The notes under the pieces: model-generated
Seen by the model: the letters and a program-made list of their open reading frames with translations, nothing else
Databases searched by the model: none
Told to the model about the DNA's origin: nothing
From: Thermoanaerobaculia bacterium
Lineage (GTDB): Bacteria; Acidobacteriota; Thermoanaerobaculia; Gp7-AA8
Length of the DNA stretch: 53,578 bases
Reading direction: 5' to 3'
NCBI GenBank assembly: GCA_017883205.1
Contig: JADGNZ010000042.1
Coordinates: forward strand, 1-53,578
Translations under genes and position numbers: made by a program
Shown here: positions 1 through 53,578 of the stretch, in pieces
Layout: the number at the start of each line of letters is the position of its first letter
How positions within the stretch are numbered: the first letter of the stretch is position 1

Positions 1-440
1 TGTCCCAGCTCGTCATTGATCCGCTTGAAGTGATCGGCGTCAATGACGATCAGCGATAGCGGCAGCTGGTAGCGCCGCGACCTCTCATACTCCTCGGCCA
101 GGCGCGCACCGAAATAGCGCCGGTTGAACAAGCCGGTCAGAGGATCGTGGATCGACTCCAGATAGAACTGCTGCCGCAGCTCGTCCAGAGCGCGGATCGA
201 CCGGCTCAGCTCGCGCGTTGGCGGAACGCTGACCGTCCAGAGGATCAGTCCGACGAACACCGCTTCCACCAGGTCGCTGGGAAACCAGCCGATGCGGCGA
301 TCGAGCATGGGATAGAAGAAGTCACCCGCGGCGACGACGAGCACGATCGCAACGATGATGTACACCAGCCGAAGGAGCCGAAGCCGCCGCAGAACCGCGG
401 CATCTCCAGACGGGTATCCTTCCGGGGGACGGTTGCTCAC
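1..440 (-). CDS. Membrane-anchored GGDEF (diguanylate cyclase) protein, N-terminal part only
   Basis: The gene runs off the left edge of the window; 146 residues are visible. A GTG start at 438-440 opens a protein with two hydrophobic segments (about residues 24-45 and 57-72). A short linker follows, then the usual beginning of a GGDEF domain: DPLTGLFNRRYF (residues 99-110) and the metal-binding stretch LIVIDADHFKRIND (about 130-143). The GG(D/E)EF signature itself lies outside the window, so cyclase activity cannot be judged. Family knowledge: GGDEF enzymes make cyclic di-GMP from two GTP at the inner membrane. No strong ribosome site is seen; GGA lies about 12 bases upstream of the GTG. The start could be slightly different, but the frame is certain. 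Confidence 0.85.
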   Translation of the reverse strand, partial: MSNRPPEGYPSGDAAVLRRLRLLRLVYIIVAIVLVVAAGDFFYPMLDRRIGWFPSDLVEAVFVGLILWTVSVPPTRELSRSIRALDELRQQFYLESIHDPLTGLFNRRYFGARLAEEYERSRRYQLPLSLIVIDADHFKRINDELG

Positions 441-581
441 GCGACGCAGTCCATGATCACCATGAGAGAAGATTCGACGCGATTCCTTGCAACGCCCCAG
501 CCATCGCCCGTCCGACCACGTAACCGACAGCAAGAAGCGGACATCACTCGAAGGCCTGGCCGGCCGTGGCAGAGTCTCGTC

Positions 582-1001
582 TTATCTGCAAACGACTCTG
601 ACCACGGGCGATCTCCGCTCCAGATGAGTATTACCGGAGTTTACGAAGAGCCTCACGAAGGCATCGTAGTCGTGGCCAGGAGCGCCGAGACGCCAACTCT
701 CGCGAACGACCACGGATGACTGACCAGGCCTCGGGCGCACGACTCGAACACCGCTCTTCGCTCCGTCGCTCCGCTCCCAGTGGTAGTTGAAGACCAAACC
801 GCTCCGGCGCGGCCGGAGATCGATCGTGGCCGTATAGATAATGTCCACGGGACAATCCCTGCCGGCGTACCGGCTCCGATTCGCCGCCACGTGAATGGAT
901 TCGAAAGGATCATCGTCGGCGACTAACGACTGGCTCGACAATAAAAGAGCCAGCCCAGCGACGACCAAACCGCCCCAAACCGATTTCCGCGTGTCAGACA
1001 T
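582..1001 (-). CDS. Small secreted protein of unknown function
   Basis: 139 residues. The start at 999-1001 is chosen because GAGGAGG lies 5-6 bases upstream and the protein then opens with a typical signal peptide: a basic N-terminus, a hydrophobic core at about residues 9-27, and a cleavage region near SLVADDD. The frame is open further upstream, but that extension has no ribosome site. The mature part (~105 residues) looks beta-rich, with alternating hydrophobic residues and two cysteines, one near CPVDIIY and one at the extreme C-terminus (VRVVCR), which could form a disulfide. I do not recognise the family. It lies between the GGDEF gene and the DUF2252 gene on the same strand, with gaps too wide to argue for an operon. 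Confidence 0.7.
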   Translation of the reverse strand: MSDTRKSVWGGLVVAGLALLLSSQSLVADDDPFESIHVAANRSRYAGRDCPVDIIYTATIDLRPRRSGLVFNYHWERSDGAKSGVRVVRPRPGQSSVVVRESWRLGAPGHDYDAFVRLFVNSGNTHLERRSPVVRVVCR

Positions 1002-1184
1002 CGATGCCTCCTCGATTGTTGCGCCGACCCCCAACGACAGTCTTCTTTTTCGAACCGCAGGCAACTTCCCGGGCTCGTTTGCCTGCGCCCGCCTCGCCCG
1101 TTTTTGATGATACGGAATCGTGCCAGCAACGGCACCGTCCGTCAACGTTCGACGGCCGGGCGATGACATCGCCGCCATCGCCTC

Positions 1185-2501
1185 TCACACCGCCGCTGCG
1201 ACGACGCGGCGGGAGCGGATCGCGGCCAGCAGGGCCGCGTGGTCGGCGGTCGCTGTGCCGGCGTAGGCCGAGGCGAAGCGCGACAGCGACTGGTCGAGCG
1301 AGTCGACCTTCCCGCAGTATCCGGCGAGCGCCGCGGCGTCGCCCGTGCGGGCGTGCGCGTGGGCGAAGACTTCGCCGCAGACGCGCGCGTACTCGACGAT
1401 GGAGGAGCCGCTCAGATCCTGCGGCTCAACAGACGACTTGTGATCGGCGAGCTGGCGCACGAGGTAGTGGGTTCCTTCGATGGTGGTCCAGCCGAGGAGC
1501 GGATCGGAGGTCATCTGTGTGCGCAACTGACCGTCGGCGACTCGTTGGCCGTCGTGCGCGGCAGGCGGTTCGTCGAGAAACGGCGCGTAGCATGAGGGCA
1601 TCTCCTGCTTGACCTGGAGAAAGAGCGGATCATCCTCGCCAAATCCGAACATGAGGACGACGTAGTCGCGCGTTCCGACGCTCCCGGTACCGGCGACCTT
1701 CAGAGCCACGTCCGTGGCACGATAGGCGTCGAAGATCAAGCGACGCTCGGGAGTGAGCATTTCGCGATAGGCGGGAAGCGACGCCAGCACATTCTCTGCT
1801 TCCTTTCCCGTAAGGCGTTGCAGCAGCGGCGGGCGGTTGGCGAAGTGGATGACGCCGCCCTCGCGGGTGGTGAGCTTCTGTAAGTTCCGGAGCGGCGTGG
1901 AGCGCTCGGCCTTTTTCAGAAGAGCGTCGATGGGCCTTGCCTCGAGCTCGCGTCCGACGCGGTGTCGCGCCAATTCGAGAAATGGGGTGCGTGCAAAACG
2001 CGACAGAGCGCTGCGATACGACTCCACCAGCACCACGACCGCATCGCGACACCTGCGATCCGCTGTTCCCGATTCCCGGCCGGCCAGGACGAAGCTCGTG
2101 GCCAACCGTTTCATGTCCCACTCCCACGGACCGCGGATGGTCTCGTCGAAGTCGTTGATATCGAACACGATGTTTCCCTGGGCCGACGCAAACGCGCCGA
2201 GGTTTCGGATGTGCGCATCACCACAGAGCTGCACGAGCAACCCCGTGCGCGGCAGCGCCGCCAGATCTCGCGCCATCACCGGGGCGGCGCCGCGGAAGAA
2301 GCCGAACGGCGATACCGCCATCCGCCCGTACTTGATCGGCAGCAACGCGGCGACGCGGCCACGGTCCGCGGCCTGCAAAGTGGCGATCGGGTCAGGCCGG
2401 TCGGACGAAGGCTGCCAGTAATCTTGTTTCGCTCGCGGCAAGTCCGCGCGAAGTGACTTGCCCCGCGCCAGTCGCGCGCTGATGGGAGCATTAGGTTTCA
2501 A
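1185..2501 (-). CDS. DUF2252 family protein
   Basis: 438 residues. It matches DUF2252 by its ordered motifs: YGRMAVSPFGFFRG near residue 58, LCGDAHIRNLGAF near 92, and DINDFDETIRGPWEWD near 115. The GDxHxxN and DFD arrangement resembles the catalytic loop and metal-binding Asp of the protein-kinase/phosphotransferase fold, so a small-molecule kinase role is possible; that is inference, and the biochemical function is not known to me. The start is a TTG at 2499-2501, four bases after the TAG stop of the upstream M20 hydrolase gene. Translation is therefore probably coupled, with GGGAAAG inside the end of the upstream gene as a weak ribosome site. No signal peptide or membrane segment is visible, so it is probably cytoplasmic. 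Confidence 0.88.
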   Translation of the reverse strand: MKPNAPISARLARGKSLRADLPRAKQDYWQPSSDRPDPIATLQAADRGRVAALLPIKYGRMAVSPFGFFRGAAPVMARDLAALPRTGLLVQLCGDAHIRNLGAFASAQGNIVFDINDFDETIRGPWEWDMKRLATSFVLAGRESGTADRRCRDAVVVLVESYRSALSRFARTPFLELARHRVGRELEARPIDALLKKAERSTPLRNLQKLTTREGGVIHFANRPPLLQRLTGKEAENVLASLPAYREMLTPERRLIFDAYRATDVALKVAGTGSVGTRDYVVLMFGFGEDDPLFLQVKQEMPSCYAPFLDEPPAAHDGQRVADGQLRTQMTSDPLLGWTTIEGTHYLVRQLADHKSSVEPQDLSGSSIVEYARVCGEVFAHAHARTGDAAALAGYCGKVDSLDQSLSRFASAYAGTATADHAALLAAIRSRRVVAAAV

Positions 2502-2505
2502 GACA

Positions 2506-4017
2506 CTACTTTCCCAGCTCGTACAAGTACTCCACGAATGACATCACTGCGCCGTCGAAGCCTTGCACTTTGGGGTTTGTCGAGTCGATCACGTAGTACT
2601 CGTCCGGGGCGTGGGCGCCGCTGCCGTGGCCGAGGCCGAAGTGGCCGCTGGGGAGGCTGAGCGGTGGATTGGTGAAGACGTAGCCGGGGTACGAGCCGGC
2701 GTTGCGCGGCCAGAGGACGGGATCGATGCCGGCGCGTTTCAGGACGGCCACCTGCGATTGGATCAGGGGCGCGGCGGCGGCGGTGCTGGTCGGATCGTAG
2801 CCGCCGGTGACGTTCACTTCGATGTCGCCGAAGCCGCGTTTGGCAAGGTGCGCTTTGAGCGCGGCGACGGCATCGTCTTTCTTCATGTCGGGCACGAGGC
2901 GCATGTCGATCTTGGCCACGGCGCGATGCGCGAGAATGGTCTTGCCGCCCGGACCGGTGTAGCCGCCGACGAGGCCTTCGATGTTCACCGTCGGCTGCGA
3001 CTCCAGCCGCTCGTTCGCCTCGACCCACGGCAGATCGCCGATCCAGTGTTGCACGCCGAGGGACTTCTTTGATTGCGCTTCGCTGCGGAGCTTCGACGCG
3101 TTGGTGATCATCGCCTTCTCATCGGCGTTGAGTGGCCGCGGCTGCGGATAGTTGTCGATCGTAATCGTGTTGCCGTCCGCCGACACGAGCGTGTCGAGCG
3201 CCTTGATCAGATGCCAGGCCGGGCTGTCGACCATTGCTTTCAGCGATGAGTGAATGTCCTTGGCCGGACCACGTCCCCACTTCTCGCCGCTCGACACCAG
3301 TTCCAACTCGACGACACCTTTCGCGCCGAGGCTGACGGTGACGATGCCGTCGAGGTCTTGCGAGGCGGCGGGCATGAACACACCTGTCGTCTTGCGGAAC
3401 GCGACCTCCACCTCGGGACGATGGACGAGCTGGCCGATGTGCGGCGAGCCGATCTCTTCCTCCCCCTCCGCGATCAGGACGAGGTTCACCGGCATCTTCC
3501 GGCCCGAGCCGCGAATCGCGTGCAGCGCTGCGAGGAAGGCCGCTTCCGGACCCTTCTGATTCACCGCACCGCGGCCGACGACCGACTTGCCGACGTTCGG
3601 TTTGTCGACGAGCCGCGCTTCGAGCGGCGGCGAGGTCCATTCCGCGGGATCGAACTGCTTCACGTCGTACATGAAGTAGAGGCCGACCGTCTTCGGCGCG
3701 CCGGCGTCGAGCGTGGCAAAGACTCCGGGCTTGCCGTCGGTGCTGATGACCGTTGCCTTCTGGAACCCTGCATCGAGCGCCAGTTTGGCCATGTACTCCG
3801 CGCCGGCGGGATAGTTGCGATCCTCGGCGGCGATCGATGGAAGCGCGATCCAATCCTGCAGCCGTTTGACCGCTTCGTCGTGACGCTTCGCGATCTCGCG
3901 CTTGACGTCGGCGAAGTCGTCCGCGGCGAAGGTCTGCGTTGCCAGGGTGAGAGTGGCGCTCGCCGCGATGACGGCTGCGATCAGCGTGCGATGGAAGAAC
4001 GAGGATTGGATTCTCAT
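2506..4017 (-). CDS. Secreted M20-family metallohydrolase with altered metal ligands
   Basis: 503 residues. The start at 4015-4017 is preceded by GGAGGTG and gives a clean signal peptide (residues 1-31, ending QTFAA). M20 enzymes are di-zinc peptidases/deacylases. Recognisable blocks are the SPPLEARL region, GRGA at 149-151, EGEEEIGSPHI at 184-194 (the general base Glu is present), a dimerisation domain, MRLVPD, and a C-terminal GHGSGAHAPDEYY block with the late zinc-ligand His. Two usual ligands are different: the His of the HxD motif reads Met116-Tyr-Asp118, and the bridging Asp of GRGAxD reads Asn153. Activity or metal use may therefore differ from classical M20 enzymes. It is the first gene of a pair with the DUF2252 gene. 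The divergent ligase gene starts 233 bases away with a hairpin repeat between them. Confidence 0.88.
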   Translation of the reverse strand: MRIQSSFFHRTLIAAVIAASATLTLATQTFAADDFADVKREIAKRHDEAVKRLQDWIALPSIAAEDRNYPAGAEYMAKLALDAGFQKATVISTDGKPGVFATLDAGAPKTVGLYFMYDVKQFDPAEWTSPPLEARLVDKPNVGKSVVGRGAVNQKGPEAAFLAALHAIRGSGRKMPVNLVLIAEGEEEIGSPHIGQLVHRPEVEVAFRKTTGVFMPAASQDLDGIVTVSLGAKGVVELELVSSGEKWGRGPAKDIHSSLKAMVDSPAWHLIKALDTLVSADGNTITIDNYPQPRPLNADEKAMITNASKLRSEAQSKKSLGVQHWIGDLPWVEANERLESQPTVNIEGLVGGYTGPGGKTILAHRAVAKIDMRLVPDMKKDDAVAALKAHLAKRGFGDIEVNVTGGYDPTSTAAAAPLIQSQVAVLKRAGIDPVLWPRNAGSYPGYVFTNPPLSLPSGHFGLGHGSGAHAPDEYYVIDSTNPKVQGFDGAVMSFVEYLYELGK

Positions 4018-4065
4018 GCTGCACCTCCGCAAAATTCTGGTAATGGTCAATTTGGAAAACCGATC

Positions 4066-4121
4066 ACCACAGAGGCACAGAGGTCACAGAGACCTCTCCG
4101 TGTTCTCTGTGTCTCTGTGGT
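4066..4121. repeat. ACAGAG-type hairpin repeat (family B)
   Basis: An imperfect inverted repeat between divergent genes. The left arm holds repeated ACAGAG/GCACAGAG units beginning ACCACAGAG, and the right arm holds the complement ending CTCTGTGGT. The same family recurs at 48012-48075. It would form a long stem in RNA or single-stranded DNA. It lies in the shared upstream region of the M20 and ligase genes, so it is not a simple terminator here. Confidence 0.85.
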
Positions 4122-4250
4122 TGCCGTGGCTTCGGCGACCACGATAAGCCACCCACGACCAAGATCGCGCATTATCGCTGAATCGTGCAAACCCCTGTAC
4201 GATCTCCGCACAACACAAAACGAATCGCAATCGCGTACGGAGGCACCACC

Positions 4251-5789
4251 ATGATCTTCCGCGCTCCCGAATCTCCGGTTGCCATCCCTGACGTCGCGCT
4301 CACGCCGTTTCTGCTGGAGCGCGCCGCGTCGTGGGGCGACAAAACGGCCATGATCGACAGCACGAACGGCCGCGTGCTCACGTACGCCGGTTGGGCCGAT
4401 GCGGTGCGCCGCGCCGCTACGTCGCTGGCGCGCCGCGGCCTGCGCAAAGGCGGCGTCTTTGCGATCTACAGCGCGAACTGTCCCGACTATGCCATCGCCT
4501 TCCACGCCGTCTCGCTCCTCGGCGGCATCGTCACGACGATCAATCCGATGTACACCGTCGAGGAGCTGACCCGCCAGTTGCAGGATGCCGGCGCGAGCTA
4601 TCTTGTCGCCGGACCGTCGTGTCTCGACAAGGCGCTCGAATCTGCGAAGAGCCTCACGCTTCGCGAAGTCTTCGTCTTCGGCGAGGCAGCAGGCGCGACG
4701 CCGTTCGATTCACTTCTCGACAGCGATGACGACGTGCCGTCCGTCTCGATCGATCCGCAGAACGACATCGTCGTCATGCCCTACTCCAGCGGCACAACCG
4801 GATTGCCGAAGGGCGTGATGCTCACCCATCGCAATCTCGTCGCGAACATCCTGCAATGCGAGGCGGTCTTCAGCCTTTCCGGCGATGCCGTGGCCCTCGG
4901 CGTCCTCCCCTTCTTTCACATCTACGGCATGGTCGTGATCATGAACCTCAGCTTCCACGTCGGAGCAACCGTCGTGACGATGCCGCGCTTCGATCTCGAG
5001 CAGTGTCTGCAGGCGCTCGAGAAATACCGCATCACCTATGCCTACCTCGTGCCGCCGATTTTTCTCGCGTTCGCGCGAAGCCCGCTCGTCGACAACTACG
5101 ACCTCAGCGCGTTGACTACGCTCTTCTCCGGCGCTGCACCACTCAGCCCCGAGGTCGCCGCGGCAGCGACCAAACGCCTGCACTGCTCGCTCACGCAGGG
5201 CTACGGGATGACCGAGACGTCGCCGTGTACGCATGCGACACGCGCGGGCCAGACCGAGGGTGTTGGCGAACCGATGCCGAACACCGAATCGAAAATCGTC
5301 AACCTGGAAACCGGCGCGGAGCTGGGCCCGAACGAAGAAGGCGAGATCTGCGTTCGCGGCCTGCAGGTGATGAAGGGCTACCTCAACCGCCCCGACGCCA
5401 CCGCCGCGATGATCGACGCTGCTGGGTGGCTGCACACCGGCGACGTCGGGTACGCCGATGACCGCGGCCGCTTCTTCATCGTCGACCGCGTGAAAGAGCT
5501 GATCAAGTACAAAGGAATGCAGATCGCCCCCGCCGAGCTCGAAGCGCTGCTCCTGACTCACCCCGCCATCGCCGACGCCGCCGTGATCCCGATCGCCGAC
5601 GAAGAGGCGGGCCAGGTGCCGAAGGCGTTCGTGGTTCTTCGCTCCGGCGTTACGACGGAAGAGATCCAGTCATTCGTGGCCCTGCGCGTCGCGCCGTACA
5701 AGAAGCTGCGGCATGTGGAGATCACGGACGTAATTCCGCGGTCGCCATCGGGGAAGATACTGAGGCGCGTGTTAGCGGCGCGGGGATGA
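4251..5789 (+). CDS. AMP-forming acyl-CoA synthetase, 4-coumarate-CoA ligase-like
   Basis: 512 residues. The start is fixed by GGAGG eight bases upstream of the ATG; an upstream in-frame ATG lacks a ribosome site. It is a member of the ANL superfamily, which activates a carboxylic acid with ATP to an acyl-adenylate and then forms the CoA thioester. Visible motifs are the ATP-binding loop SSGTTGLPKG (179-188), GYGMTET (317-323), the hinge region GWLHTGDVGY...VDRVKELIKYKG, and the C-terminal catalytic lysine in PSGKILRR (Lys502). The order and spacing are closest to 4-coumarate-CoA ligase/medium-chain acyl-CoA ligases, but the substrate cannot be read from sequence. There is no signal peptide, so it is cytoplasmic. 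It stands alone; the next gene is a toxin relic 39 bases downstream. Confidence 0.92.
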   Translation: MIFRAPESPVAIPDVALTPFLLERAASWGDKTAMIDSTNGRVLTYAGWADAVRRAATSLARRGLRKGGVFAIYSANCPDYAIAFHAVSLLGGIVTTINPMYTVEELTRQLQDAGASYLVAGPSCLDKALESAKSLTLREVFVFGEAAGATPFDSLLDSDDDVPSVSIDPQNDIVVMPYSSGTTGLPKGVMLTHRNLVANILQCEAVFSLSGDAVALGVLPFFHIYGMVVIMNLSFHVGATVVTMPRFDLEQCLQALEKYRITYAYLVPPIFLAFARSPLVDNYDLSALTTLFSGAAPLSPEVAAAATKRLHCSLTQGYGMTETSPCTHATRAGQTEGVGEPMPNTESKIVNLETGAELGPNEEGEICVRGLQVMKGYLNRPDATAAMIDAAGWLHTGDVGYADDRGRFFIVDRVKELIKYKGMQIAPAELEALLLTHPAIADAAVIPIADEEAGQVPKAFVVLRSGVTTEEIQSFVALRVAPYKKLRHVEITDVIPRSPSGKILRRVLAARG

Positions 5790-5828
5790 GTTGCGATCTC
5801 GTGCCGAAAACCGACGTGAGGTCGATGC

Positions 5829-6354
5829 ATGAGCGTTGACAAGAAGATAATCATGATCGCCGGGCCCAACGGCGCGGGGAAGACAACCTTCGCACGGGAG
5901 TTCCTGCCAGTCGACGCCGGACTGCCAACCTTCATCAACGCCGACCTCATCGCGGCCGAGCTCTCGCCGTCCAACCCGGCCGCCGCCGCGATACGCGCAG
6001 GCCGCATGATGCTGACTGAGATCGATCAACAGGCCGCAGCCGGAGAGGAGCTTCGCGTTCGAAACGACGTTATCAGGGCACACCTACCTCCGTCGCATCG
6101 AACGCTGGCGCGAGGCTGGCTATACAGTTGAGCTGATCTTCCTCTCGCTCAATTCTTCCGAGGACGCAATCGCTCGTGTAGCGATGAGGGTGCGACAGGG
6201 AGGGCACAGCGTTCCAACGGACGTCATCCGGCGACGGTTCCACAGCGGTATGCGAAACTTCCTCGAGGTCTACAGAGATCGAGTGGACTACTGGCAGTGG
6301 TTCGACAATAGTGATACGGAACCTCAGCTCTTGGAGGAAGGTCCAAATCGATGA
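5829..6354 (+). pseudogene. Zeta-toxin-like kinase broken by a frameshift
   Basis: The first frame gives a P-loop kinase N-terminus with Walker A GPNGAGKTT at residues 12-20, then FINADLIAAELSP. The homology breaks at about 6048-6052 and resumes in the +1 frame with FAFETTLSG, HTYLRRIERWREAGY, RVRQGGHSVP and IRRRF, running to the TGA at 6352-6354. These blocks in this order are typical of zeta-toxin/AAA_33-like proteins of about 180-190 residues. In the first frame translation stops at 6131. A single-base change at 6048-6052 (mutation or assembly error) explains the break. The stop of the second frame overlaps the ATG of the next small gene as ATGA, so the two were built as a coupled pair. 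If the frameshift is real, the toxin is dead. Confidence 0.75.
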
Positions 6355-6572
6355 ACGCCAGCCTTGAATCGAAGCTCCCGAACGCAGACATGCAGGCCGC
6401 ACCGCGTGCCCTTCTTCGCGCAGCGCGCCGGGCGCGCGAAATCGCCCGGCAGACCGGAACCGCGCTCGTAGTGGTTCGGAATGGTGTGCTCATGGAGCTC
6501 GATCCCGACAGCGTCGATCTCGACGAGACGGACAACCAATCCGGTATCGATACGATTTACGACCGGGAGTGA
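6351..6572 (+). CDS. Small protein coupled to the zeta-like gene, possible antitoxin
   Basis: 73 residues. The ATG overlaps the stop of the zeta-like reading frame (ATGA), which is the only reason to expect a functional link. The middle is a basic helix rich in Ala and Arg (ALLRAARRAREIARQ), followed by a short beta-like stretch (TALVVVRNGVLMELDP) and an acidic tail. That pattern fits a small cytoplasmic binding partner. I do not recognise the family by name, and toxin-antitoxin function is inferred from position alone. The acidic tail could contact a basic partner. Confidence 0.6.
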   Translation: MNASLESKLPNADMQAAPRALLRAARRAREIARQTGTALVVVRNGVLMELDPDSVDLDETDNQSGIDTIYDRE

Positions 6573-6759
6573 TCGGAGAAACCGGCGCGGCTCGTATCCG
6601 GTTCCCGAAACCCCTTCGTACTCCGTTTCGGCGTCACCAGGGAAGTGATCCAGCGGATGTACGCTCCTCAACTGCTGTCCGAACACGCTGCCTGACTGCA
6701 GCATCTCGTCTTCGCCGTCAAATTCTTCACGCGCGTCGGCCACGGTGAACGGTCGCCAG

Positions 6760-6951
6760 TCATCGCGATGGAGGATGCGATGGTTCGATCGTGCGCCCCG
6801 TTCTTGCTCGCGTGGCGCCCGCACGGATCGCGGGTTCCCTCTCCCTCATCGCATCGAGCATCCGCAACTTCTCCGCGACCGGCAACGCTGCCAGCTCGCA
6901 CCGCAGTGCGCGTTTCCTTTCGAGGGCTTCCTGTTCAGGCGCTCGGGGCAT
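6760..6951 (-). CDS. Small helical protein, uncertain
   Basis: 63 residues. The central part (ALERKRALRCELAALP then VAEKLRMLDAMRERE) is strongly helical and resembles the short proteins that often precede nucleotidyltransferase-type toxins (AbiEii-like). No such toxin follows on this strand: the next 180 bases toward 6573 contain no convincing frame. It could be an orphan remnant of a toxin-antitoxin pair or a chance frame. No good ribosome site is visible. Confidence 0.35.
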   Translation of the reverse strand: MPRAPEQEALERKRALRCELAALPVAEKLRMLDAMREREPAIRAGATRARTGRTIEPSHPPSR

Positions 6952-7035
6952 GTCGGATGGAAATAGGGTAGCGCGTTTTGACGAATCACGGTTGTCCGTG
7001 AGACTCGCAAGTCAATTTCATTTCGCGTTATCTAT

Positions 7036-7047
7036 GTACCGTGGTAC
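7036..7047. promoter_or_regulatory. Small inverted repeat just upstream of the RHH-like gene
   Basis: GTACC-GT-GGTAC lies 9-20 bases before the ATG at 7057, next to a TATCTA that could serve as a -10 element. Such a position fits an autorepressor operator of a small DNA-binding protein. No ribosome site is seen, so the transcript may have a very short leader. This is inference from position and symmetry only. Confidence 0.4.
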
Positions 7048-7056
7048 CATTATCCC

Positions 7057-7338
7057 ATGACAACAACAACCACCGTGGAACGCGTTCAGACCGGGATACG
7101 TATCGAGAAGCGGATTCTCAAGGTGCTCAAAGCGATGGCCGAGGTGCATGACATGTCGCTGGGGGACCTGATCGAGGGGATCGTGCTGCATGCCTTCGAG
7201 GGGAAGGCGCCGTTCGGGAGCGAGTCGCTGAAGAAGATCGGGGAGCTTCGCAAGATCTACGGGCTGACTTTGAGCGCCGCTGATTCGCACAAGCTGATCG
7301 AGGAGACCTCCCCGCGGAAACGTGTTCGCAGGTCGTGA
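7057..7338 (+). CDS. Small ribbon-helix-helix-like protein
   Basis: 93 residues. The N-terminal half (VQTGIRIEKRILKVLKAMAE then HDMSLGDLIEGIVL) has the beta-strand, helix, turn, helix pattern of ribbon-helix-helix DNA-binding proteins. The C-terminal half is helical and ends in a basic tail (SPRKRVRRS). RHH proteins commonly act as antitoxins or local repressors. No toxin gene follows; the next thing downstream is a hairpin repeat and then an unrelated conserved gene. The small inverted repeat at 7036-7047 could be its own operator. Function is not established. Confidence 0.65.
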   Translation: MTTTTTVERVQTGIRIEKRILKVLKAMAEVHDMSLGDLIEGIVLHAFEGKAPFGSESLKKIGELRKIYGLTLSAADSHKLIEETSPRKRVRRS

Positions 7339-7348
7339 TCGAAAGCCG

Positions 7349-7413
7349 TTTCACGCGGAGCCGCGGAGGGCGCGGAGAAAACCACTCCGCGTTCTCCGCG
7401 TCTCCGCGTGAAA
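7349..7413. repeat. GCGGAG-type hairpin repeat (family A)
   Basis: The left arm begins TTTCACGCGGAG and carries repeated GCGGAG units; the right arm ends CTCCGCGTGAAA. The same family is at 46794-46864 and as a half copy near 38842-38862. It fills the gap between the RHH-like gene and the 7430 gene and could act as a bidirectional transcription terminator. Confidence 0.85.
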
Positions 7414-7429
7414 CAAGAGAGTGAGACCT

Positions 7430-7846
7430 ATGAACGACCGTGACTTCGTCGATGCATTCGAGGCATGCACGCTACCCAACGGCAGCTTTCATCACCGCGA
7501 TCACGTTCGCCTGGCCTGGATCTATCTGCGCGATCTGCCGCTGCTTGAAGCGCTCGACCGCTTCACGACATCGCTCCAGCGCTTTGCCGCCGCCAACGGA
7601 CGTCCCGAGCTCTATCACGCCACGATCACCTGGGCCTACCTGCTGCTGATCCACGAGCGGATGGAGCGGATGCCGGCGGACGATTTCGAATCGTTCGCGC
7701 GCAGCAACGCCGACCTGCTGACCTGGAAGCCGTCGGTGCTGGACGTTTACTACGACCGCGCCACGCTCGACTCGGAGCTGGCCCGGCGGACGTTCCTGAT
7801 GCCCAGCAAAGCTGATCCGCAGATGTCGCAGATCAACACAGATTGA
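7430..7846 (+). CDS. Conserved hypothetical protein
   Basis: 138 residues from the ATG at 7430 (a second ATG nine bases upstream is possible). The protein is helical and opens with a recognisable conserved block: FVDAFEACTLPNGSFHHRDH and HVRLAWIYL. The clustered histidines in FHHRDH could bind a metal or a ligand, but no catalytic family is evident. A second conserved region is LYHATITWAYLLLIHER. No signal peptide is present. Its last ~10 residues (ADPQMSQINTD) and its stop codon are supplied by an intergenic hairpin repeat that starts at 7817, so the ancestral C-terminus was probably different. Confidence 0.75.
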   Translation: MNDRDFVDAFEACTLPNGSFHHRDHVRLAWIYLRDLPLLEALDRFTTSLQRFAAANGRPELYHATITWAYLLLIHERMERMPADDFESFARSNADLLTWKPSVLDVYYDRATLDSELARRTFLMPSKADPQMSQINTD

Positions 7847-7874
7847 ATCTGCGTTTCATCTGCGTAATCTGCGG
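7817..7874. repeat. CGCAGAT-type hairpin repeat (family G), overlapping a gene end
   Basis: The arms are CCGCAGATGTCGCAGATC on the left and ATCTGCGTAATCTGCGG on the right, forming a long imperfect stem. The repeat starts inside the reading frame of the 7430 gene and provides its stop codon. It also lies just upstream of the BlaI promoter and could terminate transcription before it. Confidence 0.8.
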
Positions 7875-7888
7875 ACAAAACCCTCACT

Positions 7889-7929
7889 ACGAAACTCTTC
7901 GTTGACATCCACGAAAAACTTCGTATGAT
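7889..7929 (+). promoter_or_regulatory. BlaI-type promoter with two operators
   Basis: A sigma-70-like promoter is plain: TTGACA at 7902-7907, a 16-base spacer, and TATGAT at 7924-7929. Two copies of the dyad ACGAA-N4-TTCGT flank and overlap it, one at 7889-7902 touching the -35 and one at 7911-7924 filling the spacer and touching the -10. Their centres are 22 bases apart, so the two sites lie on about the same face of the helix. BlaI/MecI repressors bind such dyads as dimers; the downstream gene encodes one. Autorepression is therefore expected. Confidence 0.8.
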
Positions 7930-7954
7930 TGCTTGCGTACAAGAGGAAACCACC

Positions 7955-8344
7955 ATGACCGACCGACAACCGCCACGACCGACCGACTCCGAGCTTGCCA
8001 TCCTGGGCGTGCTCTGGGAGCGCGGACCGAGCACCGTCCGCGACGTCCACGACGCACTGAATAAAGATGGCTCCACCGGCTACACCACCGTCCTGAAGAT
8101 TCTGCAGATCATGACCGAGAAAGGTCTGGTCGTTCGCGACGAGACCGAGCGCGCGCATGTCTACGAATCGCGCTACGGCGAACAGAAGACGCAGCGCCAG
8201 CTCTTGGCCGATCTCGCCGAGCGAGCCTTCGGCGGTTCCGCCACCAAACTCGTGATGCAAGCACTCTCGGGGCGCAAAGCAAGCGCCGACGAGCTGACTG
8301 CCATCCGCAACTTGCTCGACACCCTGGAAGGAGAAAAACGATGA
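7955..8344 (+). CDS. BlaI/MecI/CopY-family transcriptional repressor
   Basis: 129 residues. The start at 7955 has GAGG about ten bases upstream; an in-frame ATG at 7925 overlaps the -10 element and is rejected. It has the winged-helix pattern of the Penicillinase_R family: PTDSELAILGVLWERGPSTV, a recognition region around STGYTTVLKILQIM, and a wing KGLVVRDETERAHVYE. A C-terminal dimerisation region of about 50 residues follows. In the family, cleavage by the partner M56 protease releases the operators. The stop codon overlaps the ATG of the M56 gene (ATGA), so the two are translationally coupled. Twin operators lie just upstream. Confidence 0.93.
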   Translation: MTDRQPPRPTDSELAILGVLWERGPSTVRDVHDALNKDGSTGYTTVLKILQIMTEKGLVVRDETERAHVYESRYGEQKTQRQLLADLAERAFGGSATKLVMQALSGRKASADELTAIRNLLDTLEGEKR

Positions 8345-10503
8345 ACGGACTGGGCAACCTACTGGGCACTCCTCTGGCGCAGGCGATCGGCTGGGCGCTG
8401 GTTCACCTTCTCTGGCAGGGCCTGCTCGTCGCGGCCATCCTCGCCGCCACGCTTGCACTCCTTTCGAAGCAGAGCGCGAACGCGCGCTACCTCGCCTCCT
8501 GCGGCGCGCTGGTCCTGCTCGTGATTCTCGGCGCGGCGACAGCGTATCGGTCGTACGAGGGGGGTCGCGTTTCGGGGGTCGGGAGTCGGAACGAAACCGG
8601 CACCATCGCACTCCCAGCGAACCTCGACGCTTCCTCGGGAGATCTCAGCTCCGACACCCGACTCCCGACACCCGACACCCGCTTCGAGCTATCCACCTTC
8701 GCCAAAGCCCAGCTCCCGAAAGTCGTCCTCATCTGGCTCACCGGCGTTCTGCTGCTGTCCGTGCGGCTTCTTTTCGGATGGCTGCGCGCGCATGCGATCG
8801 CGAAGCGCAACGCCACGGATGCTGCGCCGGAATGGCAGCGCGCCGCGCGGCGTCTGGCGCACGCGCTGAACCTTCGCCGGGCCGTACAGCTTCTCGAGTC
8901 GGCCGCTGTCGAAGTGCCGACCGTGATCGGATGGCTTCGTCCCGTCGTCCTTCTTCCCGCGGCCACGCTCACGGGACTTTCCACCGAACAGATGGAGATG
9001 ATCCTTGCGCACGAGCTGGCGCATGTCCGCCGCAACGACTTCTTCGTCAACCTGATGCAGGCGGTCGTCGAGACGCTGCTTTTCTACCATCCGGCAGTGT
9101 GGTGGATCTCGAACCGCATCCGCGTGGAGCGCGAGCATTGCTGCGATGACGTGGCCGTCTCCGTCACCGGCAACGCCCTTGTTTACGCACGCGCGCTGAC
9201 CCGTCTGGAAGAGCTGCGCGTCGCCGATGCACAGGCCTTCATCGCCGCGAACGGCGGCTCGCTCATCGGCCGCATCCGCCGCCTGGCGGGAGCGCGCGTC
9301 GAATCACCGAACGCGCCGTCGCGCTTCGTGGCCGGCGCCGCGCTGCTCGTGGTCCTCGTGGCGCTGATCGTCGCGCCGTCGCTTCCGCTGCGCGGTGAAC
9401 AACAGAAGCCCGTCGATGCGAAAGCGACACCGAAGCCGCAGACAGCGCAGAGCAGCGTCGAGGTGAAAGCCGAGACGGTCGAAACGGACGTCGAGACCGA
9501 AACGCCCGAGGCTGACATGAACGATACGGTCGTTCCGGCGCTTGCTCCGCGCGCAGCCATCGAAGGCGGCGTCCGAGGCGGCGTTGAAGGTGGAGTCGCA
9601 GGCGGGATCCCCGGCGGAGTCGACGGCGGCATCGCAGGAGGAATCGCGGACGGCGTCGTTGACGGCGTCGCCGGAAACGTCGCACCAACTGCTCCACGCG
9701 CCTTCATGTGGGACGGCCAGCCGGCCATCGCCATCGCGCCGCTGGCGCGCGCGGCGGTGTCACCACGAGTCGCCGTCGCCATCGCCCCAACCGTCCGCGC
9801 GATCACAGCGGCCGCACCGCGAATCGCCATGAGTGCAGTCCGCGGCTATGAGTACGCCTACGAGCAGGAAACACCCGAGCCACCTGAGCCGCCCGACACG
9901 CCAGGCGCTCCTCGGCCGGCGCACACGCCGCGTCCTCCGCGCCTGCCCTTCGCACGTCATCACATCGGCGAAGGCGGCAAGCTGACCGTCGATGACCTGA
10001 TCAAGCTCCGAGCCACTGGCGTCACTCCCGCCTACATCGACGCGATGCGTGGTGTGGGACTGGGTGAGCTTTCCCTCGACGAGATCGCCGACATGAAAGC
10101 CGTCGGCGTCACACCGGACTACATCAGCGCTCTTCGCGCTGCCGGGATCAAGTTCGACAGCGTCCGCAACGTCACCGAGCTGCGCGCCGTCGGCGTCACC
10201 GTCGAATACGCCGCACAGATGCGCGCGGCCGGATACGGCAACCTCACCACCAAACAGCTCGTCGAGATGCGCGCCTTGGGTGTCTCGCCAGCGTATGTCA
10301 AGCAGCTCAACGACGCCGGCTACCACAGCCTGACGCCGAACGAGCTCGTGGAGCTGCGCGCGCAGAGAGTCAATCCTGAATTCATCAAGTCGCTCAACGA
10401 CGCCGGCTACACGAACCTCTCCGTGAAGGATCTCGTCCGTATGGCCGCGACGGGAGTCAACGCAGACTTCATTCGCGATCTGGCGAAGTACAAGGTGAAG
10501 TGA
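8341..10503 (+). CDS. M56 (BlaR1-like) membrane metalloprotease with a repeat ectodomain
   Basis: 720 residues. The N-terminal part is a multi-pass membrane region (segments near residues 13-35, 44-62 and 123-143). Then comes the M56 zinc site HELAH at 224-228, a conserved FYHPAVWW block, and REHCCDDVAV (Glu265 a likely ligand). Another membrane segment lies near residues 325-345. After it the sensor part differs from BlaR1: instead of a penicillin-binding domain there is a Gly/Val-rich low-complexity stretch (about 400-450), a Pro-rich linker, and six ~28-residue helical repeats (about 545-720) with a V(T/S)P-Y/F-I core. The same repeat occurs in the secreted protein encoded next. By family, signal binding outside leads to cleavage of the BlaI repressor. 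Residues ~73-114 are encoded by a hairpin repeat. Confidence 0.9.
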   Translation: MNGLGNLLGTPLAQAIGWALVHLLWQGLLVAAILAATLALLSKQSANARYLASCGALVLLVILGAATAYRSYEGGRVSGVGSRNETGTIALPANLDASSGDLSSDTRLPTPDTRFELSTFAKAQLPKVVLIWLTGVLLLSVRLLFGWLRAHAIAKRNATDAAPEWQRAARRLAHALNLRRAVQLLESAAVEVPTVIGWLRPVVLLPAATLTGLSTEQMEMILAHELAHVRRNDFFVNLMQAVVETLLFYHPAVWWISNRIRVEREHCCDDVAVSVTGNALVYARALTRLEELRVADAQAFIAANGGSLIGRIRRLAGARVESPNAPSRFVAGAALLVVLVALIVAPSLPLRGEQQKPVDAKATPKPQTAQSSVEVKAETVETDVETETPEADMNDTVVPALAPRAAIEGGVRGGVEGGVAGGIPGGVDGGIAGGIADGVVDGVAGNVAPTAPRAFMWDGQPAIAIAPLARAAVSPRVAVAIAPTVRAITAAAPRIAMSAVRGYEYAYEQETPEPPEPPDTPGAPRPAHTPRPPRLPFARHHIGEGGKLTVDDLIKLRATGVTPAYIDAMRGVGLGELSLDEIADMKAVGVTPDYISALRAAGIKFDSVRNVTELRAVGVTVEYAAQMRAAGYGNLTTKQLVEMRALGVSPAYVKQLNDAGYHSLTPNELVELRAQRVNPEFIKSLNDAGYTNLSVKDLVRMAATGVNADFIRDLAKYKVK
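8559..8681. repeat. GGGTGTCGGG-type repeat (family F) inside the M56 gene
   Basis: The left arm (about 8559-8589) carries GGGGGTCGGGAGTCGG and the right arm (about 8652-8681) carries CCGACACCCGACTCCC-type units. This is the same sequence type that occurs between genes at 29636-29690 and around 38785 and 38970-39026. The insertion keeps the reading frame and adds about 40 residues to a loop between membrane segments. Confidence 0.75.
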
Positions 10504-10527
10504 GCTCAGAGTGGCCAACCGTTAGCG

Positions 10528-10561
10528 GCCAGCGGTCAGGTAGCGATGCCTGGCCGCTGGC
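10528..10561. repeat. GCCAGCGGTCAG-type hairpin (family E)
   Basis: Two 13-base arms with one mismatch and an 8-base loop, 25 bases after the M56 stop codon. It could attenuate or terminate transcription between the M56 gene and the repeat-protein gene. Related sequence is at 33841-33947. Confidence 0.75.
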
Positions 10562-10653
10562 GACGAACAATTGCTTCAAACTTTCGCGCAACCAATACGT
10601 CCGATTGACCACTGGACGTTACGAACGCCCCAACAACGATAAGGAGCCACACC

Positions 10654-11691
10654 ATGCGCCGTACACTCGCCCTCGCCCTCTTCCTTTTTCTTGCCGCGTT
10701 CACGGCGCGCGCTGAGCAGCATGGCGCGTGGCACCTGACGAACAACGACGACTCGCGCGATGACGGGAAAGTGCAACTGCAGCTCGTCTCCGATCACAAC
10801 CAGAACAGTCAATCGATGGAGCGCAACGCGTTCAGCGGCCTCACCGCCGCGCAGATGAGCGCGACAACCGAAACGCCGGTCGATTTCAATCTCGTGCGCG
10901 ATGCGGGCACAGTCCATTTCACCGGCACCTTCCTCAATGGAGAAGGCGTCGGGCGGTTCACCTTCGCTCCGAACGCTTCCTACGCGGCCACGCTCCGAAC
11001 GCTCGGTGTCAATGCGAGCGACCTCGACGACGACCGGCTCTTCTCCCTCGCCTTGCACGACGTCTCCGCAGCCTTCATCCGCGAGATGCAGTCGCTCGGC
11101 TATCGCGAAGATCTCAACCGCTACATCGCCTTCCGCATCCACGGCGCGTCGCCGCAGTTCGTGCGCGAGCTCAACGCGCTCGGCTACAAGCCCGACGGCG
11201 AGCAACTCGTCACCTTCCGCATTCACGGCGTGACGGCGCAGTTCATCCGCGACATCCGCGCTCTCGGATACCAGCCCGACGGACAGGAGCTGGTGACATT
11301 CCGCATCCACGGCGTCTCCCCTGAATTCATCCGCGGCATGCGCGCGCTTGGCTACCAGCCCGACGCCCGGCAACTGGTAAACTTCCGCATCCACGGTGTC
11401 TCCCCCGAGTTCGCCAGCGGCATGAAGGACCTCGGCGTGCGCGATTTGGAGGCCGATGATCTTGTCGCGCTACGCATCCACGGTGCCACCGTCGACTACG
11501 TCCGCGAGCTCCGCGACCTCGGCTACCCGAATCTGAGCACGGAACAGCTCGTATCCATGCGAATCCATGGCGTGTCCGCAAGCTACATTCGCGATCTGAA
11601 GACCGCCGGCTACGCGAACATCCCGGTCGAGAAACTCGTCGACATGCGCATTCATGGGATCGATGCGGAGCTGGTTCGGCGAACGAGATGA
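10654..11691 (+). CDS. Secreted protein with eight ~28-residue repeats
   Basis: 345 residues. The ATG follows AAGGAG by eight bases. Residues 1-20 form a signal peptide (cleavage after TARA). An N-terminal beta-rich domain of about 90 residues comes first. Then eight tandem repeats of 28-31 residues run to the C-terminus, with the consensus LGY-x4-6-LVxFRIHGVSPEFIRxMRA. The repeats match those at the C-terminus of the M56 protease encoded 150 bases upstream (for example VSPAYVKQLNDAGY there). Because both are expected outside the cytoplasmic membrane, direct contact through like-to-like repeats is plausible, which would make this protein a ligand, inhibitor or co-sensor. That is inference. 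It closes the BlaI/M56 cluster. Confidence 0.85.
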   Translation: MRRTLALALFLFLAAFTARAEQHGAWHLTNNDDSRDDGKVQLQLVSDHNQNSQSMERNAFSGLTAAQMSATTETPVDFNLVRDAGTVHFTGTFLNGEGVGRFTFAPNASYAATLRTLGVNASDLDDDRLFSLALHDVSAAFIREMQSLGYREDLNRYIAFRIHGASPQFVRELNALGYKPDGEQLVTFRIHGVTAQFIRDIRALGYQPDGQELVTFRIHGVSPEFIRGMRALGYQPDARQLVNFRIHGVSPEFASGMKDLGVRDLEADDLVALRIHGATVDYVRELRDLGYPNLSTEQLVSMRIHGVSASYIRDLKTAGYANIPVEKLVDMRIHGIDAELVRRTR

Positions 11692-11797
11692 GTAGCGCTG
11701 GCGGCTCGCCGGCTGGACCGCTGCCGGCCCGGCGGCGGTGTCAAAGAAAATCGCCAGCGAGCCGCTGGCGGTCCAGCCGACGAGCCGTCGGCGCTAC
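11692..11797. repeat. GCCGGCGGCGCTAC-type repeat (family D)
   Basis: GC-rich inverted repeat between two convergent genes. It begins GTAGCGCTGGCGG and ends GTCGGCGCTAC, with internal GGCGGTCCAGCCG-type units. A shorter relative is at 35307-35358. Position between convergent stops suits a bidirectional terminator. Confidence 0.8.
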
Positions 11798-11822
11798 GTC
11801 GGCTTGGGCGCCCGTCGCGGCT

Positions 11823-12830
11823 TCACCGCGCCGCGCGTCTCCGCCCAACGCTCGCCGGTTGCCACCCCAACTGCACGACCTCGAAATCGCTGCCTTTGAT
11901 CGCTCCGAAGGCCGGGTTGAGGATGTCGTTGTCCCAGCGGGTGTCATAGGTGCCGCTGACGTAGAGATCGCTGCCGTTGTCGGCGACGATCAGGCCGTAG
12001 GTTTTCATCGCCTGGAAGATGCGGCGCAGTGGCTCGGGAAACGCGGAGATGTCTTTTGATGCTTTGAGCCGCAGGCGCGCGCCCATCGGCAGGGCGCCGG
12101 ACGTCGAGCCGGCGCGGTGCGAGGCGGGAAAGACGTAGCCGTTCGTGTGGCGTACGGTCACGCGAAAGGCGTGGCGGATCGGCGCGGTTCCGTAGACTTC
12201 GTCGTAGCGGATGAGGCCCGGCAGAATCGCAAGGCCTGCCGCATCGGCGCTCGTCCAGCCGTCGGGGCGGCGTGTATTCGAGTCGAGCGGGAACGTCGCG
12301 CCCGAGCCTGCCTCCCAACCTGAGCCGTTCCAGTGCAGCGCGTACAACTCATAGAGGATGCGGTCGTCGCGATCGACGAGCAGCATGTGGCGGTCGCCAT
12401 CGGCATTCGGATCGTTGCCGGCCAGGCCGCCTTCGATCCACTTCTGCTGCGTCTTCGCCTCTTCCGGAATCGGATAACCCGGCGGACGGCCAGGAGCGCC
12501 GAGGTCGCTTTCGTCGGCGTTGTCGAACGACACCGGAAGAAGCGGTTGCGATCCGGCCACGACGACGTAGGGCATGCCGTAGATGGGCGCCGAGGAATCG
12601 CCGCTGTCGCCGCCGAAATCGGGATGCATCCCGCGGGTTGCGCCGACGTCGGCGATGAAGGCGGCGCTCTTCGCGTCGACCGGCGCTGCGCTGATGTCGG
12701 TGTTCCACCAGTTTCCTGGCGGGAAGAGCGGAAGCGGCTGCGGGAGGTCGCCGCCCCGCTGCGGCGCCTGCGCCTGCGCCGGCGCAGCCAGCAGAATGAT
12801 CGACAAGCAGCACGCCGCGCCCCGGAGCAT
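11823..12830 (-). CDS. Secreted conserved protein of unknown function
   Basis: 335 residues from the ATG at 12828-12830. That start gives a good signal peptide (MLRGAACCLSIILLAAPAQA). The frame is open further upstream but without signal-like sequence, and no ribosome site is obvious for either choice. Mature blocks that look conserved are NWWNTDISAAPVDAKSA, GMHPDFGGDSG, IYGMPYVVVAGSQP, DGDRHMLLVDRDDRILYELY, DGWTSADAAGLAILPGL, ALPMGARLRLKA, YGLIVADNGSDLYV and RWDND. The regular Trp/Asp-rich beta pattern suggests a beta-sandwich or carbohydrate-active fold. I know the pattern as a conserved uncharacterised family and cannot name a function. It is divergent from the large matrixin gene. Confidence 0.75.
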   Translation of the reverse strand: MLRGAACCLSIILLAAPAQAQAPQRGGDLPQPLPLFPPGNWWNTDISAAPVDAKSAAFIADVGATRGMHPDFGGDSGDSSAPIYGMPYVVVAGSQPLLPVSFDNADESDLGAPGRPPGYPIPEEAKTQQKWIEGGLAGNDPNADGDRHMLLVDRDDRILYELYALHWNGSGWEAGSGATFPLDSNTRRPDGWTSADAAGLAILPGLIRYDEVYGTAPIRHAFRVTVRHTNGYVFPASHRAGSTSGALPMGARLRLKASKDISAFPEPLRRIFQAMKTYGLIVADNGSDLYVSGTYDTRWDNDILNPAFGAIKGSDFEVVQLGWQPASVGRRRAAR

Positions 12831-13004
12831 GAAAACGATTCTCGCCGGTTGGCGGCGGAGTTTTGTAACTCCAGTCACAGCCGCCAGACACTTTCGGAAC
12901 GAGATTGGTACGACTACAATGTTTGGGTTATTCAAATAAGTAACGGAAACAAATCCACTGGCCAGTTCCGGCCACCGCAATCAACCAAAGAGAGAGGTCC
13001 GTTC

Positions 13005-16000
13005 TTGAAATCGATCCGGCTCGCTGCATCCGTCGTCTTTCTTCTCGCCTCGGCTGTCTCGGCAACGGTGTTCCAGCCCACCAGCGACCGCCAACTGGCC
13101 GACCGCTCCGATTCCGTCGTCGTCGCCACCGTGCGCGATGCCGCGTCCCAAGTGCGCGCCGACGGATACGTCGTCACCGACTATCACCTCGAGATCGAGG
13201 AGACGCTCAAAGGCACCGCGGCAGGCACGATCATCGTCAGCGAGATCGGCGGACGGAGCGGCGATCGCTTCACCTTCATCAGCGACTCCGCCGCCTACAC
13301 GCCCGGCGAGCACGTCCTGGTCTTCCTGAAAAAGCGCAGCGACGGAACGTACTTCACGACGTCGATGGCGATGGGCAAGTTCTCGTTCACACGCACCGCG
13401 AGCGGCGAAGCGGTGGTGACGCGCGATGTGTCGGAGCTGCGCGACGATCCGGCGCGACTGGCGAACGAGTTCAAACAGTTCGTGCAGGGGAAGACGACCG
13501 CGTCGTACGCGACGAAGCTGACGCCGATTGCAACGGCGTTTCATCCGATCGCCACCGCGGCTGCATCTGCGTACACGTTGACCGGCTGCGGCGCAGGCTG
13601 TTTTCCGGTTCGCGTGCAAGGCGGAGAATCGGGCGGCGGACTGGCTTTCCTGTCGAGCGGCACCCTGGGAACTGTCGACGGTCCCGGCGGAATCTCCAAC
13701 GCCGCCGCCGCATGGACGAGCGATCCTGACTCGGGCATCGTCCTCTCCTACGCAGGGACTAGCACTTCGAGCGCCCCGGACACCGAGGATGGTAAGAACG
13801 TCGTTTATCTGGGCTACACCGGCTCTGATAACGGAGTCTGCGACGGTGCGATGGGCTGCACGATTGGCGTCGGCAATATCACCCATATCTACAAAGGGGA
13901 GACGTTCATTAGCATCTCCGACGCCGACATTCTCGTCCGTCCGGGCATCACCGCCGCGCAGTACGCGGCGCTGATCACGCACGAAGTCGGCCATGCCATC
14001 GGCCTGCGCCACTCGGATGCGGGGACACCATTCAGTTCATCAGCGATCATGACATCGAGTGTGAACGCGGCGTTTGGCTCCAACCTGCAGGCGTGGGATC
14101 ACGAAGCGGTCAGCTACGTCTACGGTAACGGCCCACCATGTCAGCCTCCCACCTCGGTCAGCATCAGCGGCGGCGGCGCGTATCCGTCCAGCCAAATGGC
14201 AACGCTGAATGCCAACCTCGTCGGCGGCAATGGCACCTTCACCTACGCATGGTTCGAAGGCGTCGCGCCTGACAACTCGCATCCCGTCGGCACCAACAGC
14301 TCCACCTTCACCACGCCTCCGATCACCGCCACGACGAACTACTGGGTCAAAGTCAACAACGGCTGTGGCAACGTCACCGCCGGAGCGCAGGTCTTCGTGC
14401 AGCAAGACACCTGCACGCCGGCGATCATCAACGGCCAGCCAAATGGGCAGACCATCAGCTCCGGCGGCACGGCCTCGATGACCGTCAATGCCGGCGGCTC
14501 ACCGCCGCTCACCTATCAGTGGTACCGGGCCACGAGCACGGCCGATACCAGCACGCCGGTGGGAACGAACAGCCCGCTCTTCACGACGCCGGCGCTGACG
14601 CAGAGCACGTCGTACTGGGTCAAGGTGACCAACGCGTGCGGCACCGCCCTCAGCAACATCGCCACGATCACGGTCACGACTCCTGGTGACTGCCCGAAGC
14701 CGTCGTTCGCCATCCAGCCCGCAAGCAGCAACCCCGTGCCCGGCACTCCGACCTACCTTGTCGCCTTCGCCACGGGCGCCATCTCGTACCAATGGTACAA
14801 AGGCGTCACAGGCGACACGTCGACGCCCGTCAACGGATCGGGCCCATCGAACGACCGCTGGGTCAACCAGATCTTCATCGATCTGCTCGGCCGGACCGCC
14901 GATGCCGGGTCGCTGTCCAGCTACAGCACCCTCCTCGGCGGCGGCACACCGCGCACGACCGTCGCGCTCAGCGTCCTGACGTCGGACGAATACCGCAACC
15001 GGCTGATGACGAGCTTCTACGCAACGTTCCTGCACCGCACGCCGTCCGCCCCGGAGCTCAGCTTCTGGCTCCCTGCCTTCGCCGCGAACCTGAGCGACGA
15101 ACAGATCGAAGCGCAGCTCGTTGCGTCACCGGAGTACTTCGCGCTTTCCGGCGGCACGAACGCCGGCTGGATCACTCGAATCTTTAACGACGTCCTGGGC
15201 CGCACACCGTCGGCGGCGGAGACCGCCACATACAGCGGCTTTCTGGGCAGTTCGTCGCGCGTAACGGTCGGCCTCTCCATCCTCAAATCGAGCGAAGCGG
15301 TCAACCGGCGCGTGCAGCAGTATTACTCGGGTTTCCTGCGCCGCAACGCTACGGCAGCCGAGGCAGGCGCACTCGTGCCTGCGATTCTGGGTGGCGTGAG
15401 CGACGAGCAAGTCATCGCGCAGATTCTGGATGCCGATGAGTACTTCAACTACGGCACGCTCCTCGTCGTTGATCCAATCACCGTGACCACCCGCTACTGG
15501 GTTCGCGCGACCAACACATGCGGCCCGACCGACAGCATCACGGCGACCCTCACGGTCCCGCAGTGCGCAGCGCCCGTCATTTCCGACCAGCCAAAGAACG
15601 CCACAGGCACCTTCGGTGTACCGATTTCCCTCTCCGTTGTCGCCTCCGGCGCGGTCTCGTATCAGTGGTATCGCGCATCGTCGGGCGATCCATCAAACCC
15701 CGTTTCCGGCGGGACCGGTCCCGTGCTCACCATCACCCCGCAGGCCACCGGCTTCACCGATTACTGGGTGAAGGTCACCAACTCCTGCGGCAGCACAAAC
15801 AGCAGCACCGCGACGACCACGATCAACTGCGGATCGCGGACGATGACGGTCCGCACACAGCCGGCCGCGACATCTGGATCGACCTATACGGTCTCGTGGA
15901 ACTTTGATCCGCAGCTCGATGTCCGCAACGACTTGCAGGAAGCGACCAAGCCCGATTTCAGCGACGCAGTTACCTTCGAGGTGACCGGCGTTGGCTCGCG

Positions 16001-17969
16001 CACATTCACGCATACGGTGACGGCCGATACGCGCTACTACTACCGCGTCGCAAACGCTCCGCTCTGCGGCGGCATCGGCTCGTATGGGCAGGCCGGCAGC
16101 ACGCTGGTCACCGCGCCGCAGGCGGCGACGCAGACCAGTTTCGATTTCGCCCAGGCTCCGTGCGGCGGAACGAACTGCATCGTCCGGCAACCGCTCTTCA
16201 TCCCCGGATTCGCGACAGCGGGCAAGACCGCGCTGGCGGTGGGCGACACGTATAGCGTCAGCTCCGATGAATCGTTCGTCACGGTCTCCCCGTCGAGCGG
16301 CGCGCTGCCAGCCGAGGGGGTGACAGTCACCGTCACGATCGACACGTCGCAGCTCGACTTCGGCGCCACGCAAGCCAGCGTCACCGTTATCCGCACGCCC
16401 GCGGCGGGCAAGACCGGCGCGCTCGGCAACCCGCCTGCCACCAACACCGTTCCCATCTCCGTCAGCGTCGTCGCGCCGGTGACCCCGGTACCGAAAGATC
16501 CGAACGCGCCTCCCAACGCGCTGCTCATCCCTGCCATCGCGCACGCCGACGGAATCGGCACGCGCTTCGTCAGCGATGTTCGCCTCACCAACACCGCCGC
16601 GCAGTCGATCACGTACCAACTCACCTACACGCCGGCGAATACCGACGGCACGCAAAACGGCAAACAGACCACGATCTCGGTCGCAGGCGGCGAGACGATG
16701 GCACTCAACGACATCGTCAAAGACTGGTACGGCTCGGGATCGCTCGGCGAAGCGGGAATCGGATCGCTGGAGATCCGGCCGCTGAACTACGCGGGCAAAG
16801 ATCCGGTCAGCATCAGCCTGGCCACCGTCGCCTCCAGCCGCACCTACAGCGTGACCAGCCTCGGCACGTTCGGCCAGTTCATCCCGGCGCTGCAACTTGC
16901 GAACTTCCTCAGCAAGAGCGACACTTCGAAGATCTCGCTGCAGCAGGTCGCGCAAAGCAATGCCAGCGGCGGGTTCCGCACCAACCTCGGCTTCGTCGAA
17001 GGCGCAGGCCAGCCGGTCGATTTCGTGGCCACGCTGTACGACGATGCCGGCAACAAGCTCTCTGAACGTGCCTACAGCCTCAAACCGTTCGAGTCACAGC
17101 AGATCAAGATGGACACCTTCTTTAACGTGAACGGAGTCCAGCTGCCGAACGTCGCCGACGCGCGCGTCGAAGTGCGCGTCACCAGCGACACCGGCCGCAT
17201 CAGCGCGTACGCCTCCGTGCTCGACAACACCACGACCGATCCCCTGCTCGTCTTCCCGTCGGACGCGTCGAAGATCGCGTCGTCGCGCTTCGTCCTGCCC
17301 GGCGTCGCGGAGTTCGACAACGGCTTCTCAAACTTCCATACCGACATGCGCGTCTTCAACGGCGGCGCGTCGACAGCCAATGTGACCTTGCAGTACTACG
17401 CGCAGGGAACCAGCACACCGGCGGCGACTTCACAGGTGTCGATCGCGCCCGGAGAAGTGAAAGCGCTCGACAACGTGCTGGTCAAACAATTCAACCTGAC
17501 GACGGGCAACGGCTCGGTGGTGGCAACGACGACGTCCGACTCCTCGCTCGTCGTCACCGCGCGCACCTTCAGCCGCGACAAGGTCACCGGCGGCACGTTT
17601 GGCCAGTTCATCCCGGGCGTCACGACTGCTGACTCGGTCGGCAACGGCGACCGCGCTCTGCAGGTCCTGCAACTCGAAGAGTCGCCCGCCTTCCGCACGA
17701 ACCTCGGGCTCATGGAAGTGACCGGCAACGATACGACGGTCGAGCTCCTGGCCTACTCCCCCGACTCGAAGGTGGCCTCGCGGTTGGTGGTGCCACTCAG
17801 CGCGGGCCAGTACATCCAGAAGGGCGGCATCTTCAAGTCGATGGGATTCAACAACGTCTACAACGGCCGGATCACGGCGCGAGTCATCAGCGGCACCGGC
17901 CGCATCGCCGCCTACGGTTCCGTCGTCGACAACCGCACCACCGATCCGACGTACGTTCCCTCGCAATAG
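13005..17969 (+). CDS. Large secreted matrixin-like protease with Ig-like domains and a DUF4214-like insert
   Basis: 1654 residues from a TTG at 13005, preceded by GAGAGAGG. The frame is open upstream but that part overlaps the divergent gene. Residues 1-23 are a signal peptide. A domain of ~170 residues precedes the catalytic region with zinc motif HEVGHAIGLRHSD (H326, E327, H330, H336), typical of matrixins. Then come Ig-like domains of about 85 residues, marked by TYxWF or YQWYR and NYWVKVTNxCG. The third is interrupted (about residues 616-815) by a helical DUF4214-like segment with repeated NRWVNQIF/LLGRTP/EYFxL patterns. A fourth Ig-like domain, a fibronectin-like domain and two long C-terminal beta-repeats (each with GTFGQFIP and FRTNLG) follow. 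It is probably exported to the cell surface or medium; the substrate is unknown. Confidence 0.85.
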   Translation: MKSIRLAASVVFLLASAVSATVFQPTSDRQLADRSDSVVVATVRDAASQVRADGYVVTDYHLEIEETLKGTAAGTIIVSEIGGRSGDRFTFISDSAAYTPGEHVLVFLKKRSDGTYFTTSMAMGKFSFTRTASGEAVVTRDVSELRDDPARLANEFKQFVQGKTTASYATKLTPIATAFHPIATAAASAYTLTGCGAGCFPVRVQGGESGGGLAFLSSGTLGTVDGPGGISNAAAAWTSDPDSGIVLSYAGTSTSSAPDTEDGKNVVYLGYTGSDNGVCDGAMGCTIGVGNITHIYKGETFISISDADILVRPGITAAQYAALITHEVGHAIGLRHSDAGTPFSSSAIMTSSVNAAFGSNLQAWDHEAVSYVYGNGPPCQPPTSVSISGGGAYPSSQMATLNANLVGGNGTFTYAWFEGVAPDNSHPVGTNSSTFTTPPITATTNYWVKVNNGCGNVTAGAQVFVQQDTCTPAIINGQPNGQTISSGGTASMTVNAGGSPPLTYQWYRATSTADTSTPVGTNSPLFTTPALTQSTSYWVKVTNACGTALSNIATITVTTPGDCPKPSFAIQPASSNPVPGTPTYLVAFATGAISYQWYKGVTGDTSTPVNGSGPSNDRWVNQIFIDLLGRTADAGSLSSYSTLLGGGTPRTTVALSVLTSDEYRNRLMTSFYATFLHRTPSAPELSFWLPAFAANLSDEQIEAQLVASPEYFALSGGTNAGWITRIFNDVLGRTPSAAETATYSGFLGSSSRVTVGLSILKSSEAVNRRVQQYYSGFLRRNATAAEAGALVPAILGGVSDEQVIAQILDADEYFNYGTLLVVDPITVTTRYWVRATNTCGPTDSITATLTVPQCAAPVISDQPKNATGTFGVPISLSVVASGAVSYQWYRASSGDPSNPVSGGTGPVLTITPQATGFTDYWVKVTNSCGSTNSSTATTTINCGSRTMTVRTQPAATSGSTYTVSWNFDPQLDVRNDLQEATKPDFSDAVTFEVTGVGSRTFTHTVTADTRYYYRVANAPLCGGIGSYGQAGSTLVTAPQAATQTSFDFAQAPCGGTNCIVRQPLFIPGFATAGKTALAVGDTYSVSSDESFVTVSPSSGALPAEGVTVTVTIDTSQLDFGATQASVTVIRTPAAGKTGALGNPPATNTVPISVSVVAPVTPVPKDPNAPPNALLIPAIAHADGIGTRFVSDVRLTNTAAQSITYQLTYTPANTDGTQNGKQTTISVAGGETMALNDIVKDWYGSGSLGEAGIGSLEIRPLNYAGKDPVSISLATVASSRTYSVTSLGTFGQFIPALQLANFLSKSDTSKISLQQVAQSNASGGFRTNLGFVEGAGQPVDFVATLYDDAGNKLSERAYSLKPFESQQIKMDTFFNVNGVQLPNVADARVEVRVTSDTGRISAYASVLDNTTTDPLLVFPSDASKIASSRFVLPGVAEFDNGFSNFHTDMRVFNGGASTANVTLQYYAQGTSTPAATSQVSIAPGEVKALDNVLVKQFNLTTGNGSVVATTTSDSSLVVTARTFSRDKVTGGTFGQFIPGVTTADSVGNGDRALQVLQLEESPAFRTNLGLMEVTGNDTTVELLAYSPDSKVASRLVVPLSAGQYIQKGGIFKSMGFNNVYNGRITARVISGTGRIAAYGSVVDNRTTDPTYVPSQ

Positions 17970-17979
17970 CGTTTCCCTC

Positions 17980-18006
17980 GTGCGCGCGGCCCCCGGCCGC
18001 GCGCAC
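17980..18006 (+). terminator. GC hairpin after the matrixin gene
   Basis: A perfect 12-bp stem (GTGCGCGCGGCC, loop CCC, complement) begins 11 bases after the TAG stop. There is no T-run behind it, so it may be a weak intrinsic terminator or an mRNA 3' stabiliser. Confidence 0.65.
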
Positions 18007-18077
18007 GGCGTGCTTCATCCGTGCTTCATCTGTGCTCCGGGAGGGCCGCGGCGCTATCATTCAGTCTCAGAACTGAC

Positions 18078-18791
18078 ATGCCTCGCCTGCGAACAACCCT
18101 CGCATTCATCGCGATCCTGATTCCGACGCTGGCGCTCGCCGGCCCGGCGCACATTCGTCTGATCGCGCCTGCCACCGGCGTTGTGCTTCGCGGCGGCGGT
18201 ACGGCCGTGGTCTCGTGGGACGCGGATTCGCTTCCGGCAGCGGCCGAAGAGTGGGAGGCATTTCTCTCGATCGACGGCGGACAGCGTTACGCGATTCGCA
18301 TCACGCCGCATCTCGACATCGCCCGCCATCGCGCCTCATTCCCGGTTCCGAACATCACGACCGGCGACGCGCGCTTGCTTCTCCGTTTCGGCAATGAGCG
18401 AAGCGAAACGGAAGTCGAGATACCGGCTTCCTTTCCGATCGAGGGGACGCTCAATGGCACGCCGATCTGGCCTTCCGTCTCGGCATCCGCAGCGCCGGGA
18501 GAGGAAGCGCGCCACGGTGATGGCGGCGTCGTCGCCTGGGTAGCAGGCGGCCGCGATGGCCGCGGATCGCATCTCGTCACGGCGAGCATTCCTGAAAGCA
18601 TGCGCGGTCAGAGCCTTTGCTCTGGCGCCGGCGCACATTCGCTAACTGCCGCAATGCAGCGGGCGCCGCTCGCGGCGCCTCCCGATCAATCGCCGCTCTC
18701 TTCCAATCTCACGCATCAACGGCTGCCTTCTCGTTCGAAGAAAGCCACGATCACCGATGTCCTCCTCGTCTCGGGCCGGCTGAACATTTAG
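18078..18791 (+). CDS. Secreted protein preceding a TonB-dependent receptor
   Basis: 237 residues from the ATG at 18078, chosen because it opens a signal peptide (MPRLRTTLAFIAILIPTLALA). An upstream in-frame ATG at 18021 would bury it. No ribosome site is visible; a TATCAT about 20 bases upstream could be a -10, giving a short leader. The mature N-terminus (HIRLIAPATGVVLRGGGTAVVSWD) has the pattern of a small Ig-like beta-sandwich. The second half is Pro/Ser-rich and low in recognisable structure, so its exact end may owe something to chance. The TonB receptor gene starts 153 bases later on the same strand; a joint surface role is possible but not shown. Confidence 0.55.
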   Translation: MPRLRTTLAFIAILIPTLALAGPAHIRLIAPATGVVLRGGGTAVVSWDADSLPAAAEEWEAFLSIDGGQRYAIRITPHLDIARHRASFPVPNITTGDARLLLRFGNERSETEVEIPASFPIEGTLNGTPIWPSVSASAAPGEEARHGDGGVVAWVAGGRDGRGSHLVTASIPESMRGQSLCSGAGAHSLTAAMQRAPLAAPPDQSPLSSNLTHQRLPSRSKKATITDVLLVSGRLNI

Positions 18792-18944
18792 GAGCGATCC
18801 TCCGCTCTCGCCGGCGTTCCGCGACGCCGGAGCCGGCTGATTCTCGAAACCCCTTACCTCGTCTGAACGCTCGTCCGACGTGCCGGGTTCCTGAATCACG
18901 CCTGCCTCCGGCAGCGAACACCCCTTCCTTGGAGGACTCGTTCC

Positions 18945-20999
18945 GTGAAAAAACTTCTGTTGATTCTTCTCTTGATTACGAGCGTCGCCGCCGCGCAGAC
19001 GCCCGTTGTTCCTCCGCAGCACGAAACGATCGAAGTCACGGCTACGAGAGTGGCCGAAGACGTCCTCATCGTTCCTGCTTCGGTCACCGTCATCGACGGC
19101 GACGATCTTCGCTCCCGCAACGCCACCGACCTCGGCTCTGCTCTCTCCAACGTGGCGGGCGTCTCGATCGCTCCGGGCGGCGAAGGCGGCCCGGCGGGCG
19201 CGGTTCCCGAGATCTGGGGACTTCGCGAGTTCGACGCCTTCCTGCTCGTCGTCGACGGCGTACCGTGGGGCGGCGCCTTCAATCCCGATCTGCCCACGCT
19301 CGATCTCACCGATGTCGATCGCATCGAAGTGCTTCGCGGATCGGCGCCCGTGATGTACGGCGCAACGTCGTTCGTCGGCGTCATTCACGTCATCCATCGC
19401 GCAGCAGGAGCCGCGGGGAGCGGCCACGTCTCCGCCGGCTCGTACGGAAGCGGATCGATCGCGGCATCGGTGCCGATCTCGCAGACGCCTGAGCTTCAGC
19501 AGTCGATCAGCGCGAACGCCGATCGCAGACGCTTCCGCGACGACGACACCGGATTCGACCGCATCCACGCGCTTTATCGCGCATCGTCCCAGCGAACGGC
19601 CGGGACGTTCCACTTTGATGCGGACCTGACCGGCATTCGTCAGGACCCCAACAGCCCTCACCCGCGCATCGGAAGCAGCCTTACCAGCGAGGTTCCGATC
19701 GATGCCAATCACAATCCCGGCGATGCCCATCTCGATCAGAACCGCATCCATCTCGTCGGAGGCTGGGATGCGAAACTGGCTGGCTCGCCGTGGACGACGA
19801 CGATCGCCGTCTCCCATTCGACCTTCGACATCGTCCGCGGTTTCCTCACCGACGTCGTCAACACCGATCCGAATGCATTCGGCTTCTCGCAGAACCGCAA
19901 CGTCAATGACGTCTACTTCGATACGCACATCGTCCGCACGATCTCGCCGGCGTTGCGCATCGTCGCCGGACTCGATCATCTCTACGGCAACGCTCACGCG
20001 ACGAGCGCGACGTTCGACTACTTCGCGCCGCTGAGCGGCGGGCGCGGCGACCGCAGCGGCGACGTTCCCGTTTTCGAAGAGTTCGATGCGCGCGACCGCC
20101 GGAACTTCTCCGGTCTCTATGCAACCTCGCAATGGACCGCCAGCCCGCAGCTCCGTTTCGACATCGGCGCGCGATTGAACCGGACGACAGAAAGCCGCCA
20201 CACCGATGGTCCCGACGGCCCGGAGTCGCTGACGCGAACGTTCAACAAGCTCTCCGGAAGCGCCGGCGTCAGCTACACGATGTTCGCGCGCGGCCGGGAC
20301 ACGGCCGTGCTCTTCGCCGACTATCGCAATACGTTCAAGCCTGCGGCAATCGACTTCGGCCCCGAGGCGGAGGTGGACATTCTCAATCCCGAGACGGCAT
20401 CCAGCTACGAAGCGGGAGCGAAAGGGCGTTGCCAGGACGGGAAGCTGCGATGGACGGTTTCGTTGTTCCAGATGGACTTCCGAAACCTCGTGATCGCTAC
20501 GACAATCGATGGCTCGCCTGTCCTCCAGAATGCCGGCAAGGAACGCTTCCAGGGCGCGGAAGCGGAGGTGGAGTACGAATGGGCGCCGGAACTTCGAGCG
20601 GAATTCGGCTACAGCTATCACGACGCGCGTTTCCGCGACTTCATCAAGGAATTCGATCCGGGCATCCCCACGCAACTCGCAGGGAAACGGCTGGAGATGA
20701 CGCCATACAATCTCGCCAGCGCCGGTCTGCTTTTCGCGCCGAAAGGCGGATTCAACGCCACCGCCAACATTAACTACGCCGGCGACCGCTGGCTGAACAT
20801 GCGCAACACCGCGCCGGCAAAGGCCTACACCACCTGGTCCGCCGGCGTCGGATACCGAATGACCCGCGGCGAGTTGCGCCTTGACGGCCACAACCTGACC
20901 AACGTCCGCCCTCCGATCGCAGAGAGCGAGCTTGGCGACGCTCAGTACTACCTTCTGCCTGCACGCAGCTTCGACGTGTCCTACCGCTGGTTCTTCTGA
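18945..20999 (+). CDS. TonB-dependent outer-membrane receptor
   Basis: 684 residues from a GTG at 18945 with TTGGAGGA upstream. Signal peptide at residues 1-18 (cleavage near AAAQ). The N-terminal plug domain is clear: ETIEVTATR, an SVTVIDGDDL strand, DLGSALSNVAGV, LLVVDGVPWGG and RIEVLRGSAPVMYG. A 22-strand-type barrel follows (alternating aromatic and polar residues), ending in the aromatic C-terminal strand FDVSYRWFF. Such receptors import metal chelates, vitamins or glycans using TonB-ExbBD energy. The substrate is not identifiable; I saw no Fur box or cobalamin riboswitch motif in the 153-base leader. A 749-residue open frame on the opposite strand is a GC-driven shadow. Confidence 0.9.
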   Translation: MKKLLLILLLITSVAAAQTPVVPPQHETIEVTATRVAEDVLIVPASVTVIDGDDLRSRNATDLGSALSNVAGVSIAPGGEGGPAGAVPEIWGLREFDAFLLVVDGVPWGGAFNPDLPTLDLTDVDRIEVLRGSAPVMYGATSFVGVIHVIHRAAGAAGSGHVSAGSYGSGSIAASVPISQTPELQQSISANADRRRFRDDDTGFDRIHALYRASSQRTAGTFHFDADLTGIRQDPNSPHPRIGSSLTSEVPIDANHNPGDAHLDQNRIHLVGGWDAKLAGSPWTTTIAVSHSTFDIVRGFLTDVVNTDPNAFGFSQNRNVNDVYFDTHIVRTISPALRIVAGLDHLYGNAHATSATFDYFAPLSGGRGDRSGDVPVFEEFDARDRRNFSGLYATSQWTASPQLRFDIGARLNRTTESRHTDGPDGPESLTRTFNKLSGSAGVSYTMFARGRDTAVLFADYRNTFKPAAIDFGPEAEVDILNPETASSYEAGAKGRCQDGKLRWTVSLFQMDFRNLVIATTIDGSPVLQNAGKERFQGAEAEVEYEWAPELRAEFGYSYHDARFRDFIKEFDPGIPTQLAGKRLEMTPYNLASAGLLFAPKGGFNATANINYAGDRWLNMRNTAPAKAYTTWSAGVGYRMTRGELRLDGHNLTNVRPPIAESELGDAQYYLLPARSFDVSYRWFF

Positions 21000-21207
21000 T
21001 TCCGGTCATCGCAGGCGCGCGGCTCCGTCTGCGCGCCTGCGAGAGCAATCTGATTGACGAGGTTGCGAACCGTGTCGATGCGCTCCAACACCCGACCACC
21101 CAGCCGACCGCGCGGCGGCAACAAGGATCGATGACTGGCAGGGTCAGGTCGAAGCGAAAGTGTCGAATTGGCGCATTTCTCACACTCATCAGATTGATCC
21201 CTTTCCG

Positions 21208-21416
21208 ATCGAGCGCCTTCTCCCCCACGCTTCTTGTGGGGGAGAAGGTGGCGAAGCCGGATGAGGGGGCGTCCCAACCAGCACGACATCCGTGCATGTC
21301 CCGCGTTTTCAGGCAGTTCGGAAGAGGCTCGGTTGATCGCCCGGCGTGTTACTCCCCCCTCATCCGGCTTCGCCACCTTCTCCCCCCGAAAAGCACGGGG
21401 GGAGAAGGCGCTCGAT
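21208..21416. repeat. REP-like inverted doublet (family C, copies 1 and 2)
   Basis: Two copies of a ~64-base element in opposite orientation. Each has a CTTCTCCCC / GGGGAGAAGG stem followed by GGCGAAGCCGGATGAGGG. Copy 1 is at 21208-21271 and copy 2 reads backward at 21352-21416, about 80 bases apart. The same inverted arrangement recurs three more times in the window. Confidence 0.9.
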
Positions 21417-21495
21417 GGGAACGCACTCCAAAGAAGGAAGAGGTGCAGAAATGCGTGCTAAAAGACGGAAAGGGCGGTAATAAGTCGGAATCAGC

Positions 21496-21747
21496 GGTTC
21501 CGATGCCGCAAGCAACGGTTCCGATGCCGCAAGCAACGGTTTCGATGCCGCAAGCAACGGTTTCGATGCCGCAAGTAACGGTTTCGATGCCGCAAGCAAC
21601 GGTTCCGATGCCGCAAGCAACGGTTTCGATGCCGCAAGCAACGGTTCCGATGCCGCAAGCAACGGTTTCGATGTCGGAAGCAATGGTTCCGATGCCGGAA
21701 GCAACGGTTCCGATACCGGAAGCAACGGTTCCGATGCCGGAAGCAAC
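21496..21747. repeat. Twelve tandem 21-bp units
   Basis: Twelve head-to-tail units with the consensus GGTTCCGATGCCGCAAGCAA plus C. The main variation is C/T at the fifth base and CCGCA versus CCGGA in the last units. Because the unit is a multiple of three with no stops, several frames stay open on both strands: one plus frame reads VPMPQAT/VSMPQAT and another reads GSDAASN. The units are continuous, without spacers. No convincing start codon, ribosome site or flanking domain makes any of these frames a proven gene. Confidence 0.9.
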
Positions 21748-22075
21748 GCTTCCTATATCGCAATGTTTGCCCGTACTGACAAAGAACAACGGTTTCGAAT
21801 GGACCGGGGGGCCTTGGCCCCCATGCGGTTCGGCCCCAAAGGCCACCGTTACCTCCGAAGCCGCGCTAAGGCGCAACACGAACCCGCGGCTCCTGCAACT
21901 GACTTGATTTCACGGGAGTCCCAAGTCGAAATCAGAGGGGGTATTCCTCCGGCCGGGCACGCGCCAGGAGTTGTGAGGATGAGAGGGACACGTCTCGGCG
22001 CTTGTTTTCCTTCGCGGCGGATGGGACTTTGCCGAAAATCCGGCGTGGACAAGTTGCAGACTCATGACCGCTTCC
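21748..22075. other. Gene-poor stretch after the tandem array
   Basis: I see no supported gene. A short GC hairpin (GGGGGGCC-TT-GGCCCCC) is near 21807-21824. A plus-strand frame from 21763 to 22170 is open, but it runs antisense into the next gene and has no ribosome site or recognisable motif, so I leave it out. The whole interval 21000-22075 holds only repeats. Confidence 0.6.
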
Positions 22076-23251
22076 CTATGCCTTCCGCGTCTTCGCCAGT
22101 CGACTCTGCCGAGAAGACGCTTTTTCAGCGGCGTTTGCGCTCTTCGTCTTCGTTTGGCGAACCTTGCTGATCGACTTTCGTTTTCGGCGACGCACCGCCT
22201 CGAGCTTGCAACCAACCCGGTCGCAGATCTTTCGTGGCCGGCCGGGAAGCACGCGCCTTGCGGCCAAGGGACTGCCGCAAATGGCACAGAAGCGTCTCAC
22301 GGGACGCACGTCGAAGACGGCGGCTGATACCTGCAATACGAGGACAGGCAACAACAGTGGATGATGAAAGGCGCCCGCGTACGCAAAGTCGAGACTCGTT
22401 CTGCTGTCCCGACGCGGCGCCAGATAGATCCCGGGCGCGTCGTCGCTCCACGAACAGCGCAGATGGAGAGGACACCATGTCAGCCACTGATCAACAAGGT
22501 GTCCAATTCGGAATCGAAGGGCACGAATGATCTCGGCATGGTGGTCGTTTCCGAATCCATCCGGGTAGGAAAGCCATGGTCCTCTGCCTGCTAAGTTGTG
22601 CCTCGGCCAGATCTCTTTCCTGGGGATGTCGTTGCTGTTCAGGGCTGCTGCGGACTCAAGAATTGCTCGGAACTCTTTCGCTATTGAGCGCCAGGAGTCA
22701 ACTCTTTCGGCGTCCGATGGCGGAAGGCGTTGCCCTTGGACGTTACGCGCATTCTCGACAGTTGGCAGCGGGCAGGGCGAGAGTGGAGACAGCCATTGCG
22801 CAACTTCCTCACGCGTGAGGCGGTCGAATTCTTCTTGCAGACGTTCGACTCTTTCGCGATCGGGCCAAGCCTCCCTCATCTCTTCACCAATTGCTTTCCG
22901 ACGAGCGAGCGCGAGATGTTGCCTCTCAGCGGGGCTGGCTTCTGCGTGTGCTGGCGGAAGGCCATGAGCGCAGAGGTGAAGGCTGCCCCACCGTTTCGCG
23001 AAGCCAAATATCCGGGCAGCCGGTGCATCAGCGAGCTCGATGAATTCATCGAGCAACTGCCGGACTGTCCGAAGTCGCTCCAAGTCAGGTCCGTCTGTAA
23101 AGAACGGTCCGAATAGCAAGACCTGACTGTCGCTCGAAAGCTCTGGTTTTCGCGAATACCAGTGTGACGGCATTGGAAACTCACGGCCAAGATGCTCGCC
23201 TTCGATCAGCAGACCGGCGATTCGTTGCTGCCGTTCGATGCTTTTGGACAT
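22076..23251 (-). CDS. Uncharacterised protein with a C-terminal CGNR-like zinc finger
   Basis: 391 residues from the ATG at 23249-23251; the frame continues upstream without a ribosome site, and GTGAAG lies close upstream of the chosen ATG. The body is helical, with a block resembling CGNR-family proteins (LLDEFIELADAPAARIFGFA then KRWGSLHLCAHGLP). Near the C-terminus is a four-cysteine zinc finger, CAICGSPL...KICDRVGC, in the place where CGNR proteins carry theirs. A very basic lysine/arginine tail follows (VRRRKRKSISKVRQ). DNA binding is likely; whether it is a regulator or a defence component is not clear. An AT-rich stretch with TATATT lies just upstream, a plausible promoter. It neighbours the repeat-rich region. 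Confidence 0.7.
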   Translation of the reverse strand: MSKSIERQQRIAGLLIEGEHLGREFPMPSHWYSRKPELSSDSQVLLFGPFFTDGPDLERLRTVRQLLDEFIELADAPAARIFGFAKRWGSLHLCAHGLPPAHAEASPAERQHLALARRKAIGEEMREAWPDRERVERLQEEFDRLTREEVAQWLSPLSPCPLPTVENARNVQGQRLPPSDAERVDSWRSIAKEFRAILESAAALNSNDIPRKEIWPRHNLAGRGPWLSYPDGFGNDHHAEIIRALRFRIGHLVDQWLTWCPLHLRCSWSDDAPGIYLAPRRDSRTSLDFAYAGAFHHPLLLPVLVLQVSAAVFDVRPVRRFCAICGSPLAARRVLPGRPRKICDRVGCKLEAVRRRKRKSISKVRQTKTKSANAAEKASSRQSRLAKTRKA

Positions 23252-23339
23252 TGCTTCACGTTTATTCACGAAAATATAGTAGCAAGGCTGTCGCCGCCAG
23301 CCCATAGTTTTCTGCATGCAAACCAGAAAAGCTGCTCCC

Positions 23340-23504
23340 ATGAAAACAACAGACCGGACGCCAATAGCGGCGTTCTACCGCAGCAACGCGTTAACGGGTT
23401 CGGAACTCGCGCGGCGTGCCGGAATGAGCACGGGCCCAGAAAACGGGAGTGCATCCCTTGCGAAGTCCTCCTCCCACAACTGCGACACGAGGAAACGCGG
23501 ATGA
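23340..23504 (+). CDS. Very small ORF, uncertain
   Basis: 54 residues from the ATG at 23340 (an in-frame ATG lies at 23316). Divergent from the zinc-finger gene. The sequence is hydrophilic and unrecognised. The one argument for it is that its TGA overlaps the ATG of the next small frame (ATGA), which looks like designed coupling. No ribosome site is seen, so it may be chance. Confidence 0.25.
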   Translation: MKTTDRTPIAAFYRSNALTGSELARRAGMSTGPENGSASLAKSSSHNCDTRKRG

Positions 23505-23623
23505 GCATCGTTAATGTGGACATTCCATTTGAGGCAATCGAGCTATTCATTTTCCGGTCAACGTTGCTTGTTATCTTCGTGGTCGGGGCCGCAAGGATGA
23601 TCCGCGAACACCTTCGGCGATGA
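23501..23623 (+). CDS. Possible 40-residue membrane peptide
   Basis: ATG at 23501 preceded by GAGGAAA nine bases upstream. It encodes a short acidic N-terminus, one hydrophobic segment (LFIFRSTLLVIFVVGAARM) and a basic end (IREHLRR). The layout fits a single-pass inner-membrane peptide. It overlaps the previous tiny frame by four bases. No family recognised. Confidence 0.4.
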   Translation: MSIVNVDIPFEAIELFIFRSTLLVIFVVGAARMIREHLRR

Positions 23624-24276
23624 GGTCGCGCCGGGTTCCCGTACATCTGGCGCGAGGTGGCAAGCGTTCGTGCTGGCAGGCGTAGACGCCGAGGTCTTCG
23701 ATCTTGCGCGCGCGCCTCTTGCCGTCGAGGACTAGGTTCTTCGTGGTCGGCGCCGTCCTTCTTCCGCGGACAGAGTTTTTTGTCGCAGGGGCAGGTCATG
23801 AGGTAGAACATGACTATAGGAGGGGAAGCAGAAGGGTGGCCTTCGGTTTCTGATCCGTTTCGCTTTATGACCGGTCGTCGAACCGGCTCCTGCGAAAGCA
23901 GTCTTTGTTCCTGGTCTCCATTCCCGCCCACCCCTCCAACCTCCCTCTCAAACGCGACCACCTCCGGCGTGCGTCATGGCGTCTGCCCACCTCGGCGGGC
24001 AGGCGCTGGGCGTCGGTCGCCCGACCGGCTTTTCGCCAATCGTCTGACCAAGCGCGGCCCATGCCGTTCGTCAGACACGGGGATGACGTCGCCCAGGAAG
24101 CGCTCGAGTTTGATCAACAACCGAAGGTCCGCCTGCGGTGGTACGCCTGACTAAGGCTACCAGGCTCAAAGCACGTCGCGTACGCTTGATTCCGCAGCTT
24201 TCGGAAATCGCATCGACGTCACCAACGCGTCACCAGAAAGCGTTTTTCCGCATCTCGCTTGTAAGATGTTCGCGCA
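23624..24276. other. 650-base stretch without a supported gene
   Basis: On the minus strand a frame from about 23811 starts MFYLMTCPCDKKLCPRK, with a cysteine cluster. After a +1 shift it reads NLVLDGKRRARKIEDLGVYACQ. This could be a decayed zinc-ribbon gene, but it is too weak to call. A second minus-strand segment (GVPPQADLRLLIKLERFLGD, about 24075-24145) looks protein-like but has no start and soon stops. I read the region as decayed coding sequence. Confidence 0.4.
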
Positions 24277-25047
24277 ATGCCATCTCTCGATGAGCTGCTG
24301 ATCGATCACGAAACGATACGCCAGCTAGAGCCGGAGGAGATTGGTGCGCACCTGCTCGAACGCTTTCGCAATACCAGTCCGGAGGGTGGTACTGGCGCGA
24401 GCCTCCACAACTTCATCAATGGTCTTGGCCATCGCAGGAGCTTTACTCAGTTTGATCTTCCTCCCGATATTGAGACCAAACTAACTGAGGCGTGGCGGTG
24501 GCTGGCTCGCGAGGGATTCATAACGGAGGCTGCTCGGCAACAGGGCGATTTCTTCATCACGTCTCGTGGCAAACGTGCTCTTGAATCAGGCGTCCCCGCT
24601 TCCGCGTACCACAAGGTCCGGTTTCTCCCCCGTGAATTTCTTCACGCGTCGATCGCGCAACGAGTGTTCCCCGTCTTCCTGCGCGGTGACTACGATAACG
24701 CGGTGCTCATTGCCTTCCGCGAGGTCGAAATCGAGGTGCGTTCAGCTGCTTCGCTTCCCGAGACTGACTATGGGGTTCAGCTGATGCGCAGAGCGTTCGA
24801 TCCAAGCAGCGGCGCGCTCACCGACCAGAATCAGGAGAAGGGGGAGCGCGAAGCGCTTGCCAACTTGTTTGCTGGCGCTATCGGTTCCTACAAGAACGCA
24901 ACGAGTCATCGGCGCGTTGCACTTGATGCCCCTGAGGCGTCGGAGATGATCATTCTCGCCAGCCACCTGCTCCACATCGTAGATGAGCGGCTCCAACTGC
25001 GGACAAGCGCTGCGACCCCGACTCCCCCCGTGTCCTCGACACCCTGA
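24277..25047 (+). CDS. TIGR02391 family protein (Ymh-like)
   Basis: 256 residues from the ATG at 24277. The C-terminal half matches the TIGR02391/Ymh pattern: GDYDNAVLIAFREVEIEVR, a YGVQLMRRAFDP block, then ALANLFAGAIGSYKNATSHR and a HLLHIVDERL end. The N-terminal half resembles a winged-helix region (WRWLAREGFITEA and DFFITSRGKRAL). The family is common in mobile and defence-rich regions, next to restriction-like or abortive-infection genes, but no biochemical role is established to my knowledge. Here it stands alone in the repeat-rich accessory stretch. The ATG has no strong ribosome site. Confidence 0.8.
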   Translation: MPSLDELLIDHETIRQLEPEEIGAHLLERFRNTSPEGGTGASLHNFINGLGHRRSFTQFDLPPDIETKLTEAWRWLAREGFITEAARQQGDFFITSRGKRALESGVPASAYHKVRFLPREFLHASIAQRVFPVFLRGDYDNAVLIAFREVEIEVRSAASLPETDYGVQLMRRAFDPSSGALTDQNQEKGEREALANLFAGAIGSYKNATSHRRVALDAPEASEMIILASHLLHIVDERLQLRTSAATPTPPVSSTP

Positions 25048-25327
25048 TCATGTCGCGATCGCACTTCGTCGATCACACCACGACAGCAAGGACGAAGCAG
25101 AAGGGTCGGGGTGCAAGCATGGGACTGGCCTATTTAGAAACCGTATGCTCGCGACGGTTCGAATTTAGCTGGTGTGGTATCTAGCAGTTATTCGAACCAA
25201 TGGGCAGGGAACGGGTCTAAAGTCGCCAGGGAAGCGCCACGCGGGCACGCCTAGGGCCGGACCTTCGATCTCTGCTCTGGCTCGCCTCCACCCACCTAGA
25301 CCTGGACAGGGGCGGTGCCCTATCTAT
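25048..25327. other. Intergenic stretch before the pilT genes
   Basis: No gene seen. GGTTCGAAT at about 25155 looks like a tRNA T-loop, but the flanks cannot form the T-stem, so no tRNA is called. The region is lower in GC than its right neighbour. Confidence 0.4.
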
Positions 25328-26395
25328 CTACCCCGCCTTCTCCAGCAGATCCTTGAACTGCTCTTTGTCGATGGCTTTGTCGTAGGCGGCTCGGGCGGTC
25401 ACTTTGCCGGCTTCGAAGAGGCGGCGGATCGATGTGTCCATGTCGACCATTCCTTCGCGCACGCCGGTCTGAATCGCGGACGTGACCTGCGAGGTCTTTC
25501 CCTCGCGGATCATGTTGCCGATGGCGGGCGATGCGAAGAGGATCTCGAGGGCGGCGACGCGGCCGCCGCCGATTCTGGGCATGAGCTGCTGGGCGACGAC
25601 GCCGCGGATCGTTTCGCCGAGGACGTTGCGGACGCCTTCTTGCTCGGGGGCGGGGAAGACGCTGATGATGCGGTCCATCGTCTTGGCGGCGTTGTTCGTG
25701 TGCAGCGTGCCGAAGACGAGCGTTCCTCGCTCAGCCGCAGACAAGGCCATGGCGATCGTTTCGAGGTCGCGCATCTCGCCGACCAGGATCACGTCCGGGT
25801 CTTCGCGTCCCGCCGCTTTGAGCGCCTCGGCGAACGATTTCGCATGCGAGCCGACTTCGCGCTGATGCACGAGGCACTTCTTGTTCGGATGAACGAACTC
25901 GATCGGGTCTTCGATCGTGATGATGTGAAGACTGCGCGTCTCGTTGATCTCATCGATGATCGCGGCAAGCGTCGTCGACTTGCCAGAGCCGGTCGGGCCG
26001 GTGACGAGCACCAGGCCGCTGCGGATCGATGCAACACGGCGCACCTGCTCCGGCAAACCGAGCTGTTCGATGGTCATGATCTTGGTCGGGATGACGCGGA
26101 AGACCGCTCCGCCGCCGCGCTGCTGCCGGAAGAGATTCACCCGATAGCGCGCCTGACCCGGAATCTCGTAGGCTAAGTCGGCGTCGCCCGTTTGCAGGTA
26201 TTCCTCCCACAACCGTTCCGGCACAACTGGCTTCACCAACTCCGTGAAATCGGCTTCGGTGAGCGTGCGGTAGCGGATCGACTCCATCGTCCCCGAGGCG
26301 CGCAGCATCGGCGGACGGCCGACGGTCAGATGAAAATCCGACGCGCCGCGGTCGTTCATCAGCTTGAGGAAGCGGTCGATTTTCTGGATCGCCAT
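25328..26395 (-). CDS. pilT: Type IV pilus retraction ATPase PilT
   Basis: 355 residues, the normal length for PilT. PilT is the hexameric cytoplasmic motor that depolymerises type IV pili and drives twitching motility. Visible are the N-terminal PAS-like part (GASDFHLTVGRPP), Walker A GPTGSGKST (133-141), the Asp box IEDPIEFVH, Walker B VILVGEMRD (202-210), the His box GTLHTNNA, and the C-terminal PilT motif AIGNMIREGK (291-300). The start overlaps by one base the stop of the HEAT-PilT gene upstream (TAATG), so both are one transcription unit. No pilin or assembly genes lie in the window. Confidence 0.95.
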   Translation of the reverse strand: MAIQKIDRFLKLMNDRGASDFHLTVGRPPMLRASGTMESIRYRTLTEADFTELVKPVVPERLWEEYLQTGDADLAYEIPGQARYRVNLFRQQRGGGAVFRVIPTKIMTIEQLGLPEQVRRVASIRSGLVLVTGPTGSGKSTTLAAIIDEINETRSLHIITIEDPIEFVHPNKKCLVHQREVGSHAKSFAEALKAAGREDPDVILVGEMRDLETIAMALSAAERGTLVFGTLHTNNAAKTMDRIISVFPAPEQEGVRNVLGETIRGVVAQQLMPRIGGGRVAALEILFASPAIGNMIREGKTSQVTSAIQTGVREGMVDMDTSIRRLFEAGKVTARAAYDKAIDKEQFKDLLEKAG

Positions 26396-28899
26396 TACGC
26401 TCTGCCTCGGGCCACAAACTCCGCGCTGACCATCGACTCGAAGTCTTCCTTCTTCAGCGCGGCCATGTAGGCGGTCTCCGGAGAGATCTGGTCGCGGCGG
26501 AGAAGGTCTTTCAGCGCCTCGTCGAACGTTTGCATTCCCTGCGAGCGGCCGATCTGCATCGCCGAGTAAATCTGGTACGTCTTCTCGTCGCGGATCATTG
26601 TGCCGATGTTGCCCGTCCCTTTGAGGATCTCGAAAGCCGCGACCTGCTTGCGTCCTTCCTTCCCCGGCAGCAGACGCTGTGCGATGCAGTACTTGAGCGA
26701 CTCGGAGAGCGACGCGCGGATCTGCGGCTGCTCGTCGGCGGGAAAACTGGAGAGGATGCGGTCGATCGCTTTGGGAGCGCTGGTCGAGTTGAGCGTGCCG
26801 AGGACGATGTGGCCGGTCTCGGCGGCCGTGAGCGCGAGCGAGATCGACTCATTGTCGCGCAGCTCGCCGATCACGATCACATCGGGGTCTTCGCGCAACG
26901 CCGCGCGCAACGCGCGCGCGAACGAGCCGGTGTGAGTGCCCACCTCGCGCTGGTTGACGAGGCAGTTCTTGAAGGGATGCACGAACTCGACCGGATCCTC
27001 CATCGTCAGGACGTGATCCTTACGCGTTTCGTTGAAGAGATTGACGAGAGCGGCCAGGGTGGTCGACTTCCCCGAGCCGGACGGACCGCAGATGAGCACG
27101 AGGCCCTGGTGATAGTCGGAGATCTCCGCGAGATGAAGTGGCAGCCCGAGGTCGACGATGGTCGGCGGCTGATCCGGAATCACGCGAAAGACGGCGTTGT
27201 AGCCGCGATGATCGAAGAAGACGTTGGCGCGGTAACGTCCACCCTGTGGAATGACGTAGCAGAAGTCCACCTGGTGCAACGCCTCCAGCGTCGTCCACTG
27301 CTTCTCGGTCAGCACTTCCTTCAGCATCGACGCGGTCTGCTCCGCGGTGAACGGCTCGCCCTGGGCGCGCAGCAAATCGGCTGCAAGCCGGACGATCGGA
27401 GGCTGCCCAACCGCGAGGTGAAAGTCGGACGCGCCCTGATTGCGCGTCACGATCAACATCGTGTTGAGCTTCGGCTCGCCCTGCGAGCTCGATACGGCGA
27501 GAGCGGTCTTGCGAATGGCGTCGACCTGACCCTGCGACGTCCGATCGGTCACTGCGAGCTCGTCGAGAATCTCGACGGCGTGGGTGCGCACGCCGCGATC
27601 GGGATCGTTCTGCGCGATGCTCGTCAGCGCATTGCGCACCTGCGGGTGCTTGAAGTTCCGGAGCGCCAGCATCACTTCGATGCGCACGTCCGGCGACGGA
27701 TCGGCCAGCATCTTGCCGAGAGCGGGCAACGCGCGCGGGTCGGCAATGCGGCCAATCGCTTCGACCGCCGCCCACTTCACGTCGGGATCGCCGAGAACGC
27801 CGACCAGAGCCTCCACGGCACGCGGATCTTTCAAACGGCCGAGGGTGTCGGCGGCGGAGATGCGGATCCACCAATCGGCATCGCGCAGCAACTCGATCGT
27901 CGCCGGCACGATGCGGACATCCTCAAAAACGCCGGCGACCGCCATAGCGCCGGAGCGGGTGTCGGGATCGGGATCGTGGAGCAGCTCGATGACCGGCTCG
28001 ACGAGCGCACTGCCGAAGTCGCGCAGCGACTCGAGAGTCCGGTCGCGAACGAAGCCCGCCAGGCTGCTCGAAAAGCGGATGTAGCGTTTGATCACACCCG
28101 CAGGATCACCGATGCCGAGCAGGATCTTCAGGATGGAGGTCCGCGTCGCGGCGTCGCCCGAGGCAAGTCCGGGAAGGATCTTGTCCGCGAATGCAGCGCC
28201 CTGCCCTGCCGCCGCGCGCGTGATCGCCTCGACGATGATCTGTTGCAGACCGTAGCCGGAGCTCGGGAGAGCCTCGATCAGCAGATCGAGTGATTGCTGC
28301 GGCGCGCGGGAGGCCAGAATCTCAATGGCCTTGTCGCGTACGGCGTGCTCGGACTCGACGGCGAAACGGCGCCAGCGCTTGATGGCTTTGTCATCGAGCT
28401 CACCGGTAGCGAGTTTGTTGAGAAACGGCATGCGCTCGTCGGCAGGGCCCGCAGCGGCGAGCTGCCAGAGCAGCGGCTCTATCTGCCTTGTCACCGGCGC
28501 CTCGGCGAGAACGCGGCGCGTGGCCTCCTGCAGCTCGCGCCACTCTTTCGTCTCTTTCGCCGGCGGTGCGAGGAGCTGCACGAAGCGGGCATCGAGCCCA
28601 GTCAGTCCGAGCGAGAAGAGCGACGCCGAGGCCGCGCGCAACGCCTGATCGGGCTTGCCTTTCGACTCGCCGAGGAATTGGTCGAGCGTCTCCGCATCGC
28701 GAATGCGCGTGAGCACGCGCACCGCCGTGTCGCGGAGAGCGCGGTCGGGACGGAACAGCATCCACACGACGTCGCGGGCGCGCAGGCCGTCCGCCGCTTC
28801 GACGCGGCCGAGCAGCACATCGCGGTCTTCCTGCGTCGCGTAGGTCTTCGCAGCGAGACTCTTCAACGCCTCGCTGACGGCAGAAGAAAACAGGGCCAT
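26395..28899 (-). CDS. HEAT-repeat protein fused to a PilT/PilU-type ATPase
   Basis: 834 residues, more than twice the length of PilT. Residues ~1-470 are alpha-helical HEAT-type repeats; the clearest run is LLHDPDPDTRSGAMAVAG, LLRDADWWIRISAADTLGRL, DPDVKWAAVEAIGRIADPRA and SPDVRIEVMLALRNF. From ~475 a complete PilT-like ATPase follows: ASDFHLAVGQPP, Walker A GPSGSGKST (605-613), MEDPVEFVHP, Walker B VIVIGELRD. The His box is changed: where PilT has TLHTN this protein reads TLNSTS. The PilT-type C-terminal motif reads IGTMIRDEK. I infer an accessory (PilU-like) motor that docks on a partner through the HEAT array. It precedes pilT with one-base overlap. No strong ribosome site was found, so the start is uncertain. 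Confidence 0.88.
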   Translation of the reverse strand: MALFSSAVSEALKSLAAKTYATQEDRDVLLGRVEAADGLRARDVVWMLFRPDRALRDTAVRVLTRIRDAETLDQFLGESKGKPDQALRAASASLFSLGLTGLDARFVQLLAPPAKETKEWRELQEATRRVLAEAPVTRQIEPLLWQLAAAGPADERMPFLNKLATGELDDKAIKRWRRFAVESEHAVRDKAIEILASRAPQQSLDLLIEALPSSGYGLQQIIVEAITRAAAGQGAAFADKILPGLASGDAATRTSILKILLGIGDPAGVIKRYIRFSSSLAGFVRDRTLESLRDFGSALVEPVIELLHDPDPDTRSGAMAVAGVFEDVRIVPATIELLRDADWWIRISAADTLGRLKDPRAVEALVGVLGDPDVKWAAVEAIGRIADPRALPALGKMLADPSPDVRIEVMLALRNFKHPQVRNALTSIAQNDPDRGVRTHAVEILDELAVTDRTSQGQVDAIRKTALAVSSSQGEPKLNTMLIVTRNQGASDFHLAVGQPPIVRLAADLLRAQGEPFTAEQTASMLKEVLTEKQWTTLEALHQVDFCYVIPQGGRYRANVFFDHRGYNAVFRVIPDQPPTIVDLGLPLHLAEISDYHQGLVLICGPSGSGKSTTLAALVNLFNETRKDHVLTMEDPVEFVHPFKNCLVNQREVGTHTGSFARALRAALREDPDVIVIGELRDNESISLALTAAETGHIVLGTLNSTSAPKAIDRILSSFPADEQPQIRASLSESLKYCIAQRLLPGKEGRKQVAAFEILKGTGNIGTMIRDEKTYQIYSAMQIGRSQGMQTFDEALKDLLRRDQISPETAYMAALKKEDFESMVSAEFVARGRA

Positions 28900-28992
28900 G
28901 GACGGGCGAAGTGTACAACGGTGCTGACGCGGCGAAATCCGTCAGGCGAACCGGCGATGCTCGGGAGCGCCATCCCCGAACACTTCAGGCGA

Positions 28993-29068
28993 AGAGACAG
29001 GAGATCAGAGATCAGAGATCAGGTGAAGATCCAACGTGCTTCCTCTTGATCTCTAATCTCTTGTCTCT
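28993..29068. repeat. GATCAGAGATCAG-type hairpin repeat (family E)
   Basis: The left arm has AGAGACAGG then repeated AGATCAG; the right arm has TTGATCTCTAATCTC and ends TTGTCTCT. It lies in the gap upstream of the HEAT-PilT gene and downstream of the small secreted gene on the same strand, where it could terminate the latter's transcript. Confidence 0.8.
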
Positions 29069-29111
29069 GGACGTCGAAGGATGACACCACTCCGCCCTAC
29101 GTCAACGCCGC

Positions 29112-29594
29112 CTACTTTAACGCCGCCACGAACGTCGCGTCATACGTGAACGACATCGTGTTCGTCTTCACGCGGAGCGAGGAGACGGAACCGCCGATCG
29201 TGCCCGAGTCGCCCTTGTGAGGTTTGTACTCGTAGTCGGCAATCCCCTCGAAGTAGCCGCCATCGTAGTTGCCGGTCGGATGCTGGATGGCAACGTGCCC
29301 GACACGCCCCTGTTTGTCGACACAGATGATCACGCCGTTCAGATCGCCGGGAAGCGTGTCGTCGAGATCCGTGAGCTTGGTGCCGTCCGGAAGGGCCCGG
29401 TCCGTGAGGATGATGCGGGTCATTTCGTTGCGGTCGGTGAGCTGGTTCTTCTGCTTCGCGATCGCATACGCAAAGTTGAGCTGGTACTTCACGCCATCGA
29501 TGACAAGAGCGCCCTCCGCGTGGCCGGCATCGACCGCCGCCGCAGGTAGCGCGATGAGAACGAGCAGAAGAACTGCCCCGAGAACATGACGCAT
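29112..29594 (-). CDS. Small secreted protein of unknown function
   Basis: 160 residues. The start at 29592-29594 follows GGGAGGTG; longer versions of the frame run into repeat sequence and are rejected. Residues 1-20 are a signal peptide ending PAAA. The mature part alternates beta-like segments (GALVIDGVKYQLNFAYAIA, MTRIILTDRALP, LNGVIICVDKQGRV) and ends with TMSFTYDATFVAAL. I do not recognise the family. A single transcription unit is likely, with hairpin repeats on both sides. Confidence 0.75.
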   Translation of the reverse strand: MRHVLGAVLLLVLIALPAAAVDAGHAEGALVIDGVKYQLNFAYAIAKQKNQLTDRNEMTRIILTDRALPDGTKLTDLDDTLPGDLNGVIICVDKQGRVGHVAIQHPTGNYDGGYFEGIADYEYKPHKGDSGTIGGSVSSLRVKTNTMSFTYDATFVAALK

Positions 29595-29635
29595 GACACA
29601 CCTCCCTGTGATCCGAGATGGGGAGTGTAGCATCG

Positions 29636-29690
29636 GGTGCGGGGGGAGTGGGGAGTGGGATTTCAGGGATCGGGGATCGGGTGTCGGAGC
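29636..29690. repeat. GGGGAGTGGGG/GGGTGTCGG repeat, one arm (family F)
   Basis: G-rich units (GGGGAGTGGGGAGTGGG, then GGGATCGGGGATCGGGTG) upstream of the small secreted gene. Only one arm is obvious. Related two-arm copies occur inside the M56 gene and upstream of the 39095 receptor. Confidence 0.65.
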
Positions 29691-29956
29691 TGCGTGCCGT
29701 GGCGGGACACCGACGCCGGCCGTGGGCCCGCATCGCCCGGCCGCTTCCTCCTCCCGAATAAAAGCGGCGCTGGGGCGCGTTCCCACCGGATGGCGCATCG
29801 CCCCGGTCCGTTGGATTGGCTGGTGTGCGCCGGCCCTGCATACGATCCCGGATCGGCCTCAACGCCGCTCGGATCAATCCACCGAACCTTCAATCGCGGA
29901 CGTGCTCGTTACTCACATTCCAGCGCGCCGCAAACGAAAGAAAGAGAGTCATCAAC

Positions 29957-31405
29957 GTGCCATTTTCCTCATTCGGGCTTCACGCCGATCTTCTGCGCGG
30001 AGTCCAGGAGCTCGGATTCACCCGCCCCACACCGATTCAGAACGACGCCATCCCGCCGGCCGTTGCCGGAAAAGACGTCCTCGCCTGCGCCATGACCGGC
30101 AGCGGCAAGAGCGCGGCGTTCCTGCTGCCGATTCTCAATAAGCTGATCGGCAAGAAGCGCGGAACCACGCGCGCCCTCATCCTCACACCGACGCGCGAGC
30201 TGGCGGCGCAGATCGATGAGCACTTGCGCGATCTGGCCGTTCACACTCCCCTCTCTGGCGCAGCAGTCTACGGCGGCGTCGGCGCGGGACCACAGGAGCA
30301 CGCCTTCCGCAACGGCGTCGACGTGATCGTCGCCACGCCCGGCCGGCTGCTCGATCATTTTCAGTATTCGTACGCCAAGCTCGAAGGGCTCGAGATCCTC
30401 GTGCTCGACGAGGCCGACCGGATGCTCGACATGGGATTTCTCCCTGACATTCGCCGCGTGCTGAAACATCTGCCCACGAAACGCCAGACGTTGTTCTTCT
30501 CGGCGACCATGCCCGCGGCGATCGTCGAGCTGTCGCGCGAGATGCTCAAGAATCCGGTCACCATCGCCATCGAGCGAAAGTCGTTGCCGGCCACCGGCAT
30601 CACGCAATCAGTCTTTCCGGTCTCGCAGGATCTGAAGATGCCGCTTCTGCAGGCGCTCCTCGATCGCGGCGAAGTCGAGAACGCCATCATCTTCACGCGG
30701 ACGAAGCATCGGGCCAACCGCGTGTACGAACAGCTCGAGCGCAACAAGGTCAAGGTCGCACGCATCCACGGAAACCGCAGCCAGGTGCAGCGCACCGACG
30801 CGCTGGCCGGGTTCAAGTCGGGGCGTTATCGCATCCTCGTGGCCACTGACATCGCCGCGCGCGGCATCGACGTCGAGGCGCTCTCGCATGTGGTGAATTT
30901 CGACGTTCCGAACATGCCTGAGGATTACATTCACCGCGTCGGCCGCACCGCGCGCGCCGAACTGACGGGCGACGCCATCACGTTCGTGGCGCCGGACGAA
31001 GAGAACGATCTTCGCGCCATCGAGCGCGCCATCAGCAAGCGGCTGCCGCGCATCACGCTCCCCGATTTCGATTACAAACAGAAGCCGGCGGAGAAGTTGG
31101 AGATCCCGATCCAGGAGCGCATCGCTGCGATTCGCGCGAAGAAAGCCGAGGATCGGGCACGGGCGAAAGCGAAACTGGAGAGAAAAGGTGCAGGCTCAGG
31201 CCACGCTGCCGCACCGTCACGCCAGCCGCAGCGCAACACCGGCCGCGCTCCGGCTGCAAACTCAGGACGCGGACCGCAGCGCGGGGCGGCACCGAGTCAT
31301 TCCGCAGGGCGTGGTCCGTCATCCGCACCTGCCCATCGCCGGCCCGCATCGCCGTCGAGTAACCGTCCGGGCAATTCTCCATCCGGCAACCGGCGGCGTC
31401 CGTGA
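29957..31405 (+). CDS. DEAD-box RNA helicase, RhlE-like
   Basis: 482 residues from a GTG at 29957 that opens with VPFSSFGLHADLL, the usual beginning of the Q-motif region; upstream in-frame sequence has no helicase homology. GAGAG lies upstream. Motifs in order: Q motif GFTRPTPIQNDAIP, I AMTGSGKS, Ia TPTRELAAQ, II VLDEADRMLDMGF, III SAT, IV AIIFTRTKHRA, V ATDIAARGIDVE, VI HRVGRTAR. After ~residue 375 a basic, Gly/Pro/Arg/Ser-rich disordered tail follows, common in RhlE-type helicases and useful for RNA binding. These enzymes unwind RNA in ribosome assembly and decay. The stop overlaps the GTG of the next gene. Confidence 0.93.
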   Translation: MPFSSFGLHADLLRGVQELGFTRPTPIQNDAIPPAVAGKDVLACAMTGSGKSAAFLLPILNKLIGKKRGTTRALILTPTRELAAQIDEHLRDLAVHTPLSGAAVYGGVGAGPQEHAFRNGVDVIVATPGRLLDHFQYSYAKLEGLEILVLDEADRMLDMGFLPDIRRVLKHLPTKRQTLFFSATMPAAIVELSREMLKNPVTIAIERKSLPATGITQSVFPVSQDLKMPLLQALLDRGEVENAIIFTRTKHRANRVYEQLERNKVKVARIHGNRSQVQRTDALAGFKSGRYRILVATDIAARGIDVEALSHVVNFDVPNMPEDYIHRVGRTARAELTGDAITFVAPDEENDLRAIERAISKRLPRITLPDFDYKQKPAEKLEIPIQERIAAIRAKKAEDRARAKAKLERKGAGSGHAAAPSRQPQRNTGRAPAANSGRGPQRGAAPSHSAGRGPSSAPAHRRPASPSSNRPGNSPSGNRRRP

Positions 31406-32037
31406 AGGTCCTGATCTTTGGCGCGACCGGTTCGGCGGGCGGCAGTGTTCTGCGCGCCTGCCTTGCGTCATCGATCGTCGATGACGTTCGCACGATCACG
31501 CGAAAGCCGTTGTCACTCGATCATCCGAAGCTTCACTCATTCGTACACGGCGACTTCCTCGATTTCTCGCCAGTCGCTGCGGCCTTCGATGATATCGACG
31601 CGCTCCTTTTCTGCCTCGGCGTATCGGCGACGAAGGTTTCGAGCGACGAATACCGGCGCATCACCCACGACTATGCGATGGCCGCGGCGAACCTGCTGAA
31701 AACTCACAGCCCGCAAGCAGCCTTTCATTTCATCAGCGGCCAGGGCACGCGTCCCGGCAGCAAGATCATGTGGTCGCGCGTCAAAGGCGAGACCGAAAAC
31801 GATCTGATGGAGCTCGTCGGAGCGGTCTGCTGGCGTCCCGCCGCGATCGACGGCGAGCCGGTCGGTACGTACAGGATGCTGCAACCGTTCTACCGTCTGC
31901 TTCGCCCCTTTCGCAGCCTCTACATCGGCGGCCAGGATCTCGGCCGCGCGATGCTTCAAGCGACGATCGAGAAGATGCGCCGCCGCGTGATCGAGAATCG
32001 CGAGATTCGCGAGATCGCGGAGCGGGCGAAGGTTTAG
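31402..32037 (+). CDS. NAD(P)-binding Rossmann-fold protein (atypical SDR/epimerase-like)
   Basis: 211 residues from a GTG that overlaps the helicase stop (GTGA), so it is translationally coupled. The N-terminus VLIFGATGSAGGSVLRA is the GxxGxxG dinucleotide-binding loop of the NAD(P)H-binding/atypical SDR family. FHFISGQGTRPGS and a conserved RPAAIDGEP block follow. There is no clear YxxxK catalytic pair, which fits the NmrA/HTATIP2-like subgroup rather than a classical dehydrogenase. It is cytoplasmic. The link with an RNA helicase is positional; I cannot infer a joint function. Confidence 0.82.
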   Translation: MKVLIFGATGSAGGSVLRACLASSIVDDVRTITRKPLSLDHPKLHSFVHGDFLDFSPVAAAFDDIDALLFCLGVSATKVSSDEYRRITHDYAMAAANLLKTHSPQAAFHFISGQGTRPGSKIMWSRVKGETENDLMELVGAVCWRPAAIDGEPVGTYRMLQPFYRLLRPFRSLYIGGQDLGRAMLQATIEKMRRRVIENREIREIAERAKV

Positions 32038-32124
32038 TTCGGGCGGTTGCGGGGCACGGGTTGTGCGTCGCGGGATTGCGCGGTCGCGTTCTCACTCTCC
32101 ATCTGAACCTTCGCCACGCACTAA

Positions 32125-32322
32125 CATCGAGCGCCTTCTCCCCTCGTGCTTTTCGAGGGGAGAAGGTGCCGGAGGCGGATGAGGGGTGTCGCGCAATCGA
32201 CGGGCATGAGGTTATGGCCGCGCGTGAAATCAAGGCGCTGTTCGCCGCGTAAGTCAAACGCCCCCTCATCCGGCTTCGCCACCTTCTCCCCCACAAAAGC
32301 GTGGGGGAGAAGGCGCTCGATT
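32125..32322. repeat. REP-like inverted doublet (family C, copies 3 and 4)
   Basis: Copy 3 (32125-32190) reads forward, copy 4 (32260-32322) reads backward, with a ~70-base core between them. The core resembles the cores of the doublets near 53.1-53.5 kb. The whole interval 32038-32451 contains no gene. Confidence 0.9.
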
Positions 32323-32451
32323 GAAGTGCGGCGCGCGATCAACTTCGCGTATGGAACCGATGCCCTGTTAACCAAAACCGGCCTGAACCGTAGTACAAGA
32401 TCACACGCGCTGCGCTCATCGAGCCGGCGACTCCCGGTTCAGGAGCGAACA

Positions 32452-33831
32452 ATGATCCTTCGTCGATTCGTGATGCTGGTGGTTTGTACTTTCATTCTTT
32501 GCGCGAGCGTGATGGCGCAGGCGCCGGCCAATCCGTCAGCTGCCAATCCATCATCGGCCAATCCATCACCCGCCAATCCGTCGGCGGCCAACGCGATGCC
32601 CTCGGTCGTCGTCGTTCCTCCGGCGGCGCAGCCATCGGCGAATTTTGATCCGCAGGCGGCGACCGAGGCGTATCTGGCGCAGATTCCGCCAGCGGCGAAG
32701 GCGCGTTCGGACGCTTACTTCGAAGGCGGCTACTGGCTCATCCTCTGGGATTTTCTCTACGGTATCGTCGTCGTGCTCATTCTTCTCCACTTCCGCTGGT
32801 CCTCGGGTATGCGCGATCGGGCGGAGAAGATGACGCGATTCAAACCGCTGCAGACCATCATCTATTGGCTGCAATACCTGATCGTCACATCCATCCTCGG
32901 GTTTCCGATCGGGGTCTACGAAGGCTACTTCCGCGAGCGCCAATACGGGCTTGCCACGCAGACCTTCGGTCCGTGGATGGGCGATCAGCTCAAGGGTCTC
33001 GGGGTGAGCGCCGTGCTGGGAGCCATCATCGCCGTTCTTCTTTTCGGCGTCGTGCGGAAGCTCGAGCGGAGCTGGCACATCTGGGCCTCCATCGTCACGT
33101 TGCTCTTCCTGATCTTCGTCGTGCTGATCGCACCGATCTACATCGTTCCGATCTTCAACAAAGTACACCGGCTGGACAACCCGAAGGTCACGGTGCCCAT
33201 CATCAGCATGGCCCGCGCGAACAGCATCCCCGTAAATGACGTCTACGAGATCGATGCCTCGCGCCAGACCACGCGCATGAGCGCTAACGTCAGCGGCTTC
33301 GGGCAGACGATGCGTATCACGCTGAACGACAACCTGCTGCGCCGCGGATCGCTGGAAGAGATCCAGGCCGTCATGGGCCACGAGATGGGCCACTACGTTC
33401 TCAATCACATCCCGAAGGACATCGAGTTCTTCCTGATCGTGATCGTCGCCGGCTTCGCCTTCCTGCGCTGGTCGCTGGAATGGTCGCTCGGTAAATGGGG
33501 AGAGAAATGGGGGATTCGCGGGATCGGCGATACGGCCGTGCTTCCGCTGGTCGTTCTGATCCTCTCCATCTTCTTCTTCGTTCTGACGCCGATCCTCAAC
33601 ACACACATTCGCACCGCGGAGCGGGAGGCGGACATGTACGGCCTCAACGCCAGCCGGCAGCCCGATGGCTTCGCGCAAGCCGCCATCCACCTCGGCGAAT
33701 ACCGCAAGATGTCGCCGGGGCCGGTCGAAGAGTGGATCTTCTTCGACCATCCAAGCGGACGCAATCGCATCCTCGCGGCGATGAAATGGAAAGGGGAGAA
33801 CTTGAAGCTGTTCGAGGGTGGGGCGAAGTAA
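32452..33831 (+). CDS. M48-family membrane zinc protease (Ste24-like)
   Basis: 459 residues. The ATG at 32452 follows AGGAG by seven bases. Residues 1-24 form a signal peptide or signal anchor (ending VMAQA). A low-complexity segment of four 15-bp DNA repeats (32527-32586, ANPSx repeats) comes next. Membrane segments follow (around 110-125, 145-165, 190-215, 225-245), then the M48 motif HEMGHYVLNH (His310, Glu311, His314), further membrane segments (325-345, 365-385), and the third zinc-ligand region EREAD (390-394). This is the Ste24/CAAX-protease arrangement. In bacteria such proteases take part in envelope protein quality control; the substrate here is unknown. It is monocistronic, with repeats on both sides. 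Confidence 0.92.
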   Translation: MILRRFVMLVVCTFILCASVMAQAPANPSAANPSSANPSPANPSAANAMPSVVVVPPAAQPSANFDPQAATEAYLAQIPPAAKARSDAYFEGGYWLILWDFLYGIVVVLILLHFRWSSGMRDRAEKMTRFKPLQTIIYWLQYLIVTSILGFPIGVYEGYFRERQYGLATQTFGPWMGDQLKGLGVSAVLGAIIAVLLFGVVRKLERSWHIWASIVTLLFLIFVVLIAPIYIVPIFNKVHRLDNPKVTVPIISMARANSIPVNDVYEIDASRQTTRMSANVSGFGQTMRITLNDNLLRRGSLEEIQAVMGHEMGHYVLNHIPKDIEFFLIVIVAGFAFLRWSLEWSLGKWGEKWGIRGIGDTAVLPLVVLILSIFFFVLTPILNTHIRTAEREADMYGLNASRQPDGFAQAAIHLGEYRKMSPGPVEEWIFFDHPSGRNRILAAMKWKGENLKLFEGGAK

Positions 33832-33840
33832 GGGATAGGC

Positions 33841-33947
33841 GGTTGGTGGTCAGTGGTCAGCGGTCAGCAGAAACGTGGTGTGCTGATCGCTGACTGGCCT
33901 GCCCACGACCTTTCTGATCTCTGGCCGCTGATCTCTGGCCGCTGGCA
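33841..33947. repeat. GGTCAGTGGTCAG-type repeat (family E)
   Basis: The left arm is GGTCAGTGGTCAGCGGTCAG and the right arm has TGATCTCTGGCCGCTG repeated. It sits between the convergent ends of the M48 protease and the AstE-like gene and could terminate both. Confidence 0.8.
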
Positions 33948-33953
33948 GTCGAC

Positions 33954-35036
33954 CTAGTTCGGCGCCTGCTTCGCAACCATCCCGATATTCGCAATGGTCT
34001 CGCCTTTCGTCATCGACGGAACGGCGCGAATGAACATGACGATCCCCGCGACGGGGGCGCGCGCTTCGAGGATCGTGCGGTTCGTGTAGTCGGTAACGTA
34101 ACCGATCTTCATGCCCTGGCTGACATAGGTTCCGCGCCGTACCAGCGGATAGAAGATGCCGGTTTGATCACTGGTCACGCTCTGGATCGCTTCGACCCAT
34201 ACCGGGTTCTCGACCGGCCTCACCTCGCCCGGAAGCATCTTCAGGAATCGCATGACGTTGAAACAGCCGTTCGCGAGCAACTCGATATCGTCGGTCTCGG
34301 TCGTGCCTGCATGACCTGCTTCGACTGTGATCGATGGCTTGCCGCGCGTTGTGGCGGTGTTCTCGAGGTAGCGCGACGCGGCGGGATCTTTCGGGCGATC
34401 CGCGGAGATGATGATGGGAGAAACGCCAAACGCCAGCAGCATCTGACGGGAGATGGCGTCCTGCGGCGCGTTGCCGCTGACCGTCCAGTAACTGTAGGGC
34501 AGCAGGCTCTCATCGAGATCGCCTCCATGAAGGTCGATCAGATGATCGGCGCGCTCGACAACTTCCTTTGTCATGAGGTACGACGCTCGCTCGGTCTGGG
34601 TACCGTCCATGCGCCCGGGATAGAAGCGGTTCATGCTCTTGTTGTCGATGGGGTTCACATGAGCGATCTTCTGTTCGAACGAACGCGGGTTGACCAGCGG
34701 CACGACGATCACGGTGCCCGACAACGCAGCAGGATCGAGCCGTTCGATGACGCGCTCCAGCGCGATGATCGACGAATACTCCGTTCCGTGCGCTCCCGCC
34801 ACGAGCGCGAGCACCGGCCCCGGATGTGCACCGTGCGCAACCACGACCGGAATGATCAGCGCCGCATCGACGCCAGCCGGCACTTCGATCGTACCGGTGG
34901 CCTTCTGTCCGCGGGCGGCCTTTGCGCTGCCGACGCTGAAGGGACCGTCGCCGGATTGTGCGCTCGCGGATATCGCGACCGCGATCACAAGGGATGCAAC
35001 CATCGGGGACACCGCGAAGCGGATTCTCGAAGTCAT
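33954..35036 (-). CDS. Secreted succinylglutamate desuccinylase/aspartoacylase-like hydrolase
   Basis: 360 residues from the ATG at 35034-35036, preceded by GAGGTG. A longer frame starting at 35069 lacks a ribosome site. The N-terminus is a signal peptide (ending ISASAQ), so the enzyme acts in the periplasm or outside. The zinc-peptidase (M14-type) fold is indicated by AGAHGTEYSS (His and Glu ligands), NRFYPG and DLHGGDLDE (third ligand His). The C-terminal part (ARAPVAGIVMFIRAV) resembles the small beta domain of the AstE/AspA family. Typical members cleave N-acyl amino acids, but secreted versions may act on other amides. It diverges from the VapB-like gene 38 bases away. Confidence 0.87.
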   Translation of the reverse strand: MTSRIRFAVSPMVASLVIAVAISASAQSGDGPFSVGSAKAARGQKATGTIEVPAGVDAALIIPVVVAHGAHPGPVLALVAGAHGTEYSSIIALERVIERLDPAALSGTVIVVPLVNPRSFEQKIAHVNPIDNKSMNRFYPGRMDGTQTERASYLMTKEVVERADHLIDLHGGDLDESLLPYSYWTVSGNAPQDAISRQMLLAFGVSPIIISADRPKDPAASRYLENTATTRGKPSITVEAGHAGTTETDDIELLANGCFNVMRFLKMLPGEVRPVENPVWVEAIQSVTSDQTGIFYPLVRRGTYVSQGMKIGYVTDYTNRTILEARAPVAGIVMFIRAVPSMTKGETIANIGMVAKQAPN

Positions 35037-35074
35037 CGGGTCACCTCGTAGAATAGGTACGATACACATCTGCT

Positions 35075-35278
35075 ATGAGAACCACCATTGTGCTCGACGA
35101 CGATCTCGTGAAGGAAGCATTGGCGCTAACGGCAGCCCGCTCGAAACGGGAAGTCGTGGAGATGGCCTTGCGGGAGCTCGTAAGGTCGCGAAAGAAGAAG
35201 AACCTCGCCGATCTCGCCGGACGAATCCGCTTCCGAAAGAGATTTGACTACAAGGCCATGCGAGAACTGCGCGGGTGA
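35075..35278 (+). CDS. VapB-type antitoxin, apparently without its toxin
   Basis: 67 residues, a typical VapB. The N-terminal beta-strand and RHH start is RTTIVLDDDLVKEALALT, followed by the conserved ARSKREVVEMALRELVR helix and a C-terminal toxin-binding tail with LADLAGRIRFRKRFDYKAMR. VapB binds its own operator and wraps the PIN-domain RNase VapC. Normally vapC begins at or within a few bases of the vapB stop. Here a repeat element begins about 30 bases after the stop and no PIN gene follows. There is no ribosome site and a TACGAT lies ~20 bases upstream, suggesting a very short or absent leader. Confidence 0.88.
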   Translation: MRTTIVLDDDLVKEALALTAARSKREVVEMALRELVRSRKKKNLADLAGRIRFRKRFDYKAMRELRG

Positions 35279-35310
35279 TTCGCGAATAGTCTGGTTGAGC
35301 TGGACGGACG
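35275..35310 (+). pseudogene. Possible N-terminal scrap of a vapC toxin
   Basis: A GTG overlaps the vapB stop, as vapC starts often do. After a frame adjustment the next bases read DSRIVWLSWTD, which resembles the first strand of PIN toxins (DSSVWIDY-like). The similarity ends where a family D repeat begins at 35307. The segment is short, so this is a weak call. Confidence 0.3.
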
Positions 35311-35358
35311 CCGCCAGCGGGCCGCTGGCGGTACAGCCGCCGGGCCGGCGGCGCTACG
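35307..35358. repeat. GCCGGCGGCGCTAC-type repeat (family D)
   Basis: Hairpin with CGCCAGCGG/CCGCTGGCG and a terminal GGCCGGCGGCGCTAC, related to 11692-11797. It lies between the VapB gene and the convergent receiver-sigma gene, and apparently where vapC should be. Confidence 0.8.
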
Positions 35359-35363
35359 GAGTT

Positions 35364-36224
35364 TCACGCTGCCATCTGCATCCGCATTTTCGATTTCGCG
35401 CGGAGGTACATGGGGCCGATCGAGCCTAGCGGGAGGCCGAGGCGTTTGCTGACTTCGTCGTAGGCGAAGCCTTCGACGGCGATCAGGATGCAGAGCTTGC
35501 GCGACTGGTCGTCGAGGGCGGACAGGGCCTGGCGAAGGGCGATGGCGGTGTCGGGAGAGACGTTGCGCGTGTCGGGAAGGGACGCCAGCGTATCGTCGCC
35601 GTCGAACGTTTCGCGCCGGCGGACGGTGAGTCCGATCTGGCGCTTGCAGAGATTCGCGACCGTTCCGACGAGCCACGGTTTGGCCAATCGAATCAGATTA
35701 CGTTTTTCGAGAAAGAGCAGCCAGGCTTGCTGCACCACCTCTTCCGCTTCTTCCGCGCTCAGGCCGTAGCGTTTGCGCGGGATCGAGTGCAGCAGTCTAC
35801 GCAGGCCGAGGTGCAGTTGCTCGAGGTCGAGAGTCTCCTGTGCGTCTGCGAGCTTCTCCACTTCCGCCAGCAGGTCGGCGACGGCGGCGAGGATCTCCTC
35901 CCCAGTTGCCGGTTTCTGGATCACCATCGTCGAGCCTCGCCGCAGAACCTCCGAGACCATTTCCGGCGTGCTGTAACCGGTCAGGGTGACGACGCGCGAG
36001 CGCGGGCTGATCCGCCGGATTCCGTCGAGCAATGCCAGACCCTCGGCTTCCGTGTGCAGCCTGAGGTCGGCAACGACCACCGCGTAGAAGGTCGTCTCCA
36101 TCAACGACTCCGCGGTGCGCCGGTCGAAGGCGCCGGAGCTCTTGATCGCTTCCTCTTCCAGCAGGCACATCAGCCCGGACACAATCGCTTCTTCATCGTC
36201 GACAACCAGGACCCGTCTGCTCAT
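35364..36224 (-). CDS. Receiver domain fused to an ECF-type sigma factor
   Basis: 286 residues. The start at 36222-36224 follows AGAGGAAG. Residues 1-120 form a two-component receiver domain with the acidic pair Asp9-Asp10, the phospho-acceptor Asp53 in VVVADLRLH, Thr80/Thr82 in VVTLTGY and Lys104 in VIQKP. After a helical linker, residues ~135-200 resemble sigma-70 region 2 (EEAEEVVQQAWLLFLE then KPWLVGTVANLCKRQI). Residues ~228-283 resemble region 4 (ALSALDDQSRKLCILI, FAYDEVSKRLGLPLGSIGPMYLRAKSKM). ECF sigma factors normally answer to a separate anti-sigma; here phosphorylation could act directly. A DNA-binding regulator that only resembles sigma is the alternative. Upstream on the same strand lie a response regulator and a hybrid kinase. 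Confidence 0.85.
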   Translation of the reverse strand: MSRRVLVVDDEEAIVSGLMCLLEEEAIKSSGAFDRRTAESLMETTFYAVVVADLRLHTEAEGLALLDGIRRISPRSRVVTLTGYSTPEMVSEVLRRGSTMVIQKPATGEEILAAVADLLAEVEKLADAQETLDLEQLHLGLRRLLHSIPRKRYGLSAEEAEEVVQQAWLLFLEKRNLIRLAKPWLVGTVANLCKRQIGLTVRRRETFDGDDTLASLPDTRNVSPDTAIALRQALSALDDQSRKLCILIAVEGFAYDEVSKRLGLPLGSIGPMYLRAKSKMRMQMAA

Positions 36225-36368
36225 GTTCGCTTCCTCTGGCGTGCAAGAAGAGCAGGCGGCATACCGATCCTGAGATCGCGGCAAACCAATGAATATCAGT
36301 GGATTACGTGAAACACGTGTTCGGAGCAGGCGTGCGGAAAGCGGACAGCCGCTCTGAAACCGGCCACA

Positions 36369-36746
36369 TCACGGCGGCGACTGGCGAACACATTCGTCGA
36401 CGGTCGAGAGCAGCTCGTGGTAGTCGAACGGCTTGGCGATATTGGCAAACGTGCCGAAGTCGCGGTCCGACGCCAGTCTGGTGTAGCCGCTGAGAAGGAT
36501 GACGCGGCGCAGGATCGCGGGATCGGTCATCCTCCAATAATCGGTGAGGCGGCCCGCATCGAAGATCGGCATTTTCATGTCGAGCAGAATGACGTGGTAG
36601 TCCTTCTTCAACTCGACGGCGTCGATGCCATCGCGTAACGTCTCCACTTCGAATCCAGCCGTTTCCAGAAGTGTCTGCAGCAGCTCGCGAATGTGGTCGT
36701 CGTCGTCGATGATCAACGCGCGTTTCAATGATGGGTCAGGACTCAT
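36369..36746 (-). CDS. Single-domain response regulator
   Basis: 125 residues, receiver domain only, with no output domain. The acidic residues are in LIIDDDDHIREL, the phospho-acceptor is Asp56 in VILLDMKMP, the Ser/Thr switch is in VILLSGYT, and the lysine is in NIAKPFDYHELL. The ATG overlaps the stop of the hybrid kinase upstream (ATGA), so the two are coupled and the kinase is the likely phospho-donor. Without an output domain it probably works as a phosphorelay intermediate or by protein contact. The receiver-sigma gene starts 145 bases downstream. Confidence 0.93.
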   Translation of the reverse strand: MSPDPSLKRALIIDDDDHIRELLQTLLETAGFEVETLRDGIDAVELKKDYHVILLDMKMPIFDAGRLTDYWRMTDPAILRRVILLSGYTRLASDRDFGTFANIAKPFDYHELLSTVDECVRQSPP

Positions 36747-38683
36747 GACGTACCTTCCGACTCGACGTTCATCATCATCTCCAGCAGGTCCGTGACTTCG
36801 AACGGCTTCTGCAGGAATCGCGTGTGCGGGTCTTTGAGCAAGTTGCGAAGAGCCTGACGGTCACCGTGACCGGTGGCGAAGATGACCGGGAGCTCGCGGT
36901 CCATCTCGCGGATTAGGGCATAGACCTCGCTGCCATCCATGCCCGGAAGACCGAGGTCGAGCACGACGAGATCGGGATGAAAGCGGGCGATCGTATCCGC
37001 TGCCTCGAAGCCGCTGCCGATGGACTCCACTTCGATGCCGACCTCCTCCAGCAGCGCGGTGATGCCCTCGACGATCATCTGCTCATCGTCGATCAGCAGC
37101 ACTTTGCGCGAGGCCGGCGCTCGATTGACGCCTGTTTGCGCGGACTTCCTGGCCAGCGGAGGTGGCGCCGCTTTCGGCAGGAAGAGGTGGAACGTGCTGC
37201 CCCGGCCAAGCTCGCTCTCGGCGAAGATGTAGCCTTCATGCTGCGTCATGATCTGATGAGCCACGGCGAGACCCAGGCCCGTGCCGCCGCTTTGCCTCGT
37301 GGTGAAGAGGGGTTCGAAGATGCGCTCCATGACGTCGTGCGGCATACCCTTTCCGGTGTCCTTGATCGAGATTTGCACGAAGCGTTCAGGATACGGCACG
37401 ACGCCGAAAGGAAACGATGCATCGGCTCCGAGGTCATTCGCTTCAACCGTGAGCATTCCGCCGTCGGGCATGGCGTCGCGGGCATTCGCCACGAGGTTCG
37501 ACAGTACCTGTGAGATCTGCATGCGGTCGGCCGTTGCGTAAAGTCCGTGCGGAATGGCCGACACGATAGAGATCATGTTGCCGAGTACGTTCTCCGTTTC
37601 CGGAGCAAACGTCTCCCACCACTCGCGAACGTCGACCGCGGCCATGACCGGCTGATACGGCTGTGCAAAGCGAAGGATGTCGAGCACGATTCGACGCCCG
37701 CGCTGGATGGAGTTAGCGATGTGACCGGCGCCTTTGGCGATCAGATCGGGTTTCGCGTCCGGACGCTGCATCAACTCGGCGAAGGGCTGCATGCCCATGA
37801 GGACATTGTTGAACTCGTGCGCGACGGTGGCGGCGAGGCGGCCAAGTGCGCCGAGGCGGTTGGCCTGCGTCAGTTGCGCCTCGAGGAGCTTGCGGCCGGT
37901 GATGTCGCGGGCGTTCAGCACGATCGCCGAGGTCCGTCCCTTCTTGACCAGATTCGTGGCCATGATCTCGAAGGAGCGCCAGGCACCGCTGGCATGACGC
38001 ACCTGCAATTCGATGGTCTGGGCTGCGGCCGGATCCTCGATCTGGAGCGCCAGATAGCCGGCGGCTCTCCGCACATCGTCGGGATGGATCAGGTCGATGC
38101 CACGCATGCCGCGAAGGGTTCTCCTCGAGTATCCGAGAACTCTGCCGACGGAAGGACTGCCGTAGCGGAAGCTGCCGTCGAGCTCGATGATGGCGATGAT
38201 GTCGGAGACATTCTCGATGATCGAGCGGAAGTATTCCTCGCTTCGCAGAACCGCCCGAACTGCCTCCTCGCGCTCGGTCACATCGCGTGCGACGCCGCGA
38301 ATGACAGGAAGGGACTGCTCGCCCATCTCGAGTGTGTTGCGGTACTTCCAGATCCGCCGGCGACCGTCGCGCGTGACGATGTTCATGATGCCGTCAGCGA
38401 ACCCGTCGCGTTTCAATCGCTGCATGTAGGCGGTAAAGCCCCAGGAACTGTCCTTCGAGAGCAAATCCTGAATCGTCATCTTGCAAAGAACGACGGCGGG
38501 CATGCCGAGCGCGTCGCAGACGGACTGACTGACGAAGAGGAGGCGGCCGTCGAGATCATGCTTGCAGATCAGATCGGCGCTTGCCGCAGCCGGCGCGCCT
38601 CTGCCCGTTTCATCGAGTGTTCCCTGACGTCTCGGCATCGCTTCCTCGGGGTGACTCACTGCGTTCAATAGGTGTTCGAACAT
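36743..38683 (-). CDS. PAS-PAS hybrid histidine kinase with C-terminal receiver
   Basis: 646 residues, no membrane segment, so cytoplasmic. Domains in order: PAS 1 (about 30-135), PAS 2 (150-265), a dimerisation/phosphoacceptor helix with LAATVAHEFNNVLMG (His289), an ATPase domain with N box LVANARDA (Asn400), KDTGKGMP and GGTGLGLAVA (467-475), then a receiver (525-640) with Asp576 in LVVLDLGLPGMDG. The HEFNN box is the form seen in NtrB-like/HisKA kinases. The start could instead be the ATG at 38638, which has GAGGAAG just upstream. The gene overlaps the response regulator downstream; the receiver-sigma fusion follows, so a multistep relay is plausible. Confidence 0.92.
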   Translation of the reverse strand: MFEHLLNAVSHPEEAMPRRQGTLDETGRGAPAAASADLICKHDLDGRLLFVSQSVCDALGMPAVVLCKMTIQDLLSKDSSWGFTAYMQRLKRDGFADGIMNIVTRDGRRRIWKYRNTLEMGEQSLPVIRGVARDVTEREEAVRAVLRSEEYFRSIIENVSDIIAIIELDGSFRYGSPSVGRVLGYSRRTLRGMRGIDLIHPDDVRRAAGYLALQIEDPAAAQTIELQVRHASGAWRSFEIMATNLVKKGRTSAIVLNARDITGRKLLEAQLTQANRLGALGRLAATVAHEFNNVLMGMQPFAELMQRPDAKPDLIAKGAGHIANSIQRGRRIVLDILRFAQPYQPVMAAVDVREWWETFAPETENVLGNMISIVSAIPHGLYATADRMQISQVLSNLVANARDAMPDGGMLTVEANDLGADASFPFGVVPYPERFVQISIKDTGKGMPHDVMERIFEPLFTTRQSGGTGLGLAVAHQIMTQHEGYIFAESELGRGSTFHLFLPKAAPPPLARKSAQTGVNRAPASRKVLLIDDEQMIVEGITALLEEVGIEVESIGSGFEAADTIARFHPDLVVLDLGLPGMDGSEVYALIREMDRELPVIFATGHGDRQALRNLLKDPHTRFLQKPFEVTDLLEMMMNVESEGTS

Positions 38684-39094
38684 TGTTTCGGTGACGGCTT
38701 CCTCGCCGACTCCTTTGATGGGATTGCGGCGGGCTCACCGCGCTGAATAGGAGTGCCGGAGGAGGACCGAAAAAATACAAGCGCGGGGGGTGGGGAGTGG
38801 GAGAACTGGCTAATGAGGGAGCGCGAACGCCTACCTCGGCGCCCTCCGCGTCTCCGCGTGACCTTCTTTAGTATCCCGCGAAGACCTGAGTGTCATGGTG
38901 GGGGTGCTCGTCGTCTGTTTCTCATTCATGCCGCGAAGTTACTGAGCCTCACCACCCACATCGCTCCCACACCCGACCCCCGACTCCCGCCCCCCACCCC
39001 CAACACCCTACCCCCCACACCCCTGTATTTTTTCCGCTCCCCCAATGCACTTCCGCTTGACCCTGTCCCGAGGTCTCAAACAAAGGAAGTGCTT
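38684..39094. repeat. Repeat-filled divergent intergenic region
   Basis: 411 bases without a gene. A G-rich arm (GGGGGGTGGGGAGTGGG, near 38785) and a C-rich arm (CCCGACCCCCGACTCCCG and similar, 38970-39026) form a wide family F pair. Between them is a half copy of family A (CTCCGCGTCTCCGCGTGACC near 38843-38862). GAAAAAATACA near 38769 and TGTATTTTTTCCG near 39026 are complementary and lie just outside the F arms. Promoters for both the hybrid kinase and the receptor must lie here, but none is obvious. Confidence 0.7.
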
Positions 39095-41116
39095 GTGGCC
39101 AACGCTGGAAAAATCTGCGAACGACTCCGTTCAACCTTCATCAGCTTGCGCCGGAAAGGTCTGGCTACAGGATTCCTCGCCTTGTCGCTGGCCGCGGGAA
39201 CGCTCCAGGCGCAGGAAAGCCGCGATCTCTCCTCGCTCAGCGTCGACGATCTGATGAACGTCGAAGTGACCTCGGTGTCGCGAAAAGGGCAGAAGTTGTC
39301 GGACACCGCTGCCGCAGTCTTCGTCATCACGCAGGACGACATCCGCCGGTCGGGGGCAACGAGCATTCCGGAGGTTCTGCGCATCGTGCCGGGACTGGAC
39401 GTTGCGCGGATCAATGGAAACACATGGGCAATCTCGGCGCGCGGCTCCAACGGACAATACGCCAACAAGCTCCTGGTCATGATCGACGGCCGGACCGTCT
39501 ACACGCCGCTCTTTGCGGGCGTTTACTGGGATGTTCAGGACACGCTGCTCGAAGACATCGACCGCATCGAGGTGATCCGTGGTCCGGGGGGCACGCTATG
39601 GGGAGCGAACGCGGTCAACGGCATCATCAACATCGTCACCAAACACTCCATCGACACGCAGGGAACGCTCGTGTCTGCAGGCGGCGGAGCGGCGGACGGC
39701 TCGTCCGCCTCGGCACGCTATGGTGGATCCTTCGGGCACAACGGCAACTACCGCATCTTCGGAAAAACGTTCGATCACCCCGTCTCCTTCGGGGGCACGG
39801 ATCCGACCCACGACGCCTGGAGGGTGGGGCGCGGAGGCTTCCGCGCCGATTGGACCTCGCGGGATGGAGACAACTTCACGACTCAGGGTGACATCTATCG
39901 AGGAACGGAGACCACCCTGGGCGCCTTCAACCCAACCAGCCCTCTTGCGGATCGTGCCGCACTGAACCATATGGCGGGAGAGAACCTTCTATTCCGCTGG
40001 ACCTCCGTCCAATCAAGCCGGTCGGATACGACCTTGCAGGCGTTTTATGACTACAGCGCTCGATCACAGCCCAGCTTCGCGGACGGCCGGCGCACATTCG
40101 ATGTCGACCTGCAGAATCATCTGAAGCTCGGCAGATGGAATGACGTTGTTTGGGGGGCTGGGTACCGCCGCTCAGTGGATCGGCCTGGCGGCACTGCCTT
40201 GAGTCTCGTCCGCGATTCGAACATCGAGAACATCGCAAGCACGTTCGTTCAGGACGAGATTCTCGTGGGACAGCGCCTCCACCTGACCCTGGGTACGAAA
40301 CTCGAGTACGAGCCGGTTTCGGGTCTGCAACTGCAACCGACGTTACGCCTTCTATCCAGGATAAGCCCATCCCAGACAGTCTGGGCGGCGGCCACCAGCG
40401 CCGTCCGGATGCCGTCCGAAATAGAGCGTTACGTCCAGCTGTACGTGGGCGCGTTCCCCGATGCGAACGGCACCACGGGACTGGTCGTTCTGGCCGGTAA
40501 TCCGACGCTGGTTCCGGAGCGCGTCAATTCCTATGAGGTTGGCTATCGCTGGCAGGCCGCCACCAGCATGACCTTCGACGCCACCGCCTTTCACAGCCGC
40601 ATGTCTAATCTCGTCGGGGCGACAACGGGGAGGCCCTTCGTCGATTCCACTCGAAGAACGATCATCCCGATCACATTCGCCAACAACGCCGGCGGGAACG
40701 CAGATGGGGCCGAGTTTCTGTTCACGGACACCCTGACATCCGGCTGGAACGTCGCCCTCGGCTACGCCCTGCTTCGGACCTCATTGAAGACGATCGACGG
40801 GCTGCAATCCAGCACGGGCATTGACAGCTCCAGTCCTCGGAACCAGCTGCAACTGCGGTCTTCTACCCGATTATCACGACTGCTCGATCTCGACGCGTCT
40901 GCTTATTACGTCGGCCGGCTCGGCTCTGATGTTCCGAGCTATCTACGGCTCGATGCGCAACTGGTATGGAAACCGGCCCCGCGATGGGAGCTGAGCTTTT
41001 CGGGCCAGAACCTGCTCCGGGCGCGCCATCGTGAGTTCCTCGGAATCACTGGTGAAGCTGACCTGGCAACGGATGTCAAGCGAACGGTGAATGGCAAGAT
41101 CACATGGCGCTTTTGA
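39095..41116 (+). CDS. TonB-dependent outer-membrane receptor, first gene of a signalling operon
   Basis: 673 residues from a GTG at 39095 with AAAGGAAG seven bases upstream. Residues 1-37 contain a long signal sequence ending LQAQ. The mature N-terminus DLSSLSVDDLMNVEVTSVSRK is typical of a large class of plug domains, followed by VFVITQDDIRRSGATSIPEVL, LLVMIDGRTVYTPLFAGVYWD, RIEVIRGPGGTLWGANAVNG and a beta-barrel ending VNGKITWRF. There is no N-terminal STN signalling domain. The last 13 bases overlap the YfiR-like gene, which in turn overlaps the kinases, so receptor, periplasmic protein and sensor kinases are made together. The ligand is unknown. Confidence 0.92.
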   Translation: MANAGKICERLRSTFISLRRKGLATGFLALSLAAGTLQAQESRDLSSLSVDDLMNVEVTSVSRKGQKLSDTAAAVFVITQDDIRRSGATSIPEVLRIVPGLDVARINGNTWAISARGSNGQYANKLLVMIDGRTVYTPLFAGVYWDVQDTLLEDIDRIEVIRGPGGTLWGANAVNGIINIVTKHSIDTQGTLVSAGGGAADGSSASARYGGSFGHNGNYRIFGKTFDHPVSFGGTDPTHDAWRVGRGGFRADWTSRDGDNFTTQGDIYRGTETTLGAFNPTSPLADRAALNHMAGENLLFRWTSVQSSRSDTTLQAFYDYSARSQPSFADGRRTFDVDLQNHLKLGRWNDVVWGAGYRRSVDRPGGTALSLVRDSNIENIASTFVQDEILVGQRLHLTLGTKLEYEPVSGLQLQPTLRLLSRISPSQTVWAAATSAVRMPSEIERYVQLYVGAFPDANGTTGLVVLAGNPTLVPERVNSYEVGYRWQAATSMTFDATAFHSRMSNLVGATTGRPFVDSTRRTIIPITFANNAGGNADGAEFLFTDTLTSGWNVALGYALLRTSLKTIDGLQSSTGIDSSSPRNQLQLRSSTRLSRLLDLDASAYYVGRLGSDVPSYLRLDAQLVWKPAPRWELSFSGQNLLRARHREFLGITGEADLATDVKRTVNGKITWRF

Positions 41117-41703
41117 CATCGTCGCAGAGCGCCGGCAGAAGCGACACGCTGCGGCTTGTTCGTTTTCCGCTCGTGATCGTCGTGATCGCGATGGCCGGAT
41201 TGCGGACTCGAAGTGTCCAGGCACAAACGAGTGATGAATACCACGTGAAGGCGGCGTACATACTGAACTTCGCCCGCTTCATTGAATGGCCCGCGGACGT
41301 CCTGCCGGCCGGATCGCCAATGACCATCGGGATCGTAGGCGACGATCCGTTCGGCGGCACTCTCGATGATCTCCTGCGAGGCAAAACCGCAAATGGTCAT
41401 CCCATTCTGCTCAAGCATTTCCGCTGGAACGACATGGCCACGGGGTGCGAGATTGTCTTCATCAGCAGTTCCGAAGAACCCCATCTCGCGCAATTCCTTC
41501 GCTACCTCGGAACACAGAGCGTGCTGACGGTCAGTGACATCGACCGCTTCTCACTGCGGGGCGGCGTCATCGAGTTCCGAATGGTCGGCAACCGCGTTCG
41601 CTTCGACATCAACCGGGAGCCGGCCATCGCCGCGCGTCTGAGCATCAGCTCCAAACTGCTGAGTGTTGCTCGGGCGATTCATGAAGGGAGCGCCGAGAAG
41701 TGA
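41104..41703 (+). CDS. YfiR-family periplasmic regulator (DUF4154)
   Basis: 199 residues. The N-terminus has a hydrophobic signal sequence (about 20-40, ending SVQAQ). The DUF4154/YfiR pattern then follows: EYHVKAAYILNFARFIEWP, IGIVGDDPFGGTLDDLLRGK, CEIVFISSSEEPH, VLTVSDIDRFSLRGGVIEF and VRFDINREPAIAARLSISSKLLSVA. In Pseudomonas YfiR sits in the periplasm and represses the CHASE8-HAMP-GGDEF protein YfiN. Here no GGDEF gene follows. Instead the next gene is a histidine kinase whose membrane part has the same layout as YfiN, so I infer that YfiR gates a kinase. It overlaps the receptor gene upstream (13 bases) and the kinase downstream (GTGA). Confidence 0.9.
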   Translation: MALLTSSQSAGRSDTLRLVRFPLVIVVIAMAGLRTRSVQAQTSDEYHVKAAYILNFARFIEWPADVLPAGSPMTIGIVGDDPFGGTLDDLLRGKTANGHPILLKHFRWNDMATGCEIVFISSSEEPHLAQFLRYLGTQSVLTVSDIDRFSLRGGVIEFRMVGNRVRFDINREPAIAARLSISSKLLSVARAIHEGSAEK

Positions 41704-44393
41704 CCGCGAGGTGGAGAAACTCGATTCGCGGAAAGCTGATTCAGATCACGATGCTGGTGTGTCTGGTCGCAGTCCTGCTGGCGTGCGCGCTCTCCGTGGC
41801 TAAGGACGTCATCGACGAGCGCGAAGAGCTCGATACACATCTCAAGAGCTTTGGCGGGTTGATCAGTGCCGGCAGCGAGGCTCCGCTTGCCTTCAACGAT
41901 CGAAAGGCGGCCGAGGAGTCACTGTCCGTCCTTCGATTGAACAAGGCCTTCATCGGCGGCGGCATCTACACGGCGCGAGGCGATTTGTTCGCAAAATACT
42001 CTGCCAGTACAGTCTCGCTACCTCCGCACCTTCCAAGCGCGACAGCCGATAACGCAAGCAAGGAGGACCGCGTCGAGCTACGTCTTCCCATCACGCACGA
42101 TGGCGAGCGCATCGGCACCGTCTACCTCGTCGCCGATCAACGAGACCTCCGTGCCCGTTTGCAGGAAGACGCGCTATCCTCCGTGATCATCCTTCTTGTG
42201 TGCCTGACCGCCGGCTTCATCCTCACTTCGAAGCTGCAGAAAAAAGTCACGGCGCCGATCGTCGAGCTCGCGCGCGTCGCCGGCCACGTCTCGCAGCACA
42301 AGGACTACAGCGTCCGTGCAACTCCGCGCAACGCGAACAGCGGAGACGAGATCGCCAATCTGATCGCCGGATTCAACGGAATGCTCACCGAAATCGAGTA
42401 CCGTGACGACAGGCTCCTCCAGACGCAAACGGATCTCGAGAAGACGGTTGCCTGCCGCACCGAGGAGCTGACCAAAGCCAACAAAGAACTGCTCGCCGCC
42501 AAGAATGCCGCCGAGAAGACTGCCGAGGTCAACGTTCGACTGGCCCGGGAAAGCGCGCTGATTCTGAACAACGCCACCGACGGAATCCTCGGCATCGGTC
42601 TCGACAACCGGGCAACCTTCATCAACCCGGCCGGCAGCCGGATGCTCGGCATGACCCTGAGCGAGCTGCAGGAGACGTCGATTCACGCGGCCATCCACCA
42701 TTCGTACCCGGATGGCACGCCCTGGCCGGAAGCGGATTGTTCGATCAATCTGGAGATCCGCAAGGGCAAGAACTTCGGATCTCTGCACGACACATTCTGG
42801 CGGCCGGACGGCACGAGCTTTCCAGTTGAGTACTCCTCACAACCGATGTTCGATGAGGGGGGAACGCATGTCGGCGTCGTCGTCATCTTCCGCGATGTCA
42901 CCGAACGGCGTGCCGTCGAGCGGCTGAAGAGCGAATTCGTTTCGACCGTCAGTCACGAGCTGCGTACGCCGCTGACCTCGATCCGCGGCGCGCTCGGCCT
43001 CCTCGGCAGCGGGTTGCTCGGCACGATCGGCGACAAAGGCAAGCGCATGCTGGAGATCGCCGTCAGCAACACCGACCGCCTCGTCCGGCTCATCAACGAC
43101 ATCCTTGATATCGAACGGATCGGTTCCGGGAAGAGCGAATTGACGCGCGGCCATGTCGATGCACACGCCGTGATGGTTCAAGCGTTCGAGGGAGTTCTCT
43201 CGATGGCGGACCAGGCCGGCGTGCGGCTGGCGATCGAGCCAGCATCCGGCGACCTTTGGGGCGATGCCGACCGGATCGTGCAGACGCTCACCAACCTGCT
43301 CGGCAACGCCATCAAGTTCTCGCCCCGCGACACGACCGTGACCGTGAGCGGCGCTGCGAATGGCTCCGAGTTCGTGTTCTGCGTCAGCGATCAGGGGCGC
43401 GGCGTTCCCGAGGAGAAGCTCGATACGATCTTCGAGCGCTTCAGCCAGGTGGATGCCTCCGATTCCCGCGACAAAGGGGGCTCCGGCCTCGGCCTAGCCA
43501 TCTGCCAGAGCATCGTGCAGGCGCACGGCGGCCGAATCTGGGCCGAGAAGAACGAACCGGCCGGCAGCCGCTTTCAGTTCACCATTCCGCTGGCCGCTCC
43601 CTCAACGGCAGACAGCGAGACCATCCTGCCGCCACCCTCCAGGCACTTCCTCGTTTTTCAGAGCGACGATTCGACGAACATCGTGAATATCCTGGAACGA
43701 CGCGGATTCGGCGTCGTGACCGTAGCACCGTTATCCGGCGCGAGCGAAGTCGCCGCGAGCATGCAGCCCGACGCGATCATCCTCGATCTATCCGACAGCG
43801 GCAGCGGCCGTCTGATCGTCGAGGCGCTCCAGGCAAACGCCAATACGCGCGACATCCCCATCGTCGTCGTGGGACCGTTCCCCGATTCGGGCGAGAGCTA
43901 TGCGGGTGCGGTGGCGAGCTGGGTCGGCAAACCTTGCAAGGGTGACGACCTAAATCACGCCGTCGATCTCGCACTCGATCGTGGCGGCGTGCCGACCGTC
44001 CTCCTCGTGGAAGACGATCTCGATCTCTCACGGATCATGACCACGGTCCTGCAAAGCCACGGCATTCGGACTTTTCACGCGGTCACGGGCAAAGAAGCCG
44101 TACGTCTTTGCAGGCAACACGAGCCCCGTCTGATCGTTCTCGATCTCGTCCTCCCCGACATAGACGGCTACGAGGTCGTCAATTCTCTCCGCGGGAGCAA
44201 GACTCTCGGGCGAATCCCGCTTCTCGTCTACTCAGCGCTCGACGTCGGAAGCGCCGATCAGTCGCGCCTTCGCCTCGGGCCGACAGAGTTTCTGACGAAG
44301 AGCCGGTGCAGCCTGAAAGACGTTGAAGACCACATCATTCGCCTGCTCGAAGCAGTCAAGCCCCGGAAGGTTCAGGAACCTCATGCAGCCTAG
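41700..44393 (+). CDS. CHASE8-HAMP-PAS hybrid histidine kinase with two receivers
   Basis: 897 residues from a GTG overlapping the YfiR stop. Layout: membrane segment ~14-34, a periplasmic CHASE8-like domain (AGSEAPLAFNDRKAAEESL, IGGGIYTARGDLFAKY), membrane segment ~160-180, HAMP (TAPIVELARVAGHV), coiled coil, PAS (~275-405), HisKA with SHELRTPLTSIRG (His419), ATPase (LLGNAIKFSPRD, VSDQGRGVPEEKL, GGSGLGLAI), a first receiver-like domain (~640-755, Asp in AIILDLSDSGSG, Lys in WVGKPCKG) and a second receiver (~765-885, LIVLDLVLPDIDG, FLTKSRC). It is the inner-membrane sensor most directly coupled to YfiR. The following gene is a close paralogue. Confidence 0.93.
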   Translation: MTARWRNSIRGKLIQITMLVCLVAVLLACALSVAKDVIDEREELDTHLKSFGGLISAGSEAPLAFNDRKAAEESLSVLRLNKAFIGGGIYTARGDLFAKYSASTVSLPPHLPSATADNASKEDRVELRLPITHDGERIGTVYLVADQRDLRARLQEDALSSVIILLVCLTAGFILTSKLQKKVTAPIVELARVAGHVSQHKDYSVRATPRNANSGDEIANLIAGFNGMLTEIEYRDDRLLQTQTDLEKTVACRTEELTKANKELLAAKNAAEKTAEVNVRLARESALILNNATDGILGIGLDNRATFINPAGSRMLGMTLSELQETSIHAAIHHSYPDGTPWPEADCSINLEIRKGKNFGSLHDTFWRPDGTSFPVEYSSQPMFDEGGTHVGVVVIFRDVTERRAVERLKSEFVSTVSHELRTPLTSIRGALGLLGSGLLGTIGDKGKRMLEIAVSNTDRLVRLINDILDIERIGSGKSELTRGHVDAHAVMVQAFEGVLSMADQAGVRLAIEPASGDLWGDADRIVQTLTNLLGNAIKFSPRDTTVTVSGAANGSEFVFCVSDQGRGVPEEKLDTIFERFSQVDASDSRDKGGSGLGLAICQSIVQAHGGRIWAEKNEPAGSRFQFTIPLAAPSTADSETILPPPSRHFLVFQSDDSTNIVNILERRGFGVVTVAPLSGASEVAASMQPDAIILDLSDSGSGRLIVEALQANANTRDIPIVVVGPFPDSGESYAGAVASWVGKPCKGDDLNHAVDLALDRGGVPTVLLVEDDLDLSRIMTTVLQSHGIRTFHAVTGKEAVRLCRQHEPRLIVLDLVLPDIDGYEVVNSLRGSKTLGRIPLLVYSALDVGSADQSRLRLGPTEFLTKSRCSLKDVEDHIIRLLEAVKPRKVQEPHAA

Positions 44394-46761
44394 ACACACT
44401 CCGGCGTCACGGCCGATTCCGTTGACGGCTCCTTCAACACGCCAGTCTCTGCCGCCTTCGATTCGTGGAAGGCTGACGCGGATCAACATGCTGACCAGCA
44501 CGACCGCCGTGCTGCTCACCTGCCTCGGGCTCACAATCACGGGTCTTCTCAACGTACGGAAACGGATGACTGCCGACCTTTCGATGATCTCGCAAGTGGT
44601 CGGGACCAACACCACCGCGGCGTTGGCGAAAGGAGATCGTCAGGCGGCGCGTGCGGTCCTGAACACACTTCGCGCAAAGCCGTCGATCGTCGCTGCCGCA
44701 ATCTATACAAAGCAAGGGGAGCTGTTCGCCCGATACGAGCCGACGGCATCCGTCTCTGTTCCTCGCGTCTTGCAGCCCGACGGCTTTTATGACCGGCCTG
44801 ATCGCCTCGAATTGTTTTACGAGATCCGTTTCCAGCATGAGCGTCTGGGCACGCTTTACGTCGCTTCCGATGCCCGCGACCGCAACGCACGGCTGAAGGA
44901 ATACGCCGCAATCGCGGGAGGGATCGGCCTCTTTTCACTCCTCGTCGCTTATGTTTTGGCGGCGGCGTTACAAGGAAGTATCTCGAAACCAATCGTTGAG
45001 CTGGCACGCATCGCCGGGCTCATTGCGCGCGAGAGAAACTTCCACGTTCGGGCCAGTCCCTTCGGTGCAAATGGAAGTGCCGAGATCGCAAACCTGGTGG
45101 CGGGATTCAACAGCATGCTCGCGGAGATCGAGCAGCGCGACCTGGAAATGGCTCTCGACAAAACGGAGCTCGAGATGATTGTGGCCCTGCGCACCGAGGA
45201 GCTGCTCGCTGCAAAGAACGCCGCCGAACAGACCGCGGCGATCAACGCCAAACTTGCCAGCGAGAGCGCCTTGATCCTCAACAGCTCGAACGACGGCATC
45301 TTTGGTGTCGATCTCGACTCGGAACCTACGTTTCTCAATCCCGCCGGCTCCCGCATGCTCGGCCGCTCGCTCGCTGAATTGCAGGGAGCATCGATGCACC
45401 AACTCATTCACCATTCGCGCCCCGACGGAACGCCCTGGCCCGAAGCCGAATGTCACCTCGGTACAGCGTTACTTCGAGGCGAATCCTTCATGGCGACCGA
45501 TGACACATTCTGGCGGCCGGACGGCACATGTTTCCCGGTCGAGTACTCGGCCACACCGATGTTCAACGAAAGCGGCAACCGGCTCGGCGCAGTCGTCACG
45601 TTCCGCGACGTGACCGAACGGAAGGCCGTCGAACGGCTGAAGAGCGAATTCGTCTCGACCGTCAGCCACGAGCTGCGCACGCCGCTGACTTCCATTCGCG
45701 GAGCGCTCGGCCTGCTGGGCAGCGGGTTGCTCGGCCCGATCGAGGAAAAAAGTCAGCGAATGCTGCAGATCGCGGTCAGCAATACCGATCGCCTCGTCCG
45801 GCTCATCAACGACATTCTCGATCTGGAGAGGATGGGATCGGGAAACATCGAGCTATCACACCGCGCCTTCGATGCACACTCGGTCATGCTTCAGGCATCG
45901 GAAGGCGTTCAGCCGGTGGCCTGCCAGGCAGGCGTACGAATCGTCGTCGAGCCAGTATCCGCAGCGCTCCTCGGCGACAGCGACCGGATCATCCAGACCT
46001 TGACCAACCTGCTCGGCAACGCCATCAAGTTCTCGCCTCGCGACACGACCGTGACCCTGAGCGCCATTGCGAACGGCTCCGAGCTCGTGTTCTGCGTCAG
46101 CGATCAGGGGCGCGGCATCCCGGAGGAAAAGCTCGAGTCGATCTTCGAACGTTTCAGCCAGGTGGATGCCTCCGATTCCCGCGACAAAGGGGGCTCCGGC
46201 CTCGGACTCGCCATCTGCCAGAGCATCGTGCACGCGCACGGCGGCCGTATCTGGGCCGAGAAGAACGAGCCGGCCGGCAGCCGTTTTCAGTTCACGATTC
46301 CGCTGGCAGTTGCGTCCACCGTCAATGCAGAAAAAGACGACCTCGCTCGGCCCGTCGATATCGCCTGCAGCGAGCCCACGGTTCTCGTGGTGGAAGACGA
46401 TCTCGATCTCGCACGCGTCATGACCACGTCGCTGCAGAACCACGGCATCCGGACCCTTCATGCGCCCAACGGCAAAGATGCGATCCAGCTATCCACGCAG
46501 CACATGCCGAGTCTGATCGTCCTCGATCCCGGCCTACCTGACATCAGCGGCTTCGAAGTCGTCGACGCGTTGCGCCAGAACGCGGCTCTCACAGACATCC
46601 CGATCCTCGTCTACTCGGCGCTCGAAGTCGGGAGCGCCGATCGCCTTCGACTCGGGGCCACAGAGTTTCTGACGAAGAGCAGGTGCACTCCGGCGGAGTT
46701 CGAACGGCACGTCATGCGGCTGATCGCGGCTGTAACGAGCGGACGCCAGCACGCTGCGTAG
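44383..46761 (+). CDS. Paralogous CHASE8-HAMP-PAS hybrid histidine kinase with one receiver
   Basis: 792 residues. The ATG at 44383 overlaps the end of the preceding kinase by 11 bases and has AGGAAC just upstream; an in-frame ATG 60 bases earlier lies deeper in the previous gene. Same order as the neighbour: membrane segment, CHASE8-like domain, membrane segment, HAMP (SKPIVELARIAGLI), coiled coil, PAS, HisKA SHELRTPLTSIRG (His429), ATPase, but only one receiver (LIVLDPGLPDISG, FLTKSRC). The kinase cores share long identical stretches even in DNA, for example the segment coding FSQVDASDSRDKGGSGLGL. A tandem duplication, kept similar by selection or gene conversion, is clear. The periplasmic parts have diverged, so the two may sense different states. 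Confidence 0.93.
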   Translation: MQPRHTPASRPIPLTAPSTRQSLPPSIRGRLTRINMLTSTTAVLLTCLGLTITGLLNVRKRMTADLSMISQVVGTNTTAALAKGDRQAARAVLNTLRAKPSIVAAAIYTKQGELFARYEPTASVSVPRVLQPDGFYDRPDRLELFYEIRFQHERLGTLYVASDARDRNARLKEYAAIAGGIGLFSLLVAYVLAAALQGSISKPIVELARIAGLIARERNFHVRASPFGANGSAEIANLVAGFNSMLAEIEQRDLEMALDKTELEMIVALRTEELLAAKNAAEQTAAINAKLASESALILNSSNDGIFGVDLDSEPTFLNPAGSRMLGRSLAELQGASMHQLIHHSRPDGTPWPEAECHLGTALLRGESFMATDDTFWRPDGTCFPVEYSATPMFNESGNRLGAVVTFRDVTERKAVERLKSEFVSTVSHELRTPLTSIRGALGLLGSGLLGPIEEKSQRMLQIAVSNTDRLVRLINDILDLERMGSGNIELSHRAFDAHSVMLQASEGVQPVACQAGVRIVVEPVSAALLGDSDRIIQTLTNLLGNAIKFSPRDTTVTLSAIANGSELVFCVSDQGRGIPEEKLESIFERFSQVDASDSRDKGGSGLGLAICQSIVHAHGGRIWAEKNEPAGSRFQFTIPLAVASTVNAEKDDLARPVDIACSEPTVLVVEDDLDLARVMTTSLQNHGIRTLHAPNGKDAIQLSTQHMPSLIVLDPGLPDISGFEVVDALRQNAALTDIPILVYSALEVGSADRLRLGATEFLTKSRCTPAEFERHVMRLIAAVTSGRQHAA

Positions 46762-46793
46762 GGTCTTCGCGCGGCGCCGGCCACAAAAGACAT

Positions 46794-46864
46794 TTTCACG
46801 CGGAGGCGCGGAGATGCGGAGAAAACCGGGCCAACTCCCTCCGCGACTCCGCGTCTCCGCGTGA
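46794..46864. repeat. GCGGAG-type hairpin repeat (family A)
   Basis: The left arm begins TTTCACGCGGAGGCGCGGAG and the right arm ends GACTCCGCGTCTCCGCGTGA. It follows the second kinase and precedes the response regulator gene. TGTATTTTTCCG lies ~25 bases after it, as near the half copy upstream of the receptor gene. Confidence 0.85.
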
Positions 46865-46912
46865 CCGTTCCCTCGCCATTCCTGCGACGTTTGTATTTTT
46901 CCGAGCGTCCCG

Positions 46913-47308
46913 ATGCACTCATCCAGCATGCCGCGTAAACATCTGCTTCTGGTCGTGGACGACGAAGACGACATCCGCGAAGTGGCCGGCCTGAGCTTGG
47001 ATCTGACCGAGGGCTGGACGGTCCTGACGGCCAACGGTGGTGCCGCGGGAATGGCGCTCGCGGCCTCCTCGCATCCCGACGCCATCCTCCTCGATGTGAT
47101 GATGCCGGACTGGGACGGCCCGACGACGCTACGAGCACTGCAGGGGCTGGACGTCACCGAGTCGATCCCCGTCATTTTCCTCACGGCGAAAGTTCAGGAA
47201 TCCGACCGGCAGAAGTTCATGCTCATGGGCGTCCGCGGAATCATCGCCAAGCCCTTCGATCCGCTCACCCTCGGCCAGCAGATCAGGAACCTCTTGTCGT
47301 GGAACTGA
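46913..47308 (+). CDS. Single-domain response regulator
   Basis: 131 residues, or 126 if translation starts at the second ATG (46928); neither has a good ribosome site. Receiver domain only: VVDDEDDIREVA, phospho-acceptor in AILLDVMMPDWDG, switch Thr in VIFLTAK, and Lys in GIIAKPFDPLTLG. It follows the two hybrid kinases on the same strand after a hairpin repeat, so it is probably in the same pathway but perhaps separately transcribed. It converges with the DUF486 gene, ending four bases before it. Confidence 0.92.
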   Translation: MHSSSMPRKHLLLVVDDEDDIREVAGLSLDLTEGWTVLTANGGAAGMALAASSHPDAILLDVMMPDWDGPTTLRALQGLDVTESIPVIFLTAKVQESDRQKFMLMGVRGIIAKPFDPLTLGQQIRNLLSWN

Positions 47309-47312
47309 GTGG

Positions 47313-47651
47313 TCACCGGAACATGAAGAACACCGCGCCAATGAGGCAAAGACCGGCCCATAAGAAATTGAGGTTGATCGTCTGCTTCATGTAAATGACC
47401 GCGAAGGGAACGAAGACACAAAGCGTGACGACTTCCTGAATGACTTTCAACTGCGCCAGAGATAGCCGTCCGAAGCCGATGCGGTTCGCCGGCACCTGCA
47501 CCATGTATTCGAAAAACGCGATGCCCCAACTGATGGTGGCTGCGATGTACCACGGCTTCAGAGACAAGTTCCTGAGATGGGCATACCAGGCGAACGTCAT
47601 GAACAAGTTGGAGATCGCGAGCAAGGTGACGGTCACGGCAATGGTTCGCAA
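47313..47651 (-). CDS. DUF486 small membrane protein (DMT family)
   Basis: 112 residues. The start is a TTG at 47649-47651 because AGGAGG lies seven bases upstream and the family begins with the sequence found here (RTIAVTVTLLAISNLFMTFAWYAHL). A longer version of the frame has no ribosome site. Four membrane helices are predicted: about 3-22, 30-50, 68-88 and 92-110, with FFEYMVQVPANRIG between the second and third. DUF486 belongs to the drug/metabolite transporter superfamily of four-helix proteins; the substrate is unknown. The C-terminus reads IGAVFFMFR. It is convergent with the response regulator. Confidence 0.9.
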   Translation of the reverse strand: MRTIAVTVTLLAISNLFMTFAWYAHLRNLSLKPWYIAATISWGIAFFEYMVQVPANRIGFGRLSLAQLKVIQEVVTLCVFVPFAVIYMKQTINLNFLWAGLCLIGAVFFMFR

Positions 47652-47729
47652 GGAATCCTCCTGATCGGAAGATACTCCGGTTCGATACCGACTCACTGAG
47701 CCGATGCGCTCTTGTATTACAGTCTTTGC

Positions 47730-47984
47730 ATGAGGTCACTCACGCCGCGCCTTCCCGACGCGATGGTGGCTGAGATCGAGTCCGAAGCTCGTGCTAACGG
47801 CATCTCGAAGTCCGCTGTCGTTCGACGCCGGCTTGAGCGCGCATCGACTCGTCCACTGACATTCTTCGATCTCGCTGCGGACCTGATCGGAGGCGTCGAC
47901 GATGATCGAATACCGAGTGATCTTTCGTCGCGCAAGAAGAGCTATCTCCAAAGCCGAGGGTACGGCAAGCGCGGTCATCGCTAA
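47730..47984 (+). CDS. RHH antitoxin-like protein
   Basis: 84 residues from the ATG at 47730. A slightly longer frame from 47712 is open but starts inside a likely promoter (TATTAC). The N-terminal MRSLTPRLPDAMVAEIESEA and NGISKSAVVRRRLE form the strand-helix-helix of RHH antitoxins. The C-terminal part (LTFFDLAADLIGGVDDDRIPSD then SRKKSYLQSRGYGKR) has the usual tail of antitoxins paired with PIN toxins. No toxin gene follows: a family B hairpin repeat begins 28 bases after the stop. The leader is very short and has no ribosome site, as for the VapB gene at 35075. Confidence 0.8.
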   Translation: MRSLTPRLPDAMVAEIESEARANGISKSAVVRRRLERASTRPLTFFDLAADLIGGVDDDRIPSDLSSRKKSYLQSRGYGKRGHR

Positions 47985-48011
47985 TGCGGTGTACTCGTCG
48001 GACGAGACTGA

Positions 48012-48075
48012 ACCACAGAGACACCGAGTGCACAGAGAGTTAGAGCCTTACTTTGCGCTCTCTGTGTCCTTGTGG
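48012..48075. repeat. ACAGAG-type hairpin repeat (family B)
   Basis: Left arm ACCACAGAGACACCGAG with further CACAGAGAG, right arm CTCTCTGTGTCCTTGTGG. Second copy of the element at 4066-4121. It follows the RHH antitoxin-like gene at the place where a toxin gene would be expected. Confidence 0.85.
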
Positions 48076-48113
48076 CCGGATCCCAACCACCGAGGCGGGA
48101 CGCCTCGATGGCC

Positions 48114-48139
48114 GCACTCGGGCGTCCTCGCCCGAGTGC
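48114..48139 (-). terminator. Perfect 11-bp hairpin downstream of the sulfur operon
   Basis: GCACTCGGGCG and its exact complement flank the four-base loop TCCT. It lies about 80 bases beyond the stop of the last gene of the minus-strand sulfur operon. No T-run is present on either strand, so it may be a repeat of its own (a GAGGCGGGACGCCTC dyad adjoins it at about 48092-48106) that also ends transcripts. Confidence 0.5.
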
Positions 48140-48216
48140 TGTCAGGGCGGAGGCGAAATCCGTCGACGTTTCTCTCTTGCGTGAAGCACGCTTCGTGGTT
48201 CAAGGGTTTGCCAGCG

Positions 48217-49566
48217 TCAGGAATCGAACGAAGCCACAACATCGACCGCGCGCTGGATGTCGTCGCGGTTGTTGGCCAGGCCGGCTGAGGCGCGGACGGC
48301 ACCGACGGCGGTGCCGGTGCATGCGGCGAAACGTTCCGGCGTGAAGGTGGCGCCGAGGTCTGCGAGGCAGTCGCCGACGCGCGTGGGGTCGAGGCCGAAT
48401 GCGGATTCCGAGGCGCCTGGGTTGCAGAAACAGCCGCCGCGCAGCGACACGCCGGCCTGACGTGCGCGCGTCTCGACGAGCGTGTACGGCATCGGCACTC
48501 CGTCGCGATCGCAGACATTGAAGGCGACCGTGCCGCCACGATCGATCGTGTTCGCTGGGCCGTAGATCTTGACCAGCGGAGCACCGTTTCGGTGGCGCAG
48601 AGCTCGAAGTTGCTCGATCAACATCCGCGTGAGCGCGGCCACGTGCGCGGACAGGCGATCCATGCCCGCCTCGGCGAGCAGGTCGAATCCTGCATCGAGT
48701 CCGGCGATGCCGAGGAAGTCGGGCGTGCCGTCTTCGAAGGCTTCGTGACGCGACCGCAGAAAGTGCGTATCCGCGGCGACCGACGCGAACAGGACCGTGC
48801 CTCCCGCGAACCAGGGACGCCCCAGCTTGGCCAGCGCCTCGCGCCGCGCCAAGAGCGCTCCGACACCGGTCGGATAGCCGAAGAGTTTGTAGAACGACAT
48901 CGCTACGAAGTCGGCGGGACATTGCCGGAGGCTGAAGGCGCGGCTCGGCACGTACGCCGCGAGATCGAGCAGAACGTCGAAGCCCCGCGACTTCGCCTTG
49001 GCGACGAGGCCGAGCGGATGCCACACGCCGGAGAAGTTCGATTGCGCCGGAAAGGCCAGCAACCCTCCGTTCGGCTCACTCTCGATGATCCCCTCAGCGT
49101 CTTGTAACCGCAGCTCATCGTCGAGCGGGATGTAGCGCACGCGCGCTCCAGCGCGGCGCGCGTACTCACGGATGCCGTTCACGGAGTTGTGATTGTCGGC
49201 CGAGAGGAGAAACGTCGAATCCGCCCCGAACGGGTAGCTCTCCGCCACCAGCTTGATAGCCGCACTCGTGTTCGCGGTGAAGCAGACATCGTGCGTCGAC
49301 TCATCAGCGTCGAGGAACTGCAACACACGCCGCCGCGACGCGACGATGATCGCCGTGCTCGTGCGCGACGGCCCCGAATCTGAGTGCGGATTCCCAAAGA
49401 TCCCCTCGGACAGCATCGCCTGATGCGCGCGGAGTTGCGAGTCGCCGTAGAGTGCGCTCCCCGCGTAGTCGAGATAGGCATGATCCTGCGCATCGAGCCG
49501 GCTGAACTCCCGATCCCGCAACGCCTCGAACGAGATCTGCGTTTCGGCGAGGGCGGCGCTCAGCAT
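48217..49566 (-). CDS. Class V aminotransferase, cysteine desulfurase/MOCOS-like
   Basis: 449 residues. The start at 49564-49566 follows GGAGGCG and overlaps the stop of the upstream gene; a longer open frame upstream is a shadow. It is a PLP enzyme of the cysteine-desulfurase fold. YLDYAGSALYG opens it, SADNHNSV lies at 122-129, and the PLP lysine is Lys227 in SFYKLFGYPTGVGALL. Near the C-terminus is the sulfur-carrier cysteine loop RGGCFCNPGASE (Cys379, Cys381). The FYKxFGYPTG and CFCNPGA motifs are those of molybdenum-cofactor sulfurases rather than NifS/IscS, but the MOSC domain is absent. As the last gene of a sulfur-transport operon it probably handles persulfide in the cytoplasm. Confidence 0.88.
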   Translation of the reverse strand: MLSAALAETQISFEALRDREFSRLDAQDHAYLDYAGSALYGDSQLRAHQAMLSEGIFGNPHSDSGPSRTSTAIIVASRRRVLQFLDADESTHDVCFTANTSAAIKLVAESYPFGADSTFLLSADNHNSVNGIREYARRAGARVRYIPLDDELRLQDAEGIIESEPNGGLLAFPAQSNFSGVWHPLGLVAKAKSRGFDVLLDLAAYVPSRAFSLRQCPADFVAMSFYKLFGYPTGVGALLARREALAKLGRPWFAGGTVLFASVAADTHFLRSRHEAFEDGTPDFLGIAGLDAGFDLLAEAGMDRLSAHVAALTRMLIEQLRALRHRNGAPLVKIYGPANTIDRGGTVAFNVCDRDGVPMPYTLVETRARQAGVSLRGGCFCNPGASESAFGLDPTRVGDCLADLGATFTPERFAACTGTAVGAVRASAGLANNRDDIQRAVDVVASFDS

Positions 49567-50807
49567 CCGCGCCTCCGGATGGCCGCGGCGGCGTCCGACG
49601 TCGACGACGCCGAGCGATCGCCCTCGGTAGCGCCCACAGCATTCGCGGGCCGCGGCTCCAGCTTGTCGACGATGCGCGGAACGCCGCCGAAGTAGCGGCT
49701 GATCTCGCCGACGCGCTTGAATTCCGCCATCGCAGCCGGCGATGCGCTGGCCAGGATCGTCGGATTCATCACATCGTCGATCCACTCCTGCAGTCCGCCG
49801 CGAAGAAAGTAGACCTGCTTGTACCCGAGCGCCTGGAGCAGAACCCACGCCTGCGCCGCATGCGCGCCGCCGCCAGAGATGAGGACGATGGTGTCGGTCG
49901 CGCGGAGCGGCGCGGTTGCGAGCGATTCGAGTTCGATGCGCTCCGCCCGCGGCACGTAATAGGTCTCATATTCGGCGGCGGTGCGCAGATCGATGATTCG
50001 CAGTCCCGCCTTGCGGCCTCGAATCCACTCGGCGAGCTCGATAGCGGTGACGTGATCCTCTTCGTGCGCGACGGCGCTGGCCAGACGTTGGACGTCAACG
50101 GTCGCGCGCGTTGCGCGATACGGGCTGCCCGCGAAAACGGCGAGCGCGCCACACAACGCCGCCGCGACTGCCAGCGCACGAATTCGTGGAGCGCCGGCAG
50201 GAATGGACGCTGATTGCGGCGCTTCGAATCGCCGGATCAACCAGAACGCGATCAGCGCCATCGCCACAACAGCGCAGACCACCGCTCCATACGGAACGCC
50301 CAGCAATTGCGGCAGCGTGATCGAACCGCGCGCCGTGCTCGCGTAGAAATTGCTGATCGACCCAAACGCCAGCCCCGTTCCGAGAACCCCGGCGAACATG
50401 CCGAACATCACCAGCAACCCGTCGCCACGTCCGGTCGCCGCTGCAACGCACGACGTTCCGGGACAGAGCCCGGCGATGACGAACCCGATGCCGAAGAGTA
50501 GTCCGCCGGCGAGCTGCGGCAGCAGATACGTCTCCGGCACGTACACGCGGCCGAGGTCGAGCAGACCGAGGCGGCCGAGCCAGAACGCGCCGAGCATCGC
50601 AGTGACGATCGCGGTGAACATCACCTTGAAGACTGTGAGATCGGCAAAGTAAAACTGACCGGCGAGCTTCGGCGCGCTCCCCAACCCTGCGCGCTCCAGC
50701 GTCCAGCCAAATGCGATGCCGATGACGACCGCAGCGATGAGCGCAGCTCCGGGCCCGAGGTCGCCGAGCTCGAAGAAAGGAGCCATTGCGTTTATAGGCG
50801 CGTTCAT
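49560..50807 (-). CDS. YeeE/YedE transporter half fused to a rhodanese-like domain
   Basis: 415 residues. The start at 50805-50807 overlaps the upstream stop (ATGA). Residues ~20-225 are a membrane domain with at least five helices and the YeeE/YedE signature GLCPGTSC (Cys115, Cys120), cysteines that in YeeE relay thiosulfate across the inner membrane. A further membrane helix lies near 210-228. Residues ~240-350 are a rhodanese fold (IIDLRTAAEYETYYVPRAERI, VYFLRGGLQEW). Its active-site loop reads VLISGGGAHAAQ, with Ser311 where the catalytic Cys should be, so it is probably a binding rather than a transfer domain. Family knowledge supports sulfur-compound uptake; the fusion suggests hand-over of sulfur at the membrane. 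Confidence 0.87.
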   Translation of the reverse strand: MNAPINAMAPFFELGDLGPGAALIAAVVIGIAFGWTLERAGLGSAPKLAGQFYFADLTVFKVMFTAIVTAMLGAFWLGRLGLLDLGRVYVPETYLLPQLAGGLLFGIGFVIAGLCPGTSCVAAATGRGDGLLVMFGMFAGVLGTGLAFGSISNFYASTARGSITLPQLLGVPYGAVVCAVVAMALIAFWLIRRFEAPQSASIPAGAPRIRALAVAAALCGALAVFAGSPYRATRATVDVQRLASAVAHEEDHVTAIELAEWIRGRKAGLRIIDLRTAAEYETYYVPRAERIELESLATAPLRATDTIVLISGGGAHAAQAWVLLQALGYKQVYFLRGGLQEWIDDVMNPTILASASPAAMAEFKRVGEISRYFGGVPRIVDKLEPRPANAVGATEGDRSASSTSDAAAAIRRRGC

Positions 50808-51325
50808 CGCCACGCCCTCTTCACGACAGGCGCGAACAGGTACCCGCCCGCGAACGCCGCGATCATGAACAGCCAGCTTCCCGCGCTGAGCAACGCGCCG
50901 CCTGTGAGAGCGAGGCCGCTCGTACATCCGCGCGCCAGCACCGCGCCGATGCCCATCGCTGCGCCGCCGCCGAACGCGTAGACCAACCGCGATCCGCGTC
51001 CGAGGTGCGGCCCGCGCTCGACTGCGAAGCGCAGCCGCCCGGCCGCAAGCGCGGAGAGGAATCCGCCGAGGATCACTCCCGCGATCTCGAACAGGAGCCA
51101 CTCGCGCCACGGTCCGTCACCCGACAGATAGCGCGCGAAGAACGGATTCGCGGCCGCGCGCGCCGGCGCGACCGCGGCGGTCAATCCCGCAGCGCTGCTC
51201 GCGAACGCGCCCGACGCGCCGAGTCCGCGGCCCATGATCACGAACGCCGCGAGCAGCACGAGGCCGAGGCCGGCGCCGGCAACGTACGGATTCGCGTACG
51301 GGCGCGGTGGGCGGGACTCGTTCAC
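50804..51325 (-). CDS. YeeE/YedE transporter, first half
   Basis: 173 residues from a GTG at 51323-51325 that overlaps the stop of the sulfurtransferase gene (GTGA). AGAAGG lies upstream. Four membrane segments are visible: about 12-32, 76-97, 118-138 and 147-165. The YeeE motif is ARGCTSGLALTGGALLS, with the conserved cysteine. Full-length YeeE has two such halves in one chain (~350 residues); here the halves are separate genes, so this one must pair with the rhodanese-fused half next to it. The partner's ATG overlaps this gene's stop, which would give equal expression. Confidence 0.87.
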   Translation of the reverse strand: MNESRPPRPYANPYVAGAGLGLVLLAAFVIMGRGLGASGAFASSAAGLTAAVAPARAAANPFFARYLSGDGPWREWLLFEIAGVILGGFLSALAAGRLRFAVERGPHLGRGSRLVYAFGGGAAMGIGAVLARGCTSGLALTGGALLSAGSWLFMIAAFAGGYLFAPVVKRAWR

Positions 51326-52248
51326 TTGCCTGCCTTCTCCGAGGGATTGTCGACAGGGTAATCCGTGTGGCGGGACCAGTCCTGGAACGATCCGTCGTAC
51401 AGCAGCACCGGATGGCCGAGCGTCCGCGCCGCGAAGAGCATCGCCGTCGTCTGCTGGCCGATGTGGCAATAGCCGATGACGGTGTCGTTGGGCTTCACGC
51501 CCGCTTTCGCGAACAACGCCGCCAGCTCCTCGGGCGACTTGAGCAGCAGCTGATCATCCGTGATCGAGGTGTACGGAATGCTGAACGCACCGTGAATGTG
51601 TCCCGTGCGTTGCTTCTCGTTGTTGTGACTCGGGGTTTCGACACCGTCATAGAACACGGCATCGCGGCCATCGACGATCGCGTATCCGGGCGCGCCGATC
51701 CGCGACTTGACCGTGACTGCATCGACGACGATCGGGCGAATCTTCAGCGGTGCCAGTGTTCCCGTCTTCGCCGCAGGCACGTCCTTCGTCACCGTCCCGC
51801 CCGCGCGCGTCCACGCATCCTGCCCGCCGTCCAGCAGCGATGAGCGCGCGCCGAGTCCCGCGTAGTCGAGCGTGAAGATGATGCGCGTCGACGGCGAGAC
51901 CCAGTCCTTACCGTAGTAGACGATGACGCGCGACTTATCCGAAATGCCGAGCGCTTCGAGCTTGTGCCGCAGATCCTCGGCGGGCGGCATCTCCAGCATC
52001 AATCCCTTCTCCCCATGATCGGAGACCGACACGTCGGCCATCGAGGCGAGCCGCGCTCCGGGGATGTGGCCGGCTTCGTAACCAGCCTTTTCGCCGACGT
52101 GGAGAAGCACGAGATCGGGATCGCTGATGTGCTGCTTCAACCAGTCCGCACTGACGACGAGCGACTGGCGCGGCGACGCGATGAGAGCCGAGGCCGCGAT
52201 CAAGAGAGAAGAAAGGAAGGTGCAGCGGATGAGTGTGCGCAATTGCAT
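51322..52248 (-). CDS. Periplasmic sulfurtransferase with two rhodanese domains
   Basis: 308 residues. The ATG follows AAGGAG by seven bases. Residues 1-24 are a signal peptide, so it works in the periplasm. Two rhodanese domains follow, as in thiosulfate and 3-mercaptopyruvate sulfurtransferases. The first (about 30-150) is inactive-type, with GKDW in the loop. The second (about 170-300) has the catalytic Cys261 in VIGYCHIGQQTTAM. The loop sequence is not the CRxGx[RT] of classical enzymes, so donor and acceptor are uncertain. It is the first gene of a four-gene operon in which every junction overlaps, consistent with periplasmic sulfur capture, transport and cytoplasmic persulfide handling. 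Confidence 0.92.
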   Translation of the reverse strand: MQLRTLIRCTFLSSLLIAASALIASPRQSLVVSADWLKQHISDPDLVLLHVGEKAGYEAGHIPGARLASMADVSVSDHGEKGLMLEMPPAEDLRHKLEALGISDKSRVIVYYGKDWVSPSTRIIFTLDYAGLGARSSLLDGGQDAWTRAGGTVTKDVPAAKTGTLAPLKIRPIVVDAVTVKSRIGAPGYAIVDGRDAVFYDGVETPSHNNEKQRTGHIHGAFSIPYTSITDDQLLLKSPEELAALFAKAGVKPNDTVIGYCHIGQQTTAMLFAARTLGHPVLLYDGSFQDWSRHTDYPVDNPSEKAGK

Positions 52249-52416
52249 GGATGTCTCCTTCGAGGAGCAGGATCGGTCGCGCCGCGCCGAACGTCACCCC
52301 CTTTGCAGCCAATTGGACTGAGCGACGGGCGAAGCGGCGGGGGGTGGGGCGCTGGACTCTCAGCAGCAACTGCAAAGGATCCACGCGTGCAAGAACCTCA
52401 CTGTCTGCTGTTTGCA

Positions 52417-52623
52417 CGACACCCCTCATCCGCCTTCGGCACCTTCTCCCCTCGAAAAGCACGAGGGGAGAAGGCGCTCGATTCAGGAGCATGGTGTGAT
52501 CGCGCGATCGCGCGAACGCCGACCTTCACGACTACCTCTCCACTCACGACTACCTCTCCCACGAGCGCCTTCTCCCCCACGATTTTCAATGGGGGAGAAG
52601 GTGGCGAAGCCGGATGAGGGGGG
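52417..52623. repeat. REP-like inverted doublet (family C, copies 5 and 6)
   Basis: Copy 5 (52417-52483) reads backward and copy 6 (52561-52623) forward, the opposite order from the other doublets. The interval 52249-52630 upstream of the sulfur operon contains no gene. ACTACCTCTCC is repeated at about 52530-52560 between the copies. Confidence 0.9.
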
Positions 52624-52630
52624 TCGAGCG

Positions 52631-53041
52631 TCATGGGAGCTGATGCAGTAGTGCGACTCTCCGTTCGATCGCAGCCTTGATCGCTTCACCAACTGACTCC
52701 GAATCGCGGATCAACATCTCGTTGGGAATTCGGAGAATGTCAATCCCTCGGCTACGCAGGTCGCGGGCTCGTTCGGACTCGTGATCGATCATCCATTCAG
52801 CTGCGTGATGGCTTCCATCTAGCTCGATCGCGAGCTTCAGCTCTGCGGAATAGAAATCGACGATGTAGCGACCGATTGGATGCTGACGGCGAAACTTCCA
52901 CTCGCTGAATCGGCGTGCACGCAGCCATCCCCAAATCCGCGATTCCGCACGTGTTGGCTCCCGCCGCATGCCACGCGCGAAGCGACGAAGACGTTCGCTC
53001 GTATGTGCCACGACTCCGAGGATACCTCGGTGGATTGCCAT
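52631..53041 (-). CDS. DUF559 endonuclease-like protein
   Basis: 136 residues from the ATG at 53039-53041; a longer frame runs into a REP-like repeat and is rejected. It matches DUF559, the Vsr/restriction-endonuclease-like fold: RRFARGMRREPTRAESRIWG, KFRRQHPIGRYIVDFYSAEL, LAIELDGSHHAAE, and DLRSRGIDILRIPNEMLI. The core residues Asp in YIVDFY, Glu and Asp in AIELDG, and the downstream Arg form the expected PD-(D/E)xK-like site. The family is widespread and often lies near mobile or repeat sequences; its role is unsettled. Here REP-like doublets flank it on both sides. No strong ribosome site is seen. Confidence 0.85.
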   Translation of the reverse strand: MAIHRGILGVVAHTSERLRRFARGMRREPTRAESRIWGWLRARRFSEWKFRRQHPIGRYIVDFYSAELKLAIELDGSHHAAEWMIDHESERARDLRSRGIDILRIPNEMLIRDSESVGEAIKAAIERRVALLHQLP

Positions 53042-53092
53042 TGTGCCGTCGGAAACCAGCAATACTTCCAAGCTCGGCAAACCTCTCAATCG

Positions 53093-53212
53093 AGCGGATG
53101 AGGGGTGTCGTGCAATCGACCGACACAATGTTCCGTCCGTGAAGTCATGGCGTGGCTCTTGTTCGCCACCTTTGCCGCGAAGTCCAACGCCCCCTCATCC
53201 GGCTTCGCCACG
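53093..53212. repeat. REP-like inverted doublet, truncated arms (family C, copies 7 and 8)
   Basis: Only the GGATGAGGG end of copy 7 (53097-53106) and the CCCCTCATCCGGCTTCGCCA end of copy 8 (about 53191-53211) remain. The core between them, TGTCGTGCAATCGACCGACA to GCCGCGAAGTCCAACG, is nearly the same as in the following doublet. The left arm ends where the DUF559 gene's upstream region starts. Confidence 0.8.
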
Positions 53213-53298
53213 ATGGGGAACGTAGTGCCAGCAATTTCACCGGCCTGCGCCCGCACACGCTCTACTCCCCTCCTGAAATCTCGCCAGTCACAAACATC

Positions 53299-53490
53299 GA
53301 GCGCCTTCTCCCCTCGTGCTTTTCGAGGGGAGAAGGTGCCGAAGGCGGATGAGGGGTGTCGTGCAACCGACCGACACAAGGTTCCGTCCGTGAAGTCATG
53401 GCGTAGCTCCTGTTCGGCACCTTTGCCGCGAAAGTCCGACGCCCCCTCATCCGGCTTCGCCACCTTCTCCCCCACTGAGAAGCGTGGGGG
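53299..53490. repeat. REP-like inverted doublet (family C, copies 9 and 10)
   Basis: Copy 9 (53299-53366) reads forward. Copy 10 (53439-53490) reads backward and is cut off after GCGTGGGGG, where a different sequence begins. The core is almost identical to that of copies 7/8. The stretch 53042-53578 has no complete gene. Confidence 0.88.
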
Positions 53491-53578
53491 TGTACTGACC
53501 GGGGACATCGAAGACATTGACCGGGGACATCGAGGACAACTCAAACGATGATGCATCCGGAGGATATTTGGATGCCTT
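53491..53578 (+). mobile_element. Probable left end of an insertion sequence
   Basis: The REP-like copy 10 is interrupted at 53490. The following sequence starts TGTACTGACCGGGGACATC, and a direct repeat of TGACCGGGGACATCGA lies 22 bases on. Multiple short terminal direct repeats of this kind are found at the ends of some IS families. An ATG at 53548 or 53551, the latter with no spacing for a ribosome site, opens a frame (HPEDIWMP) that leaves the window and may be a transposase start. Family cannot be assigned. Confidence 0.5.

Follow-up and report, generated by a model that had tools for sequence, protein, structure and literature searches.

Introduction

ECF sigma factors are mostly described as being held by anti-sigma factors (PMC8103513). 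The locus considered here, which lies in the window (the whole stretch of 53,578 nucleotides of DNA that was analyzed), raises the question of whether such a factor may be switched by a receiver domain carried at its own N-terminus and fed by a histidine kinase, and which promoters it would then read. A sequence-only reading of the locus had proposed a putatively active, kinase-fed sigma factor with an N-terminal receiver; this is supported here as a sequence-based reading in which activity and phosphorylation control remain inferred. What the present analysis adds is a candidate promoter and regulon, both inferred by association. The features concerned are collected in Table 1.

Table 1. Genes and promoter-like elements of the locus
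Feature	Position	Strand	Details
Receiver-ECF sigma fusion gene	36224-35364	minus	286 aa; ATG at 36224, GAGGAAG just 5'
Domain layout of the fusion (residues)			receiver ~1-120 (alpha5 extended to 128); sigma2 134-206; low-confidence linker ~204-223; sigma4 224-285
Single-domain response regulator	36746-36369	minus	125 aa; start codon overlaps kinase stop
Hybrid histidine kinase	38683-36743	minus	646 aa; PAS-PAS-HisKA-HATPase_c-receiver, profile-based
First element	38750-38779	minus	TGTATTTTTTC-N13-CACTCC; 96 nt before kinase start codon
Second element	39024-39053	plus	71 nt before probable GTG start (39095) of TonB-dependent receptor
TonB-dependent receptor	39095-41116	plus	ORF listed from 38753, GTG start proposed at 39095; divergent from kinase operon
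YfiR/HmsC-like protein (DUF4154)	41104-41703	plus	Pfam
CHASE8-HAMP-PAS-HisKA-HATPase_c kinase	41700-44393	plus	two receiver matches; Pfam
Third element	46892-46921	plus	2 mismatches; 36 nt before likely start of single-domain response regulator
Single-domain response regulator	46928-47308	plus	ORF listed from 46913; 3' of third element

A receiver joined to an ECF sigma factor

Computation shows that the fusion gene encodes an intact receiver joined to an ECF sigma factor with all its parts (sigma2, linker and sigma4), with profile matches spanning residues 5-115 and 134-283 respectively; its sigma activity and any phosphotransfer to it are inferred. The open reading frame is real and not a product of chance, because eight full-length homologues, the window protein included, occur in seven genomes, the nearest two being 74 and 76% identical to it over the whole length. 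The receiver half scores 56.7 bits with Response_reg against a cut-off of 30.2 (Pfam), and the modelled fold superposes on a receiver with Z 21.8 and 1.6 Å over 129 residues. D9, D10, D53, T82 and K104 are all present in the window protein, exactly as the earlier reading had noted for Asp9/10, Asp53 and Lys104, and all five are invariant in the eight full-length fusions down to 41% overall identity. A Tyr or Phe three residues before the receiver lysine is the common, not universal, switch position of receivers; this aromatic residue is absent in all eight full-length fusions, which carry Val or Leu there, and the classical receiver switch therefore cannot apply as such.

The sigma half matches the TIGR02937 sigma70-ECF profile over residues 134-283 with 48.0 bits against a cut-off of 42.9 (NCBIfam) and Sigma70_r4_2 with 27.9 bits, above the 25.7 cut-off (Pfam); Sigma70_r2 reaches 17.9 bits in the window protein, under its cut-off of 24 (Pfam). 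Each of the three profiles matches 8/8 full-length fusions at E<=0.01, a count that for TIGR02937 rests on this E-value, the individual scores against the curated cut-off not being given. The fusion thus meets two membership criteria for ECF factors, namely sigma2 and sigma4 without sigma1.1 or sigma3 (from profiles and fold) and an ECF superfamily profile over its curated cut-off (TIGR02937). A third, the acidic core-binding stretch of sigma2.2, is fulfilled as well: it is present as EAEE at residues 159-162 of the window protein, and the corresponding four residues include at least two acidic ones in 10/10 sigma halves of the family.

Structural modelling predicts an ECF sigma2/sigma4 pair as the output fold, core binding and initiation being inferred and both structure models having low pTM (0.48 and 0.43). 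Fold searches with the whole model were swamped by receivers and gave little information on the sigma half, which was then modelled separately. Its top Foldseek matches are ECF sigma factors (E 2.7e-6), many of them from RNA polymerase initiation complexes; PhyR first appears at rank 34 (E 1.2e-2). Whole-length superpositions of the sigma half gave an rmsd of 11-22 Å, and only single-domain rows are quoted because the two floating sigma halves inflate this value: Z 10.6 and 1.2 Å over 62 residues for region 4 of SigW (5wuq_B), and Z 9.5 and 3.0 Å over 77 residues for region 2 of sigmaE (4lup). These superpositions involve helical bundles, and at a Z under ~13 the tool cautions that a match of this kind may reflect a common arrangement. 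A LuxR or winged helix-turn-helix output domain was considered and rejected, no such Pfam match being found.

The region 2-like and region 4-like segments described in the sequence-only reading thus held, by TIGR02937 and Sigma70_r4_2 over their cut-offs and with Sigma70_r2 below its own in the window protein. None of the three outcomes named there as refutations was met: a region 2 match is present (TIGR02937, and Sigma70_r2 in 8/8 at E<=0.01), no loss of core-binding residues was seen since the acidic stretch is kept, and the structure prediction gives an ECF sigma2/sigma4 pair and no ordinary DNA-binding output.

Gene neighborhood

The hybrid kinase and the single-domain regulator lie just upstream on the same strand, as had been claimed. 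From its neighborhood only, the 646-aa kinase is the probable input kinase for the fusion, phosphorylation itself being inferred. Counting the window, 6/8 full-length fusion genes have a homologous kinase close by, the others being those of G002, G011 and G018 and both copies of G001; no kinase could be seen next to the fusion gene of G016 or that of G003, whose contig is short. Orthologues of the 125-aa regulator occupy the corresponding position in G001 and G002, and homologues of the CHASE8 kinase diverge from the kinase operon in G001, G002 and G011. An anti-sigma gene next door was also considered and is rejected, as no anti-sigma family matched among the 19 window proteins scanned with Pfam, a scan that did not extend to most ORFs within the first 24 kb or the last 4 kb; the statement that no anti-sigma gene is visible therefore held for these proteins, not for every ORF. 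Among the cluster proteins of the window scanned with Pfam, no other DNA-binding protein was seen.

A candidate promoter element

A bipartite promoter-like element (YGTATTTnT, 14-15 nt, SACY) occurs three times in the window against 0.04 expected, and 0/100 shuffles reach as many. The first copy, conserved in G001 and G002, is proposed as a site for the fusion's own sigma, which would amount to autoregulation; this is an inference from sequence. A site similar to the second copy occurs in G002, and the third copy is weaker because it lies so near the start codon. ECF sigma factors usually use a GGAAC-type -35, unlike the T-rich -35 of this element; when upstream regions from three genomes were searched for a pattern of the classical ECF type (GAAC..GT), a single unconvincing site was returned.

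The spacing between the two halves is near-constant, as for a sigma factor, over a list of 25 sites. This list is the authors' selection: it excludes G014:C38, G018:C7, G018:C12, G004:C109, G017:C472 and seven class matches outside the family and order, together with narrower-pattern matches away from clear gene starts (G000:C54, G005:C12, G007, G008, G011:C29, G011:C668 and two in G015). The seven context loci comprise six from other genera and L051 from G001; one of the nine sites counted among context sites, the relaxed one at L053, was discarded as meaningless.

Across the family, the element is found in 8/8 sigma-bearing genomes (19 sites) versus 3/10 sigma-less ones (4 sites; p 0.004), the reversed-pattern control giving 2 sites. 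A narrower CAC pattern is found in 5/8 sigma-bearing genomes (13 sites) and 3/10 others (4 sites), with 2 for the reversed control. In the class, element and sigma were compared in the same manner (6/9 versus 8/138, p 1.7e-5), and the reversed control matched 1 site in 147 genomes. Because sigma-bearing loci served in part to derive the scan patterns, these tests are not fully independent. Additionally, the census counts keep rows that are not trusted, namely G014:C38, G004 and G017 (inside or overlapping long ORFs) and the seven class matches mentioned above.

In G000, G001 (at both copies), G002, G011, G016 and G018 the element stands ahead of either the fusion gene itself or the genes that lead to it. 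Genome-wide scans also find it upstream of a secreted 173-aa protein whose orthologues in G000, G001, G002, G003 and G011 are 75-94% identical to the G000 copy. In some genomes this protein heads chaperone/outer-membrane gene clusters; in several, the cluster includes a large outer-membrane-type protein of the pilus-N/SPOR kind together with a chaperone-like protein. In G016, and for the second copy in G001, the fusion gene comes after this same secreted protein, with the element; the G018 fusion gene is divergent from DUF4402-type genes, again with the element. In G009 the element occurs twice between divergent kinases and no fusion was detected, so that either the element may be read by a different factor or a sigma is present there and was missed.

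Distribution of the fusion

As far as sampled, and with no genome search of other phyla, the fusion is restricted to one order of Acidobacteriota. A census of the phylum at E<=1e-30 returned 4/396 genomes, one of them the receiver-less G005. At E<=1e-17, where the best 6 candidates per genome were scored, a receiver with a sigma was found in at least G000, G002 and G018; rare independent fusions may have escaped this partial census. One independent fusion (G446) was found by a route other than this census. A scan of named genomes gave 32 loci, 1 a full-length homologue and 31 receiver-only, and tblastn against plasmids returned receiver parts only (4 records, 0 covering 80%). Elsewhere in the genome of the window, a broken sigma paralogue adjoins an RsbW-like gene.

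In genus g4 (G005 and G014) the sigma half is retained (51-53% identity), and what is left of the receiver is no more than a remnant lacking the phospho-acceptor. The first 48 residues of the G005 protein resemble family receivers (0/300 shuffles score as high against 7/8 receivers); those of G014 no longer do. In both genomes the nearby kinases lack a C-terminal receiver, which fits a rewired control.

Comparison with known systems

PhyR of the alphaproteobacterial general stress response also combines a receiver with an ECF-like sigma2/sigma4 half in a single polypeptide and is also fed by histidine kinases, which for the fusion is inferred from the kinase neighbor. It differs in that the sigma-like half comes first, has degenerate core and DNA contacts and acts as an anti-anti-sigma on NepR (PMC8103513), so that the contrast in domain order drawn in the sequence-only reading held. 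The fusion fulfills none of the PhyR criteria: its sigma half does not come before the receiver, no NepR partner turned up in the 18 family genomes, and the PF22233 profile scores below its cut-off. Planctomycetes ECFs of the former ECF87-89 resemble the fusion in having an N-terminal regulatory extension and no adjacent anti-sigma; according to a review, nothing is known of the mechanism of such extensions (PMC8103513), and the fusion differs from these groups in that its extension is an identifiable receiver with the phosphorylation residues. EcfP/PknT (ECF43) and EcfK/PknS are ECFs activated by Ser/Thr kinases and offer phosphorylation control without an anti-sigma, as proposed here. In EcfP a sigma2.2 threonine replaces the charge of the DAED motif (PMC8999054); unlike EcfP, the fusion keeps the acidic stretch and its expected acceptor is the receiver aspartate, so that the EcfP-type criterion (DAED lost, Thr acceptor in sigma2.2) is not met. 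In PorY/PorX-SigP of Porphyromonas, too, a two-component system works together with an ECF sigma, but the partners are separate proteins (PMC4800418). TciR of Vogesella, a receiver fused to an RsbW-like domain, is another non-canonical regulator wired to the sigma cycle, its output being an anti-sigma-like domain whereas that of the fusion is a sigma factor (PMC12826045).

Proposed mechanism and alternative explanations

The reading preferred here, to which a probability of roughly 0.64 is given on inference from sequence, is that the fusion is a response regulator with a working ECF sigma as output, gated by its own receiver, autoregulated and driving a secreted-fibre-like system. The two domains, their conservation, the element and its positions are computed; no experiment backs the sigma activity, the reading of the element by the fusion sigma, phosphotransfer or the sense in which the switch works, all of which are inferred. 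At rest, the unphosphorylated receiver would pack on sigma2/sigma4 or keep sigma2 and sigma4 apart, and the sigma would be barred from joining core RNA polymerase. The co-encoded hybrid kinase would phosphorylate Asp53, either in one step or through a relay in which the small receiver is a partner or sink, and so free the sigma. The resulting holoenzyme is predicted to read YGTATTTnT - 14/15 nt - SACY promoters (core written TGTATTTTTT/SACT), to amplify both the operon that encodes it (kinase/regulator/sigma) and the divergent TonB/YfiR/CHASE8-kinase operon, and to turn on the secreted 173-aa protein, in several genomes the head of the secreted-fibre-like cluster.

Two other explanations are considered unlikely. 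In one, an active sigma half does read the element, but the receiver does not gate it by phosphorylation and serves instead as a tether or dimerisation module, or is degenerating, output being set by operon transcription. The missing switch aromatic and the near loss of the receiver in g4, where the sigma half is kept, speak for it; against it stand the invariance of the phosphorylation residues in 8/8 fusions down to 41% identity, the homologous kinase near 6/8 fusion genes and the g4 kinases without a C-terminal receiver, consistent with rewired control. In the other, a different shared sigma or regulator reads the element and the fusion is merely one target, as might be suggested by the two copies in G009 and by a G000:C3 site that precedes an RsbW-like gene beside a broken sigma copy. 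However, sigma and element co-occur strongly in the family and class censuses, and the element stands ahead of the fusion or its leading genes in the six genomes named above.

A PhyR-like mimic, whose sigma half no longer initiates and titrates an anti-sigma once the receiver is phosphorylated, appears very unlikely. Both proteins join a receiver to a sigma2/sigma4-like half, and PhyR structures are among the fold matches at low rank, but the domain order is reversed in the fusion, NepR was not found in the 18 family genomes (the control was detected in Caulobacter), PF22233 PhyR_sigma-like scores 12.9 bits against a cut-off of 27, and the acidic core-binding stretch is kept whereas the core- and promoter-contacting regions of PhyR are degenerate (PMC8103513). 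The possibility of an ordinary response regulator that uses the region-4 helix-turn-helix alone as its DNA-binding domain is all but excluded: Sigma70_r4_2 is the stronger of the two Pfam matches, but a sigma2 profile matches in 8/8, a sigma2 fold is predicted, and the candidate site is bipartite with sigma-like, near-constant spacing.

Beyond the gated sigma preferred here, a bolder reading can be put forward as one joint claim that is as apt to fail as to hold: a histidine kinase would directly license an alternative sigma through a fused receiver without an anti-sigma, with a new T-rich promoter class (YGTATTTnT - 14/15 - SACY), positive feedback on its own kinases, a secreted-fibre system, promoter spacing and -10 base drifting with the sigma lineage, and the receiver mostly cut away in one genus.

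Concluding remarks

The state of the receiver extension can be fixed chemically, with BeF3 or D53 variants, and the predicted promoter is a concrete one, so that gating by the receiver can be tested in one in vitro assay. If the reading is true, synthetic biology would gain a sigma factor under the direct control of a histidine kinase. For the organisms themselves, the putative targets described here constitute a first candidate regulon for the fusion sigma in a little-studied order of Acidobacteriota, taken from a soil genome.

The Receiver-Sigma Fusion

The gene under study encodes a receiver joined to an ECF sigma factor, and it stands behind a hybrid kinase and a single-domain receiver on the same strand, an arrangement claimed in the sequence-only reading that held (Table). 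The hybrid kinase gene and the small receiver gene overlap, end to start, and an AstE/AspA-like gene lies downstream of the fusion gene. Residues 5–115 form a receiver, matched by Pfam at 56.7 bits (cut-off 30.2). The intact-looking receiver read earlier was upheld, with D9, D10, D53 and K104 present in the window protein and invariant, together with T82 and P105, in 8/8 full-length proteins. The aromatic switch of classical receivers is the residue three before the Lys; in 8/8 full-length proteins this residue is Val or Leu, and the signal path within the receiver must therefore differ from the textbook path.

The sigma-70 region 2-like and region 4-like segments of the same reading also held in the profile search that it had proposed. 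Residues 134–283 match the ECF sigma superfamily TIGR02937 (48.0; cut-off 42.9) and Sigma70_r4_2 is over its cut-off (27.9 vs. 25.7), Sigma70_r2 alone falling short in the window protein (17.9 vs. 24); each of the three profiles was found in 8/8 full-length members at E ≤ 0.01. At least two of the four residues of the sigma2.2 acidic stretch are acidic in 10/10 sigma halves of the family. Structure prediction, likewise proposed, gave a whole-protein model (mean pLDDT 82.6, pTM 0.48) with a predicted receiver, a three-helix sigma2, a low-confidence segment (204–222) and a four-helix sigma4; the low pTM leaves the relative arrangement of the domains unpredicted. When the sigma half was modelled alone (pLDDT 76.8, pTM 0.43), the top fold matches were ECF sigma factors, including the sigmaH, sigmaE and sigmaL initiation complexes (best E 2.7e-6), PhyR appearing from rank 34 (E 1.2e-2). 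The sigma4 model superposes on SigW with Z 10.6 (1.2 Å over 62 residues) and sigma2 on the sigmaE/-10 complex 4lup with Z 9.5 (3.0 Å over 77), values that, as the superposition tool warns, are not decisive for helical bundles.

Elsewhere in the window, two CHASE8 hybrid kinases stand in tandem (41700–44393 and 44323–46761), and a BlaI-like penicillinase repressor is paired with a BlaR1-like M56 peptidase (7925–10503).

Table. Coordinates of the fusion gene, its relatives and the promoter-like element
Feature	Location	Strand	Remark
Receiver-ECF sigma fusion gene	36224–35364	minus	286 aa
Single-domain receiver	36746–36369	minus	upstream of fusion gene
PAS-PAS hybrid kinase	38683–36743	minus	upstream of fusion gene
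Element site	38779	minus	before kinase operon
Element site	39024	plus	before divergent TonB operon
Element site	46892	plus	just before single-domain receiver; only 36 nt from start codon
G009 element locus	L162:4037–11549		PAS hybrid kinase (then TonB, YfiR genes) opposite CHASE8 hybrid kinase
Separate receiver-ECF fusion (G446)	L108:2445–3410		321 aa; from a different family of the class; 28% identity with window fusion
Related ECF gene without receiver (G425)	L109:166–3573		adjoins small-GTPase-like/GAF/histidine-kinase gene and single-domain receiver
Genus g4 sigma genes	L052:8095–8742, L053:3196–3840		at most a receiver remnant
Second sigma copy, same family (G000:C3)	L054:9925–10976	minus	in the genome of the window; broken, spread over two frames

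Distribution and Origin

The genome containing the window (G000; 6.37 Mb, 105 contigs) is one of eight among the 18 family genomes that carry the sigma; a ninth carrier, G018, belongs to another family of the same order. Nine of the 60 genomes searched as relatives match the fusion at E ≤ 1e-20: seven hold eight full-length proteins (two in G001, of the window's genus), and G005 and G014, both of genus g4, have the sigma half. Among 396 phylum genomes, the matches inspected that span both halves came only from members of this order (at most six candidates were scored per genome, and other phyla lay outside the search).

The separate fusion of G446, beside which no kinase was seen on its 7.9-kb contig, groups in the sigma tree with the receiver-less sigmas of G477 and G425 (100/99). 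The fusion therefore most simply arose twice, the G446 protein being apparently an independent case. In G425, the parts joined in the window fusion are present as separate genes, the sigma gene lying beside a kinase gene and a gene for a single-domain receiver. The G005 and G014 sigmas fall inside the window fusion's clade (96/99), the inner forks of which are unresolved, so that the tree alone cannot tell whether the receiver was lost or never present. In the G005 protein, the first 48 residues resemble the family receivers (0/300 shuffles score as high against 7/8 receivers) and those of G014 showed no resemblance in the same comparison; this tips the balance toward receiver loss in genus g4.

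Near the sigma gene, both g4 genomes have a kinase without C-terminal receiver, and G005 a divergent sigma-54 activator gene. The broken copy in G000 lies directly behind an RsbW-like HATPase gene that is preceded by a promoter-like element. Two other ECF-like genes, L092 (G002:C116) and L093 (G000:C76), have a different N-terminal extension that is not receiver-looking.

A Promoter-Like Element

Alignment of the sequence ahead of the kinase gene in G000, G001 and G002 revealed one conserved element, the proposed site for the fusion's own sigma. The pattern TGTATTTTTTC-N13-CACYYC has three window sites at ≤3 mismatches vs. 0.04 expected; the one at 46892, so close to its start codon, is a result against the promoter reading. 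Element pairs also occur in the equivalent divergent region of G001 and G002, and the second half is GACT at loci from other genera. Nine sites of a relaxed form were counted in seven context loci that had played no part in defining the element (the second-copy locus of G001 and six loci of other genera), vs. 0.09 on average after shuffling (highest count 2 in 100 shuffles), and six of a strict form vs. 0 shuffled, with the caveat that the GAC form was learned from these loci. One of the nine relaxed sites was dropped as meaningless.

In the 18 family genomes, YGTATTTNT-N15-CACY was found in 5/8 sigma-bearing genomes (13 sites) and 3/10 others (four sites; reversed control 2), and TGTATTTYT-N14/15-SACT in 8/8 (19 sites) and 3/10 (four sites; reversed control 2; p 0.004). 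Across 147 class genomes, TGTATTTTT-N14/15-SACYY was found in 6/9 sigma-bearing genomes (19 sites) and 8/138 others (one site each; reversed control 1; p 1.7e-5), where a close sigma defines a carrier (nine genomes) and four genomes with remote matches count as non-carriers. The counts include some sites within or overlapping long ORFs (G014, G004, G017). Carriers partly supplied the patterns; independent evidence comes from the positions of the new genome-wide sites. These precede orthologues of a secreted protein of 173–174 aa (75–94% identical to the G000 copy) in G000:C20, G001:C145, G002:C56, G011:C449 and G003:C138, as do the sites at G001:C179 and G016:C21, known from context loci. At these seven sites and two in G018, the element starts 58–81 nt before the start codon. 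G009 has an element pair between divergent kinases and no detected receiver-sigma gene, which counts against the sigma-element link.

Behind the secreted protein in G000:C20 come a 212-aa ORF that matches nothing, a protein that we call chaperone-like (weak Ig-fold matches, under cut-off) and a protein of 968 aa that combines a pilus-formation N-terminal domain with CarboxypepD_reg and SPOR domains. In G016, the element and the secreted protein are followed by a small protein, one that resembles (by eye) the chaperone-like protein, a SPOR protein and, next, the fusion gene; in G003 the fusion gene directly follows a similar SPOR protein. In G018, the element precedes two similar genes (the one tested is DUF4402), behind which lie a PapD-like chaperone (24.0 bits; cut-off 23) and a SPOR protein; it also precedes the fusion gene, which diverges from the DUF4402-type genes. 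From these domains the secreted system is inferred to be fibre-like.

Among 25 sites that we selected, leaving out other hits, a gap of 17 follows YGTATTT in G011, in G005 and at every window-genus site but one (G000:C3, next to the broken sigma copy, with 16), and a gap of 16 in G018, G016, G003 and G009. Against this trend, a gap of 17 is found at the G001 second-copy site, beside a sigma that clusters with the G018, G003 and G016 sigmas (88/88). Nine of the 25 sites have CAC at -10; all nine belong to the window's genus, which has GAC sites as well, and CAC was also read in some left-out hits outside it. This variation parallels the sigma tree, but equally the genome relationships.

Proposed Activation

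The alphaproteobacterial anti-anti-sigma factor PhyR has the opposite domain order to the fusion, a contrast already drawn in the sequence-only reading and upheld here: PF22233 scores 12.9 bits on the fusion (cut-off 27), and NepR was found in 0/18 family genomes by a search positive in the Caulobacter control. PF22233 is not specific, since it has weak matches in 13/18 family genomes (over cut-off only in G011) and also matches non-alphaproteobacterial control genomes. The Ser/Thr-kinase-activated EcfP lacks the acidic sigma2.2 stretch (PMC8999054), whereas the fusion family keeps it; occlusion and release is therefore probably the better inference than EcfP-type charge mimicry, no activity having been shown. 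Against a kinase-fed reading, neither the G016 fusion nor the one on the short G003 contig has a visible kinase neighbour. No receiver fused N-terminally to an active ECF sigma is described in the open-access literature searched (consulted: PMC8999054, PMC4598750, PMC8103513, PMC9239204, PMC10767990, PMC2864759, PMC12826045); earlier cataloguing cannot be excluded, the ECF reclassification paper and most subscription journals lying outside the search.

In the likeliest scheme, itself an inference, the neighbouring kinase would phosphorylate Asp53 of the fusion and the phosphorylated receiver would let go of the sigma, the holoenzyme of which would then read the element, amplifying its own signalling genes and turning on the putatively fibre-like secreted system.
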